Shown here: piece by piece, positions 1 to 64,000 of the stretch
How the letters are laid out: every line of letters begins with the position of its first letter
Numbering within the stretch: the stretch's first letter is position 1
Source: Shinella sp. CPCC 101442
GTDB lineage: Bacteria; Pseudomonadota; Alphaproteobacteria; Rhizobiales; Rhizobiaceae
Length of the DNA stretch: 64,000 nt
Reading direction: 5' to 3'
Assembly: GCF_024704725.1 (NCBI RefSeq)
Contig: NZ_JALIQS010000010.1
Location: 1-64,000, forward strand
Made by a program: the position numbers and the translations under genes
Notes under the pieces: model-generated
Seen by the model: only the letters and a program-made list of their open reading frames with translations
The model's database searches: none
What the model was told of the DNA's origin: nothing

Positions 1-1
1 C

Positions 2-130
2 GGCCTGATCTCCACGGCGGAAGCGCCATTCGGCGGTGTGAAACTCTCCGGCCTCGGCCGCGAAGGCTCGCGCTACGGCATCGAGGAGTTCACCGAGATC
101 AAATATGTCTGCCTTGGTGGTATTGCCTGA
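2..130 (+). CDS. Aldehyde dehydrogenase, C-terminal fragment (gene enters from left edge)
   Basis: Only the last 42 residues lie in the window, and the frame is open to the left edge. The stretch [15 protein letters not shown] followed by a [16 protein letters not shown] ending is the conserved tail of the aldehyde dehydrogenase superfamily. It most resembles the succinate-semialdehyde dehydrogenase (GabD) group, which oxidises a semialdehyde to an acid with NAD(P). The catalytic Cys and Glu lie outside the window, so the subgroup is tentative. It runs in the same direction as the GMC oxidoreductase 39 bp downstream and probably shares its transcript. An alcohol oxidase or dehydrogenase followed by an aldehyde dehydrogenase would make a two-step oxidation. 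Confidence 0.85.
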
Positions 131-169
131 GCAGCAAGCACGTCATGAAAACGCGTATGGGAGGATGTT

Positions 170-1774
170 TTGACGGACTATGTGATTGTGGGCGGAGGAT
201 CGGCCGGCAGCGCGCTGGCCGGGCGGTTGGCTATGTCGAATTCGGGAAAGGTGACAGTGCTCGAAGGGGGGCCGCGCGACCGTCACCCGCTGATCCATAT
301 CCCGGCAGGTTTCGTGAAGCTGCTCGATTCGAAGCTGCTCTACCACTACAAGACCGAAAAGCAGGCCGGCCTTGAGGGACGCGCACCAATCATGCCGCAA
401 GGGGCTGTTCTGGGCGGGGGCGGCTCGGTCAATGCGACGATCTATATTCGCGGACAGCGTGGTGATTATGACACCTGGTCGTCGCTTGGGGCAGAAGGCT
501 GGTCTTATTCGGAAGTGCTTCCCTATTTCCGGCGCGCCGAGGACAATGACCGTTTTTCCGATGCCTATCATGGCACGAGTGGTCCACTTGGGGTTTCCGA
601 TCTCCGGCAGATCAACGAATTGACGCGAGCCTTCGTACGCAGTGCCCAGGAGGCGGGTATCCCCTTCACACCCGACTTCAACGGCCGCCGCCAGCGTGGC
701 GTCGGTTATAATCAAACCACAACGCGCAATGCACGACGCTGCAGCGCCGCGGTCGCCTACTTGCGACCTGCGCTCGCAAGCGGAAATCTCGACATCCAGA
801 CCGGTTGTTTCGTCACCCGTATTCTATTCGAAGGCGACCGCGCGGTCGGGGTCGAGTACCAGCAGGACGGTGTGCTTCGAACGATCCGCGCGCAGAAGGA
901 GGTTATCCTCTCTGCGGGGGCGGTGCAGACACCGAAATTGCTGATGCTTTCAGGCGTGGGGCCGGAGGGGGAGCTAAAGCGCCATAACATCTCCGTCCAT
1001 CACCGGCTTGAGGGGGTCGGCCAAAATCTTCAGGACCATCTCGAATTTCCAGCGATCCGCTACTGCACCGGGCGCTATGGCTATTTTGGCGAGGATACGT
1101 TCCTCCGCTCGGTCCGTAACGGTGTTCAATACCTTCTGTTCAAGTCGGGACCGGTCATGTCGAATGTCACGGAGGCCTGCGCCTTCGTCAATGTCGATGA
1201 CATGGAGGAGGAGCCGAACGTGCAGCTGCACTTCGTGCCGATCGTGTTCCAGGATAGTGACCAGGAGCAGATAAAGCGGGCAGGGGCGACGATTAATCCT
1301 TGTGTGCTGCGGCCATCGAGCCGAGGCGAAATTCGCTTGCGTTCGACAAATCCGGCCGATCATCCGGTGATCGATCCACGCTATCTAAGTCATCCGGAAG
1401 ACATGCGCCTCTCCGTCAAGGGCCTTCGGCTTGCACGCGAAATCCTTGCGCAATCCGCCTTCGCGCCTTTTGTCGAGAAGACGGAAGCCTTTCCCGGTTC
1501 GGATGTTGAAGACGAAGCGACCTTGCAGTCCTATATCCGCTCCAAGGGCAAGACAGTGTATCATCCAGTGGGAACATGCCGCATGGGAACGGATGAGATG
1601 GCGGTCGTAGACCCACAATTGCGTGTGAGGGGCTTGAGAAATCTCAGAATTGTGGACAATTCAATCATGCCCACATTGATTTCGGGCAATACCAACGCAC
1701 CGGCGATTATGATCGGTGAAAAAGCGTCGGACTTGATCCGCGGCATTGACCCGCTGCCGCCGAGCAATGCCTGA
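170..1774 (+). CDS. GMC-family FAD oxidoreductase (choline-dehydrogenase-like)
   Basis: A 534-residue flavoprotein that should oxidise a primary or secondary alcohol. The ADP-binding loop G8-G9-G10-S-A-G13 and E32 lie at the N-terminus. GMC signature 1 (GAVLGGGGSVNATIYIRG) is near residue 80 and signature 2 (GAVQTPKLLMLSGVGP) is near residue 250. The catalytic pair appears as H465 (in HPVGTCRMG) and N509 (in SGNTNAP), spaced as in choline oxidase. The start is a TTG at 170, chosen because GGGAGG lies just upstream and because it puts the dinucleotide-binding strand at the very N-terminus. Length is normal for the family. The substrate cannot be read from sequence; the neighbours suggest a polyol or cyclitol rather than choline, since no glycine-betaine genes are adjacent. 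Confidence 0.9.
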   Translation: MTDYVIVGGGSAGSALAGRLAMSNSGKVTVLEGGPRDRHPLIHIPAGFVKLLDSKLLYHYKTEKQAGLEGRAPIMPQGAVLGGGGSVNATIYIRGQRGDYDTWSSLGAEGWSYSEVLPYFRRAEDNDRFSDAYHGTSGPLGVSDLRQINELTRAFVRSAQEAGIPFTPDFNGRRQRGVGYNQTTTRNARRCSAAVAYLRPALASGNLDIQTGCFVTRILFEGDRAVGVEYQQDGVLRTIRAQKEVILSAGAVQTPKLLMLSGVGPEGELKRHNISVHHRLEGVGQNLQDHLEFPAIRYCTGRYGYFGEDTFLRSVRNGVQYLLFKSGPVMSNVTEACAFVNVDDMEEEPNVQLHFVPIVFQDSDQEQIKRAGATINPCVLRPSSRGEIRLRSTNPADHPVIDPRYLSHPEDMRLSVKGLRLAREILAQSAFAPFVEKTEAFPGSDVEDEATLQSYIRSKGKTVYHPVGTCRMGTDEMAVVDPQLRVRGLRNLRIVDNSIMPTLISGNTNAPAIMIGEKASDLIRGIDPLPPSNA

Positions 1775-1800
1775 TATGCTGACCCAAAGGGAGGTGCCTT

Positions 1801-2472
1801 ATGACGAGCTTGAGCAAACTGGACCGCGGCAACCTTTCCGAACAGGTTTATACGGCGATCCGCGAAACGCTAATGGACGGTCGATACGAACCGGGTGAAC
1901 GGCTGCGCATCAGCAGCCTCGCTGACGAGTTGGGCGTTTCCATCACGCCGGTACGCGAAGCGATCTTTCGCCTCGTCAGCGAGCATGCCCTGGAGATGAA
2001 GGCGGCCACGGCAATCCATGTGCGGAACCTAGCGCCAGGTGAACTGCGCGAGATCCAGTTCATTCGCTATCATCTAGAAAGCGAAGCGGCTGCGCTCGCC
2101 GCCGAACGCATCACCCCAAAGGAGCTTGCCAATCTGGAAAGGCTGCAGGAGGCTTTCCGCGTGGCCGCAGGACAGAACCCGCAGGAAGCTTCGCTGATCA
2201 ACAGGCAGTTTCATTTCTCCGTCGTTGCCGCCGCCGGTATGCCGCTCGTCTTCGCGACCGTGGAGAACATGTGGACGCTGATGGGGCCGCTGCTGAGGAC
2301 GTTCCATATCACAGTGCCCGTCAGGGATCTGACGAGCGGTGCGCACAAACACTACGACCTCCTGCGCGCGCTGGCCAAGCGGGATGCGGCGGGAGCGAGA
2401 GCTGCGATGCAGGAGGACATCACTTGGGGTAAGGTGCTTGTTGATTGGCTGGAGAAAAAACGGGCGGTTTGA
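1801..2472 (+). CDS. GntR-family transcriptional regulator, FCD (FadR) subfamily
   Basis: A 223-residue regulator. The N-terminal winged helix-turn-helix covers roughly residues 11-75, with the typical run GRYEPGERLRISSLADELGV and then SITPVREAIFRL. The C-terminal all-helical FCD ligand-binding domain covers about 85-215. The start ATG at 1801 follows AAAGGGAGG. It is 26 bp after the GMC gene and probably cotranscribed with it. FCD regulators usually bind short AT-rich palindromes and are released by a pathway metabolite, often an organic acid. The three similar AT-rich sites at 5238, 7209 and 11909 are the obvious candidates for its operators, which would make it the local regulator of the whole left-hand module. 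That link is inference. Confidence 0.93.
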   Translation: MTSLSKLDRGNLSEQVYTAIRETLMDGRYEPGERLRISSLADELGVSITPVREAIFRLVSEHALEMKAATAIHVRNLAPGELREIQFIRYHLESEAAALAAERITPKELANLERLQEAFRVAAGQNPQEASLINRQFHFSVVAAAGMPLVFATVENMWTLMGPLLRTFHITVPVRDLTSGAHKHYDLLRALAKRDAAGARAAMQEDITWGKVLVDWLEKKRAV

Positions 2473-2481
2473 CCACCCGTT
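2455..2481 (-). terminator. Rho-independent terminator between converging genes
   Basis: An AACGGG/CCCGTT stem with a mostly paired inner part. On the minus strand it is followed by six T residues, the layout of an intrinsic terminator for the iron-type alcohol dehydrogenase that ends at 2488. It overlaps the last codons of the GntR gene on the other strand. Confidence 0.7.
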
Positions 2482-2487
2482 GATGGT

Positions 2488-3666
2488 TCAAAAACTCGCA
2501 AGCACAATGGACCGGAGGTCGTCACGACCCGCTGGCCTGAGTGAACAGGCGACATCCTGCCCATAGTTGGTCATCGCGATTGCCACCAGAGTTTCGGTAT
2601 CGCTCCGCGGAAGGCCGAGCGCGCCGAGTCTCCCCGACAGGCCGATGGATGCAAAGAAGGCCTGCAGAACCTCCGGAAGCGTATTGGCTCGTTCGGTCTC
2701 AGCCAAGTTGACAAGGTCCGGACGGAAGATCGTAGCGACGCGCGCAAGCGGTGCATTGGCCTCCGGAAGTGTCCAGCGCACGGTGGAAACGAGGAAAGCT
2801 GCGCAGCTTTCGCCGTGTGGCGTATCCTTGAGTGCGCCGAGCGCCTGACCGAGCGCATGCGGTATTCCGACGCCAACATTGCCGAGTGTGACGCCGGCCA
2901 TGTAGCAGGCCTCGGCCATGCGTGTGCGTGCTTCGATGTTTGACGGATCGGCGCAGGCGATTGGCAGGTAGGTGGCAACAAGCTCCATGGCGCGGATCGA
3001 GAAAAGATCTGTCCAGGCGTTCGGCCGGGTGCCGATATAGCCCTCGAACGCATGCAGGAACGTATCGATGCCGGTCGATGCTGTGAGCCGCGGGGGCTTG
3101 CTGAGGTGCAGGCCGGGATCGATCAGCGCCACGTCAGGATAGCAATATGGGTGGATGATCGTCGCCTTCAACTTGAGCTCGGGATTGGAGAGCACAGCGA
3201 AGGGCGTAATTTCCGCACCGGTTCCGGCATTGGTCGGCACGGCGATGAGAGGCAGTCCGCGTTTCTCCAGCTGCCCTATCTCGGCGTTGGTGCGGGAGGT
3301 GAAATCCCAGACGGGGCCGCCGTTCGTCGTAGCGAGGGAAACGGCTTTTGCTGCATCGATAGTCGAGCCGCCACCGATCGCGATAATCGCGTCGGCCTGC
3401 CAGAGCCGTGCCTCGGCTGCAGCCGCATCACACGTCGCAGCGCGTGGATTGGGCACGATATCGTGCCATAGGCGGGTTTTCATGCCGGCGGCGGCAAGTT
3501 CCCCGACGATTCTGCCTTCAAGAGGTGTGCCTTTTAGAAAAGGGTCGATGAGAAGAAACAGTCTTCGGCCGAGCTTGGCGGCTTCCTGCGGCAGGGCCGC
3601 AATGGAGCCGGGGCCGAAGTGTACGCGCGTTGGCAGGGTGATCTGGTAGTTCGTCTGAGTGCTCAT
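2488..3666 (-). CDS. Iron-containing (group III) alcohol dehydrogenase
   Basis: A 392-residue cytoplasmic NAD(P)-dependent alcohol dehydrogenase of the Fe-ADH family. The coenzyme loop GGGSTIDAAKAVSL is near residue 100. The family block GTGAEITPFAVL is near 150, and the metal-ligand histidines fall in DTFLHAFEGY, GIPHALGQAL and DTPHGES in the C-terminal helical domain. Length matches the family (380-395). The start ATG at 3666 has GGGAAA upstream. It lies 48 bp downstream of the aldehyde dehydrogenase on the same strand, so the two probably form an aldehyde-dehydrogenase/alcohol-dehydrogenase operon. The substrate is unknown; members include 1,3-propanediol, lactaldehyde and maleylacetate reductases. 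Confidence 0.92.
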   Translation of the reverse strand: MSTQTNYQITLPTRVHFGPGSIAALPQEAAKLGRRLFLLIDPFLKGTPLEGRIVGELAAAGMKTRLWHDIVPNPRAATCDAAAAEARLWQADAIIAIGGGSTIDAAKAVSLATTNGGPVWDFTSRTNAEIGQLEKRGLPLIAVPTNAGTGAEITPFAVLSNPELKLKATIIHPYCYPDVALIDPGLHLSKPPRLTASTGIDTFLHAFEGYIGTRPNAWTDLFSIRAMELVATYLPIACADPSNIEARTRMAEACYMAGVTLGNVGVGIPHALGQALGALKDTPHGESCAAFLVSTVRWTLPEANAPLARVATIFRPDLVNLAETERANTLPEVLQAFFASIGLSGRLGALGLPRSDTETLVAIAMTNYGQDVACSLRPAGRDDLRSIVLASF

Positions 3667-3683
3667 GGTTTCCCGTCCGAAAG

Positions 3684-3707
3684 GGAAGGCGGCAAGAGCC
3701 GCCTTCC
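3684..3707 (-). other. Intercistronic stem-loop between aldehyde and alcohol dehydrogenase genes
   Basis: A perfect 10-bp stem GGAAGGCGGC/GCCGCCTTCC around a 4-nt loop. There is no clear T-run, so mRNA processing or stabilisation is more likely than full termination. Confidence 0.55.
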
Positions 3708-3714
3708 AGATGGC

Positions 3715-5211
3715 TTAGAGTTCGATCCAGGTCGTCTTCAATTCGGTGTACTTGTCGAGTGCGTGAAGCGACTTGTCGCGCCCGTTGCCGGACTGCTTGA
3801 AGCCGCCGAAGGGTACCGTGACATCGCCGTGGTCGTAGCAGTTGACCCAGACACTGCCGGCGCGCAGCTTTCGCGATATTTTGTGGGCGCGGGAGAGGTC
3901 GCGGGTCCACACCGCGGCTGCAAGCCCGTAGCTGGTGTCGTTGGCGACCCGCACGGCTTCCTCGTCGTCCTTCACCGTGATGGCCGACAGGACGGGGCCA
4001 AAGATCTCTTCCCTGGCGATCGTCATCGAGTTCTTGACGTCGGCGAAGATGGTCGGGTTGACGTAGTAGCCGCCGAGACCGGTTTCCGGCCGGTTGCCGC
4101 CCAGCACAAGGCGCGCTCCTTCCTCCTGGCCCTTGGCGATATAGCCTTCAACACGCGAGCGGTGTCCGTCCTCGACAAGAGCACCCAGTTTCGTCTCGGG
4201 ATCGAGCGGATCGCCCGGCCGAATCGACTTGGCGGTGTCGACAACGATCTCGAGGAACTGGTCATGAATACGTTCCGACAGGATCAGGCGCGACGGCGCA
4301 ACGCAAACTTCGCCCTGATTGAAGCAGATCGCGGTGGCAGCTCGTTCGGCCGCGACGCGCAGTTCCGGCACGTCGTCCAGAATAATGTTCGGTGACTTGC
4401 CGCCGCATTCCAGGAAGACGCGCTTCATGTTCGACTGGCCGGCATATTGCAGGAAGAGTTTGCCCACTTCGCCCGAGCCGGTAAAGGCGAGGCAATCGAT
4501 GTCCATATGCAGGCCCATCGCTTTGCCGGCCGTCGGGCCGAAGCCTGGCACGACATTGAAGACGCCATCGGGGATGCCCGCTTCCGCCGCCAGTTCCGCC
4601 ATGCGTATGGCTGTCAGCGGTGACTGTTCGGCAGGCTTCAGGATGACGGAGTTGCCCATGGCGAGCGCCGGCGCAAGCTTCCATGAGGCCATCAGCATCG
4701 GAAAGTTCCATGGCACGACGGCGCCGACGACGCCCACCGGTTCGCGGGTGATGGTTGCGAGCTGATTCGGGCCGGTCGGAGCGATCTCGTCATAAAGTTT
4801 GTCGGGGCACTCAGCATACCATTGCAGCGTGTCGAGCACGACGTTGACGTCGATGGTGCGGCTTTCTGTGATCGGTTTGCCCATGTCGAGCGTTTCCAGA
4901 ACCGCCAGCTCGTCCATATGCTTTTCGAACAACGCGGCGAACCGTTGGAGCACCTTCTTGCGCTCCTTTGGCGAACGATCACGCCAGACGCCGGCTTCGA
5001 AGGCTTTGCGGGCAGCCTTAACCGCAATGTCGACATCTACCGTATCGCAGGCTGCCACCTTGGCGATCACCTGGCCATCGCGCGGCGAGATGTTGTCGAA
5101 GGTTTCTCCAGAAGCCGCATCCACGAAGCGACCGTAAATAAACGCCTGGCCTTTGATGGCGAGGCGGCTGCGAATGCCGAGAATGTCGGATTTCGACAGT
5201 TGAAGGGTCAT
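3715..5211 (-). CDS. NAD(P)-dependent aldehyde dehydrogenase (PuuC/BetB-like)
   Basis: A 498-residue aldehyde dehydrogenase with all catalytic features: N169 in VVPWNF, E268 in FLECGGKSP, C303 in FNQGEVCVAP, and the FTGSGEVGK coenzyme motif near 244. It should oxidise an aldehyde irreversibly to its acid. The frame stays open about 210 codons upstream, but the true start is the ATG at 5211. It has GGGAGGAG just before it, and only the sequence after it matches the family. The gene diverges from the split transketolase, and the 108-bp gap holds a putative GntR operator at 5238-5258. It resembles gamma-glutamyl-aminobutyraldehyde and related dehydrogenases, but the real substrate is probably set by the local pathway. 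Confidence 0.95.
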   Translation of the reverse strand: MTLQLSKSDILGIRSRLAIKGQAFIYGRFVDAASGETFDNISPRDGQVIAKVAACDTVDVDIAVKAARKAFEAGVWRDRSPKERKKVLQRFAALFEKHMDELAVLETLDMGKPITESRTIDVNVVLDTLQWYAECPDKLYDEIAPTGPNQLATITREPVGVVGAVVPWNFPMLMASWKLAPALAMGNSVILKPAEQSPLTAIRMAELAAEAGIPDGVFNVVPGFGPTAGKAMGLHMDIDCLAFTGSGEVGKLFLQYAGQSNMKRVFLECGGKSPNIILDDVPELRVAAERAATAICFNQGEVCVAPSRLILSERIHDQFLEIVVDTAKSIRPGDPLDPETKLGALVEDGHRSRVEGYIAKGQEEGARLVLGGNRPETGLGGYYVNPTIFADVKNSMTIAREEIFGPVLSAITVKDDEEAVRVANDTSYGLAAAVWTRDLSRAHKISRKLRAGSVWVNCYDHGDVTVPFGGFKQSGNGRDKSLHALDKYTELKTTWIEL

Positions 5212-5237
5212 GCTCTCCTCCCTAAATTTGTGCGTGA

Positions 5238-5258
5238 CATATATGATATATGATGTTA
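5238..5258. promoter_or_regulatory. Putative GntR operator, site 1 (divergent promoter region)
   Basis: An AT-rich direct/inverted repeat (ATATATGATATATGAT core) in the gap between the aldehyde dehydrogenase and transketolase starts. The same core recurs in front of the binding-protein gene (7209-7227) and between the AroE-like and GldA-like genes (11909-11930), and I noticed no further copy elsewhere in the window. FCD-type GntR proteins bind such AT-rich palindromes. Confidence 0.6.
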
Positions 5259-5319
5259 AATCGCATCCGGCAAGTGAATGTTGCTGCCCATCCGGCGGCA
5301 ATGGCAGGGAGGATTTAGA

Positions 5320-6183
5320 GTGAATTCGGCACTGAGAAACGATTACCGCCCGGACGAGGCGACCATCGCGCGGCTTCGCGATCGGGCGCAGTTCGTGCGG
5401 CTGGAAACGATCCGTTTGATCGAGATCGCCAAAGTGGGTCACTACACGTCTGTCTTTTCGGCGGCGGAGATTTTCGCAGCGCTCTATTATGATGTGATGC
5501 GCCTTGGTGACGATCCGAAATGGGCCGATCGTGACCGCTTCCTTATGGGCAAGGGCCATGCCGCCGTCGGGCTCTTTCCCATCCTCGCTGATCTCGGCTA
5601 TCTCTCGGCCGACCTGCTGAACGGTTACACCCGCCTCGGCAATCCGCTCGGCGACCATCCCGACATGCGCAAGGTGGCCGGCGTCGATTTCTCTTCCGGC
5701 TCTATCGGCCATGCCTTGTCGAATGGTCTCGGCATGGCGCTTGCCGGGCGCATGCAGGACCGTTCGTTCACAACGTTCGTCATGCTCGGGGATGGCGAAA
5801 TGCAGGAGGGGCAGGTTTGGGAGGCGGCGCTCGGCGCGGCGCATCACAAGCTATCCCGCCTGGTCGCGATTGTCGATCGCAATGGTTACCAGCTGGATGG
5901 CGCGGTGGACGATGTCATGGGCATCGAGCCGCTTGACGAGAAATGGCGCGCCTTCGGTTGGGAGGTGCATGTCGTCGATGGCCACGACATAGGCGAACTG
6001 ACGGCGGCGCTGCGTCGGGCGAAGGCGGACGAGGCCCGCACTCGGCCCTGCTGCATCATCGCTCGCACAATCAAGGGCAAGGGTGTCGGCTACATGGAAA
6101 CCGAACCTGGCTGGCATCTCGGCTATCTCGATCCGAGCGATGCCGAAGCCGCCCGCGCCGAAATTCTCTCGAAGGTTATCTGA
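5320..6183 (+). CDS. Transketolase, N-terminal (thiamine diphosphate-binding) subunit
   Basis: A 287-residue protein equal to the first third of transketolase. It contains the ThDP signature G157-D-G159 ... N188, the H80 region (GKGHAAVGLFP) and the GSIGHALSNGLGMA helix. With the next gene it rebuilds a split transketolase, which moves C2 ketol units between sugar-like substrates. The start is a GTG at 5320, preceded at the right distance by AGGGAGGA; an ATG at 5278 lacks a ribosome site. The C-terminal subunit begins 1 nt after its stop. Split transketolases in catabolic clusters often act on unusual ketoses or alpha-keto compounds, so the substrate may not be a pentose phosphate. Confidence 0.93.
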   Translation: MNSALRNDYRPDEATIARLRDRAQFVRLETIRLIEIAKVGHYTSVFSAAEIFAALYYDVMRLGDDPKWADRDRFLMGKGHAAVGLFPILADLGYLSADLLNGYTRLGNPLGDHPDMRKVAGVDFSSGSIGHALSNGLGMALAGRMQDRSFTTFVMLGDGEMQEGQVWEAALGAAHHKLSRLVAIVDRNGYQLDGAVDDVMGIEPLDEKWRAFGWEVHVVDGHDIGELTAALRRAKADEARTRPCCIIARTIKGKGVGYMETEPGWHLGYLDPSDAEAARAEILSKVI

Positions 6184-6184
6184 C

Positions 6185-7174
6185 ATGAGCCATGCGCTTG
6201 CACGTCCCCAGTCGCCAAATTCCTGGCACTATCGCGAACTGAACCAGAAGAATCCCGGTCTCGACCACCTTTCGAACGGGCTTATTTCCTTGGCGGAGGC
6301 GGGGTACCCCGTCATGGCAGGTTCGGCCGATCTGCAGTATTCGAATGGGCTCAACCGCTTTGCGGCGCGTTATCCGGATCGCTATGTCGGCTTCGGTATT
6401 TCCGAGCAGAACATGGTGTCGGCGGCAGCGGGCATCGCGACAACGGGCATGATGCCCTATGTCGCCACTTTTGCCTCTTTTCTCGGGCTGCTCACCTGCG
6501 AGCAGATCCGAATGGATGTCGCCTACTGCGCCTTGCCGGTTCGACTCATCGGACATCACACTGGCATTTCCATGGGCTTTTACGGAACCTCGCACCATGC
6601 GACGGAAGACATCGGCACGATGCGGTCGATCGCCGATCTGACCGTGGTGTCCCCGACCGATGGTCCGCAGCTGGAAGCGGCGATCCGGGCCAGCGTCGAT
6701 CATGACCGTCCAATCTATTTTCGCACCGGGCGCGGGCGTGAACCCGACCTCTATGACCCCAAGGCCGATTTCGTCTTCGGCAAGGCGATTGAACATACGC
6801 GCGGCGAGGAGTTGACGATCATCGCTTGTGGCCTGCCGGTGCATCCCGCCGTTCAGGTTGCCAAGCGCCTCAATGCGGCCGGCCGCTCTGTCGGCGTCAT
6901 CGACATGGCGACGGTCAAGCCGATCGACCGCGATGCCATCCTCGAAGCGGCGTCCCGTTCGAAGCTGCTGATGAGCATTGAGGAGCACAACATCATTGGT
7001 GGTCTTGGTGCCGCCGTTGCCGAAGTGCTGGCGGACGAGGGGGTCGGCAAGCGGCTCATCCGTCACGGTATCCACGACGAATATGCGCTGATCGCGCCGC
7101 CGACCCATCTCTATGCCCATTACAAGCTCGATGAGAAGGGCATCGAGGAACTGGTGCTGAAGGCCATCGGCTGA
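6185..7174 (+). CDS. Transketolase, C-terminal subunit (Pyr and C domains)
   Basis: A 329-residue partner of the preceding subunit. The pyrimidine-binding domain carries the cofactor-activating glutamate E74 in GFGISEQNMVSAAAG, the equivalent of the E in VGIAEQNM-type motifs. A C-terminal domain starts around residue 200 (GEELTIIACGLPV). The chosen ATG at 6185 leaves a 1-nt gap (TGACATG) after the upstream stop, so translation of the two subunits is probably coupled. Both halves have normal length (287 + 329), so this is a true split gene, not a frameshifted one. It is followed by a 105-bp gap with another putative GntR site and then the sugar-type ABC transporter. Confidence 0.93.
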   Translation: MSHALARPQSPNSWHYRELNQKNPGLDHLSNGLISLAEAGYPVMAGSADLQYSNGLNRFAARYPDRYVGFGISEQNMVSAAAGIATTGMMPYVATFASFLGLLTCEQIRMDVAYCALPVRLIGHHTGISMGFYGTSHHATEDIGTMRSIADLTVVSPTDGPQLEAAIRASVDHDRPIYFRTGRGREPDLYDPKADFVFGKAIEHTRGEELTIIACGLPVHPAVQVAKRLNAAGRSVGVIDMATVKPIDRDAILEAASRSKLLMSIEEHNIIGGLGAAVAEVLADEGVGKRLIRHGIHDEYALIAPPTHLYAHYKLDEKGIEELVLKAIG

Positions 7175-7208
7175 CGGAGGATCGTGCCGGCAGAACTGCG
7201 CCGGAATG

Positions 7209-7227
7209 AAAGATATATCATGTATTT
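7209..7227. promoter_or_regulatory. Putative GntR operator, site 2 (upstream of ABC transporter)
   Basis: The sequence around GATATATCATGTAT shares the ATATATCATGTA core with site 3 and with the reverse of site 1. It lies about 55 bp upstream of the substrate-binding-protein start. This suggests the transporter has its own regulated promoter inside the plus-strand gene run. Confidence 0.55.
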
Positions 7228-7279
7228 AAGAGAGGCTTGCGAGGGAGTGTCGCCGGCCCATTCAGGAGGAGGAGTGCAT

Positions 7280-8518
7280 ATGAAGACCTATGGAAAATTC
7301 ATTTCTGCGGCGTTGTTGTTCACGGCTTTGTCTGGCCCGGTTCTCGCCGGAGACAAGCATGAACTTTATTCGCACATGCCGAATACTGCGCTGTCGGGTG
7401 TGATCGATCCGCAGATGGCGGATCGCGCCGATATCGCCAAGGCGCTGCCCAAGACACCAAAGGACCCGAAGAACATCGTGATCGGCTGGACCGAAATCAC
7501 GCTGGGCAATGCCTGGTTCGTCGAAGTCGTTGAGGCGGCCAAGCGCAAGGCGGCCGAGTATGGTGGATACACCATCGACGTCCAGGTGGCAGATGGCGAT
7601 CCTTCGAAGACCTCGGCGCATTTCGATTCCTTCATCACCAAGGGCGTCGACGTGATCGTGGTCGATCCGACCGATGTGGTCGGCGCGGCGACGGACGCCC
7701 AGCGTGCCGTCGATGCCGGTATCCCGGTGATCGCGCTCGGCACGGTGCCGGATGCGTCCGGGCCGTTCGTCACGACCGTTCTTGCCAATCCCTTCGGCAA
7801 TGGCTTCGAGGCCGGCATCTATGCCGCCAAGAATGTCGGCAAGGAGGTCTCGATCGTCTCCGGCGTCACGATTGGTACGCTGGGTAACTCCACCTCCGAA
7901 AGCCGCATCACCGGACTTCTGTCGGGTATTGTTTTCGAACGCTCGAACCAGTTCAATCTCGGCCTCAGCCGCGAGGATGCGATGCTGAAGGGCTTCAACC
8001 TGTTTCAGGAGTTGAAGACCGGCGGTTCGTTCAAATGGTCGGAGGGCCAATTTGAAGTCGTCGGCATCCAGCCGGGCGGCTGGACAGAAGAGGGCGGCCT
8101 CAAGGGTGCCGAAGACCTCCTTGCCGGTCATGGCCGCCGCATCAATCTGATCCTCGCCGAAAACGACTTCATGGGTATCGGCGCGCTGACCGCGATCGAG
8201 AACATCGGCAAGAAGGGCCAGATTCCGGTCGCTGCGGCTGCTGACGGCTTCCGCGTCGCACTTGATCTCGTCAAGAGTGGCGACCTTCTCGTGACGGGCG
8301 CCAACAGTGGGCGCGCCACGGGTGAGGGCGTGATGGTGCTGATCAACGAGATCTTCCGCAAGGGGTTCGACGCCAACGACCTGCCGCTCGGCTCCTATTT
8401 CCCGGCCGAGATCATCACCAAGGACAATGTCGAGGGTCTCATCGATCCCGACCAGGCGAATCCGTTCTTCAAGTATGAGGTTCCGCCCTTCCGCACGATC
8501 TCTCAGATCCGCGGTTGA
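7280..8518 (+). CDS. Periplasmic sugar-binding protein of a ribose-type (CUT2) ABC transporter
   Basis: A 412-residue exported protein with a classic signal peptide (positively charged start, hydrophobic residues 8-22, likely cleavage after VLA at 23). The mature part has the type 1 periplasmic-binding fold of ribose/xylose binding proteins, for example IVIGWTEITLGNAWFVEVVE and GVDVIVVDPTDVVGA. It is longer than RbsB (about 290 residues) because of an N-terminal extension and insertions, which points to a less usual ligand. The start ATG at 7280 follows AGGAGGAGTG. It is cotranscribed with the ATPase and permease that follow. The ligand is unknown; sugar, polyol or cyclitol is inferred from family and neighbours. 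Confidence 0.9.
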   Translation: MKTYGKFISAALLFTALSGPVLAGDKHELYSHMPNTALSGVIDPQMADRADIAKALPKTPKDPKNIVIGWTEITLGNAWFVEVVEAAKRKAAEYGGYTIDVQVADGDPSKTSAHFDSFITKGVDVIVVDPTDVVGAATDAQRAVDAGIPVIALGTVPDASGPFVTTVLANPFGNGFEAGIYAAKNVGKEVSIVSGVTIGTLGNSTSESRITGLLSGIVFERSNQFNLGLSREDAMLKGFNLFQELKTGGSFKWSEGQFEVVGIQPGGWTEEGGLKGAEDLLAGHGRRINLILAENDFMGIGALTAIENIGKKGQIPVAAAADGFRVALDLVKSGDLLVTGANSGRATGEGVMVLINEIFRKGFDANDLPLGSYFPAEIITKDNVEGLIDPDQANPFFKYEVPPFRTISQIRG

Positions 8519-8570
8519 ACTGTGCAGGGCATCGCCGGGAACCGGCGGTGCCCTTCGGGAGGAGAAGCAG

Positions 8571-10058
8571 ATGCATCTTTCAATGTTGCAGATCGACAAG
8601 GCCTTCGGCGGTGTTGCCGCCCTCCAGGGTGCCAGCATCGAGGCGTTCGGCGGTGAGGTGCATGGCCTCATGGGAGAGAACGGAGCGGGTAAGTCCACTT
8701 TGATGAAAGTGCTTGCCGGCGCCTATCGGCGGGATGCCGGCGAAATCCACCTCGACGGGAAACCTGCCGATATTACCTCGCCGCACGATGCGATCGCCAA
8801 GGGCATATCGGTCATCTACCAGGAGTTTTCTTTGGCCGGGCATCTCTCCGTCGCGGAGAACGTGCTGATCGAAGAGCTGGGCCGGCCGGGCTTGCGCGTG
8901 CAGTGGGCCGATATGGTTCGCCGTACTCGCGCGCTGCTGGCCGATATGGGCTTCGAGGATATCGACCCGATGCAGCCCGCCGGCGAGATTCCGGTCGCCT
9001 ACCAGCAAGTCGTGGAAATCTGCAAGGCGCTGTCACGCGAAAGCACGATCCTGGTTTTCGACGAGCCGACCGCCGTCCTGACACACCACGAGTCCGAGAA
9101 GCTTTTCCGTCTCATCCGCATGCTGCGCCAGCGCGGCGTGTGCATCCTCTACATCTCGCACCGACTGGAGGAAATTTTCACGCTTTGCGATCGGGTCACA
9201 GTGCTGAAGGACGGGCAGACGGTCGGCAGCTGGCCGATCGAAGCGATCAATCAGAAGAGCCTTGTCCGCCACATGATCGGCCGTGAACTCTCCGACCTTT
9301 TCCCGCCGCGCAACGCCGTGATCGGCGAAGCGCTGCTGGAGGTAGATGGCCTCAATGCCGGACCAATGGTGCGCGACGTCTCGTTCTCCGTCCGGGCGGG
9401 CGAGGTGCTCGGCATAAGCGGTCTCGTGGGAGCGGGGCGCACGGAAACCATGCGCGCCGTCTTCGGTGCCGATCCGATCCAATCGGGCCGCATTAGGCTT
9501 GCCGGCCGGGAGATCGTCAACGCATCGCCGGGCCAGGCAGTCGCCAATGGTATCGGTATGCTCCCGGAAGACCGCAAGCACCAGGGCGTGCTGCTAGACC
9601 AGCCGATCCGCGTCAACGCCATGATGACGCCGGTCAATCCCTTCATCTCGGCCCTGGGCTTTATCCGCAATCGCGAGGAAATCGCCGCCGTCGAGGAGAT
9701 CGCCCAGTCACTCCGGTTGAAGTCAGCTGGCATAGACATTTCGGCCGGAACGCTTTCCGGCGGTAACCAGCAGAAGGTGGCGATCATGAAATGGATCGCC
9801 GCAAAGTGCCGCGTGCTTATCTTCGACGAGCCGACACGCGGCGTTGACGTTGGTGCCAAGATCGAAATCTACCGCGTCATGAACGAACTCGCCGAGGCGG
9901 GTGCGGCCGTCGTCATGGTCTCCTCGGATATGCTGGAGGTGATCGGCATGTCGGACCGGGTCATCGTCATGCGCCAGGGACAGGTCGCCGGCGAACTTCA
10001 GAAACATCAGATCAGCGAGGAGGCCATCATCGACCTCGCCATGGGAACGGAGGCGTGA
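8571..10058 (+). CDS. Sugar ABC transporter ATPase (RbsA/MglA type, two fused ATPase domains)
   Basis: A 495-residue double ATPase. Domain 1 (about 4-240) has Walker A GENGAGKST at 35-43 and Walker B LVFDEPTAVL. Domain 2 (about 250-495) has the degenerate P-loop GLVGAGRTE and LIFDEPTRGVDVG, as in all RbsA-like proteins. The signature of the second half is LSGGNQQKVAI. The first half has an atypical signature region (IPVAYQQVVEICKAL), also seen in this family. The start is ATG 8571 after GGGAGGAG, 52 bp after the binding protein. The stop overlaps the permease start by 4 bp, showing translational coupling. It powers import of the ligand bound by the preceding protein. Confidence 0.95.
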   Translation: MHLSMLQIDKAFGGVAALQGASIEAFGGEVHGLMGENGAGKSTLMKVLAGAYRRDAGEIHLDGKPADITSPHDAIAKGISVIYQEFSLAGHLSVAENVLIEELGRPGLRVQWADMVRRTRALLADMGFEDIDPMQPAGEIPVAYQQVVEICKALSRESTILVFDEPTAVLTHHESEKLFRLIRMLRQRGVCILYISHRLEEIFTLCDRVTVLKDGQTVGSWPIEAINQKSLVRHMIGRELSDLFPPRNAVIGEALLEVDGLNAGPMVRDVSFSVRAGEVLGISGLVGAGRTETMRAVFGADPIQSGRIRLAGREIVNASPGQAVANGIGMLPEDRKHQGVLLDQPIRVNAMMTPVNPFISALGFIRNREEIAAVEEIAQSLRLKSAGIDISAGTLSGGNQQKVAIMKWIAAKCRVLIFDEPTRGVDVGAKIEIYRVMNELAEAGAAVVMVSSDMLEVIGMSDRVIVMRQGQVAGELQKHQISEEAIIDLAMGTEA

Positions 10059-11050
10059 CCCTCATGCAGAAGAAAACCGGCATCGCCACGTTTTTGATAC
10101 GCTACAACATCTTCCTCATGCTGGCGCTGCTGGTCGTTGCCTCCGCACTGCTGTCGGATGTGTTCCTGACGTCGCAGAATCTGTGGAACCTGCTGCGCCA
10201 ACTCGTGCCGCTGGCGCTTGTTTCCATCGGCATGCTTCTGGTGATCCTGACCGGCGGTATCGACCTTTCGGTGGGAGCGCTGGCGGCGATCGGTGCGATG
10301 GTCATCGCCATGCTGTTGCCCTATCTGCCGGATCAGGCTGCAATCGGCTTGCTTGCCGGCATCGTCGCAGCCGTTGCCGCCGGCGCTTTGCTCGGCGCGG
10401 TGACGGGGGTGCTCGTCGCAGTCTTCCGTATGGCGCCTTTCATCGCATCGCTCGCCATGATGACGGTTGCACGCGGCATCGCGTTTATGGTGTCGAACGG
10501 CCAACCCGTGCGATTTCCGCGAGATGCAGGTGCGGCGGATCTCATGCGCGCTTTCGGCAACAGCGCAGTGCCGGGGATCGGCATGCCGTGGCCTGTTTTG
10601 ATGGCGCTCGGCTTCATCGTTCTGTTCGTGACGCTGATGGCACAAAGCAAGTTCGGCCGTCTCGTCGTCGCCACGGGTTCGAACGAGGTCGCCGTGCGCC
10701 TCGCCGGCATTCCCGTCGCTCGCTACAAGTTCCTCGTCTATGTCATCGCGGGCGGATTGTCGGCGCTTGCCGGCGTGGTGGCGACAGCGCGCACCGCCGT
10801 CGGCACGGCCAATACGGGGTTCGGCCTGGAGCTCGATGCTATCGCGGCCTGTGTGATCGGCGGTGCCTTGTTGTCGGGCGGCAAGGGTTCGGTGGTCAAT
10901 ACGATGATCGGCGTGCTCATCCTTGGCCTTATCGGCAACATCATGAACCTTCTGTCGGTGCCAGCCTATCCGCAGCAGATCATCAAGGGCGTCATCATCG
11001 TCTTCGCCGTCCTGCTGCAGAACGTCAGCGGTGAAACGAAGCGGACCTGA
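10055..11050 (+). CDS. Sugar ABC transporter permease (RbsC type)
   Basis: A 331-residue inner-membrane protein with about 8-10 hydrophobic segments and the RbsC-family motif LTGGIDLSVGALAAIG near residue 65, plus NEVAVRLAGI in the ATPase-contact region. The GTG start at 10055 overlaps the ATPase stop (GTGA). An ATG 9 bp later is the alternative. Length is normal. It forms a homodimeric channel with the double ATPase. It is the last gene of this plus-strand run and converges with the AroE-like gene across a stem-loop. Confidence 0.94.
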   Translation: MTLMQKKTGIATFLIRYNIFLMLALLVVASALLSDVFLTSQNLWNLLRQLVPLALVSIGMLLVILTGGIDLSVGALAAIGAMVIAMLLPYLPDQAAIGLLAGIVAAVAAGALLGAVTGVLVAVFRMAPFIASLAMMTVARGIAFMVSNGQPVRFPRDAGAADLMRAFGNSAVPGIGMPWPVLMALGFIVLFVTLMAQSKFGRLVVATGSNEVAVRLAGIPVARYKFLVYVIAGGLSALAGVVATARTAVGTANTGFGLELDAIAACVIGGALLSGGKGSVVNTMIGVLILGLIGNIMNLLSVPAYPQQIIKGVIIVFAVLLQNVSGETKRT

Positions 11051-11057
11051 ACCGTTA

Positions 11058-11077
11058 CCGGGCGCTCAGGCGCCCGG
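11058..11077. terminator. Stem-loop between converging permease and AroE-like genes
   Basis: A perfect 8-bp stem CCGGGCGC/GCGCCCGG with a TCAG loop. The loop contains the stop codon of the AroE-like gene on the minus strand. There is no T-run on either side, so it is a weak or factor-assisted bidirectional terminator. Confidence 0.5.
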
Positions 11078-11872
11078 CTCATCCAGCAGAAATCCAGCCA
11101 GTAACTCGATCTGACCGGTGATCATATGCACACCCTTGTGGGCCATGCACCCCCGTTCCTCCGCCAGCCGCAGCAGAGGCGTGACGTCGGGTTCCATCAC
11201 GACCTCAGCCACCAGCGTTCCCGCTTCCAGCGTGTCGGGATCGACGGGCAGGGCGTCTCCCGGCTTCATGCCAAGCGAGGTGCCGTTGACGACAAGGTCG
11301 AAGCCACGCGCATCGGCCGGTGCGGCAACGATGTCGCGGCCTCGAAAAGCGTTGCGAAGCCGTACTGCGAGTTCTTCAGCCTTTTCGAGGGAGCGATTGG
11401 CGATGGCAAGACGATCGACGCCGCCGCGCACCAGCGCTTCGGCTATCCCTGTTGCCGCGCCGCCCGCACCAACGAGAAGGGCTTTGCGCCCGTGGATGAT
11501 ATGCCCTTCACGCAGGAGACCCTGCACGAAACCGGCGCCGTCGAACATCTCGCCGTGGAAGCGGCCATCGGGCATGCGCCGCGCGACATTGGCGACACCG
11601 AGAAAGTCGGCCGTTTCGGAACGGCTGTCGCACAGACCAGCAACGCTTGTCTTGTGGGGGATCGTCACGATCACACCCGCAAGGCTCTCGATGCGGCGCA
11701 GGCCCGCGAAAGCGTCGGAAAGGTTTTCCGGCGCGACCTGCCAAGGCACGAGAACGGCATCGATGCCCTTTTTCGTGCAGTAGGCATTGAAATAGGTGGG
11801 CGTGCGCAGATGGCGGGATGGGTAGGCGAGATGCACGATGACGCGTGTCGTGCCGGTAATGCGTCGATCCAT
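11066..11872 (-). CDS. Shikimate dehydrogenase-like oxidoreductase (AroE superfamily, divergent substrate site)
   Basis: A 268-residue AroE-fold protein. The catalytic lysine K74 lies in VTIPHK. The second catalytic aspartate is probably D111 in MFDGAGF, and the NADP loop is GAGGAA at 135-140 with NRSLEKAEEL after it. The usual N-terminal H-S-x-S-P substrate motif is absent and replaced by SRHLRTP, so the ligand is probably not shikimate itself. The ATG at 11872 was chosen over one at 11899 because GGAGGG sits in front of it. It diverges from the GldA-like gene with a putative GntR operator between, and it lies among sugar-catabolism genes, not aromatic biosynthesis genes. A catabolic role on a cyclohexane polyol or related ketone is inference. 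Confidence 0.85.
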   Translation of the reverse strand: MDRRITGTTRVIVHLAYPSRHLRTPTYFNAYCTKKGIDAVLVPWQVAPENLSDAFAGLRRIESLAGVIVTIPHKTSVAGLCDSRSETADFLGVANVARRMPDGRFHGEMFDGAGFVQGLLREGHIIHGRKALLVGAGGAATGIAEALVRGGVDRLAIANRSLEKAEELAVRLRNAFRGRDIVAAPADARGFDLVVNGTSLGMKPGDALPVDPDTLEAGTLVAEVVMEPDVTPLLRLAEERGCMAHKGVHMITGQIELLAGFLLDEPGA

Positions 11873-11908
11873 TGATGGGCCCTCCAGATGAAACAGCATC
11901 TATCTTAA

Positions 11909-11930
11909 AATATATCATATATCATGTAAA
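11909..11930. promoter_or_regulatory. Putative GntR operator, site 3 (divergent promoter region)
   Basis: The overlapping repeat ATATATCATATATCATGTAA lies between the AroE-like start (11872) and the GldA-like start (11955). Read on the other strand it contains ATGATATATGATAT, the same core as site 1. Being close to both starts, it could repress both directions. Confidence 0.6.
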
Positions 11931-11954
11931 CGCGAATGCGCGGAGGAAATCAAA

Positions 11955-13085
11955 ATGCGGTTGAAACACAAGCCCATTATGGAGATGTTCGATACGAGCG
12001 TCACCGTCTTCGGTGCGCCGGGTCGCTACATCCAGGGGCAGAACGCCTGGCGGCTGGTGGGTGACTGTGCTGCAACTCTTGGCTCCAGCGCCGTCCTCGT
12101 CATAGACGGAGCGATCCGCGACATGCTCGCCGGGCAGGTGGAAGAAAGCTGCAAAGCCGCGGGCGTCGCGCTCGAGACGCTTTCGTTCTCCGGCGAGCTG
12201 GGCAGAACGACCGGTCAGGACCTGCAAACCCGGATGACGAGCCCAGTTTCCATCGTCATTGCGGCCGGTGGCGGGCGGGCGATCGATGCCGGCAAGGCGC
12301 TTGCCGAGCGTATCGGCGGCGGCCTCATCACCTTGCCGACGGTCGCCTCCAATGATGCTCCAACCTCCAAGAATTTCGTACTCTACGACGATGCGCACCG
12401 CCTTCTCGAAGTGCGCCATCTTATGCGTAATCCGGATTTCGTGATCGTCGACACGACAATCCTCTCGATGGCGCCCAAGGCGCTGTTTCTTGCGGGGCTT
12501 GGCGATGCGGTCGCCAAGAAGTTCGAGGCGGACGCCTGCTTCAGAAGTGGTGGCGGAACAATGTTTCTGGCGAGCTCGACACGGCTTGCCCACAGCATCG
12601 CGGAAACCTGCTATGACACGCTCGTGCGCCATGGCGCGGCCGCCTGGTCGGTCGTCGGAACCGGCGCGGTAACGGAGGATTTTGAAGCCTCCGTCGAAGC
12701 GATGATCCTCATGGCTGGGTTGGGTTTCGAAAGCGGAGGGCTTTCTCTGCCCCACGCGCTGACCCGAGGCATTCCGCTTCTTCCCGGTGGTGGCGAGGTC
12801 TTACATGGCATCCAGGTTGCCTGGGCGCTGATCATTCATTTCGAAACGCTGGGGATCGAGCCTCCGCCCGAACTGGTGCGCCTGTACGATGCCGTCGGGC
12901 TGCCTCTTTCTCTGCGCGCTATGGGCCTGTCCCAACCCTCGCACAGCGATCTTCTCGCACTTGCCGACGCGACGCTCGCCGTGCGGCACGCGAAGAACAT
13001 GCCGTTTGAAGTTGATGCGGAAATGCTCGTGAATGCCATCCTGCGGGTCGAGGAGAAGGCTGTGGCAAGGAGTGTCGAAGCATGA
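11955..13085 (+). CDS. Glycerol dehydrogenase-like (GldA-type) metal-dependent polyol dehydrogenase
   Basis: A 376-residue member of the GldA branch of the iron/zinc alcohol dehydrogenase family. The coenzyme-loop block GGGRAIDAGKALAE is near residue 105, followed by TVASNDAPTS. The GLGDAVAKKFEADA helix is near 185, with metal-ligand histidines in LPHALTRG and EVLHGIQVAW. It should oxidise a vicinal polyol to a ketone with NAD. GCGGAGGAA precedes the ATG. The stop overlaps the next SDR gene by 4 bp (ATGA), so the two are translationally coupled. True glycerol dehydrogenase activity is not implied, because the family covers many polyol and cyclitol dehydrogenases. Confidence 0.88.
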   Translation: MRLKHKPIMEMFDTSVTVFGAPGRYIQGQNAWRLVGDCAATLGSSAVLVIDGAIRDMLAGQVEESCKAAGVALETLSFSGELGRTTGQDLQTRMTSPVSIVIAAGGGRAIDAGKALAERIGGGLITLPTVASNDAPTSKNFVLYDDAHRLLEVRHLMRNPDFVIVDTTILSMAPKALFLAGLGDAVAKKFEADACFRSGGGTMFLASSTRLAHSIAETCYDTLVRHGAAAWSVVGTGAVTEDFEASVEAMILMAGLGFESGGLSLPHALTRGIPLLPGGGEVLHGIQVAWALIIHFETLGIEPPPELVRLYDAVGLPLSLRAMGLSQPSHSDLLALADATLAVRHAKNMPFEVDAEMLVNAILRVEEKAVARSVEA

Positions 13086-13777
13086 CCGGTCGTCTTGCTG
13101 TTATCACTGGTGGCGGTACCGGTATCGGTCGCGCTACAGCCGAACGCCTTCTGTCGGAGGGGTGGCGGGTGATTGCTGTCGGCCTCGATCGCGATGACGA
13201 TCTGCCGGAAGATATCCGTTTCCATAAGGCTGATGTGACGGACACTGTCGCCATGCTTTCGGCGCTTGACGGCGAGAACGGCTTGCATGGTTTCGTTCAT
13301 TGCGCAGGCATCCTCCGCCATGAAAAGGAATGGCAGATCGCGGACTTTGACGCGGTGATGAAGGTGAATGTCAGTGCTGGTTTCGCACTCGCAAATGCCC
13401 TCTTGCCGCGTCTGGAGGCGGCGGGCGGTTCGATCGTCATGCTCGCCTCGATGTGGGCGATTTTCGGTTCGGCCGGCGCGCCGGCCTATACGGCCAGCAA
13501 GGGTGCGGTGGCGGCCGTCACCCGCTCGATGGCCGTCGCCTGGGCGCCAAAGGGCGTCCGGGTCAATTCCGTGGCGCCAGGTTGGGTGGAAACGCGCATG
13601 TCGGCGCGTGCCCGCACAGATGGCGAGCGGGCAGGACTCATCAACGGCCGCATCCCCATGGGACGCTGGGCGCAACCCTCTGAAATCGCCTCGGTCATTC
13701 GCTTCCTGCTGTCGCCAGATGCCGCTTATGTCACGGGGACCATGCTGCCGATCGACGGTGGCTATTCCGTTTGCTGA
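13082..13777 (+). CDS. Short-chain dehydrogenase/reductase (SDR)
   Basis: A 231-residue classical SDR. The Rossmann motif TGGGTGIG sits at 9-16, and the catalytic residues are S123 (LASMW), Y136 and K140 (YTASK). The usual NNAG motif is VHCAG here. It is at the short end of the family. The C-terminus has the normal MLPIDGGYSVC ending. It starts inside the stop codon of the GldA-like gene. It probably handles an NAD(P)-linked hydroxyl/keto step of the same pathway. Confidence 0.9.
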   Translation: MTGRLAVITGGGTGIGRATAERLLSEGWRVIAVGLDRDDDLPEDIRFHKADVTDTVAMLSALDGENGLHGFVHCAGILRHEKEWQIADFDAVMKVNVSAGFALANALLPRLEAAGGSIVMLASMWAIFGSAGAPAYTASKGAVAAVTRSMAVAWAPKGVRVNSVAPGWVETRMSARARTDGERAGLINGRIPMGRWAQPSEIASVIRFLLSPDAAYVTGTMLPIDGGYSVC

Positions 13778-13789
13778 AAGGATAATGAG

Positions 13790-14773
13790 ATGAAAGCTTG
13801 GGTTCATCATGAAACCGGCGCCCCGGATGTCCTGCGTCTGGAAGAACGGCCACGACCGGTACCCGGCAAGGGCGAAGTGCTCGTGCGCAATCGTGCGATC
13901 GGCCTCAACCCTGTCGACTGGAAGTTTATCGAATGGGGGCATCCGTCCTGGGAATGGCCGCATGTTCCCGGGGTCGATGGCGCAGGTGAGGTTGAGGCGT
14001 TGGGCGAGGGCGTCTTTCACATCGCGCTCGGCGCGCGTGTGGCCTATCACAACGATCTGGTTCAGCCGGGTTCATTTGCCGAATACACCGTGGTGCCGGC
14101 AAGGGCGTTGATCCCGTTGCCGACGTCACTGCCGTTTGCTGCTGCGGCAACCATCCCGTGCCCCGGCTTGACGGCATTCCAAGCCGTGTCGAAGGTTCCA
14201 CTCGGTCCCGGTGCCCATGTCCTGGTAACGGGCGCGTCCGGTGCGGTCGGTGGCGCCCTGCTGCAGCTGGCGCGCGCCCGTGGCTGGATCGTTCATGCTG
14301 TCAGCTCTTCCTCGCAGGCCACAAGAGTGCTGCGTATCGGCGCGGCGACCACAACTGACTATCGCAGCCCCCAATGGCGCGAGGAAATCAGAGAAAGAAC
14401 GCGTGCCCAGCCGCTACAGGCTGTGTTTGACATGGTGAACGGCGCACATGCCGCTTCGCTGGCGCCTCTTCTGACGGCGAACGGTCATCTCGTCTGCATT
14501 CAGGATCGGCAGGAAAATGCGCCGCTCCCCGCCTTTACGACCACGATCTCACTGCACGAGGTTGGTCTAAACGCCATGCACAGTCATGGGGACGATTGGC
14601 AATGGGCCAATCTCGTCGCTGCTGGCGCGTCTATTGCCAAGGATATCCTCGAAGGTCGTTTCGATGCCCAAATCGTCGAGACCGCTTCCTTCGAGGCTTT
14701 GCCGGAAGCGCTCACGCGCCTGAAAGCGGGTCCGAACCCGGGCAACCGAGTTGTTTTGATGGATGCGTCGTGA
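13790..14773 (+). CDS. Quinone oxidoreductase-like zinc-type alcohol dehydrogenase (MDR family)
   Basis: A 327-residue medium-chain reductase. The N-terminal GroES-like domain runs to about residue 120 (GLNPVDWKFIEWG, VPGVDGAGEVEALGEG). The NADP domain has the VTGASGAVGGALLQLA loop near 145-160. No cysteine cluster for structural zinc and no catalytic Cys/His pair is visible, so it belongs to the zinc-free quinone-oxidoreductase group. It starts 12 bp after the SDR with AAAGGATAATG context, so it is the last gene of this operon. It may reduce an enone or quinone intermediate; the role is inferred only from position. Confidence 0.87.
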   Translation: MKAWVHHETGAPDVLRLEERPRPVPGKGEVLVRNRAIGLNPVDWKFIEWGHPSWEWPHVPGVDGAGEVEALGEGVFHIALGARVAYHNDLVQPGSFAEYTVVPARALIPLPTSLPFAAAATIPCPGLTAFQAVSKVPLGPGAHVLVTGASGAVGGALLQLARARGWIVHAVSSSSQATRVLRIGAATTTDYRSPQWREEIRERTRAQPLQAVFDMVNGAHAASLAPLLTANGHLVCIQDRQENAPLPAFTTTISLHEVGLNAMHSHGDDWQWANLVAAGASIAKDILEGRFDAQIVETASFEALPEALTRLKAGPNPGNRVVLMDAS

Positions 14774-15505
14774 GCTGATGAGGACGAACAAGCGCCTGCG
14801 GTGCCGTTGTCTGGTCAATCGGTGCGCTTGAACAAGCTTCCATGATCACAAAACAAGGCGCCGGGGCACTTCTTCGGGGCGATCGCACCGTTGGCCGTGT
14901 CGCTAGTGGAGACCGTCTCGACTGAGCTGCCGAGCTGGGGCATGGTCGAGACGCCGAGACCGGCTGGCTCGGTCAAGACGGCATTGCCATTTAAGGTGTT
15001 GTAGCGGCTGTGAGGGGCAGACGTCACTGCGGCGTTCGATGGCGGATCTTTGGATCGGTGGCATGATGACTGCTGACCAGGCCGCGAAAGTAATTCACAA
15101 GCCCGTCTCGAAGGCCGTTTTTGATGTCTGAGGCCCCCGATGTTGCCCGGACGCAGAGGTTTCCTATGCCGAAGACGAGGACAAACAATGAGTTGCGAAC
15201 ATCTTTGGCGGAGACTCTACCCTTCGCTCACCGGGTCCGGCTGGGAAGTTAGTCCGGCGCGCATTGGATGTCCGGCAAATCGATGCGCCCGGTCCATCTC
15301 GGAAAAATCCACGTGTATCTCGCCCACTCGCGCATCCTCCCGAGGGGTGGAGAAATAATTCGATCGCCAAGAAGTTGAGTCTGGACAGAAGGTTATATTC
15401 TGCCAAATATGCCGCGTGCCATTCGGCGCATGCGTTTCAGAGCTAGCCCAGATCTAATTCGGGATCGAGATTCGTTCGGATCGGAACCTCAAAAAGGATA
15501 GTGTT
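14774..15505. other. Long intergenic region (732 bp) before the aspartate module
   Basis: No convincing gene. A minus-strand frame of 70 codons at 14815-15027 has no ribosome site or recognisable motif. A 9-bp inverted repeat (CGTCTCGAC at 14914-14922, GTCGAGACG at 14945-14953) lies inside it. The right part is less GC-rich than the flanking genes and must contain the promoter of the antiporter at 15506. The region looks like a module boundary with decayed sequence. Confidence 0.4.
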
Positions 15506-17182
15506 ATGTCGCTCTTGACAGGTATATTCGAACAATCACCGATCATCGCCTTATTCCTTGCGCTTGCAGGCGGCTACTGGATCGGCAAGTTCCAGTTCGG
15601 CAAATTCCAGCTAGGCGGCGTGGCGGGGTCACTTCTCGTCGCGGTTGTCATTAGTCAGGTCGGCGTCAAAATCGACGACGGCATCAAGGCCGTTCTTTTC
15701 GCTCTTTTTATCTATGCCGTGGGCTTCGAGAGCGGCCCGCAGTTCTTCCGTTCACTCGGGCGACAGTCGATCCGCGAGATCGTCATGGCAGCCGTTCTGT
15801 CGCTCAGCGGCTTGGCGACCGTTGTGGTCCTCGCCAAGCTCTTCGCGCTCGACAAAGGGCTTGCGGCAGGTATCGCAGCGGGCGGGTTGACGCAATCGGC
15901 GATCATAGGCACCGCAAGCTCGGCCATTGAAAAGCTAGGGCTGGCTGCGGATGAGGTCCAGAAACTCCAGTCGAACGTCGCCATTGGCTATGCCGTCACC
16001 TATATTTTTGGTTCATTCGGGGCGATCATTGTTTGTGTCAACCTTCTGCCCTGGCTGATGAAGCGGAGCATTCGCGATGATGCGGTCAAGGCTGAGGCAG
16101 AGATGCTGAAGGGTGCGCGCATCTATGGCCAGGGCGAGGCGCCAGCCCTCCCGGAGCTGGTTGGCCGTGTTTACCGCGTGGAATCGGCAGCAGGCCAGAC
16201 TGTAGCCGCGGTCGAAGGGGCTGGTGCGGTCACGGTCGAACGGGTCAAACGCGGCGGCAAGATCATCGGCATCGAGCCTGGTCTGACGCTGAAACGTGAT
16301 GACCTCATCCTCGTCGTCGGCCGCCGTTCGGGTGTGATTGGGCTGGAGGCGCGGATCGGAACGGAAACACCCGGCGCCGACGGCATGGAGCTGATTGTCA
16401 CCACCCGTGATATTCAGATTACCGACAAGGAGTTCGCTGGCCAGAAGGTGGCGGAGATCCTATCCAAGAGCGAGAACCTTCGACACGGAATCTATGTTCT
16501 CGGTGTCAGCCGGGCCGGAGCGAAGCTGGAGCTTTCCAACGACACGGTGATCGAAGCTGGCGACATCGTGACCGTCCATGGCGTGCAGGAAGACCTGCAG
16601 CGCCTCGCCGGGCGGGTCGGTCCGGCCATCATTCCCAGCGACAAGACGGATTTCGTGTTCCACGGGCTCGGCCTCGTCGCCGGCCTTCTCGCCGGGCTCT
16701 TGGTGCTGCGCATTGGTTCTATTCCCCTAACGCTGGGGGCAGGGGGCGGTGCGCTGCTTTCGGGTCTTGCCTTCGGATGGTATCGCAGCCGCCACATGGC
16801 CATTGGCAATATGCCGACCGGTGCCTCGACCCTCCTGCGGGATCTTGGCCTTGCCGGCTTCGTCGCCGTCGTTGGTCTCCAGTCCGGGCAGCAAGCGGTA
16901 CAGACCATCGCCCAGAGCGGATTGTCGATCTTCTTGATCGGTGTCGTCGTCACCATCCTTCCGCTTGTCCTGACCATGCTCGTCGGACGCTACATCCTGC
17001 GTTACGACAATGTGGCGGTCTTCGCCGGCGCGCTCTCCGGATCGCGTAGCGCCAATCCAGCCTTCGGCGAAATTCTCGACAAGGCCGGAAATTCTGTTCC
17101 AACCACGTCTTTTGCCATTACCTATGCACTTGCCAACGTGTTCCTGACCTTGCTCGGCCCTCTGGTCGTGGCGCTGGTCTAA
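15506..17182 (+). CDS. aspT: Aspartate:alanine antiporter (AspT family), copy 1
   Basis: A 558-residue inner-membrane exchanger with the AspT/YidE layout. N-terminal membrane segments (about 10-180) contain GGLTQSAIIGTASSAI. Two cytoplasmic TrkA-C-like domains follow (about 200-370), and then C-terminal membrane segments (about 385-558). The two membrane halves carry the family duplication (GFESGPQFF; SRSANPAFGEILDKAGNS). AspT swaps external aspartate for internal alanine, so with an aspartate 4-decarboxylase it consumes a cytoplasmic proton and makes membrane potential. That enzyme is encoded 21 bp downstream. AAAAAGGA precedes the ATG. Length is typical (about 560). Substrate assignment rests on family plus neighbour and is strong. 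Confidence 0.93.
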   Translation: MSLLTGIFEQSPIIALFLALAGGYWIGKFQFGKFQLGGVAGSLLVAVVISQVGVKIDDGIKAVLFALFIYAVGFESGPQFFRSLGRQSIREIVMAAVLSLSGLATVVVLAKLFALDKGLAAGIAAGGLTQSAIIGTASSAIEKLGLAADEVQKLQSNVAIGYAVTYIFGSFGAIIVCVNLLPWLMKRSIRDDAVKAEAEMLKGARIYGQGEAPALPELVGRVYRVESAAGQTVAAVEGAGAVTVERVKRGGKIIGIEPGLTLKRDDLILVVGRRSGVIGLEARIGTETPGADGMELIVTTRDIQITDKEFAGQKVAEILSKSENLRHGIYVLGVSRAGAKLELSNDTVIEAGDIVTVHGVQEDLQRLAGRVGPAIIPSDKTDFVFHGLGLVAGLLAGLLVLRIGSIPLTLGAGGGALLSGLAFGWYRSRHMAIGNMPTGASTLLRDLGLAGFVAVVGLQSGQQAVQTIAQSGLSIFLIGVVVTILPLVLTMLVGRYILRYDNVAVFAGALSGSRSANPAFGEILDKAGNSVPTTSFAITYALANVFLTLLGPLVVALV

Positions 17183-18790
<1,608 letters not shown>

Positions 18791-18798
18791 GTTGAACG

Positions 18799-18825
18799 AT
18801 GCGGCTCCCGGCCAGGGAGCCGCAT
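18799..18825 (+). other. Strong intercistronic stem-loop between aspD and the second antiporter
   Basis: A perfect 11-bp stem ATGCGGCTCCC/GGGAGCCGCAT with a 5-nt loop and no T-run after it. It starts 8 nt after the aspD stop and ends 25 nt before the next start. It probably protects the upstream mRNA or lowers expression of the downstream gene. Confidence 0.6.
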
Positions 18826-18850
18826 ACACTTCCGGCTGCCCGGAGAGATC

Positions 18851-20524
18851 ATGGCCCTACTGACCGATCCCGTCATCGCGCTTTTCGTTTGTCTCGGCCT
18901 TGGCCATCTCCTGGGGCGGGTGAGGATAGGGCCGGTGGTGCTTGGCGGGGTCTGCGGCACGCTTTTCGTCGCGTTGGCCATCGGGCAGCTGGGCGTCAGC
19001 ATCAGCGCGGATCTCAGAAACACCGCCTTCGCCCTGTTCATCTATGCACTCGGCTTTTCAGCCGGGCCGCAGTTCTTCGCCAACATCCGGGGCGGATGGC
19101 GCTATGGCATCTTTTCGATCATCGAGGTCGTCTGCGTGCTGGCATTGGTGGCGGGCGCGACCGTAATATTCGGATTCGATGCGGGAACCAGCGCCGGGCT
19201 TTTCGCAGGGGCTGCGACCGAGTCCGCCGTTGTCGGTACGGCATCAGAGGCCTTGGGGCATCTTGCGTTGCCTGAGGCCGAGATTCTTCAATTACAGGCC
19301 AATACCGCGACAGCTTACAGTCTGACCTATCTCTTTGGTCTCGTTGCCATCGTCGTCTTCACGACGCAGATTGCGCCGATGATCCTTCGCATCAACCTTC
19401 GCGAGGAGGCTGCGGCTTTTGCCGTGCAACTGGGCGCGGTCGAGGAAGAGAAAGACCATCCTGAGGCCCTCACGGTTTTCGTCGGCCGGGCTTTCGCCGC
19501 CGGTCCTGCCGCCGGTATGACTGTTGGCGACTTCGAGCGCAGCCGGAACAGGACGGTTTTCGTGGAGCGGGTAAAGCGGGGAGAAGAAGTGTTTTCTCCT
19601 CCCGGGGATGTCCTCATCATGCACGACGACGTCCTCATCCTGCATGGGCGGCGTAATGCGGTGGTTGCTGCCGCGTCCGCCGTTGGCCAGGAGCAACTGG
19701 TGCCAGCCGGGATATCGGTTCCGCTTGCCCGGCGCGAAGTGATCGTCAATCGCTCTGAGATCAATGGAATGCATGTCCGTGATCTGCGCGACGCCGCTCC
19801 GGCCGATATGGCGAGGGGACTTTTCGTCGAGAGCATCCGCCGTATGGGGCAGACGATCCCAGCGTTTCCGAAGACGGTCCTGCAGCGCGGCGACATTCTG
19901 ACACTCTATGGCCCGGAAGCTGCGGTTGAGCGGGCGGTGAAGGAACTTGGAGCGCCGGTTGCCGCAAGCGAGGCGACCGATTTTGTGGTTCTTGGCCTGG
20001 GCGTGCTCACCGGCTTGCTGATCGGCCGTTTCTCCGCCGAAATCGCTGGGATGGAATTGACACTTGGCACTGGCGGCGGTGCGTTGATCGCTGGTCTCGC
20101 CTTCGGCTGGCTGAACATGCGAAGGCCGCGTCATGGCAATCTGCCGACCGCGGCCGCCGGTTTCATGAAGGATTTCGGCCTTGCAGTCTTCATCGCCGCC
20201 ATCGGGCTTGGCGCCGGGCCTGATGCCGTGACCCTGGTCATGGAGTACGGTCTGATTCTTCCCGTTCTCGGCGTGCTCGTTTCGGCCGTGCCGGCATTCG
20301 TTTCTTTGCTCGTCGGGTGGAAGCTGATGAAGATCGAGCCGCCGATCCTTCTTGGCATTATCGCCGGCCAGCATTGCAGCACGCCGACGATCAGCGCGTT
20401 GGTAGGCCAGGCAGGGAACTCGACGCCGGTCATCGGCTATACCGTCACTTATGCTATTTCGAATGTTATTCTGCCGCTACTCGGACCCGTTGTCGTCGGA
20501 TTGTCGAGAGCGCTCGGTTCTTGA
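18851..20524 (+). CDS. aspT: Aspartate:alanine antiporter (AspT family), copy 2
   Basis: A 557-residue second antiporter with the same order as copy 1: membrane block, two TrkA-C-like domains (about 205-375), membrane block. Conserved stretches include GFSAGPQFFANI, GAATESAVVGTASEALG and GQHCSTPTISALVGQAGNS. It is clearly diverged from copy 1, notably TESAVVG for TQSAIIG and CSTPTI for RSANPAF, so it is an old paralogue rather than a fresh duplication. GGAGA precedes the ATG. Two AspTs around one AspD could form a heteromer, or could differ in affinity or exchange partner. The substrate of this copy is less certain than that of the first. Confidence 0.9.
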   Translation: MALLTDPVIALFVCLGLGHLLGRVRIGPVVLGGVCGTLFVALAIGQLGVSISADLRNTAFALFIYALGFSAGPQFFANIRGGWRYGIFSIIEVVCVLALVAGATVIFGFDAGTSAGLFAGAATESAVVGTASEALGHLALPEAEILQLQANTATAYSLTYLFGLVAIVVFTTQIAPMILRINLREEAAAFAVQLGAVEEEKDHPEALTVFVGRAFAAGPAAGMTVGDFERSRNRTVFVERVKRGEEVFSPPGDVLIMHDDVLILHGRRNAVVAAASAVGQEQLVPAGISVPLARREVIVNRSEINGMHVRDLRDAAPADMARGLFVESIRRMGQTIPAFPKTVLQRGDILTLYGPEAAVERAVKELGAPVAASEATDFVVLGLGVLTGLLIGRFSAEIAGMELTLGTGGGALIAGLAFGWLNMRRPRHGNLPTAAAGFMKDFGLAVFIAAIGLGAGPDAVTLVMEYGLILPVLGVLVSAVPAFVSLLVGWKLMKIEPPILLGIIAGQHCSTPTISALVGQAGNSTPVIGYTVTYAISNVILPLLGPVVVGLSRALGS

Positions 20525-20531
20525 GGTATCA

Positions 20532-20549
20532 TTGCCGTCGGCACGGCAA
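20532..20549 (+). terminator. Possible terminator after the aspartate operon
   Basis: A perfect 7-bp stem TTGCCGT/ACGGCAA with a CGGC loop, 8 nt after the antiporter stop, followed by GTTTCGG. The T-run is poor, so termination is uncertain. Confidence 0.4.
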
Positions 20550-20756
20550 GTTTCGGTCGATCATGCCGGCGCTGGTAGCGACGGGTCAGTTCGGCCGAGG
20601 GGCAAGATCGGTACGCGGCGAATGGCCGGCAAAGAGCTGCCCGCGTTCGGCCTGCGAAAGATCGTCGCGCGCACTGGCAGCCCTCCGGCGTGGCGTCAAT
20701 TGAATTGCGCGACATGTTTTGGTCGGCAGTACCGCGCCCGTTCTCCAATCCCCTCC

Positions 20757-21020
20757 TCAGTTTGGCCGGTGTCCCTGAACCATCCGATCGAGCACGATCG
20801 CGCATAGGAGAATTGCTGGACCGGCGAGCAGGCCCTGGCCTTGCGCGGCATATTGCAGGGCGTGCAGCACGTCTTCACCCAATCCCTTCGCGCCGATGAG
20901 GGCCGCGATCACGACCATCGACAAACACATCAGGATGGTCTGGCTGATGCCAGCCATGATCGACGGTCCAGCCGTTGGGAGATCAACCTTGAAGAGGATG
21001 AAGCTGCGGGATGCACCATC
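20757..21020 (-). pseudogene. Remnant of a glycine betaine/proline ABC permease (ProW/OpuAB C-terminus)
   Basis: About 88 codons on the minus strand match the C-terminal end of ProW-type permeases. They contain the EAA-loop end (FILFKVDLP), the stretch SIMAGISQTILMCLSMVVIAAL and then IGAKGLGEDVLHALQ, where the family reads MAGINQTIMMALSMVVIAA and GAGGLGEDV. A stop codon lies just before it at 21027-21029, and the upstream sequence in all three frames no longer resembles the permease. The first 250 or more residues are therefore gone. No partner ATPase or binding protein is nearby. This is a truncated relic of a lost osmoprotectant or betaine transporter, and it marks a deletion or recombination junction. 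Confidence 0.8.
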
Positions 21021-21345
21021 TTTTTCTCAGAGTTGCGCCGTCACGTCATGTTCACACCGCTGCCAGATGCGGCCGGGGCACAGGACAAAACCCTCATCTG
21101 AAAATCAAGTTTATATTGCTCCGACGCCTAAATTTCGAATCTGATAGCGCGCTCATGGGCGGCTACAGCGGCTCATGGCGCAGGGGGCGGCGTTTTGGCG
21201 TCGCTCGATACCGAGAATTGTCTTTCAGTTGTTTGGTGGCGCGACCGCCAACACCCGTTCACGGCGTTTCATCTTGAGTTTCCGTTCAAGAGAAGCAACT
21301 TTGCAGAGCGCCGCCCGCGCCAGATCCTTGGTTGCCACCGACATT
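21021..21345. other. Intergenic region left of the FAD monooxygenase (325 bp)
   Basis: No gene, terminator or repeat is evident. Several short plus-strand open frames have no ribosome site and no family features. It follows the ProW remnant and probably holds further decayed sequence plus the 3-prime end of the iron operon transcript. Confidence 0.3.
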
Positions 21346-22500
21346 TCAGTCGAGTTCCAGGGACGGTGCGGCCAGGCGGCCAGATGTGAGCCGGATGAAC
21401 CATCGTGAGAGCATGATTGGCAGGATCCACGACTGCACGCGCATGCCGAATGTGCTTTGCGGGATGAGGTGGCCGCCGATCTTGCGCGAGATCGCCTGCA
21501 TTCTCGTCACCAACGGTCGCAGGCGCGCCTCGTAGCTATCGAGCGCTTCCACATGGCTTTTCCGGGCAAGTTCTGCCGCGAGGATATAGGCGCCGGCCAT
21601 CGCGGTGGACGTGCCCTGTCCGGCAAGGAAGGTGAGGCACCAGGCGGAATCTCCGAGCAGCGCGATGCGGCCCTTCGACCATTTCGGCACCTCGATCTGC
21701 GAGACTGTGTCGAAGAATGCCTGGTCCCAGTCGATTGCAGAGGTGAGGGCGGAAGCTACCGGCTCGGGCCATTGGCCGAACTCCTTCTGCAGAATGGCAC
21801 GCCGGGCGTCGGGATCGAGCCGATCCGTGCGCTCGTCCCGCCAACAGAAGAGCGTGGCTGCCGTACCATCTCCGACGGCATAGAGGCCGCCTTGATGATC
21901 GACATCCATCATGCCGACGAAACTCGCGTCCAGCGGCCTGGCAAGTGACACGCGCCATGCGCTGGCCCGGTAGCCGAGTGGCCGGAGAAACTCTTCATGG
22001 GGGCCAAAGGCCAGCGCCCGGACAGCGCTGCGATAGCCGTCCGCTCCGACGACGAGGTCGAAGCGGTCGGTGCTGCCGTCGGAGAAGGTCGCCGTGACGC
22101 CCGCGCCATCATCGTCCAGCGCGACGACCGTCGTTTCATAGCGGATCGGGCACTTGCCCTCAACGGCGCCGCTCAGGATTTCATGGAAATCATTGCGCAT
22201 GATGGCGAGGAGGCGGCCTTCCGCCGCGTTCGCCAATACACGATAGTCGTAGGAGAAGAGCTTGCGGCCGCGTCGGTCGAGATGATGGGCGGGGCCGAGT
22301 GGCATGGCTTTGGCGCGAAACGCCTCGATGAGACCAAGGCGCTCGGCAACACGCCAGCCGTTGACATGCAGGCCGATGGAATAGCCGCCCGTCCGGTCGC
22401 GGGCCGCCTTTTCCACGACAACCGGCTCGATGCCATGTTCAAGCAGGCAGGCTGCGAAGGTCAGGCCCGCAGGCCCGCCGCCGACGATGAGGATACGCAT
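21346..22500 (-). CDS. FAD-dependent aromatic monooxygenase (TetX/PHBH-like) in an iron-uptake operon
   Basis: A 384-residue single-component flavoprotein monooxygenase. The FAD ADP loop G7-G-G9-P-A-G12 is followed by E30. The DG motif is at 154-155 (VVGADGYRSAVR), and the GD motif is at 283-284 (ALLGDSAWCLTFLAGQGTS). The GD region resembles TetX-type drug-modifying enzymes. It should hydroxylate an aromatic or polyketide-like small molecule with NAD(P)H and O2 in the cytoplasm. It starts 10 bp after the TonB receptor stop, as third gene of the permease-receptor-monooxygenase operon. This suggests it acts on an imported siderophore or other metal chelator, for example to break its ligand groups and free iron. 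Antibiotic inactivation is the alternative. Confidence 0.9.
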   Translation of the reverse strand: MRILIVGGGPAGLTFAACLLEHGIEPVVVEKAARDRTGGYSIGLHVNGWRVAERLGLIEAFRAKAMPLGPAHHLDRRGRKLFSYDYRVLANAAEGRLLAIMRNDFHEILSGAVEGKCPIRYETTVVALDDDGAGVTATFSDGSTDRFDLVVGADGYRSAVRALAFGPHEEFLRPLGYRASAWRVSLARPLDASFVGMMDVDHQGGLYAVGDGTAATLFCWRDERTDRLDPDARRAILQKEFGQWPEPVASALTSAIDWDQAFFDTVSQIEVPKWSKGRIALLGDSAWCLTFLAGQGTSTAMAGAYILAAELARKSHVEALDSYEARLRPLVTRMQAISRKIGGHLIPQSTFGMRVQSWILPIMLSRWFIRLTSGRLAAPSLELD

Positions 22501-22510
22501 GTTATCCTCC

Positions 22511-24508
22511 TCAGAACGTCATGTTGATGCGGCCGCCAATCGTGCGACCCTGGCCGAGCTGGTAGAGATTGCCCAGGCCCGGATACTGGAAGCCATAAGT
22601 CGCATAGGTCTTGTCGAAGACATTGGTCACGAAAGCTTCGGCCGTGACCTTTTCATCGATTTCCCATTTCACGCCGACATCGGCCAGCGCATAGGCCTTC
22701 TGGCCAATGGTGTTGGTCTCGTCGAAATAGTGCTCGCTGACATAGGTGAGGCCGACATACGGGACCAGTGCGCCACGTCCGCTTTCCAGCTCGAAGCGGT
22801 AGTCGAGCATAAGATTGGCCGTGAATTCAGGCGCATAGGGCACGGTGTTGCCAGTCAGGTCCAGGCCGGGTGTCACGGGGTTATTGTAATCGGTGAAGCG
22901 CGTATGGTTGTAGGCAAGACCTGCCGTGATGCCGAACGCCTCGGTGGGCTTGGCTCGCACCTTCAAGTTGATGCCCTTGGACGTGACCTCGCCGACATTC
23001 TGCAGGTACTGCCAAGGCTGCACGTCCACGAACATCTGGTAGTCCTTGGTGATGTTGTAGTAGGCCGAGAGTTGAGCCTCCAACGTGCCGTCATCGTTGC
23101 GATACTTCAGTCCGGCCTCACCGTTGTAGGTGTGTTGCGGATCATAGGTGAAGGCGTTGTTCGTGGAGGTCACGTTGCGGGTGAAGCCGCCGGCCTTGAA
23201 GCCCGTGCTCACGAGGCCATAGGCACGCCATTCGTCGGTCAGGCCGTAGCTTGCGCCAAGCTTCGGCGAAAGCGCGGTGAAACCGTTGTCATTGCTGAAG
23301 GTGACCGGTCCTGCCGCGTCTGCGGCGGCGTGTTCGTAGTCAAGACGAAGGCCCGGCGAAATATCCAGGCGCTCGGTGGCGTGCCATGTCATATCGCCGA
23401 AGAGCGCGTAGGAATCGACCTTCTGCCGCGACGTCTGGCTGGCGATCGGCACGTTGCGCGTAAAGTCGAGGTGCTGATAGTACAGGCCAGCGACGTAGTC
23501 GATCGCGCTGCCCTGATCGGGGTTCGAAGCGATGCGCAGTTCCTGGCTCAATGTCCACTGCTTCTCGGGCGTGTAGCTGCCGAAGACCGTGCGATCGAGG
23601 TCACTCTTCTGATAGCCGGTGAGCGCCGTAACGGTTGCAAAACCGAGATCATAGGCGGCGTTGATGCCGAAGTTCCATGTGTCGAGATCGTATTGCGAAG
23701 GCGCGGGATAGGCGATGCGGTCCTTCAGCATGGACTCCATGACAAAGTATTCCTCCGTGGAGGAAACATGGCCACGCCCGGCTGTCACGGTCATGTCCCA
23801 TGGGCTATCCGTTGGCGCATATCTCAGGCGAACCTGTCCGTTGAGGTCTTTCGTCCCACCGACCTCTTCGCCCGTCATGGTCGTGTAGGTGTCGTGGTCG
23901 TTGCGGAACGTGAAGTTCGCATCGCCATACAGTACGTCTTCAATGATCGGCGTACTGGCATGGAAGGTGCCGCCGCCGCCCTGATCGGTCAGATTGGAGG
24001 TGAAGCCGATGCGGCCTTCGTTGTCGGGCTTGCGGGTCACGATGTTGATAACGCCTCCGATCGCACCGCGCCCGTATAACGTGCCCTGTGGGCCGTAAAG
24101 CAGCTCGACGCTTTCCAGGCCGCCCGGCAACGAGCGGGTGAGGTTGAAGCTGTCCTGCGGCAGGCCATCTACATAGACCTGCGTGCTTGGATTATAGAAG
24201 TCGAGCGAAGCCTGGCCGCGGATCGTGAAATTTGCATAGGCGCGGCTGGAGCGCGTGCGAATGTTGACATCTGGAAAGATGCGGTCGAGATCGGCGACCG
24301 TTTCGATGTTTCGGGTCAAAAGCTCATCGGCATTGGCGATGTCGGTCGTCGACGGCAGCAGGAAATAGTCCTCGCTGCGTTTCGTGGCGGTGATGACGAT
24401 CGGCTCGAGCGTGGATGCTTCGGCGTTGTCCTGTGCCGCAGCGATCTGCGGGGAGAGGCTGACGGCGAGGGCGAGGAGGGAAACGCCGGACAAGCGATGA
24501 CGCATCAT
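22511..24508 (-). CDS. TonB-dependent outer-membrane receptor (ferric siderophore type)
   Basis: A 665-residue receptor. The signal peptide covers about 1-25 (cleavage near QIAAA). A TonB box PIVITATKR lies at 36-44. The plug domain covers about 45-165 (NFTIRGQAS, VYVDGLPQ, LYGPQGTLYGRGAIGG, VINIVTRKP), followed by a 22-strand-type barrel ending in the terminal phenylalanine of RINMTF. The frame is open further upstream, but the start is the ATG at 24508, which overlaps the permease stop by 4 bp (ATGA). It imports a ferric chelate across the outer membrane using TonB energy. The coupled RhtX/FptX-like permease, the AraC regulator and a RirA-like box support the iron assignment. The exact siderophore is unknown. 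Confidence 0.93.
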   Translation of the reverse strand: MMRHRLSGVSLLALAVSLSPQIAAAQDNAEASTLEPIVITATKRSEDYFLLPSTTDIANADELLTRNIETVADLDRIFPDVNIRTRSSRAYANFTIRGQASLDFYNPSTQVYVDGLPQDSFNLTRSLPGGLESVELLYGPQGTLYGRGAIGGVINIVTRKPDNEGRIGFTSNLTDQGGGGTFHASTPIIEDVLYGDANFTFRNDHDTYTTMTGEEVGGTKDLNGQVRLRYAPTDSPWDMTVTAGRGHVSSTEEYFVMESMLKDRIAYPAPSQYDLDTWNFGINAAYDLGFATVTALTGYQKSDLDRTVFGSYTPEKQWTLSQELRIASNPDQGSAIDYVAGLYYQHLDFTRNVPIASQTSRQKVDSYALFGDMTWHATERLDISPGLRLDYEHAAADAAGPVTFSNDNGFTALSPKLGASYGLTDEWRAYGLVSTGFKAGGFTRNVTSTNNAFTYDPQHTYNGEAGLKYRNDDGTLEAQLSAYYNITKDYQMFVDVQPWQYLQNVGEVTSKGINLKVRAKPTEAFGITAGLAYNHTRFTDYNNPVTPGLDLTGNTVPYAPEFTANLMLDYRFELESGRGALVPYVGLTYVSEHYFDETNTIGQKAYALADVGVKWEIDEKVTAEAFVTNVFDKTYATYGFQYPGLGNLYQLGQGRTIGGRINMTF

Positions 24509-25761
24509 GGTTCCGATACCTTTTCTGATAGTACGACACCCTGCGCTGTCCTTGCGGACACGCCGAGCGTACGGGAGGCGATGAAGATTGCCGCGACGAT
24601 GAAGGTCGCGGAGGAGGCGAAGAGCCAGCCATAGCCGAAGGCGTTTCCGAGCAGGCCTGCAACGGAGGAGGCGGCAATGGCGAGGATGGCGTCGATGCTC
24701 TGAAGCGCGGCGAAGTCCGTTGCTGTCTGTTCCGGATTGCACCAGTTCATCATGGCGGCATAGAGCGCGACGAAGGAGAAGGCGACGGCCGCCACCTGGG
24801 CAAGCAGCAGGCCAAGCGCCAGCATCGACGTGGCGATGCCGGTGAATTCGGCAGCAGCCAGGGCTGCAAGCAGCAAGACGTTGAGGATAGCGGCAATCAC
24901 GATGGACCGGGCGATGCCTGCGGCCTGCACGAAGACTGCGCCGAGCGAAGAGGCGATGAGGCCGGCAACCGCACCACCGGCGCCGCGCAGAATGCCAATC
25001 GTATCGAGTGCAATACCCTTGTCGACGAGATAGGGACCGGTAAGCGCCGTGCCCATGCGAAGGCCGGTCTGATAGACCACGAGGAAGACGAGGCCGTACA
25101 TCAGGGTGCGGTTTTGCAACGTTCTCCTGAAACCGATCTTTCCTTTCCCTGGGGTTGCGTGAACGCGCGGGGTGATGATTGCCTTCGACAGGAAAACCGG
25201 GATGGTGAGCAGGCAGACGAAACCTGCCATGGCGGCCATCGAAACCGCCCAGCCGGTGTGCTGATAGACGACCAACCAGAGGCCGCCGCCAATCAGGAAG
25301 CCGAGATAGGCACCGGCTGTGGACGCGCCGCTTGCGAGGCCACGCGTTTCGGCATTCGAGGCTCTGACGGCGAGCGAGTCGGTCGCCACATCCTGTGTCG
25401 CAGCAAAGACACCCATGACGAGCAGGACCGCTGCCAGCGCGCCCATATGCGTCTGCGGTGGTAGCGTGGTGGCGAGAAGGAAGCACAGGATAATGCCGGA
25501 TTGGCAAAGCAGGATCCAGGTTCGCTCACTCGGGAACCGGTCAATGAGCGGCGCCCAGAGGAACTTCAGCGCCCAGGGCAGGAACAGCACGGCGAGATAG
25601 CCGATCTGGTCTAGCGGCATTCCGGCATCACGAAGCACCACGGGGAGCGCGGTCTGCACCATCGAGCCGGTGACGGACTGGGCGGCATACAGGCCGGCCA
25701 ACAGGCCAAGCACGGTCCAGCCTGCCGAACGCCCGGCAAAATTCGTAAAAGCAGTCGACAT
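24505..25761 (-). CDS. MFS/PAT-family inner-membrane siderophore permease (RhtX/FptX-like)
   Basis: A 418-residue permease with about 12 membrane segments and family motifs such as LPWALKFLWAPLIDRF near residue 60 and ATQDVATDSLAVRAS near 120. These place it with AmpG, RhtX and FptX. RhtX and FptX move whole ferric siderophores across the inner membrane without an ABC system. The start ATG at 25761 has GAGGG six bases before it and is preferred to a TTG at 25773. It is the first gene of the minus-strand iron operon, with its stop overlapping the TonB receptor start. It diverges from an AraC regulator. AmpG-like muropeptide transport is unlikely in this context. Confidence 0.85.
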   Translation of the reverse strand: MSTAFTNFAGRSAGWTVLGLLAGLYAAQSVTGSMVQTALPVVLRDAGMPLDQIGYLAVLFLPWALKFLWAPLIDRFPSERTWILLCQSGIILCFLLATTLPPQTHMGALAAVLLVMGVFAATQDVATDSLAVRASNAETRGLASGASTAGAYLGFLIGGGLWLVVYQHTGWAVSMAAMAGFVCLLTIPVFLSKAIITPRVHATPGKGKIGFRRTLQNRTLMYGLVFLVVYQTGLRMGTALTGPYLVDKGIALDTIGILRGAGGAVAGLIASSLGAVFVQAAGIARSIVIAAILNVLLLAALAAAEFTGIATSMLALGLLLAQVAAVAFSFVALYAAMMNWCNPEQTATDFAALQSIDAILAIAASSVAGLLGNAFGYGWLFASSATFIVAAIFIASRTLGVSARTAQGVVLSEKVSEP

Positions 25762-25809
25762 AAGCCCTCGCAATGCACGTCTCGGCCTTACTAGGCTGAT
25801 GCGTAAAAC

Positions 25810-25838
25810 TTGACTATTGTAATCAGGTTCAATGATAT
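25810..25838. promoter_or_regulatory. Putative RirA iron-responsive operator with sigma-70-like promoter
   Basis: TGA-CTATTGTAA-TCA at 25811-25825 fits the rhizobial iron-responsive operator TGA-N9-TCA bound by RirA. It overlaps a TTGACT -35 element (25810-25815), which has a TGATAT -10 element at 25833-25838 after a 17-bp spacer and reads toward the AraC gene. RirA bound here would block expression in high iron and may also control the divergent permease operon. Confidence 0.65.
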
Positions 25839-25867
25839 TGCGATCGGGTCTATTATTTGGTGGGCAT

Positions 25868-26854
25868 ATGAATCTTCGTGTGGAACAGCGCGCTCTGGCA
25901 CAGTCCGATCAGGATGACGTGGTCGTGCTGGGGCCAAGCCCGGCCGACCCGACGTTCTCCGCTACCTCGACGGAGGGTGCTTACAAAATCCTCGGTGTGC
26001 GGCCGGGCCTCACCATTTCGGTGTTCGACATGGTGATCGGCGCCGATTTCGTGGGGCGTTTCGCAACAGAACCCTGTGTGGCGATTGACTTCCTGTTCGA
26101 GGCGTCGGGACAGGGCTGGCTTTTGGGCAGCGATGCCGAGCAGCGGCTTTCATCGATTCCTTATCGGCCGGGCCGCATCTACATCATGGCGGCGCCGCAA
26201 GGTTCCATCGGCCTCTACGATGTGCCTATCGGGACGCGCTTCAAGGGTATGGATATCCGAGTCGACATTGGCCTCTGGCAGAAGCTTGGTGCAGGCGACC
26301 TTCTGAGCAGCCTCGACGAGCATCATGCCCTGCATATGGCCTCCGGAAACGGCACCTGGGTCGGCGTACTGCCGGTGCCGCCTGATCTTCTGGCCGTTGC
26401 GCGCGCGCTTTTCGACAGTGCCATGGTGGAAAGCGACGACCTTGCTTTCGAGGCTCGTGCGCTCGACATCATCAATGCGTCTATCGCCGCGATGCGTCGG
26501 ACACAGCCGGCGCAGACCATTCCTCCCCGGGATCGCCGGCTACTACAGCGTGCCCGTGATCTTCTCATTGAGGAGCTTGCGCGACCGTGGACGCTGGATG
26601 AACTGGCCCGAGAGGTCGGACTGACACAGAAGCGGTTGAAATCCGGTTTCAAGAGCATGTACGGCTTTGCCGTCTACGCCTTCCTGCAGGAGCAACGGCT
26701 TCTCGAAGCGCACCGCGTCATCGAGAGCGGTGAGATGAATGTCACCCAGGCCGCCATTGCCGTCGGCTACAGCAATCCAAGCCATTTTTCTCAGCTTTTC
26801 CTGCGTCGTTTCGGCATGCAACCATCGCGCCTTCTCGCCGCACGGCCTGCGTAG
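25868..26854 (+). CDS. AraC-family transcriptional regulator (PchR/RhrA-like)
   Basis: A 328-residue regulator with a unique N-terminal sensor domain (about 1-215) and a C-terminal AraC double helix-turn-helix (about 235-328: ARPWTLDELAREVGLTQKRL, then AAIAVGYSNPSHFSQLFLRR and FGMQPSRL). This size and layout match PchR and RhrA, which activate siderophore uptake when they bind the ferric chelate. It diverges from the permease-receptor-monooxygenase operon. The ATG at 25868 was chosen over one at 25832 because the predicted -10 element overlaps the upstream ATG and a GGTGGG lies before 25868. It probably activates the divergent operon. Confidence 0.9.
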   Translation: MNLRVEQRALAQSDQDDVVVLGPSPADPTFSATSTEGAYKILGVRPGLTISVFDMVIGADFVGRFATEPCVAIDFLFEASGQGWLLGSDAEQRLSSIPYRPGRIYIMAAPQGSIGLYDVPIGTRFKGMDIRVDIGLWQKLGAGDLLSSLDEHHALHMASGNGTWVGVLPVPPDLLAVARALFDSAMVESDDLAFEARALDIINASIAAMRRTQPAQTIPPRDRRLLQRARDLLIEELARPWTLDELAREVGLTQKRLKSGFKSMYGFAVYAFLQEQRLLEAHRVIESGEMNVTQAAIAVGYSNPSHFSQLFLRRFGMQPSRLLAARPA

Positions 26855-27043
26855 GTCGGAACGGCAGACACTACCTGCCTCATGTCGCTTTTGGCTGGGC
26901 GCGGCTCGGCGAATGGCCGAAATGCTTGAGATCGCGTGCAGAAATTGCTGGCGAACTACAGTCGGTGAAGGGCGCAGCCTTCGTAACCGTCCAGGTGCCG
27001 AGCGTCAGACGAGGCGAATTACAGCGCTCGCGTGAAAAAATAA

Positions 27044-27085
27044 TCTACAAATTTAGTAGAAAAAGAAAGACAGGTCGTTCTTTTT
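27044..27085 (+). promoter_or_regulatory. Sulfur-operon promoter element, copy 1
   Basis: The palindrome TCTACAAATTTAGTAGA (27044-27060) is followed directly by AAAAGAAAGACAGGTCGTTC. A near-identical block stands in front of the opposing acyl-CoA-dehydrogenase-like gene (39411-39427 and downstream on the minus strand). Conservation over some 40 bp in two non-coding regions shows a shared control site, most likely for a LysR-type sulfur regulator (CysB/Cbl/SsuR class). The regulator identity is inference. Confidence 0.7.
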
Positions 27086-27135
27086 GTCGTCGTTGACGCC
27101 TATGATTTGATCAACCGCGAGAAACGAGGGCAAAG

Positions 27136-28224
27136 ATGGCTGTCGAATTCATAAGTCTGACCTACCCCAATCTATCGACCGATATCGCTCCGTTGCCCGA
27201 TGCGCCTGCGGATCCGGCTTATCTCGCGCGTTACGCGCGTTCCGTCGAGGAAGCCGGGTTTGGCTATACGCTGTTGCCTTATGGTTCATCGTCCTTTGAT
27301 CCGTTCACGCTCGGCGCAACCGTTGCCGCTCATACGAGGACTTTGAAGATCATCATCGCCTTGCGGCCGAACACAGTTTATCCGACCGTTGCTGCGAAGT
27401 CGCTTGCGACCCTGGATCAACTGAGCGGCGGGCGCGTCGTCGTACATCTTATCGCCGGCGGCAGCGATGCCGAGCAGGCGGCGGAAGGCGACTTCCTGTC
27501 TAAAGACGACCGCTATGCGCGCTTGGAAGAGTACATTGCCATCCTCAAACGTGCCTGGTCTTCAAGAGAGCCGTTTGATTTCGCTGGACGCTTCTACACA
27601 TTCAAGCGCTTCTCAAGCGCCGTCGCTCCGGTACAGGCGTCTATTCCCGTATCGGTCGGCGGTTCCTCTGGTGAAGCGTATCGAATTGGCGGTCTGCACG
27701 GTGACATCTTTGGCCTGTGGGGTGAACCTCTTGCCGAGACCCGGGAGCAGATCGATCGCATCTTCGCGGCGGCCGAGGCCGCTGGGCGGAAAGATCGGCC
27801 GCAAATCTGGGTGACCTTCCGGCCGATTCTCGCTGAGACGGACGAGTTGGCCTGGGCGAAAGCGCACCGAATTCTTGCGGCACTCAAAACGCATCATAAA
27901 TCCGTAACAGGCGCCGAGCCGCAGAACGTCGGTTCCCAGCGTCTGCTTGAATTCGCGGCGAAGGCCGATGTTCACGACAAGGCGCTCTGGTTCGAACCTG
28001 CCGCAGCGACCGGTGCTCGCGGTGCATCGACCGCCCTTGTCGGCAGTCCGGACACAGTCGCAGAGGCCATCCTGCGGTATGTCGACATAGGCGCGGATCT
28101 CATATCCATCCGCGGCTACGACAATCTTTACGATGTGATCGACTACGGCCGTTACCTCGTGCCCCTCGTTCGTGCCGGACTGGCAAGCCGTAATCACCCG
28201 GTCGCTGTCGCGGCGTCAGCGTGA
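27136..28224 (+). CDS. LLM-class FMNH2-dependent alkanesulfonate monooxygenase (SsuD-like)
   Basis: A 362-residue luciferase-like TIM-barrel protein. Family blocks include FGYTLLPYGSSSFDPF, IIALRPNTVYPTVAAKSLAT, LDQLSGGRVVVHLIAGGSDA and PVSVGGSSGEAYRIGG, as in SsuD and related enzymes. Using reduced FMN and O2, SsuD cleaves the C-S bond of alkanesulfonates, giving sulfite and an aldehyde. It needs a reductase supplied elsewhere; no SsuE is visible here. It leads an operon with an SfnB-like flavoprotein and an SsuABC-type transporter. GAGGGCAAAG precedes the ATG. It is slightly shorter than E. coli SsuD (381). The exact sulfonate is unknown. Confidence 0.92.
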   Translation: MAVEFISLTYPNLSTDIAPLPDAPADPAYLARYARSVEEAGFGYTLLPYGSSSFDPFTLGATVAAHTRTLKIIIALRPNTVYPTVAAKSLATLDQLSGGRVVVHLIAGGSDAEQAAEGDFLSKDDRYARLEEYIAILKRAWSSREPFDFAGRFYTFKRFSSAVAPVQASIPVSVGGSSGEAYRIGGLHGDIFGLWGEPLAETREQIDRIFAAAEAAGRKDRPQIWVTFRPILAETDELAWAKAHRILAALKTHHKSVTGAEPQNVGSQRLLEFAAKADVHDKALWFEPAAATGARGASTALVGSPDTVAEAILRYVDIGADLISIRGYDNLYDVIDYGRYLVPLVRAGLASRNHPVAVAASA

Positions 28225-28268
28225 GCCCGCCTTTTCCGTCTGACGCTTCGTCCAATCGCCAGGATATC

Positions 28269-29480
28269 ATGACCCGCCCCCAGCCCGTTTCCCTTGCCAC
28301 TCCCGTGCGCGCACCGCAACGCGCAAGGCTGCCCGATGTAGTCAGGGCGCTGGCGGCACTGGCGCCCAACCAGGATGCGGCGGCGACGTTCCCACAGGCC
28401 GGCATACGCCAGTTGCACGATGCGGGGTTTCTGACGGCAAGTGTCGTCAGGGAGTATGGTGGCGCAGACTACGGCGTCGAGCAGCTAGCGCGGCTTCTGA
28501 TCGAGATCGGCAAGGGTGATCCGTCCGTCGCGCTGATCGCGTTGATGAACCTGCAGTTTCATGCGGCCCAACGGCCCGGAGACCCGCGTGCCATCGGTGT
28601 GCATCTGTACCGCAAGATACTCGCTGGGTCGGAGCGAGCTCCGACCCTCGTCAACGCTTTCCGCGCCGAACCCGACCTTGGCTCGCCCGCCCGTGGTGGT
28701 CTGCCGAAGACGGTGGCTCGGTACAGCGCCGAGGGATGGGTCCTGTCCGGACGCAAGATGTTCTGCACCGGCTCCACGGGGCTTTCCTACCATTTGCCTT
28801 GGGCGGTGACCGACGAGGCACAGTCGCGTGTAGCGGAGTTCCTGGTACCGGCAGACAGCGAGGGTATCGAGATCGTTCCTGTCTGGAACCATCTCGGCAT
28901 GCGGGCAACGGAAAGTCACGACGTGATCTACCAGGATGTCGTCGTGCCGCACGATCACATCGCCGGTGCGGAAATCGTGACGCCGGACACTCGTCAGGAC
29001 ATGCGGGCGGTCGCGCCGACCGTACTCCTGATCCAGTCGATCTATATTGGTGTGGCGCGTGCCGCGCAGGCTGCTTTCCATCGCTACGCGCATCAGCGCG
29101 TGCCGACCGCCCTCGGCAAGCCGATTGCCACGACGGAGCGGATCCGCTCCGTCGCCGGCGAGATTGAGTTGAATATCGTGCAGGCCGAGGCACTGCTGGC
29201 CCATTTCGCCTCGGGCCTGGCCGCAGGCCGTGAAGAGGCATTCCGCGACATCGCTGCGGCAAAAAGCGCAATCTCCGCTGCGGTCATTCGCTCGGTGGAG
29301 ATTGCCGTGAAAGCGCTCGGCAATCCTGGGCTTTCCCGCGCCAACCCGCTTGAACGGCATCTGCGCGACGTTCTCTGCGCGCGCATCCATTCGCCGCAGG
29401 ACGATTCCGTTCTCCTGGCTCTCGGTACGACAAGTCTGAGCAGGCAATACCACCCCGACATCGAGGAGCAAGTAAAGTGA
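28269..29480 (+). CDS. Acyl-CoA dehydrogenase-fold flavoprotein, SfnB/DszC-like
   Basis: A 403-residue acyl-CoA dehydrogenase-fold protein: N-terminal helical domain, middle beta domain (RKMFCTGSTGLSYHLPWAV, PVWNHLGMRATESHDVIY), C-terminal helical domain. The sulfur-operon context places it with SfnB/DszC-type monooxygenases, which use reduced flavin for desulfurisation, rather than with fatty-acid oxidation. ATG 28269 with AGGA in front is preferred; a GTG at 28221 overlapping the previous stop would add 16 residues. A paralogue with the same motifs is at 38158-39357 in the opposing operon. Its stop overlaps a small open frame. Confidence 0.88.
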   Translation: MTRPQPVSLATPVRAPQRARLPDVVRALAALAPNQDAAATFPQAGIRQLHDAGFLTASVVREYGGADYGVEQLARLLIEIGKGDPSVALIALMNLQFHAAQRPGDPRAIGVHLYRKILAGSERAPTLVNAFRAEPDLGSPARGGLPKTVARYSAEGWVLSGRKMFCTGSTGLSYHLPWAVTDEAQSRVAEFLVPADSEGIEIVPVWNHLGMRATESHDVIYQDVVVPHDHIAGAEIVTPDTRQDMRAVAPTVLLIQSIYIGVARAAQAAFHRYAHQRVPTALGKPIATTERIRSVAGEIELNIVQAEALLAHFASGLAAGREEAFRDIAAAKSAISAAVIRSVEIAVKALGNPGLSRANPLERHLRDVLCARIHSPQDDSVLLALGTTSLSRQYHPDIEEQVK

Positions 29481-29596
29481 CCAGAAACGTGCGCCATTCC
29501 GGCTGCCTCAAAATCCGCGCTGCCGTAACCGGTATTGCTGCGCGACGCTCCATGGCGGCTGTCGCAACCTGCGCGGCTGATGGCGTGAAGCGATGA
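29477..29596 (+). CDS. Small ORF (39 codons) tiling the gap between two sulfur-operon genes
   Basis: A GTG-started frame of 39 residues. Its start overlaps the upstream stop by 4 bp (GTGA) and its stop overlaps the permease start by 4 bp (ATGA). It therefore fills the gap exactly, as coupled genes do. The peptide is basic, with two cysteines (SGCLKIR and VATCAAD), no membrane segment and no family I recognise. It could be a leader peptide that senses cysteine or sulfur supply by translation, or merely a coupling frame that carries ribosomes to the permease. No ribosome site is visible, and coding status rests on the overlaps alone. Confidence 0.45.
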   Translation: MTRNVRHSGCLKIRAAVTGIAARRSMAAVATCAADGVKR

Positions 29597-30402
29597 ACAC
29601 GACCCTCCTTGTTCCCCTCGCCACGCGCCCCCAGGCAGCGCTTCGTCCCCCGCAATGGCATGCCCCGCGCAATCTTCTGCGCGTAGCGCTCCCGGTCTTC
29701 GTTCTCGCGTTGTGGCAGGTCGCCAGTTCGACCGGCATTCTGTCGCCTAGAACCCTGCCGCCGCCATCGGCCGTCATCGAGGCATTCCGTCAGTTGATCG
29801 AGACCGGTGATCTCCAGGCGGCGCTACCGGCATCGTTGGCGAGGGCGGGAGGAGGGCTTGCGATCGGGCTTTTGATTGGGATCGGCTTCGGCCTCCTGAC
29901 TGGTTTGTCGCGACGGGCCGAAGAGGCCTTCGACTCGACTTTTCAAATCGTTCGCCTCATCCCCTTCATCTCACTCGTTCCGTTGTTCATCATCTGGTTC
30001 GGCATCGGAGAAGAGCCGAAGGTTCTGCTTATCGCGCTGGCCTGTGTGTTCCCCGCCTATCTCAATACCTATTCGGGCGTGCGGAATGTCGATCGCCGGT
30101 TGATAGAGGCGGCCAGAACCTTTGGCCTTTCGCCCGTGCAGATCACATTGCAGGTGCTTCTCCCCGCAGCATTGCCCGCCGTGTTGGTCGGTGTGCGTTT
30201 TGCAATGGGTGTCTCGCTCCTGGCACTGATCATCGCGGAACAAACCAACAGCCGGGCCGGCATCGGCTACCTGATCTTTGTGGCGAGTGGCGCCTTGCGT
30301 ATCGATCTGATCGTCGCCTGTGTTCTCGTCTACGCCGTCCTTGGCATCGCGATCGACCTCGTGATGCGCCTTGTCGAGAAACTCTTGCTCCCGTGGAGAT
30401 AG
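29593..30402 (+). CDS. Sulfonate/taurine-type ABC transporter permease (SsuC-like)
   Basis: A 269-residue inner-membrane permease with about six membrane segments and the SsuC/TauC pattern: LPPPSAVIEAFRQLI near residue 57, PFISLVPLFIIWFGIGEEPK near 125, the ATPase-contact loop EAARTFGLSPVQITLQVLLP near 170, and RAGIGYLIF near 220. Its ATG at 29593 overlaps the small open frame upstream. The ATPase follows after 2 bp. Length is normal. It forms the channel for an organosulfonate. Confidence 0.93.
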   Translation: MNTTLLVPLATRPQAALRPPQWHAPRNLLRVALPVFVLALWQVASSTGILSPRTLPPPSAVIEAFRQLIETGDLQAALPASLARAGGGLAIGLLIGIGFGLLTGLSRRAEEAFDSTFQIVRLIPFISLVPLFIIWFGIGEEPKVLLIALACVFPAYLNTYSGVRNVDRRLIEAARTFGLSPVQITLQVLLPAALPAVLVGVRFAMGVSLLALIIAEQTNSRAGIGYLIFVASGALRIDLIVACVLVYAVLGIAIDLVMRLVEKLLLPWR

Positions 30403-30404
30403 CC

Positions 30405-31223
30405 ATGCTGGCCAATGTGCAAATCCGGAAGGAAACCGGTGACGCAACTCCGGTGGTCGATCTTCGGCCAGTGGCAACCACCGCCCATAGCCCGCGGGAA
30501 GCCGTCGTCTCGCTGACCGGAGTTTCCAAGAAATTCGGCGATCAGACGATCCTCGACGGCGTCGATCTCTCTATCCGGCAGGGCGATTTCGTCGCACTGC
30601 TCGGCGCATCGGGTTCGGGAAAAACGACATTGCTGCGTATCCTTGCATCCCTCGATGAGGCCAACGACGGCAAAGTACTCGTGGCCAGAAATCGGTCGGT
30701 CGTTTTCCAGGAGCATCGCCTGCTTCCGTTCCGCCGCGCCTGGCGCAATGTTCTGCTCGGCACGAAGCAACCCGGCAACGGCCGGGCGATCGCGGAGAGG
30801 GCGCTAGCTGAGGTCGGGCTTTCAGCGAAAGCCGATTCCTGGCCGAAACACCTGTCAGGGGGGGAGGCGCAGCGGGTCGCTCTCGCGCGAGCACTCGTAC
30901 GGTCACCGACGCTGCTGCTGCTGGACGAGCCTTTCGCCGCACTCGACGCCCTGACGCGGATCAAGATGCATGCGCTTGTCGAAGGGCTTTGGCGCGACCA
31001 CAAGCCGGGTGTCCTGATCGTGACGCACGACGTCGATGAGGCGATCCTGCTTGCCGATCGGATTCTTGTCCTGAAGGACGGCCGCTTCTCGCTCGATGTC
31101 GCCGTGCCGCCCGCGCTTGTGCGCAACCGGAAACGGCAGGAATTGGAGCCGGACGAGGTCAATCCCCTCAAGTATCGCCTGCTTGCCGAACTCGGTGTCG
31201 CCGTACCGGGCCACACCGCCTGA
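30405..31223 (+). CDS. Sulfonate ABC transporter ATPase (SsuB-like)
   Basis: A 272-residue ATPase. Walker A GASGSGKTT is at 67-75, the Q-loop is in VVFQEHRLLPFRRAWRNVL, the signature is LSGGEAQRVALARAL and Walker B LLLLDEPFAALDAL. The Q-loop wording and short helical domain match SsuB. An N-terminal extension of about 30 residues precedes the ATPase fold. ATG 30405 with GGAG six bases upstream was chosen; a GTG at 30393 is possible. It energises the permease encoded immediately upstream. Confidence 0.93.
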   Translation: MLANVQIRKETGDATPVVDLRPVATTAHSPREAVVSLTGVSKKFGDQTILDGVDLSIRQGDFVALLGASGSGKTTLLRILASLDEANDGKVLVARNRSVVFQEHRLLPFRRAWRNVLLGTKQPGNGRAIAERALAEVGLSAKADSWPKHLSGGEAQRVALARALVRSPTLLLLDEPFAALDALTRIKMHALVEGLWRDHKPGVLIVTHDVDEAILLADRILVLKDGRFSLDVAVPPALVRNRKRQELEPDEVNPLKYRLLAELGVAVPGHTA

Positions 31224-31255
31224 ATATCAACCCTTGAACGCCAAGGAGCGCCGCA

Positions 31256-32317
31256 ATGGCACTTATCCGCCTACCGAAACTCGGCCTCGCTGCCACCATT
31301 GCTGTCATCGTGCTCGGGGCGCAAGCCTTCGCAGAAGATAGCAAAACGATCACGCTCGTCATCGGTCAAAACGGTCAGGAGCTTCAACCTGGCTGGGAAG
31401 CATCGGGCATCTGGAAGGACGCGCCGTACAAGCTCGAATTCGCGACATTCCCGAATGCCGTCGAGAACGCGACGGCTCTTGCGGCGGGGAATGTCGACGT
31501 CAGCTATTTCGCGCAGTTTACCGCCATTCAGGCGCAAGCCTCATCCAATCCCGACTGGACGAAGGAGACCGTGCCCTACAAGTCGATCGTGGTGGCGGCA
31601 ACGGCTGACACCGTGAACCATGAAAGGTTCGTCACCTTGGCGTCCGGGGCCTCCGGCATCGGAGAGCTGACGGCGGATTCGGTTCGTGGCAAGCGCTGGG
31701 CATCGTCCCCGGGGGCGACCAACTTCCTTCTCTACCTTCAGACGCTGAAGCACCTTGGCCTGAAGCCGGCGGACGTCGTCCCCGTGACGCTCAACAACGA
31801 GGCGGGAGCCTTGGCGGTGCTGCATGGCGAAGTCGACCTCGTGTCCGGGCCGATCGATTTCTATGATCAGGCTCTCGCAGACGGCGGAAAGGTCATCTCC
31901 AAGAGCGGTGAGGTCGGGCCAGGCAGTCCCGGTGGCCTGCTGGCGAACTCCCAATCCCTGTCCGATCCAGCCAAGGATGCTGCGATCCGCGACCTGATCG
32001 CCCGCTACGTGGCCTATCAGGACTGGTACAACACCCATCCAGCCGAGGCACAGGATGCATTGGTGAAAGTGCGCAAGCTCTCGCCGGAAAGCGCAAAATT
32101 CATCTGGGCCTACACCCGTGTCCGTCCGCAGCCCATCACCGGGGAGCGCATCGACGAGGCGCGTAGCATCGCTTCGGTCGTCCACGAGTTCGGGGCAATC
32201 GGCAAGGCGATAGATGCGTCGCTCACCTATGACGCTCGCTATACCGACACGATCGAGGAAGCGCTGAAGACAACGAATTACGATGCGAACCTCCAGGGTT
32301 CGCTGACCGGAAATTGA
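31256..32317 (+). CDS. Sulfonate/nitrate-type periplasmic binding protein (SsuA-like), copy 1
   Basis: A 353-residue exported protein with a signal peptide (likely cut after AQAFA at 26). The mature part has the type 2 binding fold of SsuA/TauA proteins: GIWKDAPYKLEFATFPNA, LAAGNVDV, GKRWASSPGATNFLLYLQTL and LVSGPIDFYDQALADGGKV. It is the ligand receptor for the permease and ATPase just upstream. A second protein encoded at 36102-37202 shares most of its residues by eye but lies in another operon without its own permease. GGAGCG precedes the ATG. The ligand is inferred as a sulfonate from the SsuD/SfnB-like neighbours. Confidence 0.9.
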   Translation: MALIRLPKLGLAATIAVIVLGAQAFAEDSKTITLVIGQNGQELQPGWEASGIWKDAPYKLEFATFPNAVENATALAAGNVDVSYFAQFTAIQAQASSNPDWTKETVPYKSIVVAATADTVNHERFVTLASGASGIGELTADSVRGKRWASSPGATNFLLYLQTLKHLGLKPADVVPVTLNNEAGALAVLHGEVDLVSGPIDFYDQALADGGKVISKSGEVGPGSPGGLLANSQSLSDPAKDAAIRDLIARYVAYQDWYNTHPAEAQDALVKVRKLSPESAKFIWAYTRVRPQPITGERIDEARSIASVVHEFGAIGKAIDASLTYDARYTDTIEEALKTTNYDANLQGSLTGN

Positions 32318-32329
32318 GGAGACACCGAC

Positions 32330-33334
32330 ATGACACGCTACATCATCATCGGCGCCGGTGCAGTTGGCGCAAGCCTTGCCGCGCAGTTCGAAGGAGCCGG
32401 GATCGCCTATGCCCTGGTCGGTCGAGGTGCCCAGATCGACCATATTCGGGAGCATGGGCTCGAATATCGCCGGCCGTCCGGAACGCGGCAGGTCAGGCTC
32501 AACGCCTTTACCGCCGATGCGCCGCCGGCCCTTGCCGGCAATGACGTTCTTCTTCTCGCTGTCAAGGCGCAGGACGTCGACGTGGCGACCACACACTGGG
32601 CGGCCCGGACAATTGACGGGGTTGGTACGACCGCCGGCTTCGCTTTGCCGATCGTTACGTTCCAGAATGGTCTGGCTGCCGAAAGTATCGCGCTGCGGCG
32701 TTTCGCCAGGGTCTATGGTGCCAGCATCATGACGCCGGCGCGCTTCTCGGAGATCGGTAAGGTGGTCGCGGCAGGTGACCCGGAAGTCGGGGCCATCGTC
32801 CTTGGTGCCTATCCCGGTGGCGAAGATGATGTGGGACGCCGCATCGCGCTGGATCTTGCGAATGCGGGGTATCTTGCGGAGGTGCGAAGCGATATCAAGC
32901 GCTGGAAGGCCTCGAAGCTCGCTTACAACGTCAAGAACGTGCTGGAGCTGTTCGGTGGAACGACGGACGAGCATGCCGCCTTCGGCGAGGCGCTGGAGCG
33001 AGAGGCGAGGCAGGTCCTGGACACCGCTGGTTATACGTTCGCTCAACCGGTCGAGCGCCGCATCAGTATCGCGCACTGGGGGGTCGCCGAGGATGCTGGC
33101 ATCGTGCCAGGACAGCAATCGACGTGGCAGAGCTACGTGCGCGGCACTTCGAGCGAGGTGGAATTTCTCAATGGAGAGATCGTACTGCTTGGCCGGCTGC
33201 ACGGGATCGCGACCCCCTTCAACGAAGCCGTGCAGGAGGCAGCGGCCCGACTGGCCAATACGTCCGGCAAGCCTGGAATGGTGCCGTTGAGCAGCGTGAG
33301 AGCGCTGGTTGACACTCTTGCATCAGCGGCCTGA
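32330..33334 (+). CDS. Ketopantoate reductase-family oxidoreductase (PanE/ApbA-like)
   Basis: A 334-residue NADP-dependent reductase. The Rossmann loop GAGAVGASLA is at 8-17. The VLLLAVKAQDV strand follows near 70, and the catalytic-lysine region KASKLAYNVKN is near 190. It is 12 bp after the binding protein in the sulfur operon, not near pantothenate genes. It may therefore reduce a 2-keto product of desulfonation rather than ketopantoate. The family has many such reassigned members. Length is slightly above E. coli PanE (303). Confidence 0.85.
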   Translation: MTRYIIIGAGAVGASLAAQFEGAGIAYALVGRGAQIDHIREHGLEYRRPSGTRQVRLNAFTADAPPALAGNDVLLLAVKAQDVDVATTHWAARTIDGVGTTAGFALPIVTFQNGLAAESIALRRFARVYGASIMTPARFSEIGKVVAAGDPEVGAIVLGAYPGGEDDVGRRIALDLANAGYLAEVRSDIKRWKASKLAYNVKNVLELFGGTTDEHAAFGEALEREARQVLDTAGYTFAQPVERRISIAHWGVAEDAGIVPGQQSTWQSYVRGTSSEVEFLNGEIVLLGRLHGIATPFNEAVQEAAARLANTSGKPGMVPLSSVRALVDTLASAA

Positions 33335-33339
33335 TGGTT

Positions 33340-33365
33340 GCACTCGTGAGAGTGCCAACGAGTGC
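33340..33365. promoter_or_regulatory. Inverted repeat before TetR gene (likely operator)
   Basis: A perfect 8-bp inverted repeat GCACTCGT/ACGAGTGC with a 10-bp spacer, about 45 bp before the TetR start. Size and symmetry fit a TetR-family operator. A hairpin ending the upstream operon is the alternative, but no T-run follows. Confidence 0.55.
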
Positions 33366-33409
33366 GCCCCCTCGACCCCATGCGCGAACGAAAACGACTG
33401 AGAACGCCG

Positions 33410-33994
33410 ATGAAAACGCCTGTACGAGACGAGATTTTGAATGTTGCCGGCATCCTGTTCTACACGGAAGGGATAAGGGCGGTCGGCATCGACAGGATTA
33501 TAGAGCGGGCCAATGTCGCCAAGGCGACGCTTTACAGGCATTTCCCGTCCAAGGATCATCTCGTTGCCGCCTATCTGCAGCAACGGCACGATCGGGTGGT
33601 AAAGTCGCTTGAGGAGGTTCTGAACGTCGTCGACCAACCGCGCGAACAGATTAGGACGATCTTCGAGCGGCTTTTCGAGAAGGCCGACAGTCCGGAGTTT
33701 CGGGGCTGCGCCTTCGCGCTCGCGGTCGCCGAACATGGCGAATCCGAGCGTGTGGTGGCTGTCGCACAGGAACACAAGCGGGCTGTCCGTTCCCTTCTCA
33801 CGTCGATCTTGGAAGCCGCCAGTATCACCGATGACGCGGCGCCCCGTCATTTGGCGCTTCTCTACGAAGGCGCGCTCGCAACAGTCGCAGTCAGCAGGGA
33901 TCCCCAAGCCGTACTGACAGCGCGCGACTGTGCGCTGTCCGTTTTCGATTGGGCGGTCGCGCAGCGCGATATCGCCGTCGGCGGCGCAAGATAA
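33410..33994 (+). CDS. TetR-family transcriptional regulator
   Basis: A 194-residue repressor. The helix-turn-helix is within residues 1-50 (RDEILNVAGILFYTEGIRAV, then IIERANVAKATLYRHFPSKD), followed by a helical ligand domain. The start is uncertain: 33380 and a GTG at 33362 are in frame, but neither has a better ribosome site. The stop overlaps the next gene by 1 bp (TAATG), so it is coupled to the isomerase-like gene and probably regulates it. A perfect inverted repeat lies upstream. Confidence 0.85.
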   Translation: MKTPVRDEILNVAGILFYTEGIRAVGIDRIIERANVAKATLYRHFPSKDHLVAAYLQQRHDRVVKSLEEVLNVVDQPREQIRTIFERLFEKADSPEFRGCAFALAVAEHGESERVVAVAQEHKRAVRSLLTSILEAASITDDAAPRHLALLYEGALATVAVSRDPQAVLTARDCALSVFDWAVAQRDIAVGGAR

Positions 33995-34596
33995 TGGCAG
34001 AGACGATCGATTACTATTTCGGGATCGGCTCCCCTTGGTCGTTCATCGGCCTCGAGCCGTTTCTCGATCTGTCGCAACGCTTCAACGCCACTATCCGTCC
34101 TGTCGTCATTCCCTTGATCGTCGACAATGGCGCGATCTATTCCCGTGACCGGCCCGAGCCGCGCCGTGCCTACTGGTCGACGGACCTCAGGCGATGGGCC
34201 GCGGTTCGTGGCAAATCGCTGATGCTTGAAGGCCGCGCCAGCCTGTCCGATCCCACACCTGCGGGTCATGTCGTGAGTGCCGCAATTCTCGATGGTCAGG
34301 ACTGGATACGACTGACCAAGGCGTTGCAGGGAGCGTTCTGGGAGCATGCCGAGGACATTGGCCGTCCAGACGTGCGCCTGGAGATAGCGCAGGCGGTCGG
34401 GCTGGATGGTCCCGCGCTTGAGGAGCGCGCAAGAAGCAACGACGTTCGCGAGGCGCTGGCACGGGGCCATGACGAAGCAAAGGCAGCCGGGGTCTTCGGC
34501 CTGCCGACATTCAGGTATCAAGGCGAGCTGTACTGGGGGCAGGACAGCCTGCCTTTCCTGGAGCGTCATCTGAGCGATGGCAGAGCTATCGCCTGA
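33994..34596 (+). CDS. 2-hydroxychromene-2-carboxylate isomerase-like DsbA-fold protein (NahD family)
   Basis: A 200-residue thioredoxin/GST-kappa-fold protein. The N-terminal block DYYFGIGSPWSFIGLEPF carries S13, which sits where the glutathione-activating serine of NahD is found. The C-terminal block GVFGLPTFRYQGELYWGQD is diagnostic of the family. NahD isomerases act in the upper pathway of naphthalene and related aromatics, so this enzyme may handle an aromatic ring-opening product or a glutathione adduct. It is translationally coupled to the TetR gene and followed by a GlcD-like oxidase 25 bp downstream. The true substrate is unknown. Confidence 0.85.
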   Translation: MAETIDYYFGIGSPWSFIGLEPFLDLSQRFNATIRPVVIPLIVDNGAIYSRDRPEPRRAYWSTDLRRWAAVRGKSLMLEGRASLSDPTPAGHVVSAAILDGQDWIRLTKALQGAFWEHAEDIGRPDVRLEIAQAVGLDGPALEERARSNDVREALARGHDEAKAAGVFGLPTFRYQGELYWGQDSLPFLERHLSDGRAIA

Positions 34597-34621
34597 CGCC
34601 CTCTGATCTGACGAGGATTTC

Positions 34622-35992
34622 ATGAGCAACCTACCGTCCGACGTCGTGGAGGCGTTGTCCAGCCGCTTCGGCGAGCGGTTTTCCGTGGCCGACGCCGTGC
34701 GGGATCTGCATGGGCGTGGTGAATCCTATCACGCCGCAGCGTCGCCAGATGGTGTTGTTTTCGCCGAGAGCACACAGGAAGTCTCGGAGATCGTTAGCCT
34801 TTGCGCGCGTTTCGGGGTGCCGGTCATCGCCTTCGGAGCCGGTACATCCCTGGAGGGCCATCTGTCGGCTTTGCATGGCGGAATTTCGATCGACCTATCC
34901 CGTATGAACCGCGTCTTGCGTGTGAGTGCCGAGGACCTCGACTGCACGGTAGAGGCCGGTGTCACGCGTGAGCAACTAAACACGCATCTGCGCGATACAG
35001 GCCTGTTTTATCCCATTGATCCGGGCGCCAACGCGTCCATCGGCGGCATGGCCTCGACGCGAGCGTCGGGAACGAATGCGGTGCGCTACGGCACGATGCG
35101 GGAGAACGTGATGGGACTGACCGTCGTGCTGGCGGACGGTCGTGTCATCCGCACGGGAGGGCGGGCGCGAAAATCGTCAGCTGGATACGACCTCACGCGC
35201 CTCTTCGTCGGCGCGGAGGGGACACTCGGCATCGTGACGGAGGTGACGCTTCGGCTTTATGGCATACCCGAGCGCATCGCCGCGGCGCTCTGCTCGTTCG
35301 AAAGTGTTTCATACGCTACCGCCGCGGCTATCGCCATCGTCCAGCTTGGTATTCCTGTTGCACGGATGGAACTGATGGATCGCGGCCTCATCGCCGCCGT
35401 CAACGCTTATTCCGGGCTTTCCTTGCCAATCGAGGATACTCTTGCCTTTGAGTTCCATGGCCCCCCTGCCAGTGTCGACGAGCAGATCCAGCTAGTCAAA
35501 GGCATCGTGGAAGACAACGGCGCAAAGGGCTTCGAAGCGGCGCGTTCGCCGGAGGACAGGAACCGTCTCTGGAAGGCGCGGCACAATGCGTTCTATGCGG
35601 TCGTTTCCATGCGTCCGAACGCCCGTGGATGGTCATCGGACGTGTGCGTTCCCGTATCGGAACTCAGCAGGTGTATCGTCGAGACGAGAACCCTTCTTGA
35701 GGGCTGCCGTGTCCCAGCAGCCATTCTCGGTCATGTGGGTGACGGCAACTACCATGTCGTCTTCGCCGTCGATCCGGGCAATGCCGACGAGCTGGCAGAG
35801 GTTGCCGCTATCAACGGCAAGATGGTCCATCTGGCGATTTCCGTCGGCGGCACCTGCACCGGAGAACATGGTGTAGGCACCGGCAAGATGGCGTACCTGC
35901 GCGCCGAGCATGGCGACGCGGTCGACGTCATGGCCGTCATCAAGGCTGCGCTGGACCCGACTGGCATCATGAACCCCGGAAAAATTCTGTAG
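34622..35992 (+). CDS. FAD-linked 2-hydroxyacid dehydrogenase (D-lactate/glycolate type, GlcD/DLD family)
   Basis: A 456-residue flavoprotein. The PCMH-type FAD domain covers about 45-225 (FGAGTSLEGHLSALHGGISI, then SIGGMASTRASGTNAVRYG). The substrate domain ends in GHVGDGNYHVVF, GGTCTGEHGVGTGK and a C-terminal DPTGIMNPGKIL, all canonical for D-lactate dehydrogenase (cytochrome) and GlcD. It oxidises a D-2-hydroxyacid to a 2-keto acid and passes electrons to the respiratory chain. A keto product could be the partner of the PanE-like reductase nearby. TGACGAGGA precedes the ATG. No GlcE or GlcF subunits are present, so it works alone, as DLD enzymes do. Confidence 0.92.
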   Translation: MSNLPSDVVEALSSRFGERFSVADAVRDLHGRGESYHAAASPDGVVFAESTQEVSEIVSLCARFGVPVIAFGAGTSLEGHLSALHGGISIDLSRMNRVLRVSAEDLDCTVEAGVTREQLNTHLRDTGLFYPIDPGANASIGGMASTRASGTNAVRYGTMRENVMGLTVVLADGRVIRTGGRARKSSAGYDLTRLFVGAEGTLGIVTEVTLRLYGIPERIAAALCSFESVSYATAAAIAIVQLGIPVARMELMDRGLIAAVNAYSGLSLPIEDTLAFEFHGPPASVDEQIQLVKGIVEDNGAKGFEAARSPEDRNRLWKARHNAFYAVVSMRPNARGWSSDVCVPVSELSRCIVETRTLLEGCRVPAAILGHVGDGNYHVVFAVDPGNADELAEVAAINGKMVHLAISVGGTCTGEHGVGTGKMAYLRAEHGDAVDVMAVIKAALDPTGIMNPGKIL

Positions 35993-36048
35993 TGACGCTC
36001 TCGCCGCCTGAGAGGCGGAGCTCAAGACATGAGGCAGACACGAGCAAA

Positions 36049-36094
36049 CATGTCGGCCGCGAATGGTATTCGCGGCCGACATGCCTTTTTGTTT
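36049..36094 (+). terminator. Strong rho-independent terminator between the converging sulfur operons
   Basis: A perfect 16-bp stem (36049-36064 with 36068-36083) with a 3-nt loop, followed by CCTTTTTGTTT. It ends the plus-strand TetR/GlcD transcript and by position also separates it from the minus-strand binding-protein gene that stops at 36102. Confidence 0.92.
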
Positions 36095-36101
36095 CGATGA
36101 A

Positions 36102-37202
36102 TCAGTTGCTGGCGAGCGACTTCTTGAGGTTGTCGTCGAAGTTCAGCGACGTCTTCTTCTCCTCGATCGTGTCGGTGTACCGGCTGTCGTAGGCAAGCGA
36201 GACGTCGACGGTTTTCTTGATGACCCCGAATTCGTGCACGACCTGTGCGATGCTTCGTGCGTCGTCGATGCGTTCCTTGGTGATCGGGCGCGGAATGACG
36301 CGATTGTATGCCCAGAAGAACGCGGCACTCTCAGGCGTAAGCTTGCGCACTTTCACCAGGGTTTCCTGAGCTTCCTTCGGATGCGTGTTGTACCAGTCCT
36401 GGAAGGCGACATAGCGGGCAACCAGATCGCGCAATGCCGCGTCCTTCGCCGGATCGGCGAGTGACGCCGTGCTGGCGATCAGGCTGTTCTGGCTGCCCGG
36501 ACCGACATCGCCGCTCTTGGCAATAATCTTGGCACCATCCGCCAGCGACTGGTCGTAGAATTCGATCGGTCCCGAGACGAGATCCACCTGTCCATTCAGG
36601 AGCGCGAGAGCACCGGCTTCGTTGTTCAGCGTAACCGGAACGACATCCTCGGGAGTAAGGCCGAGATGCTTGAGCGTTTGCAGGTAGAGAAGGAAGTTGG
36701 TCGCGCCCGGGGACGAGGCCCAACGCTTGCCACGGACGGCATCTGCCGTCAGTTCGGTGATGCCCGAATCCTTCGAGGCAACGGTTACGAAGCGCTCGTG
36801 GTTTTCCGAGTCGGCCGTGCTGAAAACCAGCACCGACTTGTAGGGGACATCATCCTTGGTCCAGTCCGGATTGGCGGCTGCCTGTGCCTGAATGGCCGTG
36901 AACTGGGCGATGGCGCCAATATCGATCTTGCCGGCCGCAAGTGCCGTTGCGTTTTCGACGACATTGGGGAATGTCGCGAATTCGAGGTTATAGGGTGCAT
37001 CTTTCCAGATGCCGGATGCTTCCCAGGCGGGCTGCAGCTCAGGCCCGTTCTGGCCGACGATGATGGTGACCTTCTCATCCTGTGCATGGGCCGCCGGCAC
37101 CATGAGTGCGGACAGGACAAAGAGGCTCGTGCGGGCCAGTCTGGCCCAGCTGGGAGAGGCGACCGTGCCGGTTCGCAGGATGTCGGAACTATCGGGTGTC
37201 AT
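36102..37202 (-). CDS. Sulfonate/nitrate-type periplasmic binding protein (SsuA-like), copy 2
   Basis: A 366-residue exported protein with a long signal region (hydrophobic about 25-42, likely cut after AAHA). The mature sequence aligns along its whole length with copy 1 at 31256-32317 and shares blocks such as GKRWASSPGATNFLLYLQTL and ITKERIDDARSIAQVVHEFG. It is last in a minus-strand operon after the SfnB-like and FAH-family genes, and that operon encodes no permease or ATPase. It probably feeds the SsuBC-like pair of the facing operon with a second substrate. The ATG at 37202 is preferred to a GTG at 37211. Confidence 0.9.
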   Translation of the reverse strand: MTPDSSDILRTGTVASPSWARLARTSLFVLSALMVPAAHAQDEKVTIIVGQNGPELQPAWEASGIWKDAPYNLEFATFPNVVENATALAAGKIDIGAIAQFTAIQAQAAANPDWTKDDVPYKSVLVFSTADSENHERFVTVASKDSGITELTADAVRGKRWASSPGATNFLLYLQTLKHLGLTPEDVVPVTLNNEAGALALLNGQVDLVSGPIEFYDQSLADGAKIIAKSGDVGPGSQNSLIASTASLADPAKDAALRDLVARYVAFQDWYNTHPKEAQETLVKVRKLTPESAAFFWAYNRVIPRPITKERIDDARSIAQVVHEFGVIKKTVDVSLAYDSRYTDTIEEKKTSLNFDDNLKKSLASN

Positions 37203-37279
37203 GGAGTTCACCTTGCTTGGCGTGAAATGTATCGGAAGCGCCGGAACAGCCAGGCTGCTGCTCCGGCAAGGAACCGGGA

Positions 37280-38161
37280 TCAGCTCGCGAGGCGGGCGGT
37301 TTCCGCCGGGCGGGCGACCTGCAGCTGGGTGCCAAGACCAGCAACGGACGCCCTGATAAGATCGCCGGGCCGCAGCGCGATGCCTTCCGTGCCTTCGATC
37401 CTGGCGGGGCTTCCAGTCAGAATCACATCGCCCGGCAGCAGGCGGAGACGACGGGACAGGCGCGCTATCAGTTCGGGAATGGCGAAAACCAGGTCCGACG
37501 TATTGCCCCGCTGGATGGCCGTATCGTTGAAGTCGAGTTCGATGGCGAGGGAGCCGAGATCGCCGGCCGCCTCAAGCGAGACGACTTCCGGCCCAAGTGG
37601 CGTGAAGGTCGCCAGCGACTTGGATGGATTGAGATACGTCGCACCGCCCGAACCGTCGAGCTTGGGAATGTTGACGATGGCCGTGCGATCGTAGAGGTCT
37701 TGTGCGACGGTTACGCCGGCGACATGGTCAAGCGCCTGGTCCTCATTGATGAAGTAAGCTTCGCGCTTGATGACGACCGCCGCCTCCGCCTCCGTGAACA
37801 CGGTTTCGCTAGGCAGGAGAATGTCTGCGTGCGGGCCGGCCAGCGAGGTCAGGAACTTTGCGAACACGCCCGGTTCCGTTGGTGTCTTCAGACCCGAATG
37901 ATGGATATGGGTATGGTAGTTCAGGCCGACGCCCACGATCTGGCGCGGGCGCGGGACCGGCGAGAGGATGCGCGCACTCTCAGGTGCGGTGGCATCCGCC
38001 GACTTGCTGCCCGACTGTGCCCATTCCTGGAAATCATCCCAGTCTTCGAAAATGGCTTGCGGATCATGTGAAAAGCGACCGTTGCTGGCGTTAGCGACGT
38101 CGAGAATGCCTTCAGGGAGGATAAGCTTGAGGCGGCCGGAATCGTTGAGAATACGTGTCAT
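37280..38161 (-). CDS. Fumarylacetoacetate hydrolase (FAH) family protein
   Basis: A 293-residue protein with the FAH C-terminal fold. GVGLNYHTHIHHSG is near residue 75, the metal-ligand acidic cluster is in FTEAEAAVVIKREAYF near 125, and GDVILTGSPARIEGTEGIAL is near 245. The family performs Mg-dependent C-C hydrolysis, decarboxylation or isomerisation of beta-diketo or 2-oxo acids. The ATG overlaps the stop of the SfnB-like gene by 4 bp. In this sulfur operon it may process the carbon skeleton left after desulfurisation. The E-x-E motif is intact in part, so activity is likely, but the substrate is unknown. Confidence 0.88.
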   Translation of the reverse strand: MTRILNDSGRLKLILPEGILDVANASNGRFSHDPQAIFEDWDDFQEWAQSGSKSADATAPESARILSPVPRPRQIVGVGLNYHTHIHHSGLKTPTEPGVFAKFLTSLAGPHADILLPSETVFTEAEAAVVIKREAYFINEDQALDHVAGVTVAQDLYDRTAIVNIPKLDGSGGATYLNPSKSLATFTPLGPEVVSLEAAGDLGSLAIELDFNDTAIQRGNTSDLVFAIPELIARLSRRLRLLPGDVILTGSPARIEGTEGIALRPGDLIRASVAGLGTQLQVARPAETARLAS

Positions 38162-39357
38162 GTCTGTCGGTTCTCCAGGTTGAGGGGGTGAAGGTTGCGG
38201 GCAAGACTTTCAGTGCCGAGGGAAAGGAGGACGTAGTCCTCCTGTTGGGAGTGGACGCGCGCGCAAAGCACATCACGCCAATGGCGCTCGAGCGCACTGC
38301 TCCGGGAAAGGCTGGGATTGCCGAGCGCCTTCACAGCAACCTCTACAGCCCGGATGACCGCCGACGCGATGAGGGTCTTGGCAGCGGAAGCATGCCGGAA
38401 TGCGTTCACGTCGCCGGCGTCCATGCCGGATGCAAAATGCCGAAGAAGCGATTCGGCCTGAATCAGGTTGAGTTCGATTTCTCCGGCAACGGTGCGCATG
38501 CGTTCCGTCGTGGCAATCGGCCTACCGAGTGCTGTGGGCACCCGTTCGTGGCAAAAACGGTGAAACGCGTCCTGGGCTGCACGGGCAACGCCGATGTAAA
38601 GCGCCGAGAAGGCGAGGACGCTTGGCGCTGCCAAATGGTCGTTCTGCCGTGTGCGGGAGGTGATGGTCTCCGGATTGACGATATGATCATGCGGAACCAC
38701 CACGTCGTGGTAAACGACGTCGTGGCTTTGCGTCGCACGCATGCCGAGATGATTCCAAGTCGGAAGAATTTCAATGCCGTCGCTTTCGGCAGGCACAAGA
38801 AACTCCGCAACACGCGGTTCGGCCTCGTCGGTCACCGCCCATGGCAGGTGATAGTCGAGGCCTGTCGAGCCAGTGCAAAACATCTTTCGGCCGGACAGGA
38901 TCCAGCCCTCGCTGCTGTATCGCGCGCGCGTCGCCGGAAGTCCGCCGCGCGCTGGCGTCCCCAGATCGGGTTCCGCCCGAAATGCATTCAGCAATGTCGG
39001 ACGCTGCCGGGATTCGTTCAGTATGCGAAGATAGAGATGCGGTGCGATTGCGCGAGGGTCGCCGGAACCTTGATTGGCATGGAACTGCAGGTTCATCAGC
39101 GCGATCAATGCGACCGAAGGGTCTCCGCGCCCGAGTGAGGCCATCAACTCCACAATGTCCGAGACACCGTACCCAGCTCCGCCATGCTCTTGAGTCACGC
39201 TTGCGGTCAACAGCCCGGCTTCATGCAGCGCCAGAATGCCGTCCGCGGGAAACGAGGCGTTCTCGTCATGGTAGCCAGCTCGATCTGCAAGGCGCTCGAC
39301 GAGTTGGTCGAGTCGCGCCGATGGTGGTGGGAGATGGTGGATCTGTCTGTGCGTCAT
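38158..39357 (-). CDS. Acyl-CoA dehydrogenase-fold flavoprotein, SfnB/DszC-like, copy 2
   Basis: A 399-residue paralogue of the protein at 28269-29480 with the same blocks (RKMFCTGSTGLDYHLPWAV, WNHLGMRATQSHDVVYHDVV, VPTALGRPIATTERMRTVAG). It is the first gene of the minus-strand sulfur operon, downstream of promoter copy 2. ATG 39357 has no good ribosome site; a TTG at 39387 is the other in-frame choice, so the start is uncertain. The stop overlaps the FAH-family gene start (ATGA). Two diverged flavoproteins under one kind of promoter suggest two sulfur substrates or two steps. Confidence 0.88.
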   Translation of the reverse strand: MTHRQIHHLPPPSARLDQLVERLADRAGYHDENASFPADGILALHEAGLLTASVTQEHGGAGYGVSDIVELMASLGRGDPSVALIALMNLQFHANQGSGDPRAIAPHLYLRILNESRQRPTLLNAFRAEPDLGTPARGGLPATRARYSSEGWILSGRKMFCTGSTGLDYHLPWAVTDEAEPRVAEFLVPAESDGIEILPTWNHLGMRATQSHDVVYHDVVVPHDHIVNPETITSRTRQNDHLAAPSVLAFSALYIGVARAAQDAFHRFCHERVPTALGRPIATTERMRTVAGEIELNLIQAESLLRHFASGMDAGDVNAFRHASAAKTLIASAVIRAVEVAVKALGNPSLSRSSALERHWRDVLCARVHSQQEDYVLLSLGTESLARNLHPLNLENRQT

Positions 39358-39385
39358 AAAGAGGGTATAGCACCCCCATAGACGC

Positions 39386-39427
39386 AAAGAGAATGATCGG
39401 TCTTTCTTTTTCTATTAAATTTATAGA
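39386..39427 (-). promoter_or_regulatory. Sulfur-operon promoter element, copy 2
   Basis: On the minus strand this reads TCTATAAATTTAATAGA (39411-39427), then AAAAGAAAGACCGATCATTC and CTTTGCGTC. Compared with copy 1 at 27044-27085, only scattered positions differ. The palindrome CTAnAAATTTAnTAG lies about 55-70 bp upstream of the coding start, right for an activator site. Confidence 0.7.
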
Positions 39428-39845
39428 ATATATTTGCATCCATTCGCCAGTTGCCGCTTGGTTTACCCCGCCCGGGTAGATACTCAGCCGATTGGCGGAT
39501 GCTTCCATAAGTTGGGGCTTAATTACCGGCCGCCTGGCGGTAGGGCAGAAGCAACATATGATCTGTCCTCAGCGGCGGCTGTGACTTCCTCAAGCCGACG
39601 ACACGCATTTATCTGCGGGCGGATTTTCTCCCGGACAACGAGGAGGGCAGGAAATAGCTAGCCGACCTAGCCGGATACAGCGTATCGATTTGACCGCTTA
39701 GTCGGCTTGAAGGTGTAAGCGAGCCCAGAAACGGAAAGTCAGCTCGAACCCGATGATGACCAACGGCTCGGGGCCTCCAGTTGGCACGCCGGCGGTTCGC
39801 TTCCGTTCAAGGTCCTGGAGATTTTCCGTCGTCACCCCTGGAGAT
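39428..39845. other. Intergenic region (418 bp) between promoter copy 2 and the LysR pair
   Basis: No gene is supported. Short open frames on both strands lack ribosome sites and family features. It must hold the upstream control region of the minus-strand sulfur operon and the 3-prime end of the LysR transcript. No clear terminator hairpin was seen. Confidence 0.35.
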
Positions 39846-40736
39846 TCAAGGTGTCGCCGCTTCTTCGATGAGCCAGTTGATGAAATAGCCGACCTCCGCG
39901 GTTTCCCGCTTCGCCTCGGCGCAGATGCAGTAGTAGTTGTGCAGAGCAGGCACGCTGAGTTGCAACGGCTGCACAAGGCGACCCTCATCCAGATCGCGGG
40001 CGGACACGACCTCGTCGCTGAGCGCGACGCCAAAACCGTCGCGCGCGGCCTGTAGCACGATGCCGAAATCGTCGAAATACACGTCCGCCTCGCCGGTATA
40101 GGCGATGCCAGCCTCTGCCTGCCAGCGACGCCATTGCGAGCCGTCATCCTCATGGAGCAGCCTGTGATAGGCAAGGTCGGAGGGTTGGCGGATGGCGTTG
40201 GGGCCGCGCAGGAGCTGGGGGCTGCAAACCGGCGTCATATGGATGCCGTGCAGCAGGCGCCACCAGAAGCCCGGCCAGGGCGGCGCGCCATAGACGATCG
40301 CAACATCCGTCTTGCGCCAGTCGACGCCGTGGAAATGGCTGGAGGTGAGAACCTTCAACTGGAAATTCGGGCTTTCCGCCATGAAGGTGAAAAGCCGTGT
40401 GGCAAGCCATGCAACGCCGTGTACCTGCGGGATGGAGATGGTGAGGGCCTGCTTTGGCGCGCCACCATATTTATGCGCCGATAGCTGGCGCACGCCGGTG
40501 TGGATCGCCTCCATGGCGCTTGCCACCGAGCGCTGAAGCTGGCTTCCGCTCGGCGTCAAAGCCAGTTGCCGGCCGCGTTTTTGAAAGAGGTCGACGCCGA
40601 GTGTTACCTGGAGCGCGCGGATCTGCTGGCTGACGGCACCTGGCGTCACATGCAGCTCCGCCGCCGCCGCACTGACATTGCCAAGTCGCGCGACGCTTTC
40701 GAAGACGCGAAATGCATGAAGGGGTGGCAGCGCCAT
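39846..40736 (-). CDS. LysR-family regulator (GcvA-like)
   Basis: A 296-residue regulator. The winged HTH is at about 5-65 (FESVARLGNVSAAAAELHVT, then PGAVSQQIRALQ). The LysR substrate domain follows, with the YHRLLHEDDGSQWRRW block also found in the neighbouring LysR (VALLHEDDGGEWAKW), so the two are paralogues of the GcvA group. It lies 30 bp downstream of the other LysR gene on the same strand, probably cotranscribed. The target is likely the divergent hydrolase/ABC genes at 41783-45908. Confidence 0.92.
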   Translation of the reverse strand: MALPPLHAFRVFESVARLGNVSAAAAELHVTPGAVSQQIRALQVTLGVDLFQKRGRQLALTPSGSQLQRSVASAMEAIHTGVRQLSAHKYGGAPKQALTISIPQVHGVAWLATRLFTFMAESPNFQLKVLTSSHFHGVDWRKTDVAIVYGAPPWPGFWWRLLHGIHMTPVCSPQLLRGPNAIRQPSDLAYHRLLHEDDGSQWRRWQAEAGIAYTGEADVYFDDFGIVLQAARDGFGVALSDEVVSARDLDEGRLVQPLQLSVPALHNYYCICAEAKRETAEVGYFINWLIEEAATP

Positions 40737-40766
40737 TGGATTCTTCCCTCAGTTAACGTTCACGGA

Positions 40767-41702
40767 TCAGGCATTCTGGTCGCGCCCCGGGCGCAACTGC
40801 TCGACCAACCGATCGGCCAGGGCGCGCAGGACGGGGTCGTTCGCACGATTGACAGGGCAGACGATGTAATATTCCCGCGCCGCATTGATCGTGGTCGAGA
40901 ACGGTTGGATGAGCCGCCCCTCGCTCAGGTAGTTTCGCGTCAGCACATCCGAGACCAGTGCTACGCCGCGGCCCTGAACGGCGGAAGCGATCGCCTGCGC
41001 CACCGACTTCACCCGTACACGGGTGTTGTCCTCAAGGGCGATCCGAGCGGCAACGGACCATTTTGCCCATTCTCCGCCGTCATCTTCATGCAGCAGCGCG
41101 ACGGAGCTCAGCTTTCTGTCGCGATTGCGCAGGTCGAGCCGGGGGAGCAGTGTTGGCGAGCAAACAGCGCAGAGCCGTACCTCGCTGAGTGACCGCCAGT
41201 ATTGTCCGGTGAAGGGCGGATTGTCGTAGACGATTGCCAGGTCATTGTCCTCCCAATTCACCTCCGCGGCGGTGATCGCCTCATTGATTGTGAGGTTGGA
41301 AATGCCGTGTGATTGCGCGAAATCGACGATCGTCGCTGTCAGCCAGGCGATCCCGAGTGCGGTCGGCACGGAAACCGACAATAAGGCAGGCTGGTCGCTG
41401 GAGGCTAGTTTCCGCGATGCCCGCGTCGCCGTGTCTAGCTGTCCGAGCGATATGGCGACGGTCTGCGAAAAATCCCGGCCCGCCTGAGTGAGGGCGACAT
41501 TCCGGCCTGACTTCTGGAACAGGGTGATGCCAGTCGCATCACTCAGCTTTTTCAACTGCAGCGAAATCGCGCTTGGACTGAGGTTCAATTCCTCCGCCGC
41601 ATGCCGCACGCCGCCTAGGCGTGCGGTCGCCTCGAAGGCCGGTAGATACTGCAGGTAGGGCGGGAGTCGGCTCATCTGGATATCCGGCTGATCGTTTAGC
41701 AT
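40767..41702 (-). CDS. LysR-family regulator (GcvA-like), divergent to the hydrolase operon
   Basis: A 311-residue regulator with the HTH at about 15-75 (FEATARLGGVRHAAEELNLS, then PSAISLQLKKL) and the standard LysR effector domain. The ATG at 41702 is taken as the start; an in-frame ATG at 41675 would fit the family N-terminus equally well, and neither has a strong ribosome site. It is divergent from the biuret-hydrolase-like gene across an 80-bp AT-rich gap, the classic arrangement for autoregulation and activation of the divergent operon. Confidence 0.92.
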   Translation of the reverse strand: MLNDQPDIQMSRLPPYLQYLPAFEATARLGGVRHAAEELNLSPSAISLQLKKLSDATGITLFQKSGRNVALTQAGRDFSQTVAISLGQLDTATRASRKLASSDQPALLSVSVPTALGIAWLTATIVDFAQSHGISNLTINEAITAAEVNWEDNDLAIVYDNPPFTGQYWRSLSEVRLCAVCSPTLLPRLDLRNRDRKLSSVALLHEDDGGEWAKWSVAARIALEDNTRVRVKSVAQAIASAVQGRGVALVSDVLTRNYLSEGRLIQPFSTTINAAREYYIVCPVNRANDPVLRALADRLVEQLRPGRDQNA

Positions 41703-41782
41703 TATAGAACAATATTGGTGATTTTAAATTGATTTTTTAAAACTGTTGGGAGTGCTATCCCATAACAAAGAGGAGCTTGTTC
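41703..41782. promoter_or_regulatory. AT-rich divergent promoter region for LysR and hydrolase genes
   Basis: An 80-bp gap with strong AT bias (ATTTTAAATTGATTTTTTAA core) between divergent starts. It contains imperfect A/T-rich dyads of the T-N11-A type expected for LysR binding. A single operator cannot be fixed by eye. Confidence 0.45.
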
Positions 41783-42457
41783 ATGATCTCGGCAAAACCA
41801 TTCGACTATCCCTATGACGGCAATCTCGATGCCCGCAAAACGGCGCTTGTTGTCATCGACCTGCAGGAGGATTTTCTCTCGACCACAGGTTATTTCGCCC
41901 GTCAGGGTTATGATCCCGCACCACTTCGCGCGATCCTTCCGGCGGTGAACCAGCTTATTGCCGCATGCCGTGAGGCGGGTATCCAGATCATTCACACGCG
42001 GCAGGGTTATCGCGGGGACCTCGCGGATATGACCCCTTACGAAAAATGGCGCCGGCAGCGGTCAGGCCTTGAAGGAACAACCGCATTGCTGCGCTCCAGC
42101 CCCGGTTTTCAGATCGTTCCTGAACTTGACGTGCGCCCGCAGGACATCATTGTCGACAAAACCTGCAACAGCGCTTTCACCTACACCGATTTCGAGCATG
42201 TCTTGCGTGCCCAGGGCATCACGCATCTGCTGTTTTCCGGCTGCACCACTGACGTCTGCGTTCATACGACGCTGCGTGAAGCTTGTGATCGGAATTTCCA
42301 GTGCCTGACAATCTCGGACGCCTGCGCCAGCGGCGATCAATATGCCCACGAGGCCGCCCTCCACATGGTCACCGTCGAGAACGGCATTTTTGGCGCGCTG
42401 ACCGATACAGCGGCGGTGCTCGAAGGTCTGAAAAAGCTTGGAAAATCCCCGAAATGA
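41783..42457 (+). CDS. Isochorismatase-family cysteine hydrolase (biuret/ureidoacrylate-hydrolase-like)
   Basis: A 224-residue hydrolase. The catalytic triad is visible: D in ALVVIDLQEDF near residue 27, K in DIIVDKTCNSAF near 125 and C in SGCTTDVCVHTTLREA near 158. The N-terminal PYDGNLDARKTAL and the HTRQGYRGDLADM stretch resemble biuret amidohydrolase from Rhizobium and RutB-type enzymes, which cleave ureido or carbamoyl amide bonds. AGAGGAG precedes the ATG. The stop overlaps the GYD-domain gene start (ATGA). It probably releases ammonia or carbamate from a small nitrogenous substrate imported by the ABC system encoded downstream. Assignment beyond the family is tentative. Confidence 0.88.
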   Translation: MISAKPFDYPYDGNLDARKTALVVIDLQEDFLSTTGYFARQGYDPAPLRAILPAVNQLIAACREAGIQIIHTRQGYRGDLADMTPYEKWRRQRSGLEGTTALLRSSPGFQIVPELDVRPQDIIVDKTCNSAFTYTDFEHVLRAQGITHLLFSGCTTDVCVHTTLREACDRNFQCLTISDACASGDQYAHEAALHMVTVENGIFGALTDTAAVLEGLKKLGKSPK

Positions 42458-42756
42458 ACGAGACCCAGAAATACGTTTCCCTGATGCGCCTCACGCAGAA
42501 GGGGCTCACAGAACTGACCGATAGCGCGAAGCGCCGGAAGGTCAGCGAAGATCGTGTCGCAGCGCTCGGCGGGCGGTCGATCGCCTTCTACGCTCTGCTC
42601 GGAACCTATGATTTCATGCAGGTTTTCGAGATGCCGGGCAATGAAGCGATGATGCAGTACGTGCTCACGGCGCGCCGGGACGGGCATGTCGAACCGCTCA
42701 TCCTCCCCGCATTCGACACCGAGACATACGGCCAGATTCTCACCGCTGTAGGTTAG
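42454..42756 (+). CDS. GYD-domain small protein
   Basis: A 100-residue protein with the ferredoxin-like GYD layout (KYVSLMRLTQKGLTEL near the start; FYALLGTYDFMQVFEMPGNE in the middle, with GTYD for GYD). It starts inside the stop codon of the hydrolase gene, so both are made together. GYD proteins have no settled biochemical role and often accompany nitrogen or aromatic catabolism genes. It may be a dimeric accessory or regulatory subunit for the hydrolase. Confidence 0.82.
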   Translation: MNETQKYVSLMRLTQKGLTELTDSAKRRKVSEDRVAALGGRSIAFYALLGTYDFMQVFEMPGNEAMMQYVLTARRDGHVEPLILPAFDTETYGQILTAVG

Positions 42757-42875
42757 CTGTATAGTTTAGTTTTTCTGCTGTTTTAAGGACAAAACATTTA
42801 GCTTGTCTGCGAAAGGCGTTCGTATACGACTTCACAAAACTCGATGCAAGAAACCAAAAACAAGGGAACACAACC

Positions 42876-43715
42876 ATGATGACAGCAACACTGGGAACGA
42901 AAATGTCGCTTCTGGCAGGCACCATGTTTGCCGCTCTGCTTAGCGCCAACACCGCTCTTTCCGCCGAACAGAAGCCGGATTTCGTATCGGGCGGCATTTT
43001 GAAAGTCTGCACCAGCGGCGAATTTCCGCCGATGGAATATTATGAAAATCCGGGCGACAAGGATCTCGTCGGTTTCGAGATTGACGTCATGGACGCAATC
43101 GCCAAACAGTGGGGTGCGAAGGCCGAATATGTCGTCGGTGACTTCAAGGGCCTGCTGCCGTCGCTCGATTCGAAGCGCTGCGACCTTGTCGCGAGCGGCA
43201 TCATGATCACGCCGGCTCGCCTCGAAAAATACGACGGCATCCCGTATTTCGGCTCTCACGTCGTCATGGTCACTGCGGCGAGCGACACGGAGACGAAAGT
43301 TCCGGCCGATGTCAGCGGCAAGATCATGGCGATCGAAGCCGGCACGACCTACGAAAAGACGGTCGCCGATCTCAATGCCGAACTCGAAGCCGCCGGCAAG
43401 GAACCGATCCAGGCGCAGACCTATCCGTCCGCGTCCGGCGTCATCGAGCAGATCCTGGTTGGACGCGCTACCGCGACGATCACGCAGGATACGACGGCTG
43501 CCTACCGCATGCTTCAGGTGCCGGGCCGGCTGGCCATTCCCTACACCTACGAGGAAAGCGAAAACTACGGCATCTATCTGCGTAAAAGCGATGGCGACCG
43601 GCAGATGCTGAAGGAAGCGATCGAGGCCCTGCAGGCGAGCGGCGAGATGAAGGCGTTTCTCAAGAAGTGGAATCTGCCGGAAACCTCGACCGACGTTTCT
43701 CACGACGTAAACTGA
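42876..43715 (+). CDS. Polar amino-acid-type periplasmic binding protein (SBP family 3)
   Basis: A 279-residue exported protein with a signal peptide (cut likely after ALSA at about 30). The mature domain has family-3 features: ILKVCTSGEFPPMEYYE, LVGFEIDVMDAIAKQWG, LLPSLDSKRCDLVASGIMIT and PARLEKYDGIPYF. It binds an amino acid or amino-acid-like ligand for the permease and ATPase that follow. A 119-bp gap upstream could hold its own promoter. The ligand is not readable; a carbamoylated or amide amino acid would fit the hydrolase upstream. Confidence 0.92.
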   Translation: MMTATLGTKMSLLAGTMFAALLSANTALSAEQKPDFVSGGILKVCTSGEFPPMEYYENPGDKDLVGFEIDVMDAIAKQWGAKAEYVVGDFKGLLPSLDSKRCDLVASGIMITPARLEKYDGIPYFGSHVVMVTAASDTETKVPADVSGKIMAIEAGTTYEKTVADLNAELEAAGKEPIQAQTYPSASGVIEQILVGRATATITQDTTAAYRMLQVPGRLAIPYTYEESENYGIYLRKSDGDRQMLKEAIEALQASGEMKAFLKKWNLPETSTDVSHDVN

Positions 43716-43731
43716 CGATAGGCGGTCTCCG

Positions 43732-44409
43732 TTGTTCCAGCTCGACCTCTTCCTGCAGGCGATCTTCAGTGCCCCCCTTTTCAAGGGGGCACTCCTGACC
43801 ATCGGCCTCTCTCTCTGCGTCATGGCTGTGTCGCTCGTGCTCGGCATGGGGCTCGGCTCCATGGCGGGCTCGCCACGGCGCTCCGTCCGGTGGCTGGTGA
43901 CGCTCTATGTCTGGCTGTTCCGCGGCGCACCTGCACTCCTTGTGCTGCTGTTCGTGTGGAACGGTCTGCCGCAGATATCCGAAGTCTTCCGCGCCAGCTG
44001 GTTCACGCCCTTCGTTGCGGCCTTCCTGGCGCTGTCGCTGATCCAAATCGCTTATCTGGCGGAAATCCTGCGCAGCGCCTTTGCCGCGGTTGGGCGTGGG
44101 CAGCAAGAGGGTGCGGCCGCGCTCGGCATGCATCGCTGGCAGATTTTTCTGGTTATCACCATGCCTCAGGCGCTCCGGATCGCGGTTCCCGCGCTGATGA
44201 ACGAATTCATCTCGCTTCTGAAGACCACGTCGCTTGCGACCGTGATCTCACTCAAGGAGCTGATGACGGTCTCGCAGTTTGCGATCGCCACGAGCTTCCG
44301 GTTCCTCGAATGGTATGGTGCAGCCCTCGTCTATTATCTCGTCATCGTCTCGGTGCTGACGCTCGCCCAGAACCGCATCGAACATGTGCTGTCGCGCGGC
44401 TATCGCTGA
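43732..44409 (+). CDS. Polar amino-acid ABC transporter permease (HisM/GlnP family)
   Basis: A 225-residue permease with about five membrane segments, the N-terminal family motif (FKGALLTIGLSLCVMAVSLV), FRGAPALLVLLFVWNGLP, and the ATPase-contact loop EGAAALGMHRWQIFLVITMP near residue 125. The start is a TTG at 43732, supported by the signature hydrophobic N-terminus. Only one permease is encoded, so it is probably a homodimer. It lies 16 bp after the binding protein. Confidence 0.9.
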   Translation: MFQLDLFLQAIFSAPLFKGALLTIGLSLCVMAVSLVLGMGLGSMAGSPRRSVRWLVTLYVWLFRGAPALLVLLFVWNGLPQISEVFRASWFTPFVAAFLALSLIQIAYLAEILRSAFAAVGRGQQEGAAALGMHRWQIFLVITMPQALRIAVPALMNEFISLLKTTSLATVISLKELMTVSQFAIATSFRFLEWYGAALVYYLVIVSVLTLAQNRIEHVLSRGYR

Positions 44410-44433
44410 TCGCCGTAAACCCACGGGTTGGAA

Positions 44434-45174
44434 ATGAACACGCAAACCGCAATTCAGGTCGCCGGCGTCAACAAGTGGTATGGCGCTTTCCAGGTCCTCA
44501 AGGGCATCGATCTTACCGTGAACAAGGGCGAGCGCATCGTCATTTGCGGTCCGTCCGGCTCCGGAAAATCGACGCTGATCCGCTGTATGAACCGTCTGGA
44601 AGTGCATCAGGAAGGCTCGATTACCGTCAGCGGCATCGAGCTCACCAACCAGCTCAAGCGCATTGATCGCGTGCGAAGCGACGTCGGCATGGTCTTTCAG
44701 CACTTCAACCTGTTTCCGCACCTGACGGTTCTGGAAAACTGCACGGTCGCCCAGCGCTGGGTGCGCAAGCTGCCGAAGAAGCAGGCGATCGAGATTGCCA
44801 TGAAATATCTCGAACGCGTGCACATTCCGGAAAAGGCCGACAAATATCCGGGCCAGCTTTCCGGCGGCCAGCAGCAGCGCGTTGCCATCGCGCGCGCCCT
44901 TTGCATGAATCCCAGCATCATGCTGTTCGATGAGCCGACCTCGGCCCTCGATCCCGAAATGGTCAAAGAGGTGCTGGATACGATGATCTCGCTTGCCGCC
45001 GACGGCATGACGATGGTCTGCGTCACCCACGAAATGAATTTCGCGCGCGAGGTCGCCAGCGAAGTGGTCTTCATGGATGGTGGCCAGATCATCGAGCGCA
45101 ACAGTCCCGACATCCTGTTCTCCGCGCCGACACATGAGCGCACGAAGCGCTTCCTCGGCAAGCTGCTGCATTGA
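44434..45174 (+). CDS. Polar amino-acid ABC transporter ATPase (GlnQ/HisP family)
   Basis: A 246-residue ATPase. Walker [10 protein letters not shown] is at 39-47, the Q-loop is [19 protein letters not shown], the signature is [15 protein letters not shown] and Walker [15 protein letters not shown]. Length is typical. It shares a 4-bp overlap (TTGA) with the MBL-fold hydrolase downstream, tying that enzyme to the transport operon. Confidence 0.94.
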
Positions 45175-45908
45175 GCGAGGCCATCTTGAACAACACGGAC
45201 TGGTTTTCCAAGGAAACGATCTCGGGCGGGTTGACCCGCATCTATGAGCCGTATGTCCACAAATTCTTCCGGGCCAACATGTACCATGTCGTCGGCCAGG
45301 ACGCCGACCTGGTCATCGATTTCGGTATGGGCCTCGCCAATCTCAGGAGCGAGTTGCACATCCCGCCTGGCAAGCCAGTCCTCGCGGTTGCGACCCATGT
45401 TCACGTTGATCACGCCGGTTCTTTTCATGAGTTCGAGACCCGGCTGGGTCACGAAGCCGAGGCGGCCGCCTTCGCGCGCATGCCCGACGCCGATACGCTG
45501 GCTGATTATTTTCGTACGCAGCCCGAGGCACTCACGAAAGCGCCGCCCATGGGGACAACACCGGAAACCTACATGATGTCTCCGGCGCCGCTGACCACGA
45601 TCCTAGCGGAGAACGATATCGTCGACATCGGCAATGCCCGCTACAAGATACTGCATCTTCCGGGCCACTCCCCTGGATCCATCGGCCTTCTTGATGAGAA
45701 GACGGGGACGTTTTTCAGCGGGGACGCGATCTACGAAGGCGGCTTGGTGGATGATTTGCCAGGATGCGATGTCGAAGCCTACAAGACGACCATGGAACGC
45801 ATGCTGCAGCTCGATGTTCGCACCGTCTATGGCGGTCATGGAGCAGCGCTCGGAAAGACCCGGCTACAGGAGATTGCCAAGGCTTATCTGGCCTCGAAGG
45901 GGCTCTGA
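45171..45908 (+). CDS. Metallo-beta-lactamase-fold hydrolase
   Basis: A 245-residue MBL-fold enzyme. The metal-binding motif T-H-V-H-V-D-H-A-G is near residues 74-82. The later ligands fall in [12 protein letters not shown] (H near 162), [11 protein letters not shown] (D near 180) and [10 protein letters not shown] (H near 222). That gives the full set for a dinuclear site. A TTG start overlaps the ATPase stop. Members include lactonases, glyoxalase II-like thioesterases and amidases. Position at the end of an uptake operon suggests it hydrolyses the imported compound. A quorum-quenching lactonase is possible but not favoured by any feature seen. Confidence 0.88.
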
Positions 45909-46080
45909 AAGAGTGCCACTGCCCGAGCAGGCAACTTCCGAAGCTTTGGCGCCAACGGCTACGGCGCGGCCGAGAATATTCCTCACACTCCGATTGCATT
46001 GCGAGAACAAGCATATCGCGTCGGCTATCAGCGTACCCCTTCGAGAGCTTGCCAGCTTGGTACGCGCAGTAATCCTTAAA

Positions 46081-46117
46081 AACCCAAACGAAACAACCCC
46101 GCTTTCGGGCGGGGTTG
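46081..46117 (-). terminator. Rho-independent terminator for the minus-strand binding-protein gene
   Basis: A 9-bp stem CAACCCCGC/GCGGGGTTG with a 6-nt loop at 46094-46117. On the minus strand it is followed by TTTCGTTTGGGTTTTT. It sits 31 bp past the stop of the binding protein at 46149. Confidence 0.85.
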
Positions 46118-46148
46118 ATGCAGGGCGTACAGCTTGTAAAGGTGTGGA

Positions 46149-46994
46149 TCAGCCCTTGGGGCTCAGGTCCACCTTGAACCACTTCTTCGACAATTCGGCG
46201 AGCGTGCCATCCGTGGCCATTTCGCCAAGCGCCTTGTTGAGTATGGCCTGAAGCTCCGGCTCTTCCTTGCGGATGCCGATGCAAACATTGGTTGCCTGAA
46301 CGCCGCCGACGAGGAGCGGGCCGCTGGTCGTCAGCGTGCCTTTGCTGGCTTCGGCGCGGTCACGGGCAAACACGACATTGTCGAACTGGCCGTCAAGGCG
46401 ACCGCCTTCGATGTCGAGCTGAACCTGTTCGGACGACTTGTAGGTCTTGACGTCGACGACGTCGCCGAAGTTCTGCTCAACGAATTTCAGCTGGCTGGTG
46501 GAAAGCGAGGCGCCAAGCGTCATACCCTTCAGCACCTCCTTGATTTCCGCGATGGCCTTCTGGCCTTCCTCGGTATCGGTGTTCAGGTGCTCGCCCGTGT
46601 GCGGCAGCTTCGTCAGCGGGCCGTCTGCGGCCACCAGGAACGTATTTGGCGTGATGACGTAGGGATCGGAGAAGTCGATGACCTTGCGGCGCTCTTCGTT
46701 CGGCCCCATCGTCAACACGACGTCGAACTTGCCGGACAGAAGCGAGGGAATCTGGCTGTCCCAATCCTGCGCAACGATGGTGCATTCGAGTTCAGCGCGC
46801 TTGCAGACCTCATTGATCACGTCGAGGTCAAGGCCCTGAAGCTCGCCATTGGCCGTGGTGGAATTGAAAGGCGGAAACGCCCCTTCGACGCCGACGGTTA
46901 CTTTCTTCCAATCCTTGGCGAGCGCGGCGCCTCCGAGAAGCACCGAGAATGCGCAGAGCGCCGTGGCTGCAGCGAGAGCGGATTTCTTGAACAT
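46149..46994 (-). CDS. Amino-acid-type periplasmic binding protein (SBP family 3) of the IclR cluster
   Basis: A 281-residue exported protein with a signal peptide (cut likely after GGAALA at 26) and family-3 features: KVTVGVEGAFPPFNSTTANG, LQGLDLDVINEVCKRAELEC, PSLLSGKFDVVLTMG and KVIDFSDPYVITPNTFLV. It resembles arginine/ornithine/opine-binding proteins. The gene stands alone between its own promoter region and a terminator. The matching permeases and ATPase are encoded at 50559-52779 on the other strand. A palindrome shared with the IclR start (47120-47133) lies upstream, linking the two units. GAGGGAA precedes the ATG. Confidence 0.92.
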   Translation of the reverse strand: MFKKSALAAATALCAFSVLLGGAALAKDWKKVTVGVEGAFPPFNSTTANGELQGLDLDVINEVCKRAELECTIVAQDWDSQIPSLLSGKFDVVLTMGPNEERRKVIDFSDPYVITPNTFLVAADGPLTKLPHTGEHLNTDTEEGQKAIAEIKEVLKGMTLGASLSTSQLKFVEQNFGDVVDVKTYKSSEQVQLDIEGGRLDGQFDNVVFARDRAEASKGTLTTSGPLLVGGVQATNVCIGIRKEEPELQAILNKALGEMATDGTLAELSKKWFKVDLSPKG

Positions 46995-47119
46995 GGTTCC
47001 CTCATTCTTATTGGGTCGGGTTGTGGATGTCGGCGGCCCGAACCTTGGAATAGTCCCGTCCGGCGTCTGACTGCGGATTAGTCTGTACCCGCCAATCGTC
47101 GCTGAAAAGAGGAATGGCG

Positions 47120-47133
47120 TTCATGTATGTGAA
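47120..47133. promoter_or_regulatory. Putative IclR operator upstream of the binding-protein gene
   Basis: TTCATGTATGTGAA, a TTCA-N6-TGAA dyad about 125 bp before the binding-protein start. It differs at one position from the dyad over the IclR start at 49688-49701 (TTCATATATGTGAA). Two such copies at the two promoters of one functional cluster suggest a shared IclR site. Confidence 0.6.
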
Positions 47134-47170
47134 TCTTGTTCAGGAAATAGACGAGCATCCAGCCCCAAAA

Positions 47171-47202
47171 GGGGAGGGCCCGGCGCATCGAAACGCGCCG
47201 GG
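47171..47202 (-). terminator. Terminator after the IclR/SDR/deacetylase operon
   Basis: An 8-bp stem CCCGGCGC/GCGCCGGG at 47179-47202. On the minus strand it is followed by CCTCCCCTTTTGG. It lies 31 bp beyond the deacetylase stop at 47233 and insulates the binding-protein promoter. Confidence 0.65.
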
Positions 47203-47232
47203 TCTGGGCCGTAGGGAGGGAGCCCGCTCCGT

Positions 47233-48135
47233 TCAGGAGCAGACGGATTTTGCGTGGGTCACGACATCCGCATGCGTTGCGAACCAGATGCCCTGTCTCG
47301 TCTGAATGTGCCCGATCAGTTCCTTCAGGATCCACAGCCGGCTGCGGTGCCCGATGATGTCGGGGTGCATCGTCAGCTGGAAAAGGCCACCTTCTTCATA
47401 GGCTTCGTCGAATTCCCGCATGAAGATCTTGAGAATGTCGTGAGGCGCGATCTGGGGCCGGAGGCCGCCCCAGCGGTCCATGATCAGATAGGCGGCGTCG
47501 TCGCGGATCCATTCGACCGGCAGTTCGATCACGCCTGACGGCGCGCCGTCCAGCAGGAGTTCGTAACAGTCCACGTCCGCCATCAGGGAGGAGTCGTAGA
47601 GCAGACCCATCTCGGCGGTGATCTTCAACGTGTTCTCGCTGAAGTCCCAGGACGGCGTGCGGATACCGACCGGGCGGACGCCGGTGATCTGCTCCAGCGT
47701 GTCGGCGGCGCGGTGTTGAAGGTCCCGTTCCGTCGCCTCGTCCAGCAGCGTGTTTCGCTCGTGAATCCAGCCATGCAGGCCGATTTCATGGCCTTCGGCG
47801 ATTAGTGCACGCTGTTCGTCCGGATAGTGCAGGGCGGTGATGGCCGGTACGAAGAAGGTTGCCGGAATGGATTTTTCGGCGAGCAGGCTGCGGATGCGCG
47901 GGATGCCTTGCCGAGGACCGAAATGGCCTTGCGAAAGCGCGGATATGGACTTGCCGCCATCACGCAGCTCGAACGTGTCGTGGTCGGAATCGAAAGAGAG
48001 CGCGACCGCGCATTTCGCACCGCCCGGCCAGGCGGCGGGCTTGAGGCTGCGTCCCGCGCGGGCGCGGTTCATCAGGCCCTGCAGGCGCTCTTCTGGCCAG
48101 GTCCAGGTCGGAAGGACTGTGTTTGCGGCGCTCAC
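47233..48135 (-). CDS. Polysaccharide deacetylase-fold hydrolase (PuuE/imidase-like)
   Basis: A 300-residue NodB-fold protein. The metal/catalytic block SFDSDHD is at 48-54 (D49, D51), H121 and H125 form the HGWIH motif, and TPSWDFSENTLKI is near 170. Motif spacing and the D-H-D block resemble PuuE allantoinase and cyclic-imide hydrolases more than chitin or xylan deacetylases. No signal peptide is present, so it is cytoplasmic and should act on a small imported amide, imide or acyl compound. The GTG start overlaps the SDR stop (GTGA) and is chosen over longer options. It is third in the IclR-SDR-hydrolase operon. Confidence 0.85.
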   Translation of the reverse strand: MSAANTVLPTWTWPEERLQGLMNRARAGRSLKPAAWPGGAKCAVALSFDSDHDTFELRDGGKSISALSQGHFGPRQGIPRIRSLLAEKSIPATFFVPAITALHYPDEQRALIAEGHEIGLHGWIHERNTLLDEATERDLQHRAADTLEQITGVRPVGIRTPSWDFSENTLKITAEMGLLYDSSLMADVDCYELLLDGAPSGVIELPVEWIRDDAAYLIMDRWGGLRPQIAPHDILKIFMREFDEAYEEGGLFQLTMHPDIIGHRSRLWILKELIGHIQTRQGIWFATHADVVTHAKSVCS

Positions 48136-48899
48136 GAGACCGGCCCTCCGCTGACCGAAAGTGTCTGGCCGGTAATCCAACTCGCGAAGGGGGAGGCGAG
48201 GAAGAGGACGGCGTTCGAGATGTCGTCCGGTAGGCCGATACGGCGCAGCGGGATCTGGTCGAGCATGGCCTGCTGGCCTTCATCGCCATAGGAGGCCCAC
48301 TGGCGCTCGTAGTCGGGGCTGGTGCGCAGGAAGCCGGGGGCGACCGCATTGACATTGATGCCGAACGGGCCGAGCTCGTGGGCGAGCTGGCGGGCAAGGC
48401 TTATGAGGGCGGCTTTCGCGCTCGCATAGGCCTGGATACCCGTCAGGCTGACGCCGAGGCCGGCGCCGCTGGAAATAAACACCATCTTGCCGGCGCCACG
48501 CGCTTTCATGGCGGGAACGACGGCGCGAGCGACCAGGAAGGCGCCGCGCACGTTGACGTCGTAAATGCTGTCCCAGTCGGCTGCGGGAACGGTCTCGACC
48601 GGCTGACGCTTCTGCCCCAGCACGCCGCCTGCGACATGGACGAAGATATCGAAATCGCCCCCCTGTTCGGCCACGAGCGCCGCAATGCCGTCTTCATCGG
48701 TCACGTCCAGCCGGGCGGCGACGATCGAACCGCCGCGCTTGGCGATCGTGCTGTCCTGGAGCGGTTCGAGCTCGGCCAGATTGACGTCCGTCGCCACGAC
48801 GGCAGCGCCATCGGCTGCAAAGGCCTCGCAGATGGCGCGTCCGATACCGCGGGCCGCGCCTGTGACGAGCACGCGCTTTCCTTCGAATTGAATATCCAT
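48132..48899 (-). CDS. Short-chain dehydrogenase/reductase in the IclR operon
   Basis: A 255-residue classical SDR with TGAARGIG at 13-20, an HVAGG variant of NNAG, S in VFISSGAG, Y-x-x-x-K in AYASAKAAL and a C-terminal SVSGGPVS. It starts 1 nt after the IclR stop and ends inside the deacetylase start, so all three are coupled. It interconverts a hydroxyl and a ketone with NAD(P). A second, different SDR stands across the divergent promoter at 49775, suggesting two redox steps. Confidence 0.92.
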   Translation of the reverse strand: MDIQFEGKRVLVTGAARGIGRAICEAFAADGAAVVATDVNLAELEPLQDSTIAKRGGSIVAARLDVTDEDGIAALVAEQGGDFDIFVHVAGGVLGQKRQPVETVPAADWDSIYDVNVRGAFLVARAVVPAMKARGAGKMVFISSGAGLGVSLTGIQAYASAKAALISLARQLAHELGPFGINVNAVAPGFLRTSPDYERQWASYGDEGQQAMLDQIPLRRIGLPDDISNAVLFLASPFASWITGQTLSVSGGPVS

Positions 48900-48900
48900 A

Positions 48901-49692
48901 TCACTGACTTTCCGTGTTTGGGCCTTTGTAGCCGAGCCGGTAGCTGAGTTCGTCCGCATTGCGGATGACGGCCGCGATCATCCTGTCGCGGCTCGCATCG
49001 AAACGTGCCGTGACGGTCGCGATGTTGAGAGCGGCGATGACCTCGCCTGTCGCGTCGCGCACTGGTGCGGCAACGCCGGATCCGCCGGCGACCGCCTCCT
49101 GGTCGCTGATCGCATAGCCGTTCTGGCGCGCCGTCTCGATGATCCTGCGGATCTGCACCCGGTCGATCACCGTATGATCGGTGATCTGGACGATGCGTTC
49201 GCGAGCGAGATAGGCGGCCGTCTTTTCCGGCTTCCAGTAGCCGAGCAGCACGCGCCCCATGGCGGTGCAGAAGGAGGCGTCCGATCCGGTCAGGTCGGAA
49301 TCGAAGCGCACCAGCTGGTGGCTGACGCTCTTGGCGAGGAGCTTGATGCGACCATCGCGGCGACGGGCGCCGAGAAAGACGGTTTCACCCTCGGCATCAC
49401 GTAGCGCATCCATGATTGGCTGGGCCGTCGCGATCAGCTGCGCGTCGCGCCCGCTCGACCAGCCCGGCCCGTTCCGGAAAGCCTCGTGGATGCGGTAGGC
49501 CTCGGATTCGTCGCGCGTGACATAGGCGCGGGACACGAGTGTCGCGAGCAGATTGAACGTGCTGCTCTTGGGGTATCCCAGTTCCGAGACGATCATTTTC
49601 AGGGTGAGCGGCTTCTGCGCACGGGCAAGAAGTTCGAGCATCTCCAGAACGCGAACGGCGGACTTCACTTCAGAGTCGTTGCTTGTGTTCAT
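48901..49692 (-). CDS. IclR-family transcriptional regulator
   Basis: A 263-residue regulator. The winged HTH is at about 8-65 (VKSAVRVLEMLELLARAQKP, then VSELGYPKSSTFNLLATLVS). The GAF-like effector domain covers about 75-255 (GSDASFCTAMGRVLLGY, GYAISDQEAVAGGSGVAAPV). The ATG at 49692 is chosen because the HTH then begins near residue 8; longer in-frame starts to 49842 add unrelated sequence. That ATG lies inside the dyad TTCATATATGTGAA, so the protein probably represses itself. It diverges from the SDR/ABC operon and should control both sides and the binding protein at 46149. Confidence 0.92.
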   Translation of the reverse strand: MNTSNDSEVKSAVRVLEMLELLARAQKPLTLKMIVSELGYPKSSTFNLLATLVSRAYVTRDESEAYRIHEAFRNGPGWSSGRDAQLIATAQPIMDALRDAEGETVFLGARRRDGRIKLLAKSVSHQLVRFDSDLTGSDASFCTAMGRVLLGYWKPEKTAAYLARERIVQITDHTVIDRVQIRRIIETARQNGYAISDQEAVAGGSGVAAPVRDATGEVIAALNIATVTARFDASRDRMIAAVIRNADELSYRLGYKGPNTESQ

Positions 49693-49701
49693 ATATGTGA
49701 A
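49688..49701. promoter_or_regulatory. Putative IclR operator overlapping the IclR start codon
   Basis: A TTCATATATGTGAA dyad that includes the minus-strand ATG of IclR and lies 74 bp before the divergent SDR start. It is near-identical to the dyad at 47120-47133. Confidence 0.6.
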
Positions 49702-49774
49702 CCAAATTCTCATTGAAGAATATGAGGGCAGCCATACCATGTTCCAGAAATTTTGAAAAGGAGCAGTTTGAGAC

Positions 49775-50524
49775 ATGAGTGCACAAGAGAAAGTCGCAAT
49801 CGTCACCGGCGGCGCGCGCGGAATCGGCAAGGCGTGTGCCATGGATCTGGCGCGAGCGGGCTATGCGCTTGTTCTGGTCGACCTTCTGGAAAAGGAACTC
49901 GCCGAGACGGCGGCGCTGATTTCGGCTGAGGGGCGCAAGGTGCTGACATTCGTTGCCGACGTTTCGAGCCATCAGCGTGCCGGCGAGGTTGTCGCGCAGA
50001 CGATCGAGACTTTTGGTCGGATCGATTTTCTCCTCAACAATGCCGGGCGCTCGGCTCCCGTCGGCATTCTGGAAATCTCCGAGGACGAGTTCGACCGCGC
50101 AATCGCGATCAACCTGAAGAGCTGTTTCAATTACATCCAGCACACCGCACCCCACATGCTCCAGCAGGGCAGCGGGCGCATCGTCTCCATGTCGTCGCTG
50201 AACGCGTTGTCGGGTGGCGTGACGGCAGCCGTCAGCCGCTTCGCCTATGCCGCCGCCAAGGCCGGTATTCTCGGCATGACGCGCGCGCTCGCGAAGGAAC
50301 TTGGCCCCGTCATTGCGATCAATGCTATATGCCCGGGTGTGATCCGCACCGAAATTGACACGAACGTCACCGACCGTGCCGAAGAGGTGACCAAGGGCAT
50401 CGCGCTCGGCCGGCTCGGCTGCGCCGATGACGTGGCGCGGCTCGTGACATTCCTCGCAACCTCGGAACCGTGCTTCATGACCGGCCAGACGCTAACGGTC
50501 GACGGCTTCCAGTTCAACGTCTGA
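49775..50524 (+). CDS. Short-chain dehydrogenase/reductase (FabG-like), first gene of the ABC operon
   Basis: A 249-residue SDR with TGGARGIG at 10-17, NNAG near 90, the catalytic S in SMSSLNAL, Y-x-x-x-K in AYAAAKAGIL, and a normal GQTLTVDGFQFNV tail. AAAAGGAG precedes the ATG. It opens the plus-strand operon with two permeases, an ATPase and an M20 peptidase, divergent from IclR. It is catabolic by context; fatty-acid synthesis is unlikely here. Confidence 0.92.
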   Translation: MSAQEKVAIVTGGARGIGKACAMDLARAGYALVLVDLLEKELAETAALISAEGRKVLTFVADVSSHQRAGEVVAQTIETFGRIDFLLNNAGRSAPVGILEISEDEFDRAIAINLKSCFNYIQHTAPHMLQQGSGRIVSMSSLNALSGGVTAAVSRFAYAAAKAGILGMTRALAKELGPVIAINAICPGVIRTEIDTNVTDRAEEVTKGIALGRLGCADDVARLVTFLATSEPCFMTGQTLTVDGFQFNV

Positions 50525-50558
50525 GCCGCCAGGCCGGTTTTGGAAGGACAGGGCAGAG

Positions 50559-51278
50559 ATGACGGAGCTATTGCAACTGGTGAGTTTCGGTCCCGGCGGC
50601 TGGGGCCTTGCCTTGCTCACCGCCGCCTTGATGACCGTTGCCGTGGCGGCGTGCGGCTTTCTGATAGGCGGTGTTATCGGCGCCGTCATCGCCTGGGGCA
50701 AGCTGGCCGGCAACCTGCCGGTCCGCTTCTCCGCGGATGCCTATACGACCGTCCTGCGGGGTATACCGGATCTGCTGGTGATCTATCTCTTCTACTTCGG
50801 CGGCAGCATGGCCGTGACGGCGCTCTTCAACGTGTGGGGTGAGACCGGCTTCGTCGGCGTGCCGCCCTTTGCTGCGGGTGCAACGGCCATCGGCGTCGTT
50901 TCCGGTGCGTACCAGGCCGAGGTGTTCCGTGGTGCTTTCCGGGTGCTGGCAAAGGGTGAAATCGAGGCCGGCAAGGCGGCGGGCATGAGTCCGTTCCTGC
51001 TGTTTCGCCGCATCATCGCGCCGCAGGTTTTTCGCCACGCGCTGCCAGGCATCGGCAATGTGTGGCAGATGGCCCTGAAAGAATCGGCGCTGATTTCCGT
51101 CACCGGTCTGGTGGAACTGCTCCGCCAGTCGCAGATCGCTGCGGGCTCGACCCGCAAGCCGTTCGAGTTCTATCTCATTGCCGGGGCCATTTTCCTCGTC
51201 ATTACGTGGCTTTCACAGCGGGTGTTTTCATGGCTTGAGAAACGTGCGCGCCGCAGCATGGCTGGAGGTCTTGCCTGA
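50559..51278 (+). CDS. Amino-acid ABC transporter permease 1 (HisQ/ArtQ family)
   Basis: A 239-residue permease with a typical start (WGLALLTAALMTVAVAACGF), VLRGIPDLLVIYLFYFGG and the contact loop EAGKAAGMSPFLLFRRIIAP near 145. Together with the next gene it forms a heterodimeric channel, as in histidine/octopine/nopaline systems. The stop overlaps the next start (TGATG). Confidence 0.93.
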   Translation: MTELLQLVSFGPGGWGLALLTAALMTVAVAACGFLIGGVIGAVIAWGKLAGNLPVRFSADAYTTVLRGIPDLLVIYLFYFGGSMAVTALFNVWGETGFVGVPPFAAGATAIGVVSGAYQAEVFRGAFRVLAKGEIEAGKAAGMSPFLLFRRIIAPQVFRHALPGIGNVWQMALKESALISVTGLVELLRQSQIAAGSTRKPFEFYLIAGAIFLVITWLSQRVFSWLEKRARRSMAGGLA

Positions 51279-51997
51279 TGGATCCGCGTTTCGTCTATGA
51301 CAGCTTTGTCCAGCTTCTCGCCGGTGTGCCGCTGACGCTCGAGCTGACCGCCTTTGCCTTCGCCCTCGGCTTGCTTCTGGCGGTGCTGATCGCGCTGATG
51401 CAGATTTCCGGGCTCAGGATCCTGCGCATTCCGGCCGGCGCCTATGTTTTCGCCATTCGTGGCACGCCGCTGCTCGTCCAGATCTTCCTGATCTACTACG
51501 GTCTCGGCCAGTTCCGGCCGACCCTGCAGAGCCTCGGGCTCTGGCAGTTCTTCCGCGAAGCCTATTGGTGCGGCATTCTTGCGCTGTCGCTGAACAGCGC
51601 GGCCTATGGCAGCGAAGTGCTGCGGGGCGGCCTCCAGTCGGTCTCCAAGCGCGAAATCGAGGCGGGCCGTGCCTGCGGCATGTCCGGCCTTCTGCTCTAC
51701 CGGCGGATCATCCTGCCGCTGGCGCTGCGTCAGTCGCTGCCGGCCTATGGCAACGAGCTGATCCTGATGGTCAAGGCGACGTCGCTCGTCTCGATCATCA
51801 CCATGATGGAAGTCACCGGCATTGCGGCACGGCTGATTTCCGAGACGTACCGGCCGGTGGAGGTCTTCATCGCCGCGGGCACGATCTATCTCATCATCAA
51901 TTTCCTGCTGACGCGTGCCGTTTCGATGCTGGACTGGTGGCTGACGCCCCATCTGCGCGGCATGTCGACGATCGGCAAAGCGGAGCAAGCCAAATGA
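51278..51997 (+). CDS. Amino-acid ABC transporter permease 2 (HisM/ArtM family)
   Basis: A 239-residue permease with GVPLTLELTAFAFALGLLLA, IRGTPLLVQIFLIYYGLGQF and the loop EAGRACGMSGLLLYRRIILP near 130. It pairs with permease 1. Its stop overlaps the ATPase ATG by 4 bp (ATGA). Confidence 0.93.
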   Translation: MDPRFVYDSFVQLLAGVPLTLELTAFAFALGLLLAVLIALMQISGLRILRIPAGAYVFAIRGTPLLVQIFLIYYGLGQFRPTLQSLGLWQFFREAYWCGILALSLNSAAYGSEVLRGGLQSVSKREIEAGRACGMSGLLLYRRIILPLALRQSLPAYGNELILMVKATSLVSIITMMEVTGIAARLISETYRPVEVFIAAGTIYLIINFLLTRAVSMLDWWLTPHLRGMSTIGKAEQAK

Positions 51998-52779
51998 TTG
52001 AAGGGGCGGCCATGCAACCCGTTATCTCCCTGCGCAACCTGCGCAAAAGCTTCGGGGCACTCGAAGTCCTCAAGGGCATCTCGCTCGATGCGCACAAGGG
52101 CGACGTCATCGCGATCCTCGGCTCCTCCGGCTCCGGCAAGAGCACGATGCTGCGCTGTATCAACATGCTGGAAATCCCGACGGCCGGCGAGGTCGTGGTG
52201 ACCGGGGAAAGCGTGAAGCTCAAGAAGCAGGGCGATGGTCTCGCCATTGCCGACCGTCGGCAGATCGACGGCATCCGGGCGCGGGCCGCGATGGTCTTTC
52301 AGAGCTTCAATCTCTGGTCTCATATGACGATCCTCGAAAATCTTGTCGAGGCGCCGATCCACGTCCAGCGCCGGCCAAGGGCGGAATGCATCGCTGAAGC
52401 GATGGCGCTGCTCGAGAAGGTCGGCATTGCCGACAAACGGGATGCCTATCCGGCCCATCTTTCCGGTGGCCAGCAGCAGCGCGCGGCGATCGCCAGGGCG
52501 CTCGCCATGCATCCGCAGGTCATGCTGTTTGACGAGCCGACGTCGGCGCTGGATCCTGAGCGTGTCGGTGAGGTTCTGGCTGTGATGCGTGCCCTTGCCA
52601 ACGAGGGACGGACGATGTTGCTGGTGACGCACGAGATCGCGTTCGCGCGGGATGTCGCAACCCGCGTCGTCTTCCTGCATGAGGGCCTCATCGAGGAGGA
52701 CGGTCCCGCGGACGAGGTTTTCCGCAATCCGAAGTCGGAGCGGTTCCGCAAGTTCATTTCCAACACGCAGCATCGCTGA
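51994..52779 (+). CDS. Amino-acid ABC transporter ATPase (HisP/OccP family)
   Basis: A 261-residue ATPase with Walker A GSSGSGKST at 43-51, FQSFNLWSHMTILENLVEAP as Q-loop, signature [15 protein letters not shown] and Walker [18 protein letters not shown] 51994 overlaps the permease stop and has GGAG eight bases before it; ATG 52012 is a shorter option. The FNLWSHMT wording and the insertion before the Q-loop match the HisP/opine transporter group. The receptor is probably the protein encoded at 46149. Confidence 0.94.
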   Translation: MIEGAAMQPVISLRNLRKSFGALEVLKGISLDAHKGDVIAILGSSGSGKSTMLRCINMLEIPTAGEVVVTGESVKLKKQGDGLAIADRRQIDGIRARAAMVFQSFNLWSHMTILENLVEAPIHVQRRPRAECIAEAMALLEKVGIADKRDAYPAHLSGGQQQRAAIARALAMHPQVMLFDEPTSALDPERVGEVLAVMRALANEGRTMLLVTHEIAFARDVATRVVFLHEGLIEEDGPADEVFRNPKSERFRKFISNTQHR

Positions 52780-52795
52780 GGTATGGGGCACGTCG

Positions 52796-53956
52796 ATGAG
52801 CGCACGGCACGCCGAGATCCTGCAATGGATATCCTCACGCCAGAACGACATGGTCTGCCTGCTGTCGACCCTCGTGAATGTCGATTCCGGATCCTATGAC
52901 AAGGAGGGCGTCGATGCTGTCGGAGCACATCTGTCGCGCTTCTTCGCGAAGCACGACCTTCAGACGGCTGTGCGTCCGGTCGAGCATTTCGGCGATACGC
53001 TTCTCGTCGGCACGGCGGCGGTCCGGCGCGGTGCGGGCCGGCACAACATCCTGCTGATGGGACATCGCGACACCGTTTTCGGCAAGGGCGAGGCTGCGCG
53101 CCGCCCTTTCCACATCGAAAACGGTCGCGCCTATGGTCCGGGTGTCGCCGACATGAAGGCGGGCCTGGTCATGAATGCGTTCGTCCTCGTGGCGTTTCAG
53201 AAATTCGCGCCCGATGTGCCTCTGCTCGTGATGCTGACGGGAGACGAGGAGATCGGTTCCCAGGCGTCGCTGGCGCATATTGAGGAGGAGGCCCGCTTTG
53301 CCCGCGCCGTCTTCAATGCCGAGCCGGCGCGCCCGACGGGCAATTTCGTCAGCGGCCGCAAGGGCGGCTTCACCTATCGTTTCGAGATCAGCGGCAAGGC
53401 CGCGCATGCCGGCGTCAACTTCACGGAGGGCGCCAGCGCAATCGGCGAACTGGCGCACAAGATCACGGCACTGCATGCCCTGACCGACGTGCAACAGGGC
53501 ATCACTCTGAACGTGGGACTTGCAAGCGGCGGCTCTTCCTCCAATACGGTGGCGGCCAAGGCCGCCGGTGAAGTCGATGTCCGCTTCGTCGATGGCCGGC
53601 AGCGCGATCGCCTGATTGCCGATATCGAGGCTATTCTCGAATGCTCGACGGTTCCGGGGACGACGACCGTATTCGGGCGTCAGAGTGAATCCCTGCCGCT
53701 TGCCCCGACACCGGAAAACGCCGCACTTTCCGACATCTATCGCCAGGCAGCAGCCTCCCTTGGCGTCGAGGTATCCGGTGAATTCACCGGCGGGTGCGCG
53801 GATTCCGGCATTGCTTCCAGCGCCGGGGCACCGACGGTCTGCGCGACAGGGCCGGTCGGCGGCAAGGCGCATACGGAGGACGAATACATCCTCGTCGAGA
53901 CGCTTTCGCAGCGCGCGGCCATTGTGGCGGCATCGATCCTCCGATTGCCCGGCTGA
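52796..53956 (+). CDS. M20-family metallopeptidase (carboxypeptidase G2/ArgE-like)
   Basis: A 386-residue dizinc hydrolase. Metal ligands are H90 (LLMGHRDTVF) and D119 (GPGVADMKAG), with catalytic E151/E152 (GDEEIGS). E198-type ligand regions follow in FNAEPAR, and a terminal H lies in GKAHTEDEY. The dimerisation domain is inserted at about 185-300. There is no signal peptide, so it is cytoplasmic. It would split an N-acyl, glutamyl or similar amide bond of the imported compound. It is the last gene of the plus-strand operon, 16 bp after the ATPase. Confidence 0.92.
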   Translation: MSARHAEILQWISSRQNDMVCLLSTLVNVDSGSYDKEGVDAVGAHLSRFFAKHDLQTAVRPVEHFGDTLLVGTAAVRRGAGRHNILLMGHRDTVFGKGEAARRPFHIENGRAYGPGVADMKAGLVMNAFVLVAFQKFAPDVPLLVMLTGDEEIGSQASLAHIEEEARFARAVFNAEPARPTGNFVSGRKGGFTYRFEISGKAAHAGVNFTEGASAIGELAHKITALHALTDVQQGITLNVGLASGGSSSNTVAAKAAGEVDVRFVDGRQRDRLIADIEAILECSTVPGTTTVFGRQSESLPLAPTPENAALSDIYRQAAASLGVEVSGEFTGGCADSGIASSAGAPTVCATGPVGGKAHTEDEYILVETLSQRAAIVAASILRLPG

Positions 53957-53961
53957 CGGTA

Positions 53962-53979
53962 GCGCCCGCGGCCGGGCGC
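53962..53979. terminator. Stem-loop between converging peptidase and Old Yellow Enzyme genes
   Basis: A perfect 7-bp stem GCGCCCG/CGGGCGC with a CGGC loop in a 33-bp gap between convergent stops. The following T-run is weak (CTCGTCCGTTTC), so it is probably a shared weak terminator. Confidence 0.5.
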
Positions 53980-53989
53980 CTCGTCCGTT

Positions 53990-55102
53990 TCAGGCCCTGC
54001 GGCGTTGCACGCCGCTCCACTCTCCCGGGGCCGCCCATGCATAGGGCGAGGGGTAGGGTAGCGTGATGCCCAGATCGAAGGCGGCATGCCAGCCCCAGCG
54101 CGGGTCGTCGAGAAACGCGCGGCCGATGGCGACCTGATCTGCCTGGCCACTCGCGATGATGTCGTTTGCCTGCTGCGATCCGGTAATCATGCCGACCGCG
54201 CGTGTCGTGATACCGCTTTCGCGGCGAACGGCCTCGGCAAGTGAGGGATGCTCGTCTTCGGCATTGGCAACCGTCGGATTGCTGACGGGGATGCCGCTGG
54301 AGGTTACACAGGCATAGTCGATGCCGATGGCTTTCAACTGCGTTGCGAGGGTTGCCGCGTCAGCGATCGTCAGGCCATCCTGCGCCCAGTCGCTGCCGGT
54401 GATCCGCGCGCCGACCGCAATGTTGCCTGCGGCATCGCGGACGGTTCGGGCAATGTGCAGCGGAAAGGCCATTCGCCGCTGCGCATCACCGCCCCACGCG
54501 TCCTGGCGCCTGTTGGAAAGCGGCGAGTGGAACTGGTGCAGCAGATAGCCGTGGGCGACGTGGATCTCGATGACCTTGATACCGAGCCGTATGGCTCGTG
54601 CGGCCGCATTGCGGAAGTCGTCGGCGATCTGATCGAGATCATCCCCACGCGCCGCTTGCGGAGCAGCCCAGCCCTCGCGATGCGCGATTTCGGATGGAGC
54701 CAGCGTTTGCCAGGCATCGCTGCCGGAAAGGCTTCCGCCCGGCGTTTCCCATGGACGATGGGCCGAACCCTTGCGGCCGGCATGCGACAGCTGGATACCG
54801 AATTCGGTGCCCGGAAGCGCCACGCGGCGCGCCTGATCCAGTACGGCGGCCAAAGCGTCTTCGGCGGCATCGGAATAGAGGCCGAGGCAGCCATGCGTGA
54901 TCCGCCCTCGGCGCGACACTGCCGTCGCCTCGATCATGACGAGGCCGGCACCCGACATGGCCAGCGACATGAGATGTTGCGTATGCCAGGCCGACGCGCA
55001 TCCATCATTGGCCATATACTGGCACATCGGCGCAACGGCGATCCGGTTCGGCAGGAGCACCGGGCCGAGGTGGAGAGGCGTGAAAAGCGGCGTAACGGAC
55101 AT
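53990..55102 (-). CDS. NADH:flavin oxidoreductase / Old Yellow Enzyme (YqjM/XenA-like)
   Basis: A 370-residue FMN TIM-barrel ene-reductase. PLHLGPVLLPNRIAVAPMCQY at the N-terminus carries the redox cysteine of the YqjM subclass. GIQLSHAGRKGS is near residue 98, EIHVAHGYLLHQF with the His pair is near 175, and GRAFLDDPRWGWHAA is near the end. It reduces activated C=C bonds with NAD(P)H. No operon partner is adjacent. It converges with the peptidase operon and has a long upstream gap, so it is an independent unit, perhaps for detoxification. Confidence 0.93.
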   Translation of the reverse strand: MSVTPLFTPLHLGPVLLPNRIAVAPMCQYMANDGCASAWHTQHLMSLAMSGAGLVMIEATAVSRRGRITHGCLGLYSDAAEDALAAVLDQARRVALPGTEFGIQLSHAGRKGSAHRPWETPGGSLSGSDAWQTLAPSEIAHREGWAAPQAARGDDLDQIADDFRNAAARAIRLGIKVIEIHVAHGYLLHQFHSPLSNRRQDAWGGDAQRRMAFPLHIARTVRDAAGNIAVGARITGSDWAQDGLTIADAATLATQLKAIGIDYACVTSSGIPVSNPTVANAEDEHPSLAEAVRRESGITTRAVGMITGSQQANDIIASGQADQVAIGRAFLDDPRWGWHAAFDLGITLPYPSPYAWAAPGEWSGVQRRRA

Positions 55103-55464
55103 GGAGATTCACTTGCAGTGGGCGGCCGCTTCGCAGCATGCCGGACGGATCGGAAGCCCGACCAAAGACGAACCGCGCACCTCTTGGCAACCGGAATCCC
55201 GTTCACATGCTAAAACGATCTCCTGTGGACGCATTTGCCGCCGACGAGCACGTTGTCGGCCTTTCCACACACGATATTTCCGTGTCGTAGAGAATGCAGA
55301 CTGTTGCTGAAGACATAACCCAGTGTGCTCACCGCAGCCTTGGCAAGAGTTCAAACTAGATCATCTAAAGCCTGTGCGAGAAGAGCAAGCCAGACCGATG
55401 ATGAGTTCCCGTCGGCCCTGCGCACTGACAGAGCCTGACGGATCTCTCTCCGTTGTCGACAACG
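55103..55464. other. Intergenic region (362 bp) upstream of the Old Yellow Enzyme gene
   Basis: Contains the promoter of the ene-reductase and the 3-prime side of a small gene. A 12-bp perfect palindrome GTTGTCGACAAC at 55452-55463 abuts that small gene's stop codon. No longer gene is supported. Confidence 0.4.
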
Positions 55465-55665
55465 CTAGTCGCCGCCCCTCCCGAGGCCCGATGGGCCGTC
55501 GAGTCGTCCAGCCGTCGCGGCCAATGCCTGGATTGCATCCATAGCCGTCGCCAATCCTTGCATCAAAAGCGCAGTGTCACGTTTGCTGGACCCGCCAAGT
55601 TCTTGTGCTCTCACTCGTAAATCCCTGCTGGCGGCGTTGAGGCTGGCGATAAGGTCGTCATTCAT
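55465..55665 (-). CDS. Small hypothetical protein (66 aa)
   Basis: The frame begins with ATG at 55665, preceded at ideal distance by AAGGAGA, a strong ribosome site. The protein is helical and soluble in appearance: DDLIASLNAASRDLRVRAQ, then LMQGLATAMDAIQALAA. No membrane segment, cysteine or family I can name. The good ribosome site and regular amphipathic helices make it a likely real gene. Function unknown. Confidence 0.6.
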   Translation of the reverse strand: MNDDLIASLNAASRDLRVRAQELGGSSKRDTALLMQGLATAMDAIQALAATAGRLDGPSGLGRGGD

Positions 55666-55761
55666 CTCTGTCTCCTTGGTCTCGGTTGGCGAGTAGGGAG
55701 AACGTTCGGCGTCGGAGGGCGTTCCATCCGCCGCGGATTCGGCCGGATGGAAAACAACGTG

Positions 55762-55842
55762 TCAAAGCCACTGCCACGCCATCCAGAAGCAAGCGTAGGC
55801 GATGACGCCAATAACAAAAAGCAGAGCGATCTGCCGAGCCAT
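55762..55842 (-). CDS. Very small single-pass membrane protein (26 aa)
   Basis: MARQIALLFVIGVIAYACFW followed by MAWQWL: a short positive start, one hydrophobic segment of about 20 residues and a Trp-rich end, then TGA. GGAGAAA lies upstream at a longer than usual distance. It sits 96 bp upstream of the 66-residue gene on the same strand. Such microproteins are often missed. Coding status is a judgement from composition. Confidence 0.45.
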   Translation of the reverse strand: MARQIALLFVIGVIAYACFWMAWQWL

Positions 55843-56250
55843 GACGTAGCATTTCTCCATTTCGGATGGGAACAGGATGCGACCAGCGGGCGAAGGAGTC
55901 GATGGGAAATGTCATCACGCTGCCTCGCTCGCCAGCTCCTCTATGATGGCAACTCGGAGAAGGTGGTGGGATGTCCGGCTGAATGCGCCAGACATCGGCG
56001 CGAAACTTCGGCGACCTTTCCCATCCCCACAACGGCTGCCCGGTTTCGCTCGGCCGGCTGCCTTGCGGCGTCTGGGTCCATGCAATTCCCAGTGCCGTAC
56101 AGGCCTTCTATCAGGCTGCCGGCTTTCTGCCTTCTCCCTCCGATCCAAGATGCTGATGATCGGGTTGGCGGCCTCAACAGCGCGCTTTCGGTTTTCGAGG
56201 CCGTTACAGAAAGTTCTATAGGAACCAAGGTGCCGAGAGTTGGTGCTCCA
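55843..56250. other. Intergenic region (408 bp) downstream of the carbamoylase operon
   Basis: No supported gene. Long plus-strand open frames crossing it are antisense shadows of the hydrolase at 56251 and lack ribosome sites. No clear terminator hairpin with a T-run was found for the minus-strand operon. Confidence 0.35.
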
Positions 56251-57504
56251 TCAACGCCGATCGAGGCTCTGGCGATCTTTAAATACTTGATGGGGGCGGT
56301 GCGAAATGACACTTTCCAGCAGTATCTGAGCTCCCAGGGCGCAATGGTCTTTCTCCGCGCTTTCAGCAGGGTTGTGGCTAAGGCCATCCCTGCACGGAAT
56401 GAAGATCATCGCTGTCGGCGCGACGCGCGAGACATAGACCGAATCGTGTCCTGCGCCGGAGACGATCTCTCGTCTACTGGCTCCCAGCCGCTCCGCAGCA
56501 CACCGAACTGTTTCGATGCAGCCGGGGTTGAAATGCACGGCCGGGCTGTTCCAAACCGTCTGGAGCTGGGCGCGATCACCACACCGCTTGCGGATGAGGT
56601 CTGCCACGCTTGTCTCCAGTTGGTCGAGCCCGTCATCCGTAACGTGACGCAAATCAAGGCTGATGGTTACGTTCCCGGGAATAACGTTTCGGGAAGGTGC
56701 GCCGATCGAAAGCTGTCCGGTCGTCGCCATCCCGCCCAGCTCGCGGGCAATCTCCTGTGCGCCAAGGACAATCGCGGCGGCATCAGCGAGCGCATCGCAG
56801 CGCATGTCCATCGGCGTAGAGCCGGCATGCGCTTCCCGGCCGGTAATGGCTAGATCGTACCAGCGCATCGCCTGAACGCCCGTCACCACGCCGATCTCGA
56901 CATTTTCCCGCTCCAGAACCGGTCCCTGCTCGATATGCAGTTCGAACATGGCGGCAAAACGGGTTTCCCCCAACGGCGTTTCTCCACGATAACCGATCTT
57001 CCCGATCGCTTCGGCGAGGGATACGCCGTCGGCGTCGAGCCGGCTCTCCGCGAAAGCCATATCGAAAACGCCCGAATGCACGCCGGAGCCGAGCATGGCG
57101 GGTGCAAAACGCGAACCTTCTTCGTTTGTCCAGTTGACCAGCATCAGGGGATGCTCGGTTTTGTGACCGGCGTCGTGCAGCGTTCGAAGGACTTCGAGCC
57201 CGGCGAGAACGCCGAGAATCCCGTCGAACTTGCCGCCGGTCGGCTGGGTATCGAGGTGACTGCCCATGTCGATCGGCAGCGCATGTTCATTGATGCCGGG
57301 CCGCGCCGCAAACATGTTGCCGACCGCGTCGACTTTGATGCTACAGCCGATGGCCTCGCATTGTCTGCGAAACCAGTCGCGAACCTGCCGGTCCTCCTGC
57401 GAAAGGGTAAGGCGGCGGATGCCGCCGTCTGGCGTTGCGCCTAAAGCGGCGGTTTCCATGATCGTCTGCCAGAGGCGGTCGCTGTCGATCGTCAGATTGT
57501 GCAT
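56251..57504 (-). CDS. N-carbamoyl-L-amino-acid hydrolase / Zn-dependent amidase (HyuC/AmaB/UAH family)
   Basis: A 417-residue M20-fold amidohydrolase. Metal and catalytic residues are H83 (DMGSHLDTQPTGGKFDG), D94, E128/E129 (WTNEEGSRFAP), H190 (FELHIEQGPVLE) and the late H in SGAGHDSVYV. It hydrolyses N-carbamoyl amino acids or ureido acids to the amine, CO2 and ammonia; beta-ureidopropionase and ureidoglycolate relatives share the fold. It is the last gene of a minus-strand operon headed by a urea/amide-type ABC transporter, which supports a ureido substrate. The C-terminus runs about 10 residues past the usual end. Confidence 0.9.
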   Translation of the reverse strand: MHNLTIDSDRLWQTIMETAALGATPDGGIRRLTLSQEDRQVRDWFRRQCEAIGCSIKVDAVGNMFAARPGINEHALPIDMGSHLDTQPTGGKFDGILGVLAGLEVLRTLHDAGHKTEHPLMLVNWTNEEGSRFAPAMLGSGVHSGVFDMAFAESRLDADGVSLAEAIGKIGYRGETPLGETRFAAMFELHIEQGPVLERENVEIGVVTGVQAMRWYDLAITGREAHAGSTPMDMRCDALADAAAIVLGAQEIARELGGMATTGQLSIGAPSRNVIPGNVTISLDLRHVTDDGLDQLETSVADLIRKRCGDRAQLQTVWNSPAVHFNPGCIETVRCAAERLGASRREIVSGAGHDSVYVSRVAPTAMIFIPCRDGLSHNPAESAEKDHCALGAQILLESVISHRPHQVFKDRQSLDRR

Positions 57505-57572
57505 GCGTCTTCGTTTCTTCTCGCATTGCCGCGTTGTCGGCGTGGCGGCAAAGCCGGCACGCCGAAGGCTGG

Positions 57573-59072
57573 TTAGAGTGCGATGCCAACCGATTTGACT
57601 TCGGTGTAGAGAAGGATGGCCTCATACCCCTGTTCGCGGCCCCAACCGGACTGGTTGAAGCCGCCGAAGGGGAGGGCGGGGTCGATGACGTGGTGGGTAT
57701 TGACCCCGATCGTTCCCGCCTTCAGCTTTTTTGCAACTTTGTGTGCACGGCTGACGTCGCGCGTGAAGACGCTGCCTGCCAATCCATAGATCGAGTTGTT
57801 GGCTTCCTTTACGATGGCGTCGATACCGTCATCGTCGAAGGTGGCAACGACGAGAACCGGCCCGAAGATTTCCTCTTTTACCACGGACATGTCGGAGGTG
57901 GTTTCGGTCAGGATCGTGGGTTCGAGGAAGTATCCTTCCGAGCCGGCGCGGTTGCCGCCGCAGTAGAGCTTGGCGCCTTCTTCAAGACCGGCTTTCACAT
58001 AGGCGCTGACGCGGTCAAACTGCTCCTGCGAAACCAGCGGTCCGATCTGGGTTTTCGGGTCGAGACCGACGCCGATAGACATGGATTCGGCGAAGGTCTT
58101 CAGACCGGTCAGGATGGTGTCGGCGATGTCCTTGTGAACGTAGAGGCGGGTTCCGGCCGTGCAGGTCTGGCCCATATTGTAGAAGATGCCATAGGCAATG
58201 GCGGGGATCGCAACGGCCGGGTCGGCATCGGCAAAAACGATCATCGGCGATTTTCCGCCGAGTTCGAGCGAAACCTTCTTCAAGTTACCCTTGGCTGCGT
58301 CGAGAATCTTCTTGCCGACCTCGGTGGAGCCGGTGAAGGCAACCTTGTCTACATCGGGATGGGCAGCAAGAGCGGCACCAGCCGTTTCGCCATAACCCGT
58401 CACGACGTTGAAAACACCAGCGGGGAAACCCGCTTCTTCAACCAGTTCGGCAAGCCGGAGAGCTGTCAGCGGCGTCTGCTCGGCCGGCTTCAGAACGATG
58501 GTGCAGCCCGCGGCAAGCGCCGGGGCCACTTTCCAGATGGCCATCATGAAGGAGAAATTCCACGGGACGATCTGTCCGCAAACGCCCACCGGTTCCCGCA
58601 GCGTATAGGCGTGGAACGGCGCGCCGGCCGACAACGGAATGGTCTGTCCGCAGATTTTGGTGCTCCAGCCCGCCATGTACCGCAGCAGTTCATAGGAAAA
58701 TGCGACATCGCCGTTTCGAGCGTCCGTGACCGGCTTTCCGTTGTCCAGCGCCTCCAGTTCCGCCAGCTCGTCCGCATGCTTTTCCACGAGATCGCCGAGC
58801 CTCCAGACGAGCTTTCCACGGCCTGCCGGTGTCATGTCGGCCCATGGTCCGCCATCGAAAGCCCGGCGGGCGGCGGCGACGGCAAGGTCGATATCTGCAG
58901 CCTTGCCTTCCGGAACACGATCGAACACCGTGCCGGTTGCGGGATCGATAACCTCGATGGTCCCGCCTTCTGCGGCAGGAACCCAGTTGCCATCTATGTA
59001 GAGCTTCTTTTCCTTTGCCACGAAATGGGCTGCATCGGCGCCGAGACGCTTGAGAGTTACGGGTGCGTTCAT
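57573..59072 (-). CDS. NAD(P)-dependent aldehyde dehydrogenase in the ureido/amide operon
   Basis: A 499-residue enzyme with N172 (VPWNFSF), E270 (SLELGGKSP), C304 (NMGQTCTAGT), the FTGSTEVGK motif and an FGGFNQSGWGREQG tail. It is closest to the broad class 1/2 aldehyde dehydrogenases, and distinct from the one at 3715. It sits between the ABM-domain gene and the carbamoylase on one transcript. It could oxidise an aldehyde made from the imported amide before or after removal of the carbamoyl group. Confidence 0.95.
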   Translation of the reverse strand: MNAPVTLKRLGADAAHFVAKEKKLYIDGNWVPAAEGGTIEVIDPATGTVFDRVPEGKAADIDLAVAAARRAFDGGPWADMTPAGRGKLVWRLGDLVEKHADELAELEALDNGKPVTDARNGDVAFSYELLRYMAGWSTKICGQTIPLSAGAPFHAYTLREPVGVCGQIVPWNFSFMMAIWKVAPALAAGCTIVLKPAEQTPLTALRLAELVEEAGFPAGVFNVVTGYGETAGAALAAHPDVDKVAFTGSTEVGKKILDAAKGNLKKVSLELGGKSPMIVFADADPAVAIPAIAYGIFYNMGQTCTAGTRLYVHKDIADTILTGLKTFAESMSIGVGLDPKTQIGPLVSQEQFDRVSAYVKAGLEEGAKLYCGGNRAGSEGYFLEPTILTETTSDMSVVKEEIFGPVLVVATFDDDGIDAIVKEANNSIYGLAGSVFTRDVSRAHKVAKKLKAGTIGVNTHHVIDPALPFGGFNQSGWGREQGYEAILLYTEVKSVGIAL

Positions 59073-59097
59073 GATCCTATGTTCCCTTTGTTGATCT

Positions 59098-59397
59098 TCA
59101 GGCCTTGGCGGAAATCTCGTTGGCGGTGATCAGGATGACGTCACCATCCAGGATCGGCTTTGCGATACCGAAGAAGCGGGCAACGACGTCGGAATTGTTG
59201 TGGAGGTCCATTGCAGCGCGATCGGTGAAGCGCTCGTAGGTGGCGAATAAACAAGGATCCTGCGCATCCTGGGAAATATGGAAGCCGACCGTATTGGGTT
59301 CGTTGGCGCGGACATGCTCCGCAACTTCAAGCAGGGCTTGCGCCATAGTCTGCTCATAGCCCTTGCGGACGCGGATGACGGCGGTGATGGTGATCAT
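59098..59397 (-). CDS. Antibiotic-biosynthesis-monooxygenase (ABM) domain protein
   Basis: A 99-residue dimeric ferredoxin-like protein with the ABM pattern: ITAVIRVRKGYEQTMAQAL, NTVGFHISQDAQDPCLFATY, ERFTDRAAMDLHNNSD and FFGIAKPIL. Family members act as small oxygenases on quinol-like compounds or as aldehyde/lactate-related accessory proteins. In this operon it may handle a reactive carbonyl next to the aldehyde dehydrogenase. GAGGT precedes the ATG. Activity unproven. Confidence 0.85.
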   Translation of the reverse strand: MITITAVIRVRKGYEQTMAQALLEVAEHVRANEPNTVGFHISQDAQDPCLFATYERFTDRAAMDLHNNSDVVARFFGIAKPILDGDVILITANEISAKA

Positions 59398-59427
59398 AGT
59401 GACCTCGTTTCTGGCTGTTGAAGGGCA

Positions 59428-60141
59428 TCAGGCGGGCAGGATGTCGCCCGCCAGATCGGCGTCGTGCAGTTTGGCGGGATCGACTTCGCCGGAGAGCTGC
59501 CCACGCTTGATGACCAGGACGCGGGTGGCGAGATCGCTGATGAATTCGAGGTTCTGCTCCACGAGCAGGATTGAAAGGTTGCGCGAGCGTGCAAGCGCCT
59601 TCAGCGTGTCCTTCATCTCCTCGATAATGGAGGGCTGAATGCCCTCGGTTGGCTCATCGAGCAGGACCAGCTTCGGGTCGGCGCACAGGCAGCGCGCAAG
59701 AGCGAGGATTTGCTGCTCGCCGCCTGATAGAACCCCGCCGGCCCGCGACAGGATCGGCTTCAGCCGGGGAAGGTCCTCGATGACCTGATCGATGATCGCC
59801 TTTGCCTGTTTCGAACTTTGTTGGGCGGCACCGACGCGCAGATTGTCCATCACGGAGAGCGCCGGAAAAATCTGGCGCCCCTGCGGGACATAGCCGATAC
59901 CGGCGCGGGAACGGGCGGCGGGCGAAGCCCTCGTCATGTCGCGGCCGGCGAAGCTGATGCTGCCGCCGGTCGGCGTGATGTGACCCATCAGCGTGCGCAG
60001 CAGCGTGGATTTCCCCATGCCGTTGTGGCCGAGAATGCCGACGAACTCACCTGCTGCTATCGAAAGGCTGATCCCGAAAAGGATCGGAATGCGGCCATAG
60101 CCGGATTGAAGGTTGTCTACGGTAAGGAGTTCAGGGGACAT
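59428..60141 (-). CDS. Branched-chain/urea-type ABC transporter ATPase 2 (LivF/UrtE-like)
   Basis: A 237-residue ATPase with Walker A GHNGMGKST at 38-46, GIGYVPQGRQIFPALSVMDN, signature LSGGEQQILALARCL and Walker B LVLLDEPTEGIQPS, typical of LivF/UrtE. The ATG at 60141 is chosen, overlapping the LivG-like stop by 11 bp; upstream in-frame codons do not match the family. It works with the LivG-like ATPase as a heterodimer. Confidence 0.94.
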   Translation of the reverse strand: MSPELLTVDNLQSGYGRIPILFGISLSIAAGEFVGILGHNGMGKSTLLRTLMGHITPTGGSISFAGRDMTRASPAARSRAGIGYVPQGRQIFPALSVMDNLRVGAAQQSSKQAKAIIDQVIEDLPRLKPILSRAGGVLSGGEQQILALARCLCADPKLVLLDEPTEGIQPSIIEEMKDTLKALARSRNLSILLVEQNLEFISDLATRVLVIKRGQLSGEVDPAKLHDADLAGDILPA

Positions 60142-60853
60142 GTTTTTTTCCCAGATAGACATCCCGAACGAGCTGGTTGGCGAGGATGCTTTCAACATGG
60201 CCCTCAGCGAGGATACGGCCTTGATGGAAGACCGTGACCTGATCAGCGATCATGCGGATGAAGTGCATGTCGTGCTCCACGACAACGACGGTATGGGTGC
60301 GGTTGACGTCGCGGATGATGGAAGCCAGGCGTTCGACTTCGCCGTCGGTCATTCCGGCCGCCGGTTCGTCGAGCAGCACGAGGTCGGGATCGCTGGCGAC
60401 GACCATCGCCAGTTCGACGAGCTGGCGTTGCCCGTGGGCCATGCGTCCGAGGATATGGTCGCTGAGGGATGATATGCCCACGCGCTCCATCACATCGGCG
60501 ATCTTCTCCTTCCTGATGGGGGCGCTCTGAACCGTGCGCAGGGCAAGCCAGAGGTTCTCATGGGCGGTGAGGCCGTCGAACAGGCTGGGCACCTGGGTCT
60601 TCACCCCGATGCCGGCACGGGCGATGTCATGCCGCTCCTTGCCTGCGATATCGTTGCCCTTGAACAGGATATGGCCGCGGGTTGGTTTGTAGGTGCCGGT
60701 GAGGCAGCGGAAGAATGTGCTCTTGCCAGCACCGTTCGGGCCGAGAAGGCAGCGGAGTTCGCCTTTCTTCAGGCGAAAGTCGACGCCATCGAGCGCCTTC
60801 ACGCCCCCGAAATGCATGGCGACATCCTGCGCCTCGAGAAGATAATCGTTCAT
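60131..60853 (-). CDS. Branched-chain/urea-type ABC transporter ATPase 1 (LivG/UrtD-like)
   Basis: A 240-residue ATPase with Walker A GPNGAGKST at 38-46, GIGVKTQVPSLFDGLTAHEN and Walker B LVLLDEPAAGMTDGEVE. The signature reads MAHGQRQLVELAM in place of LSGGQ, close to the LSHGQKQ form of UrtD urea transporters. This points to the Urt/amide subgroup rather than leucine transport. Its start overlaps the LivM-like stop by 4 bp. Confidence 0.94.
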   Translation of the reverse strand: MNDYLLEAQDVAMHFGGVKALDGVDFRLKKGELRCLLGPNGAGKSTFFRCLTGTYKPTRGHILFKGNDIAGKERHDIARAGIGVKTQVPSLFDGLTAHENLWLALRTVQSAPIRKEKIADVMERVGISSLSDHILGRMAHGQRQLVELAMVVASDPDLVLLDEPAAGMTDGEVERLASIIRDVNRTHTVVVVEHDMHFIRMIADQVTVFHQGRILAEGHVESILANQLVRDVYLGKKHVP

Positions 60854-61881
60854 CGTGCCACCTTTTCAAGCGTGCGGGATTGACGCGTCGGGGTAGCAAT
60901 CCAGGCATGGAGTGCAGCCAATGCTGGCTGAATGCCGCCTGGCACGAAGACCACGAACACGACGAGAACCGTTCCGAGGACGATGTTGGGATCAACAATG
61001 CCGAGCTTGCCGAGCGCCGCCGTTGCGATCTGCAGCGCGAAGCAGGCTGCGACGGGGCCGAAGAGCGTGCCAAGACCGCCAACCACGACCCAGATCAGAA
61101 CCTGTGCCGCCATGGAAAGGCTGAACATGGTGGGACTGACAAATACGGAGTTGGCAAACAGCAGGCCGGCGAGCCCGGCAATGCCCGCGGAGATGACAAA
61201 GACTGCAAGCTTCAGACGTTTGGCGTTGTAGCCGAGCAGTTCCGCTCGCATCTCGTTCTCGCGAACGGCGATCACGGCGCGGCCGAAGCGGGTGACGATC
61301 AGCACCTTGCAGAGCGCATAGGTCACAAACAGCATGATCGCAGCGAGCATGAACATCTGCGCAGGCGATAGCGGGACGCCGGAGAACGGCACTGTCAAAA
61401 GCGGCGTGTTGGGAATGCCGTTGAAACCGCCCAGCCGTGCCTCGCCGATCCGCCAGGCATCCCCGCCGGTGCTGTTGATGAGCTTGAACAGGATGAGCGT
61501 TACCGTGAGCGTGATGACGCCGAGATAGACATCGCTGAGGCGTCCGTAGAACAGGAAATAGCCAAGGCCGGCGGCAAACAGAGCGGGGATCACGATGGCA
61601 AAAGCCGCCGCCAGCGTCGTGTCACCAAAGTTGATGGCGGCGATGGCGTAGGCATAGGCGCCGAGCCCGAAGAACGCAGATTGGCCGAAGCAGAGAATGC
61701 CGCCGTAACCCCAGAGAAGCGCAAGGCTCAGGGCAAAAACACCCATCGACATGTAAAGCGTGACGTTGATCAGCGTGTAGAGCGGGGCAAAGCTTGGGAG
61801 AATGATGATGGCTGCGAGCATGGCGATGGCTGCAAGCGCAATATGGATGCTGCCAGCGCGGGAGAAAGTTGAGAACGTCAT
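60850..61881 (-). CDS. Branched-chain/urea-type ABC permease 2 (LivM/UrtC-like)
   Basis: A 343-residue permease with about ten membrane segments, the LivM/UrtC block WGYGGILCFGQSAFFGLGAY near residue 55, GRAVIAVRENEMRAELLGYN in the contact loop near 200 and VVGGLGTLFGPVAACF near 265. It pairs with the LivH-like permease. The ATG at 61881 overlaps that gene's stop (ATGA). Confidence 0.94.
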   Translation of the reverse strand: MTFSTFSRAGSIHIALAAIAMLAAIIILPSFAPLYTLINVTLYMSMGVFALSLALLWGYGGILCFGQSAFFGLGAYAYAIAAINFGDTTLAAAFAIVIPALFAAGLGYFLFYGRLSDVYLGVITLTVTLILFKLINSTGGDAWRIGEARLGGFNGIPNTPLLTVPFSGVPLSPAQMFMLAAIMLFVTYALCKVLIVTRFGRAVIAVRENEMRAELLGYNAKRLKLAVFVISAGIAGLAGLLFANSVFVSPTMFSLSMAAQVLIWVVVGGLGTLFGPVAACFALQIATAALGKLGIVDPNIVLGTVLVVFVVFVPGGIQPALAALHAWIATPTRQSRTLEKVAR

Positions 61882-62744
61882 GGTGCCCCCTTGAAAATGC
61901 GACCGGTGATGCCTGTCGGCAGGAGGCGCAGGAAGATGGTGGCGGCCAGAAGCAGCGCGACGTCGCCGAGAACCGGGGTTGTGACGAAGGTCGAGACCGT
62001 GTTGATGCTGCCAAGCAGCGTCGAGCTCAGGGCCGTGCCTGTGATGACACTGGCGCCGCCGGTAATAACGGTGATGAAGGCTTTCGCGATATAGGCGACG
62101 CCCATGGTCGGCAGCACCCCGGAAATCGGTGCCAGCAGCCCGCCTGCCAGGCCGCTGAGGGCAGAGCCGATCGCAAAGGTAATGGCGTAGACACGGGAGG
62201 GCTCGATGCCGAGCGACGAGGCCATTTCCCGGTTCTGCATGGTTGCGCGCGCAATGAGCCCCGCGCGGGTGAAGCGCAACACGGCGTAGCCACCTGCAAA
62301 GACGACCAGAACGATGCCGGCCAGTACGAAATCATAGGCACCGAGGCTGTAGTCTCCGATGCGAAAACTTCCGACCGGAGCGGCAATGCCGACGACGCGA
62401 TTGCCGAAGAAGGTGGTGGCAAGCCCGATGAGCAGGAGGCTCAGCCCCCAACTCGCCAGCATCGTATCGACCATGCGGCCATAGAGGCGGCGCATTACCA
62501 GTCGCTCTATGACCACGCCAAGCACCGCGATGCTCAGCGGGGCGATGACAAGCATCGCGAGCCAGATGTTGATGCCGGCCTGCACGCTGAAGATCGCGGC
62601 AAAGCCGCCGAGCATGATGAATTCGCCATGGGCGAGGTTGATCACCCGCATCATGCCGAAAATGACGGCAAGCCCGACGCTGATAAGCGCGAGATTGCCC
62701 ACCGCTCCAACAATCTGGAGCAGCACAACAAGAAAATAGTCCAC
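61878..62744 (-). CDS. Branched-chain/urea-type ABC permease 1 (LivH/UrtB-like)
   Basis: A 288-residue permease with FGMMRVINLAHGEFIMLGGF near residue 30, RATMQNREMASSLGIEP near 165 and the family ending (LLAATIFLRLLPTGITGRIF). The GTG start at 62744 is preceded by GGGATAAATCC. It is 66 bp after the binding-protein gene, with a hairpin in between. Subgroup (urea, short-chain amide or branched-chain amino acid) is inferred from the UrtD-like ATPase. Confidence 0.93.
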   Translation of the reverse strand: MDYFLVVLLQIVGAVGNLALISVGLAVIFGMMRVINLAHGEFIMLGGFAAIFSVQAGINIWLAMLVIAPLSIAVLGVVIERLVMRRLYGRMVDTMLASWGLSLLLIGLATTFFGNRVVGIAAPVGSFRIGDYSLGAYDFVLAGIVLVVFAGGYAVLRFTRAGLIARATMQNREMASSLGIEPSRVYAITFAIGSALSGLAGGLLAPISGVLPTMGVAYIAKAFITVITGGASVITGTALSSTLLGSINTVSTFVTTPVLGDVALLLAATIFLRLLPTGITGRIFKGAP

Positions 62745-62763
62745 TGGATTTATCCCATGCGGG

Positions 62764-62795
62764 CTCCCGGTGCGCGGCCTGCCACGCGCCGGGAG
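62764..62795 (-). other. Intercistronic hairpin between binding-protein and permease genes
   Basis: CTCCCGG and CCGGGAG arms with mostly GC inner pairing, and no T-run. It is the usual position for an mRNA stabiliser that lets the binding protein be made in excess over the membrane parts. Confidence 0.55.
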
Positions 62796-62810
62796 GCGAT
62801 GCGTCAGCGC

Positions 62811-64000
62811 TTACTGGATGACGTATTGCTGGTTGTCGTTCGGGTTGGCGACCAGATCGCAGACGGCTGCGGTATCGGCGGGCGGCTGGTTCGCGAAGCT
62901 TTCGAGGATTTCGAAGCTATGGTCCTTTGCCCGGCCGATATGCACGTCGGTGGCGCAATGGTGCGTCTTGGGGTCGATCGTCGAAGGGCCGCCGGGTCCA
63001 TTGACCGTCGAGCCACTCTCTATGGCTTCGATGACGGCCATTCGGTCGAGCGAGTTGGCCTTCTTGACGCCGTTTGCCCAATGGTGGACGGCGTTGTAGG
63101 TCGCCGAGGCGTGCTCCGTTACGTAAGGCGCCTTGTCGCCAAACTTCTCGTGATAACGCTTTACGAAGGCCTCGTTTGCCGGTGACTTGATTTCCTGGAA
63201 GTAGCCGAAGGCGGCCATGACGCCGTCGGATTCAGCGGGCGTAAGGACGATATGCTCGTTGCCGCCGCCGAAGGAGGTGGAGACGATCGGTATCTGGCCA
63301 GCCATGCCCGCGGCTGCCCACTGGCGGAAGAAGGACATGTGGTTGCCGCCCACCAGCAGCGTGTAGATGACATCGGGCTTCTCGCGCTGGATCTTCTGGA
63401 TCGCCGCGCTGAAATCGGTAACATCGAGTGGGAAGAATTCGGCCGCAATCACTTCGCCGCCGGCCTGGGCGGTGTAGTCGCGAACCCACTTGGTGGAAAT
63501 CTGGCCGTAATTGTAGTCGGCGGCCAAAACATAGACCTTCTTGCCGAAATTCTTGACAGCAAAGGGCATCAGCTGGCCGATGGTCTGCGAAGGCGTCGAG
63601 CCCGTCAGGAAGGTGTTGCGATCGCAAACGCCACCTTCGTAGAGCGGCGAGTAAAAATAGAGCGTCTGGTAGCGGCTGAGGATCGGGCGGATGGCTTCGC
63701 GGGATGCGCTGGTAATGCCGCCAAACACGGTTGCAGCCTGAAGGCTTGTCGCTGCTTCAGTGGCAAACTGTGTGTAGAGCTGGATATTGGACTGCGGATC
63801 GTATTTCTGAACCTTGATCTGGCGACCAAGCAGGCCACCAGCTTCATTGAGCTCGGAAACGGCAAGATCGAGGCAGGCATCAATCGGCTGGCCGTAGATT
63901 TCGAGGCCGCCGGAGAGATCATAGATGCTTGCGATCGTGATGTCGTCAGCTGCGAAGCCGCGATTGACCCAAGGCGCAGTCAAGGCCACGGCCGTACCGC
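62811..64000 (-). CDS. Urea/short-chain-amide-type periplasmic binding protein (UrtA/FmdD-like), 5-prime end outside window
   Basis: At least 396 residues are visible, and the frame is open to the right edge. The visible start (TAVALTAPWVNRGFAADD) looks like the end of a signal peptide cut after GFAA, so a short N-terminal piece is missing. The mature type 1 binding fold has ITIASIYDLSGGLEIYGQPI, VFGGITSASREAIRPI, PLYEGGVCDRNTFLTGSTPS and VYVLAADYNYGQISTKWV, like UrtA/FmdD/AmiC proteins. It is the receptor for the Liv/Urt-type transporter downstream. The ligand is probably a small amide or ureido compound, in line with the carbamoylase at the operon end. Confidence 0.92.
   Translation of the reverse strand, partial: GTAVALTAPWVNRGFAADDITIASIYDLSGGLEIYGQPIDACLDLAVSELNEAGGLLGRQIKVQKYDPQSNIQLYTQFATEAATSLQAATVFGGITSASREAIRPILSRYQTLYFYSPLYEGGVCDRNTFLTGSTPSQTIGQLMPFAVKNFGKKVYVLAADYNYGQISTKWVRDYTAQAGGEVIAAEFFPLDVTDFSAAIQKIQREKPDVIYTLLVGGNHMSFFRQWAAAGMAGQIPIVSTSFGGGNEHIVLTPAESDGVMAAFGYFQEIKSPANEAFVKRYHEKFGDKAPYVTEHASATYNAVHHWANGVKKANSLDRMAVIEAIESGSTVNGPGGPSTIDPKTHHCATDVHIGRAKDHSFEILESFANQPPADTAAVCDLVANPNDNQQYVIQ

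Follow-up and report, generated by a model that had tools for sequence, protein, structure and literature searches.

A conserved, iron-linked siderophore-uptake operon carrying a flavin monooxygenase gene with a predicted reaction

The stretch of 64,000 nucleotides analysed here (the window) contains a real, conserved and iron-linked operon for siderophore uptake, in which an added flavin oxygenase gene is the new feature; the reaction of the encoded enzyme is predicted. The operon with its conservation and relatives, its linkage to a ligand class and its promoter motifs are observed in the genomes compared. The reading that we propose, and to which we would give a probability of slightly under one half, is the iron-controlled uptake of an agrochelin-like xenosiderophore, with a cytoplasmic oxygenase that would oxidise the phenolic ligand and thereby aid iron release, the disposal of a toxic ligand, or both.

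Operon structure and promoter region

Three genes on the minus strand, all taken from ORF calls, form one operon and are, judging by their spacing, co-transcribed. The first encodes an RhtX/FptX-like MFS permease (24505..25761, 418 aa), the second a FyuA-like TonB-dependent outer-membrane receptor (22511..24508, 665 aa) and the third a class A FAD-dependent monooxygenase (21346..22500, 384 aa). Permease stop and receptor start have 4 bp in common (24505-24508), a gap of 10 bp separates the receptor stop from the ATG of the monooxygenase, and a Shine-Dalgarno-like GAGGAGG stretch before the monooxygenase overlaps the receptor stop. This three-gene unit, with its overlap and gap, had been described in the initial annotation; its coordinates are exact and the spacing is kept in relatives. 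The 4-bp overlap was found in 10 of the 15 loci compared, the other five having a broken gene or a start that is not properly placed, and a gap of 9-11 bp precedes the monooxygenase in 14 of the 15. Such retention across 15 loci argues that the spacing is not due to chance. Missing from the initial annotation was the divergent AraC-family regulator gene, which is part of the unit. It lies on the plus strand at 25868..26854 (328 aa from the ATG at 25868; Pfam HTH_18), and a further in-frame ATG is present upstream at 25832, inside a promoter-like site at 25810-25839. The neighbours at 27136-29480, which resemble an alkanesulfonate monooxygenase and an acyl-CoA dehydrogenase, were considered as members of the system and left out, since the flanks are not common to the loci.

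The receptor contains both the Pfam Plug (PF07715) and TonB_dep_Rec_b-barrel (PF00593) domains, and its best solved relative is the pesticin/yersiniabactin receptor FyuA (4epa, 270 bits over residues 36-661, 30% identity), the next match reaching 61 bits. For the permease, which matches Pfam MFS_1, the best NCBIfam match is TIGR02718 (RhtX/FptX). These best matches bear out the initial assignment of a siderophore-type receptor with an RhtX/FptX-like permease, with both NCBIfam cut-offs missed: the receptor scores 199 bits against the siderophore receptor model TIGR01783 (cut-off 223.5), and the permease 150 bits against TIGR02718 (cut-off 356).

The promoter region holds a TGA-N9-TCA motif, TGACTATTGTAATCA, at 25811..25825 (a motif match assigned to no strand), which is a candidate IRO/RirA box. 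It also holds two direct repeats with a spacing of 21 bp, GATTACAATAGTC and GATCGCAATATC (25812..25845, read on the minus strand), which overlap the divergent promoter and form a candidate AraC operator. TGA-N9-TCA is by definition the RirA operator in passages of PMC6386902 and PMC8822346, and in ChIP data given in the latter five of ten RirA peaks held it. Since the motif occurs 28 times in the window, against 13.8 expected, a lone match means little, and the evidence lies in its constant position and its kept half-sites: it is present in 18 of the 21 cassette promoters that were aligned, with stronger conservation in the half-sites than in the bases between them. The three promoters without it belong to loci linked to biosynthetic clusters, and there the box is found instead at the AraC/biosynthesis promoter (three of three). 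Among the order-swapped cassettes described below, the motif is present in only three of the nine promoters checked, one within a 900-bp stretch.

The 21-bp spacing of the repeats is the same in relatives. Rhizobium rhizoryzae and the genomes G173 and G146 have two copies of a GAT repeat with 21-bp spacing, one at the biosynthesis promoter and one upstream of the permease gene (three of three each). Because repeat and TGA-N9-TCA are separate in these three genomes, the reading of the promoter block as an AraC box only was rejected; in lone cassettes the IRO box and the 21-bp repeat both overlap the divergent promoter. The motifs suggest that the operon is probably iron-controlled through a RirA-type repressor.

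Distribution and link to thiazoline siderophore clusters

A pattern-based search for the monooxygenase in 84,980 species genomes gave 17 loci, 14 proteobacterial and 3 actinomycete. AraC, permease, receptor and monooxygenase genes occur in identical order at all 14 proteobacterial loci fetched in this way, and the four-gene unit is absent at all three actinomycete loci. Similarity of the flanking DNA over more than 300 bp was seen in only two locus pairs among those compared, so that the four genes seem to travel together as a cassette. The trio of permease, receptor and monooxygenase is also found in Sinorhizobium meliloti, R. rhizoryzae and Shinella sp. WSC3-e, Shinella plasmids included, as well as in G173 and G146, and it is partly readable in G314. 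An order-swapped trio (receptor, permease, monooxygenase), which extends to distant bacteria, was seen in Neorhizobium, Pannonibacter, Bartonella sp. HY328, Acidovorax and the genomes G223, G300, G303, G317 and G325, and the order in Undibacterium KW1 is receptor, permease, methyltransferase-thioesterase, monooxygenase.

The genome surveys score at most four candidates per genome, and their counts are lower bounds. At an E value of 1e-85 or better, FyuA-like receptors were found at no fewer than 12 loci in at least 11 of 397 genomes of the order. Nine of these 12 loci adjoin a monooxygenase; of the others, L066 and L067 have an LCM-type carboxyl methyltransferase nearby and L070 has an ABC pair. 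A further ligand-modifying enzyme, a methyltransferase, lies near a similar cassette (L039). The same limit applied to 398 genomes of the phylum returned, as a lower bound, the window genome and G656 only, the latter with an ABC pair and without the monooxygenase, and in Rhodovulum an ABC pair occupies the place of the monooxygenase. FyuA-like loci without the enzyme are those of Rhodovulum, G073, G192, G325 (C115), G656 and Serratia symbiotica. As to plasmid records, 8 of the 10 inspected among the matches listed (40 of 1942 with a receptor match) carry the monooxygenase, which is absent from those of Rhodovulum and Serratia.

The trio is located inside or directly beside a FAAL-type thiazoline PKS/NRPS cluster in R. 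rhizoryzae, G173, G146 and Undibacterium KW1. In R. rhizoryzae, where a biosynthetic operon is followed by the trio, the cluster encodes a 4177-residue FAAL-ACP-KS-AT-KR and NRPS protein, a KS-methyltransferase-KR-ACP-condensation protein, a thiazolinyl imine reductase (368 bits against TIGR01761, cut-off 188.8; 216 bits against YbtU, 4gmf), a methyltransferase-thioesterase and a thioesterase. The genes of this cluster were matched in the same order in G173 and G146 (FAAL, reductase, methyltransferase-thioesterase and thioesterase by tblastn), and the Undibacterium cluster, with both monooxygenase and ABC pair present, has the same domain set. A fifth FAAL-type cluster, that of Serratia symbiotica, is accompanied by a receptor, AraC and an ABC pair, with an IS6 element directly behind the receptor, and monooxygenase and permease were not found within 48 kb of it; the enzyme is therefore not needed for every such siderophore. 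Thus the monooxygenase is present in four of the five FAAL-type clusters examined and in neither of two thiazoline clusters without a FAAL-level match (G502, G656), and the Serratia cluster rules out a clean split between FAAL-type clusters with the enzyme and other clusters without it.

The reductase matched 210 plasmid records, with mostly enterobacterial ybtU among the 60 matches listed, and the clusters inspected from these were those of Rhizobium, Undibacterium and Serratia. In the 398 genomes of the phylum the reductase was matched in G502 and G656 only, again a lower bound. It had no match in any of 15 scavenger genomes, namely the window genome and the 14 behind loci L008-L021, the same query being positive in 3 of 11 control genomes (G146, G173 and G656); the trio carrier G314, part of whose sequence was searched, gave no match either. 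From the missing match in the window genome, the organism, probably a Shinella as judged by the similarity of its genes, looks like a scavenger of a siderophore made by a neighbour. The assembly lines of massiliachelin and micacocidin, as given in parts of PMC6604713, agree with the domains of the R. rhizoryzae-type cluster, and so does the agrochelin II cluster of Stappia, as far as it is described in PMC12997852. On this gene context, the ligand is probably a phenolate-thiazoline siderophore of the agrochelin/massiliachelin class. The aromatic xenosiderophore suggested initially is plausible and is narrowed by the context to this class, whereas nothing observed in this analysis points to a catecholate or a hydroxamate.

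The monooxygenase and its descent

The third protein of the operon matches Pfam PF01494 (FAD_binding_3) with 111.2 bits, against a gathering score of 22. Residues G7, G9 and G12, D154 and G155, and G283 and D284, which we take to be the GxGxxG, DG and GD motifs for FAD, are conserved in the trio and outgroup rows of the alignment, where row L065 is N-terminally short. Residues Y86, R157 and W220, in contrast, are specific to the trio rows and are candidates for a part in ligand binding. By Pfam and FAD motifs the enzyme is classed as a class A flavin monooxygenase, for which NAD(P)H- and O2-dependent hydroxylation is predicted. The fold assignment comes from the predicted structure. Among solved structures it comes nearest to the type 2 tetracycline destructases Tet(50), Tet(51), Tet(55) and Tet(56), at 24-27% identity, and the fold test for type 2 destructases is positive for the predicted fold; other close folds are those of NicC, HpxO and hydroxybenzoate hydroxylases. 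Membership of the tetracycline destructases was rejected at 158.4 bits against NCBIfam NF033476 (cut-off 550). Of the initial label "TetX-like", the part that stands is the nearness of the type 2 destructase folds; TetX itself is not the nearest, and the destructase cut-off was failed.

The window monooxygenase is under purifying selection, with dN/dS values of 0.08-0.10 against five relatives. The main tree comprises 40 full-length monooxygenases, of which the 30 trio rows group together against an outgroup of 10 enzymes found without receptor and permease. The support of 94/91 is just below the star of the tree tool, which warned that both trio groups sit on long branches; it is 100/100 for the group with the first arrangement (n=20) and 100/97 for the order-swapped group (n=10), and the trio grouping rises to 100/97 once L083, L036 and L049 are left out. 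An earlier tree without L005, L007 and L024, and with five added outgroups (10 in total), likewise placed the trio rows together (96/92). Two separate recruitments of the enzyme had been suggested by the first tree, which split the trio groups but carried three very long branches; this was rejected, as the later trees unite them. Several order-swapped rows lacked the N-terminus in both the first tree and the 96/92 tree. A single origin of the trio-bound monooxygenase is thus favoured, though not proved, by this small sampling.

Proposed role, alternatives and known systems

In the mechanism that we propose, a RirA-type repressor would leave the IRO box when iron is short. The AraC protein would activate the operon of permease, receptor and monooxygenase, probably by binding the imported ferric siderophore. 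The FyuA-like receptor and the RhtX/FptX-like permease would bring a ferric phenolate-thiazoline siderophore, most likely an alkylsalicyl one, into the cytoplasm, which is where the monooxygenase would meet it, since no export signal is evident in the enzyme by eye. Flavin monooxygenases of class A introduce a hydroxyl group into phenols ortho or para to the existing one, and a phenol of this kind is part of agrochelin-type ligands. Using NAD(P)H and O2, the enzyme may hydroxylate or dearomatise the phenolic ligand, most likely while it is leaving the iron; the oxidised ligand would no longer re-chelate, so that the iron would become available and a foreign toxic ligand would be disposed of. 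Given the methylation of pyochelin in Staphylococcus aureus and the methyltransferases near the cassettes, modification of the ligand after import is a reasonable theme. The initial statement that no release route with such an enzyme has been described agrees with our search of open-licence full texts, which gave no precedent for a route with such a flavin monooxygenase.

Several other roles can be weighed against this one. The enzyme may serve detoxification only, destroying a cytotoxic siderophore of a competitor after import while an ordinary reductase frees the iron; inactivation of an imported siderophore-antibiotic was also the alternative offered in the initial annotation. Agrochelin is called a cytotoxic alkaloid (PMC6604713, and a reference title in PMC12997852), the antibacterial activity of agrochelin II is enhanced by iron according to parts of PMC12997852, and methylation of pyochelin lowers intracellular ROS in S. 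aureus (PMC11449898, in part). At 3 of the 14 proteobacterial loci (L014, L018, L021), moreover, the permease or receptor gene is broken, possibly through draft errors, beside a whole monooxygenase gene, which fits poorly with a coupling to import. A pure defence gene, however, would need neither the co-transcription with dedicated importers that is suggested by the spacing nor an iron-type promoter, and we regard this role as rather improbable. Tailoring during biosynthesis, with the enzyme modifying an agrochelin-like siderophore and being left with the uptake genes as the cassette spread alone, would account for its presence in most of the FAAL-type clusters. It is made less likely by the scavengers, which keep the monooxygenase gene: none of the 15 has a reductase match, yet the monooxygenase is under purifying selection. 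In addition, the trio has a 21-bp repeat to itself, distinct from the one at the biosynthesis promoter, and by our own reading the formula of massiliachelin (C23H34N2O4S2) and its assembly, as given in parts of PMC6604713, leave no oxygen that needs a monooxygenase. We therefore consider tailoring unlikely.

Of ferric pyochelin, FptX is said to bring a part into the cytoplasm and another part to dissociate already in the periplasm, and little is known of how the iron is released (PMC10846271, in part). This gives some room to a flavin-based ferric reductase that would reduce the ferric complex with electrons from NAD(P)H and with no insertion of oxygen, but the fold and the FAD motifs are of the aromatic hydroxylase type, which makes such an activity very unlikely. 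It is about as improbable that the system imports and catabolises another aromatic compound; NicC, HpxO and the hydroxybenzoate hydroxylases would be in keeping with that, against which stand the FyuA-like receptor, the RhtX-like permease, the AraC regulator, the IRO motif and the linkage to thiazoline clusters. A more specific form of the proposed oxidation, possible but doubtful, is that destruction of the ligand is itself the iron-release step. A dedicated monooxygenase clade would then attack the metal-binding phenolate of imported alkylsalicyl-thiazolines, as one of several exchangeable release modules (monooxygenase, carboxyl methyltransferase or YbtPQ-like ABC pair) on a single receptor-AraC core, mostly with permease.

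If the proposed oxidation is true, it would join the reductive and hydrolytic routes of siderophore iron release, which are both named in parts of PMC10291242, and the operon would be a marker of bacteria in soil and rhizosphere that steal the toxic siderophore of a neighbour. How iron leaves phenolate-thiazoline siderophores inside cells becomes directly testable with a conserved enzyme tied to a receptor and permease.

Uptake of yersiniabactin involves FyuA, YbtX, YbtPQ and YbtA. The window operon resembles that system in its FyuA-type receptor, MFS permease and divergent AraC regulator, and differs from it in having the monooxygenase instead of a YbtPQ-like ABC pair. PchR of Pseudomonas aeruginosa is of the AraC type. 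With pyochelin uptake in that organism (FptA, FptX, PchR, PchHI) the operon shares an FptX-type permease and an AraC-type regulator. The passages of PMC10846271 on pyochelin uptake, in contrast, name no oxygenase for it. The agrochelin, massiliachelin and micacocidin clusters have FAAL-ACP-KS-AT-KR, condensation-A-MT, KS-MT-KR and thiazolinyl imine reductase in common with R. rhizoryzae and Undibacterium, whereas the window genome, unlike agrochelin and massiliachelin producers, has no such cluster by the reductase search. For agrochelin II of Stappia nine conserved genes are proposed, and the word monooxygenase is absent from the main text as available (PMC12997852). From Tet(50), Tet(51), Tet(55) and Tet(56) the enzyme is set apart by its low identity and the missed destructase cut-off. 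The pyochelin methyltransferase Spm of S. aureus differs in that it methylates a carboxyl group, in a step described as protection, and no import operon is mentioned for it in the available parts of PMC11449898; what the proposed enzyme would share with Spm is the enzymatic modification of a phenolate-thiazoline siderophore inside the recipient cell.

Monooxygenase remnant at a second site in the genome

The Shinella sp. CPCC 101442 genome carries a second site, on contig C5 (L051:2296-9654), in which a 505 bp 3' remnant of the cassette's flavin monooxygenase (80% identical) adjoins AraC, a TonB receptor, which differs from that of the cassette, and two ABC transporter genes. The genes of this site are also present in Shinella curvata, 86-95% identical, where they adjoin a complete cassette of AraC, MFS permease, FyuA-like TonB receptor and monooxygenase, and from this arrangement we infer that the cassette in the window is either an additional copy or one that has moved. 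A similar monooxygenase remnant is found in S. zoogloeoides, with the L051-type neighbours absent around it within the stretch viewed. In two Shinella loci (L039 and L009) a further AraC-TBDT-MFS cassette adjoins the main one; at L039:11287-16515 its last genes encode a SAM methyltransferase and a cupin.

Other gene sets in the window

At 15506-20524 an aspartate 4-decarboxylase (TIGR03801, 808 bits) has an aspartate-alanine antiporter on either side; these two exchangers for a single decarboxylase are not alike, and score 745 and 590 bits against a cut-off of 547. Within 27136-39387 there are two similar gene sets (28221-32317 and 36102-39387), in each of which a substrate-binding protein is paired with an acyl-CoA-dehydrogenase-like gene, and they are adjoined by an alkanesulfonate-monooxygenase-like gene (183 bits, below the cut-off of 518). 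With similarity and gene names judged by eye, the region looks like a duplicated organosulfur locus.

Receptor loci and siderophore clusters elsewhere

An LCM-type carboxyl methyltransferase gene is located near a FyuA-like receptor and permease at both L066 (5764-6633) and L067 (5342-6181), and the monooxygenase was not found at either of these two loci. A plasmid of Serratia symbiotica, an insect-associated species, carries a FAAL-type thiazoline siderophore cluster (L095:4162-38609) with an IS6 element directly after the receptor; this cluster includes an ABC pair and is agrochelin-like in architecture.
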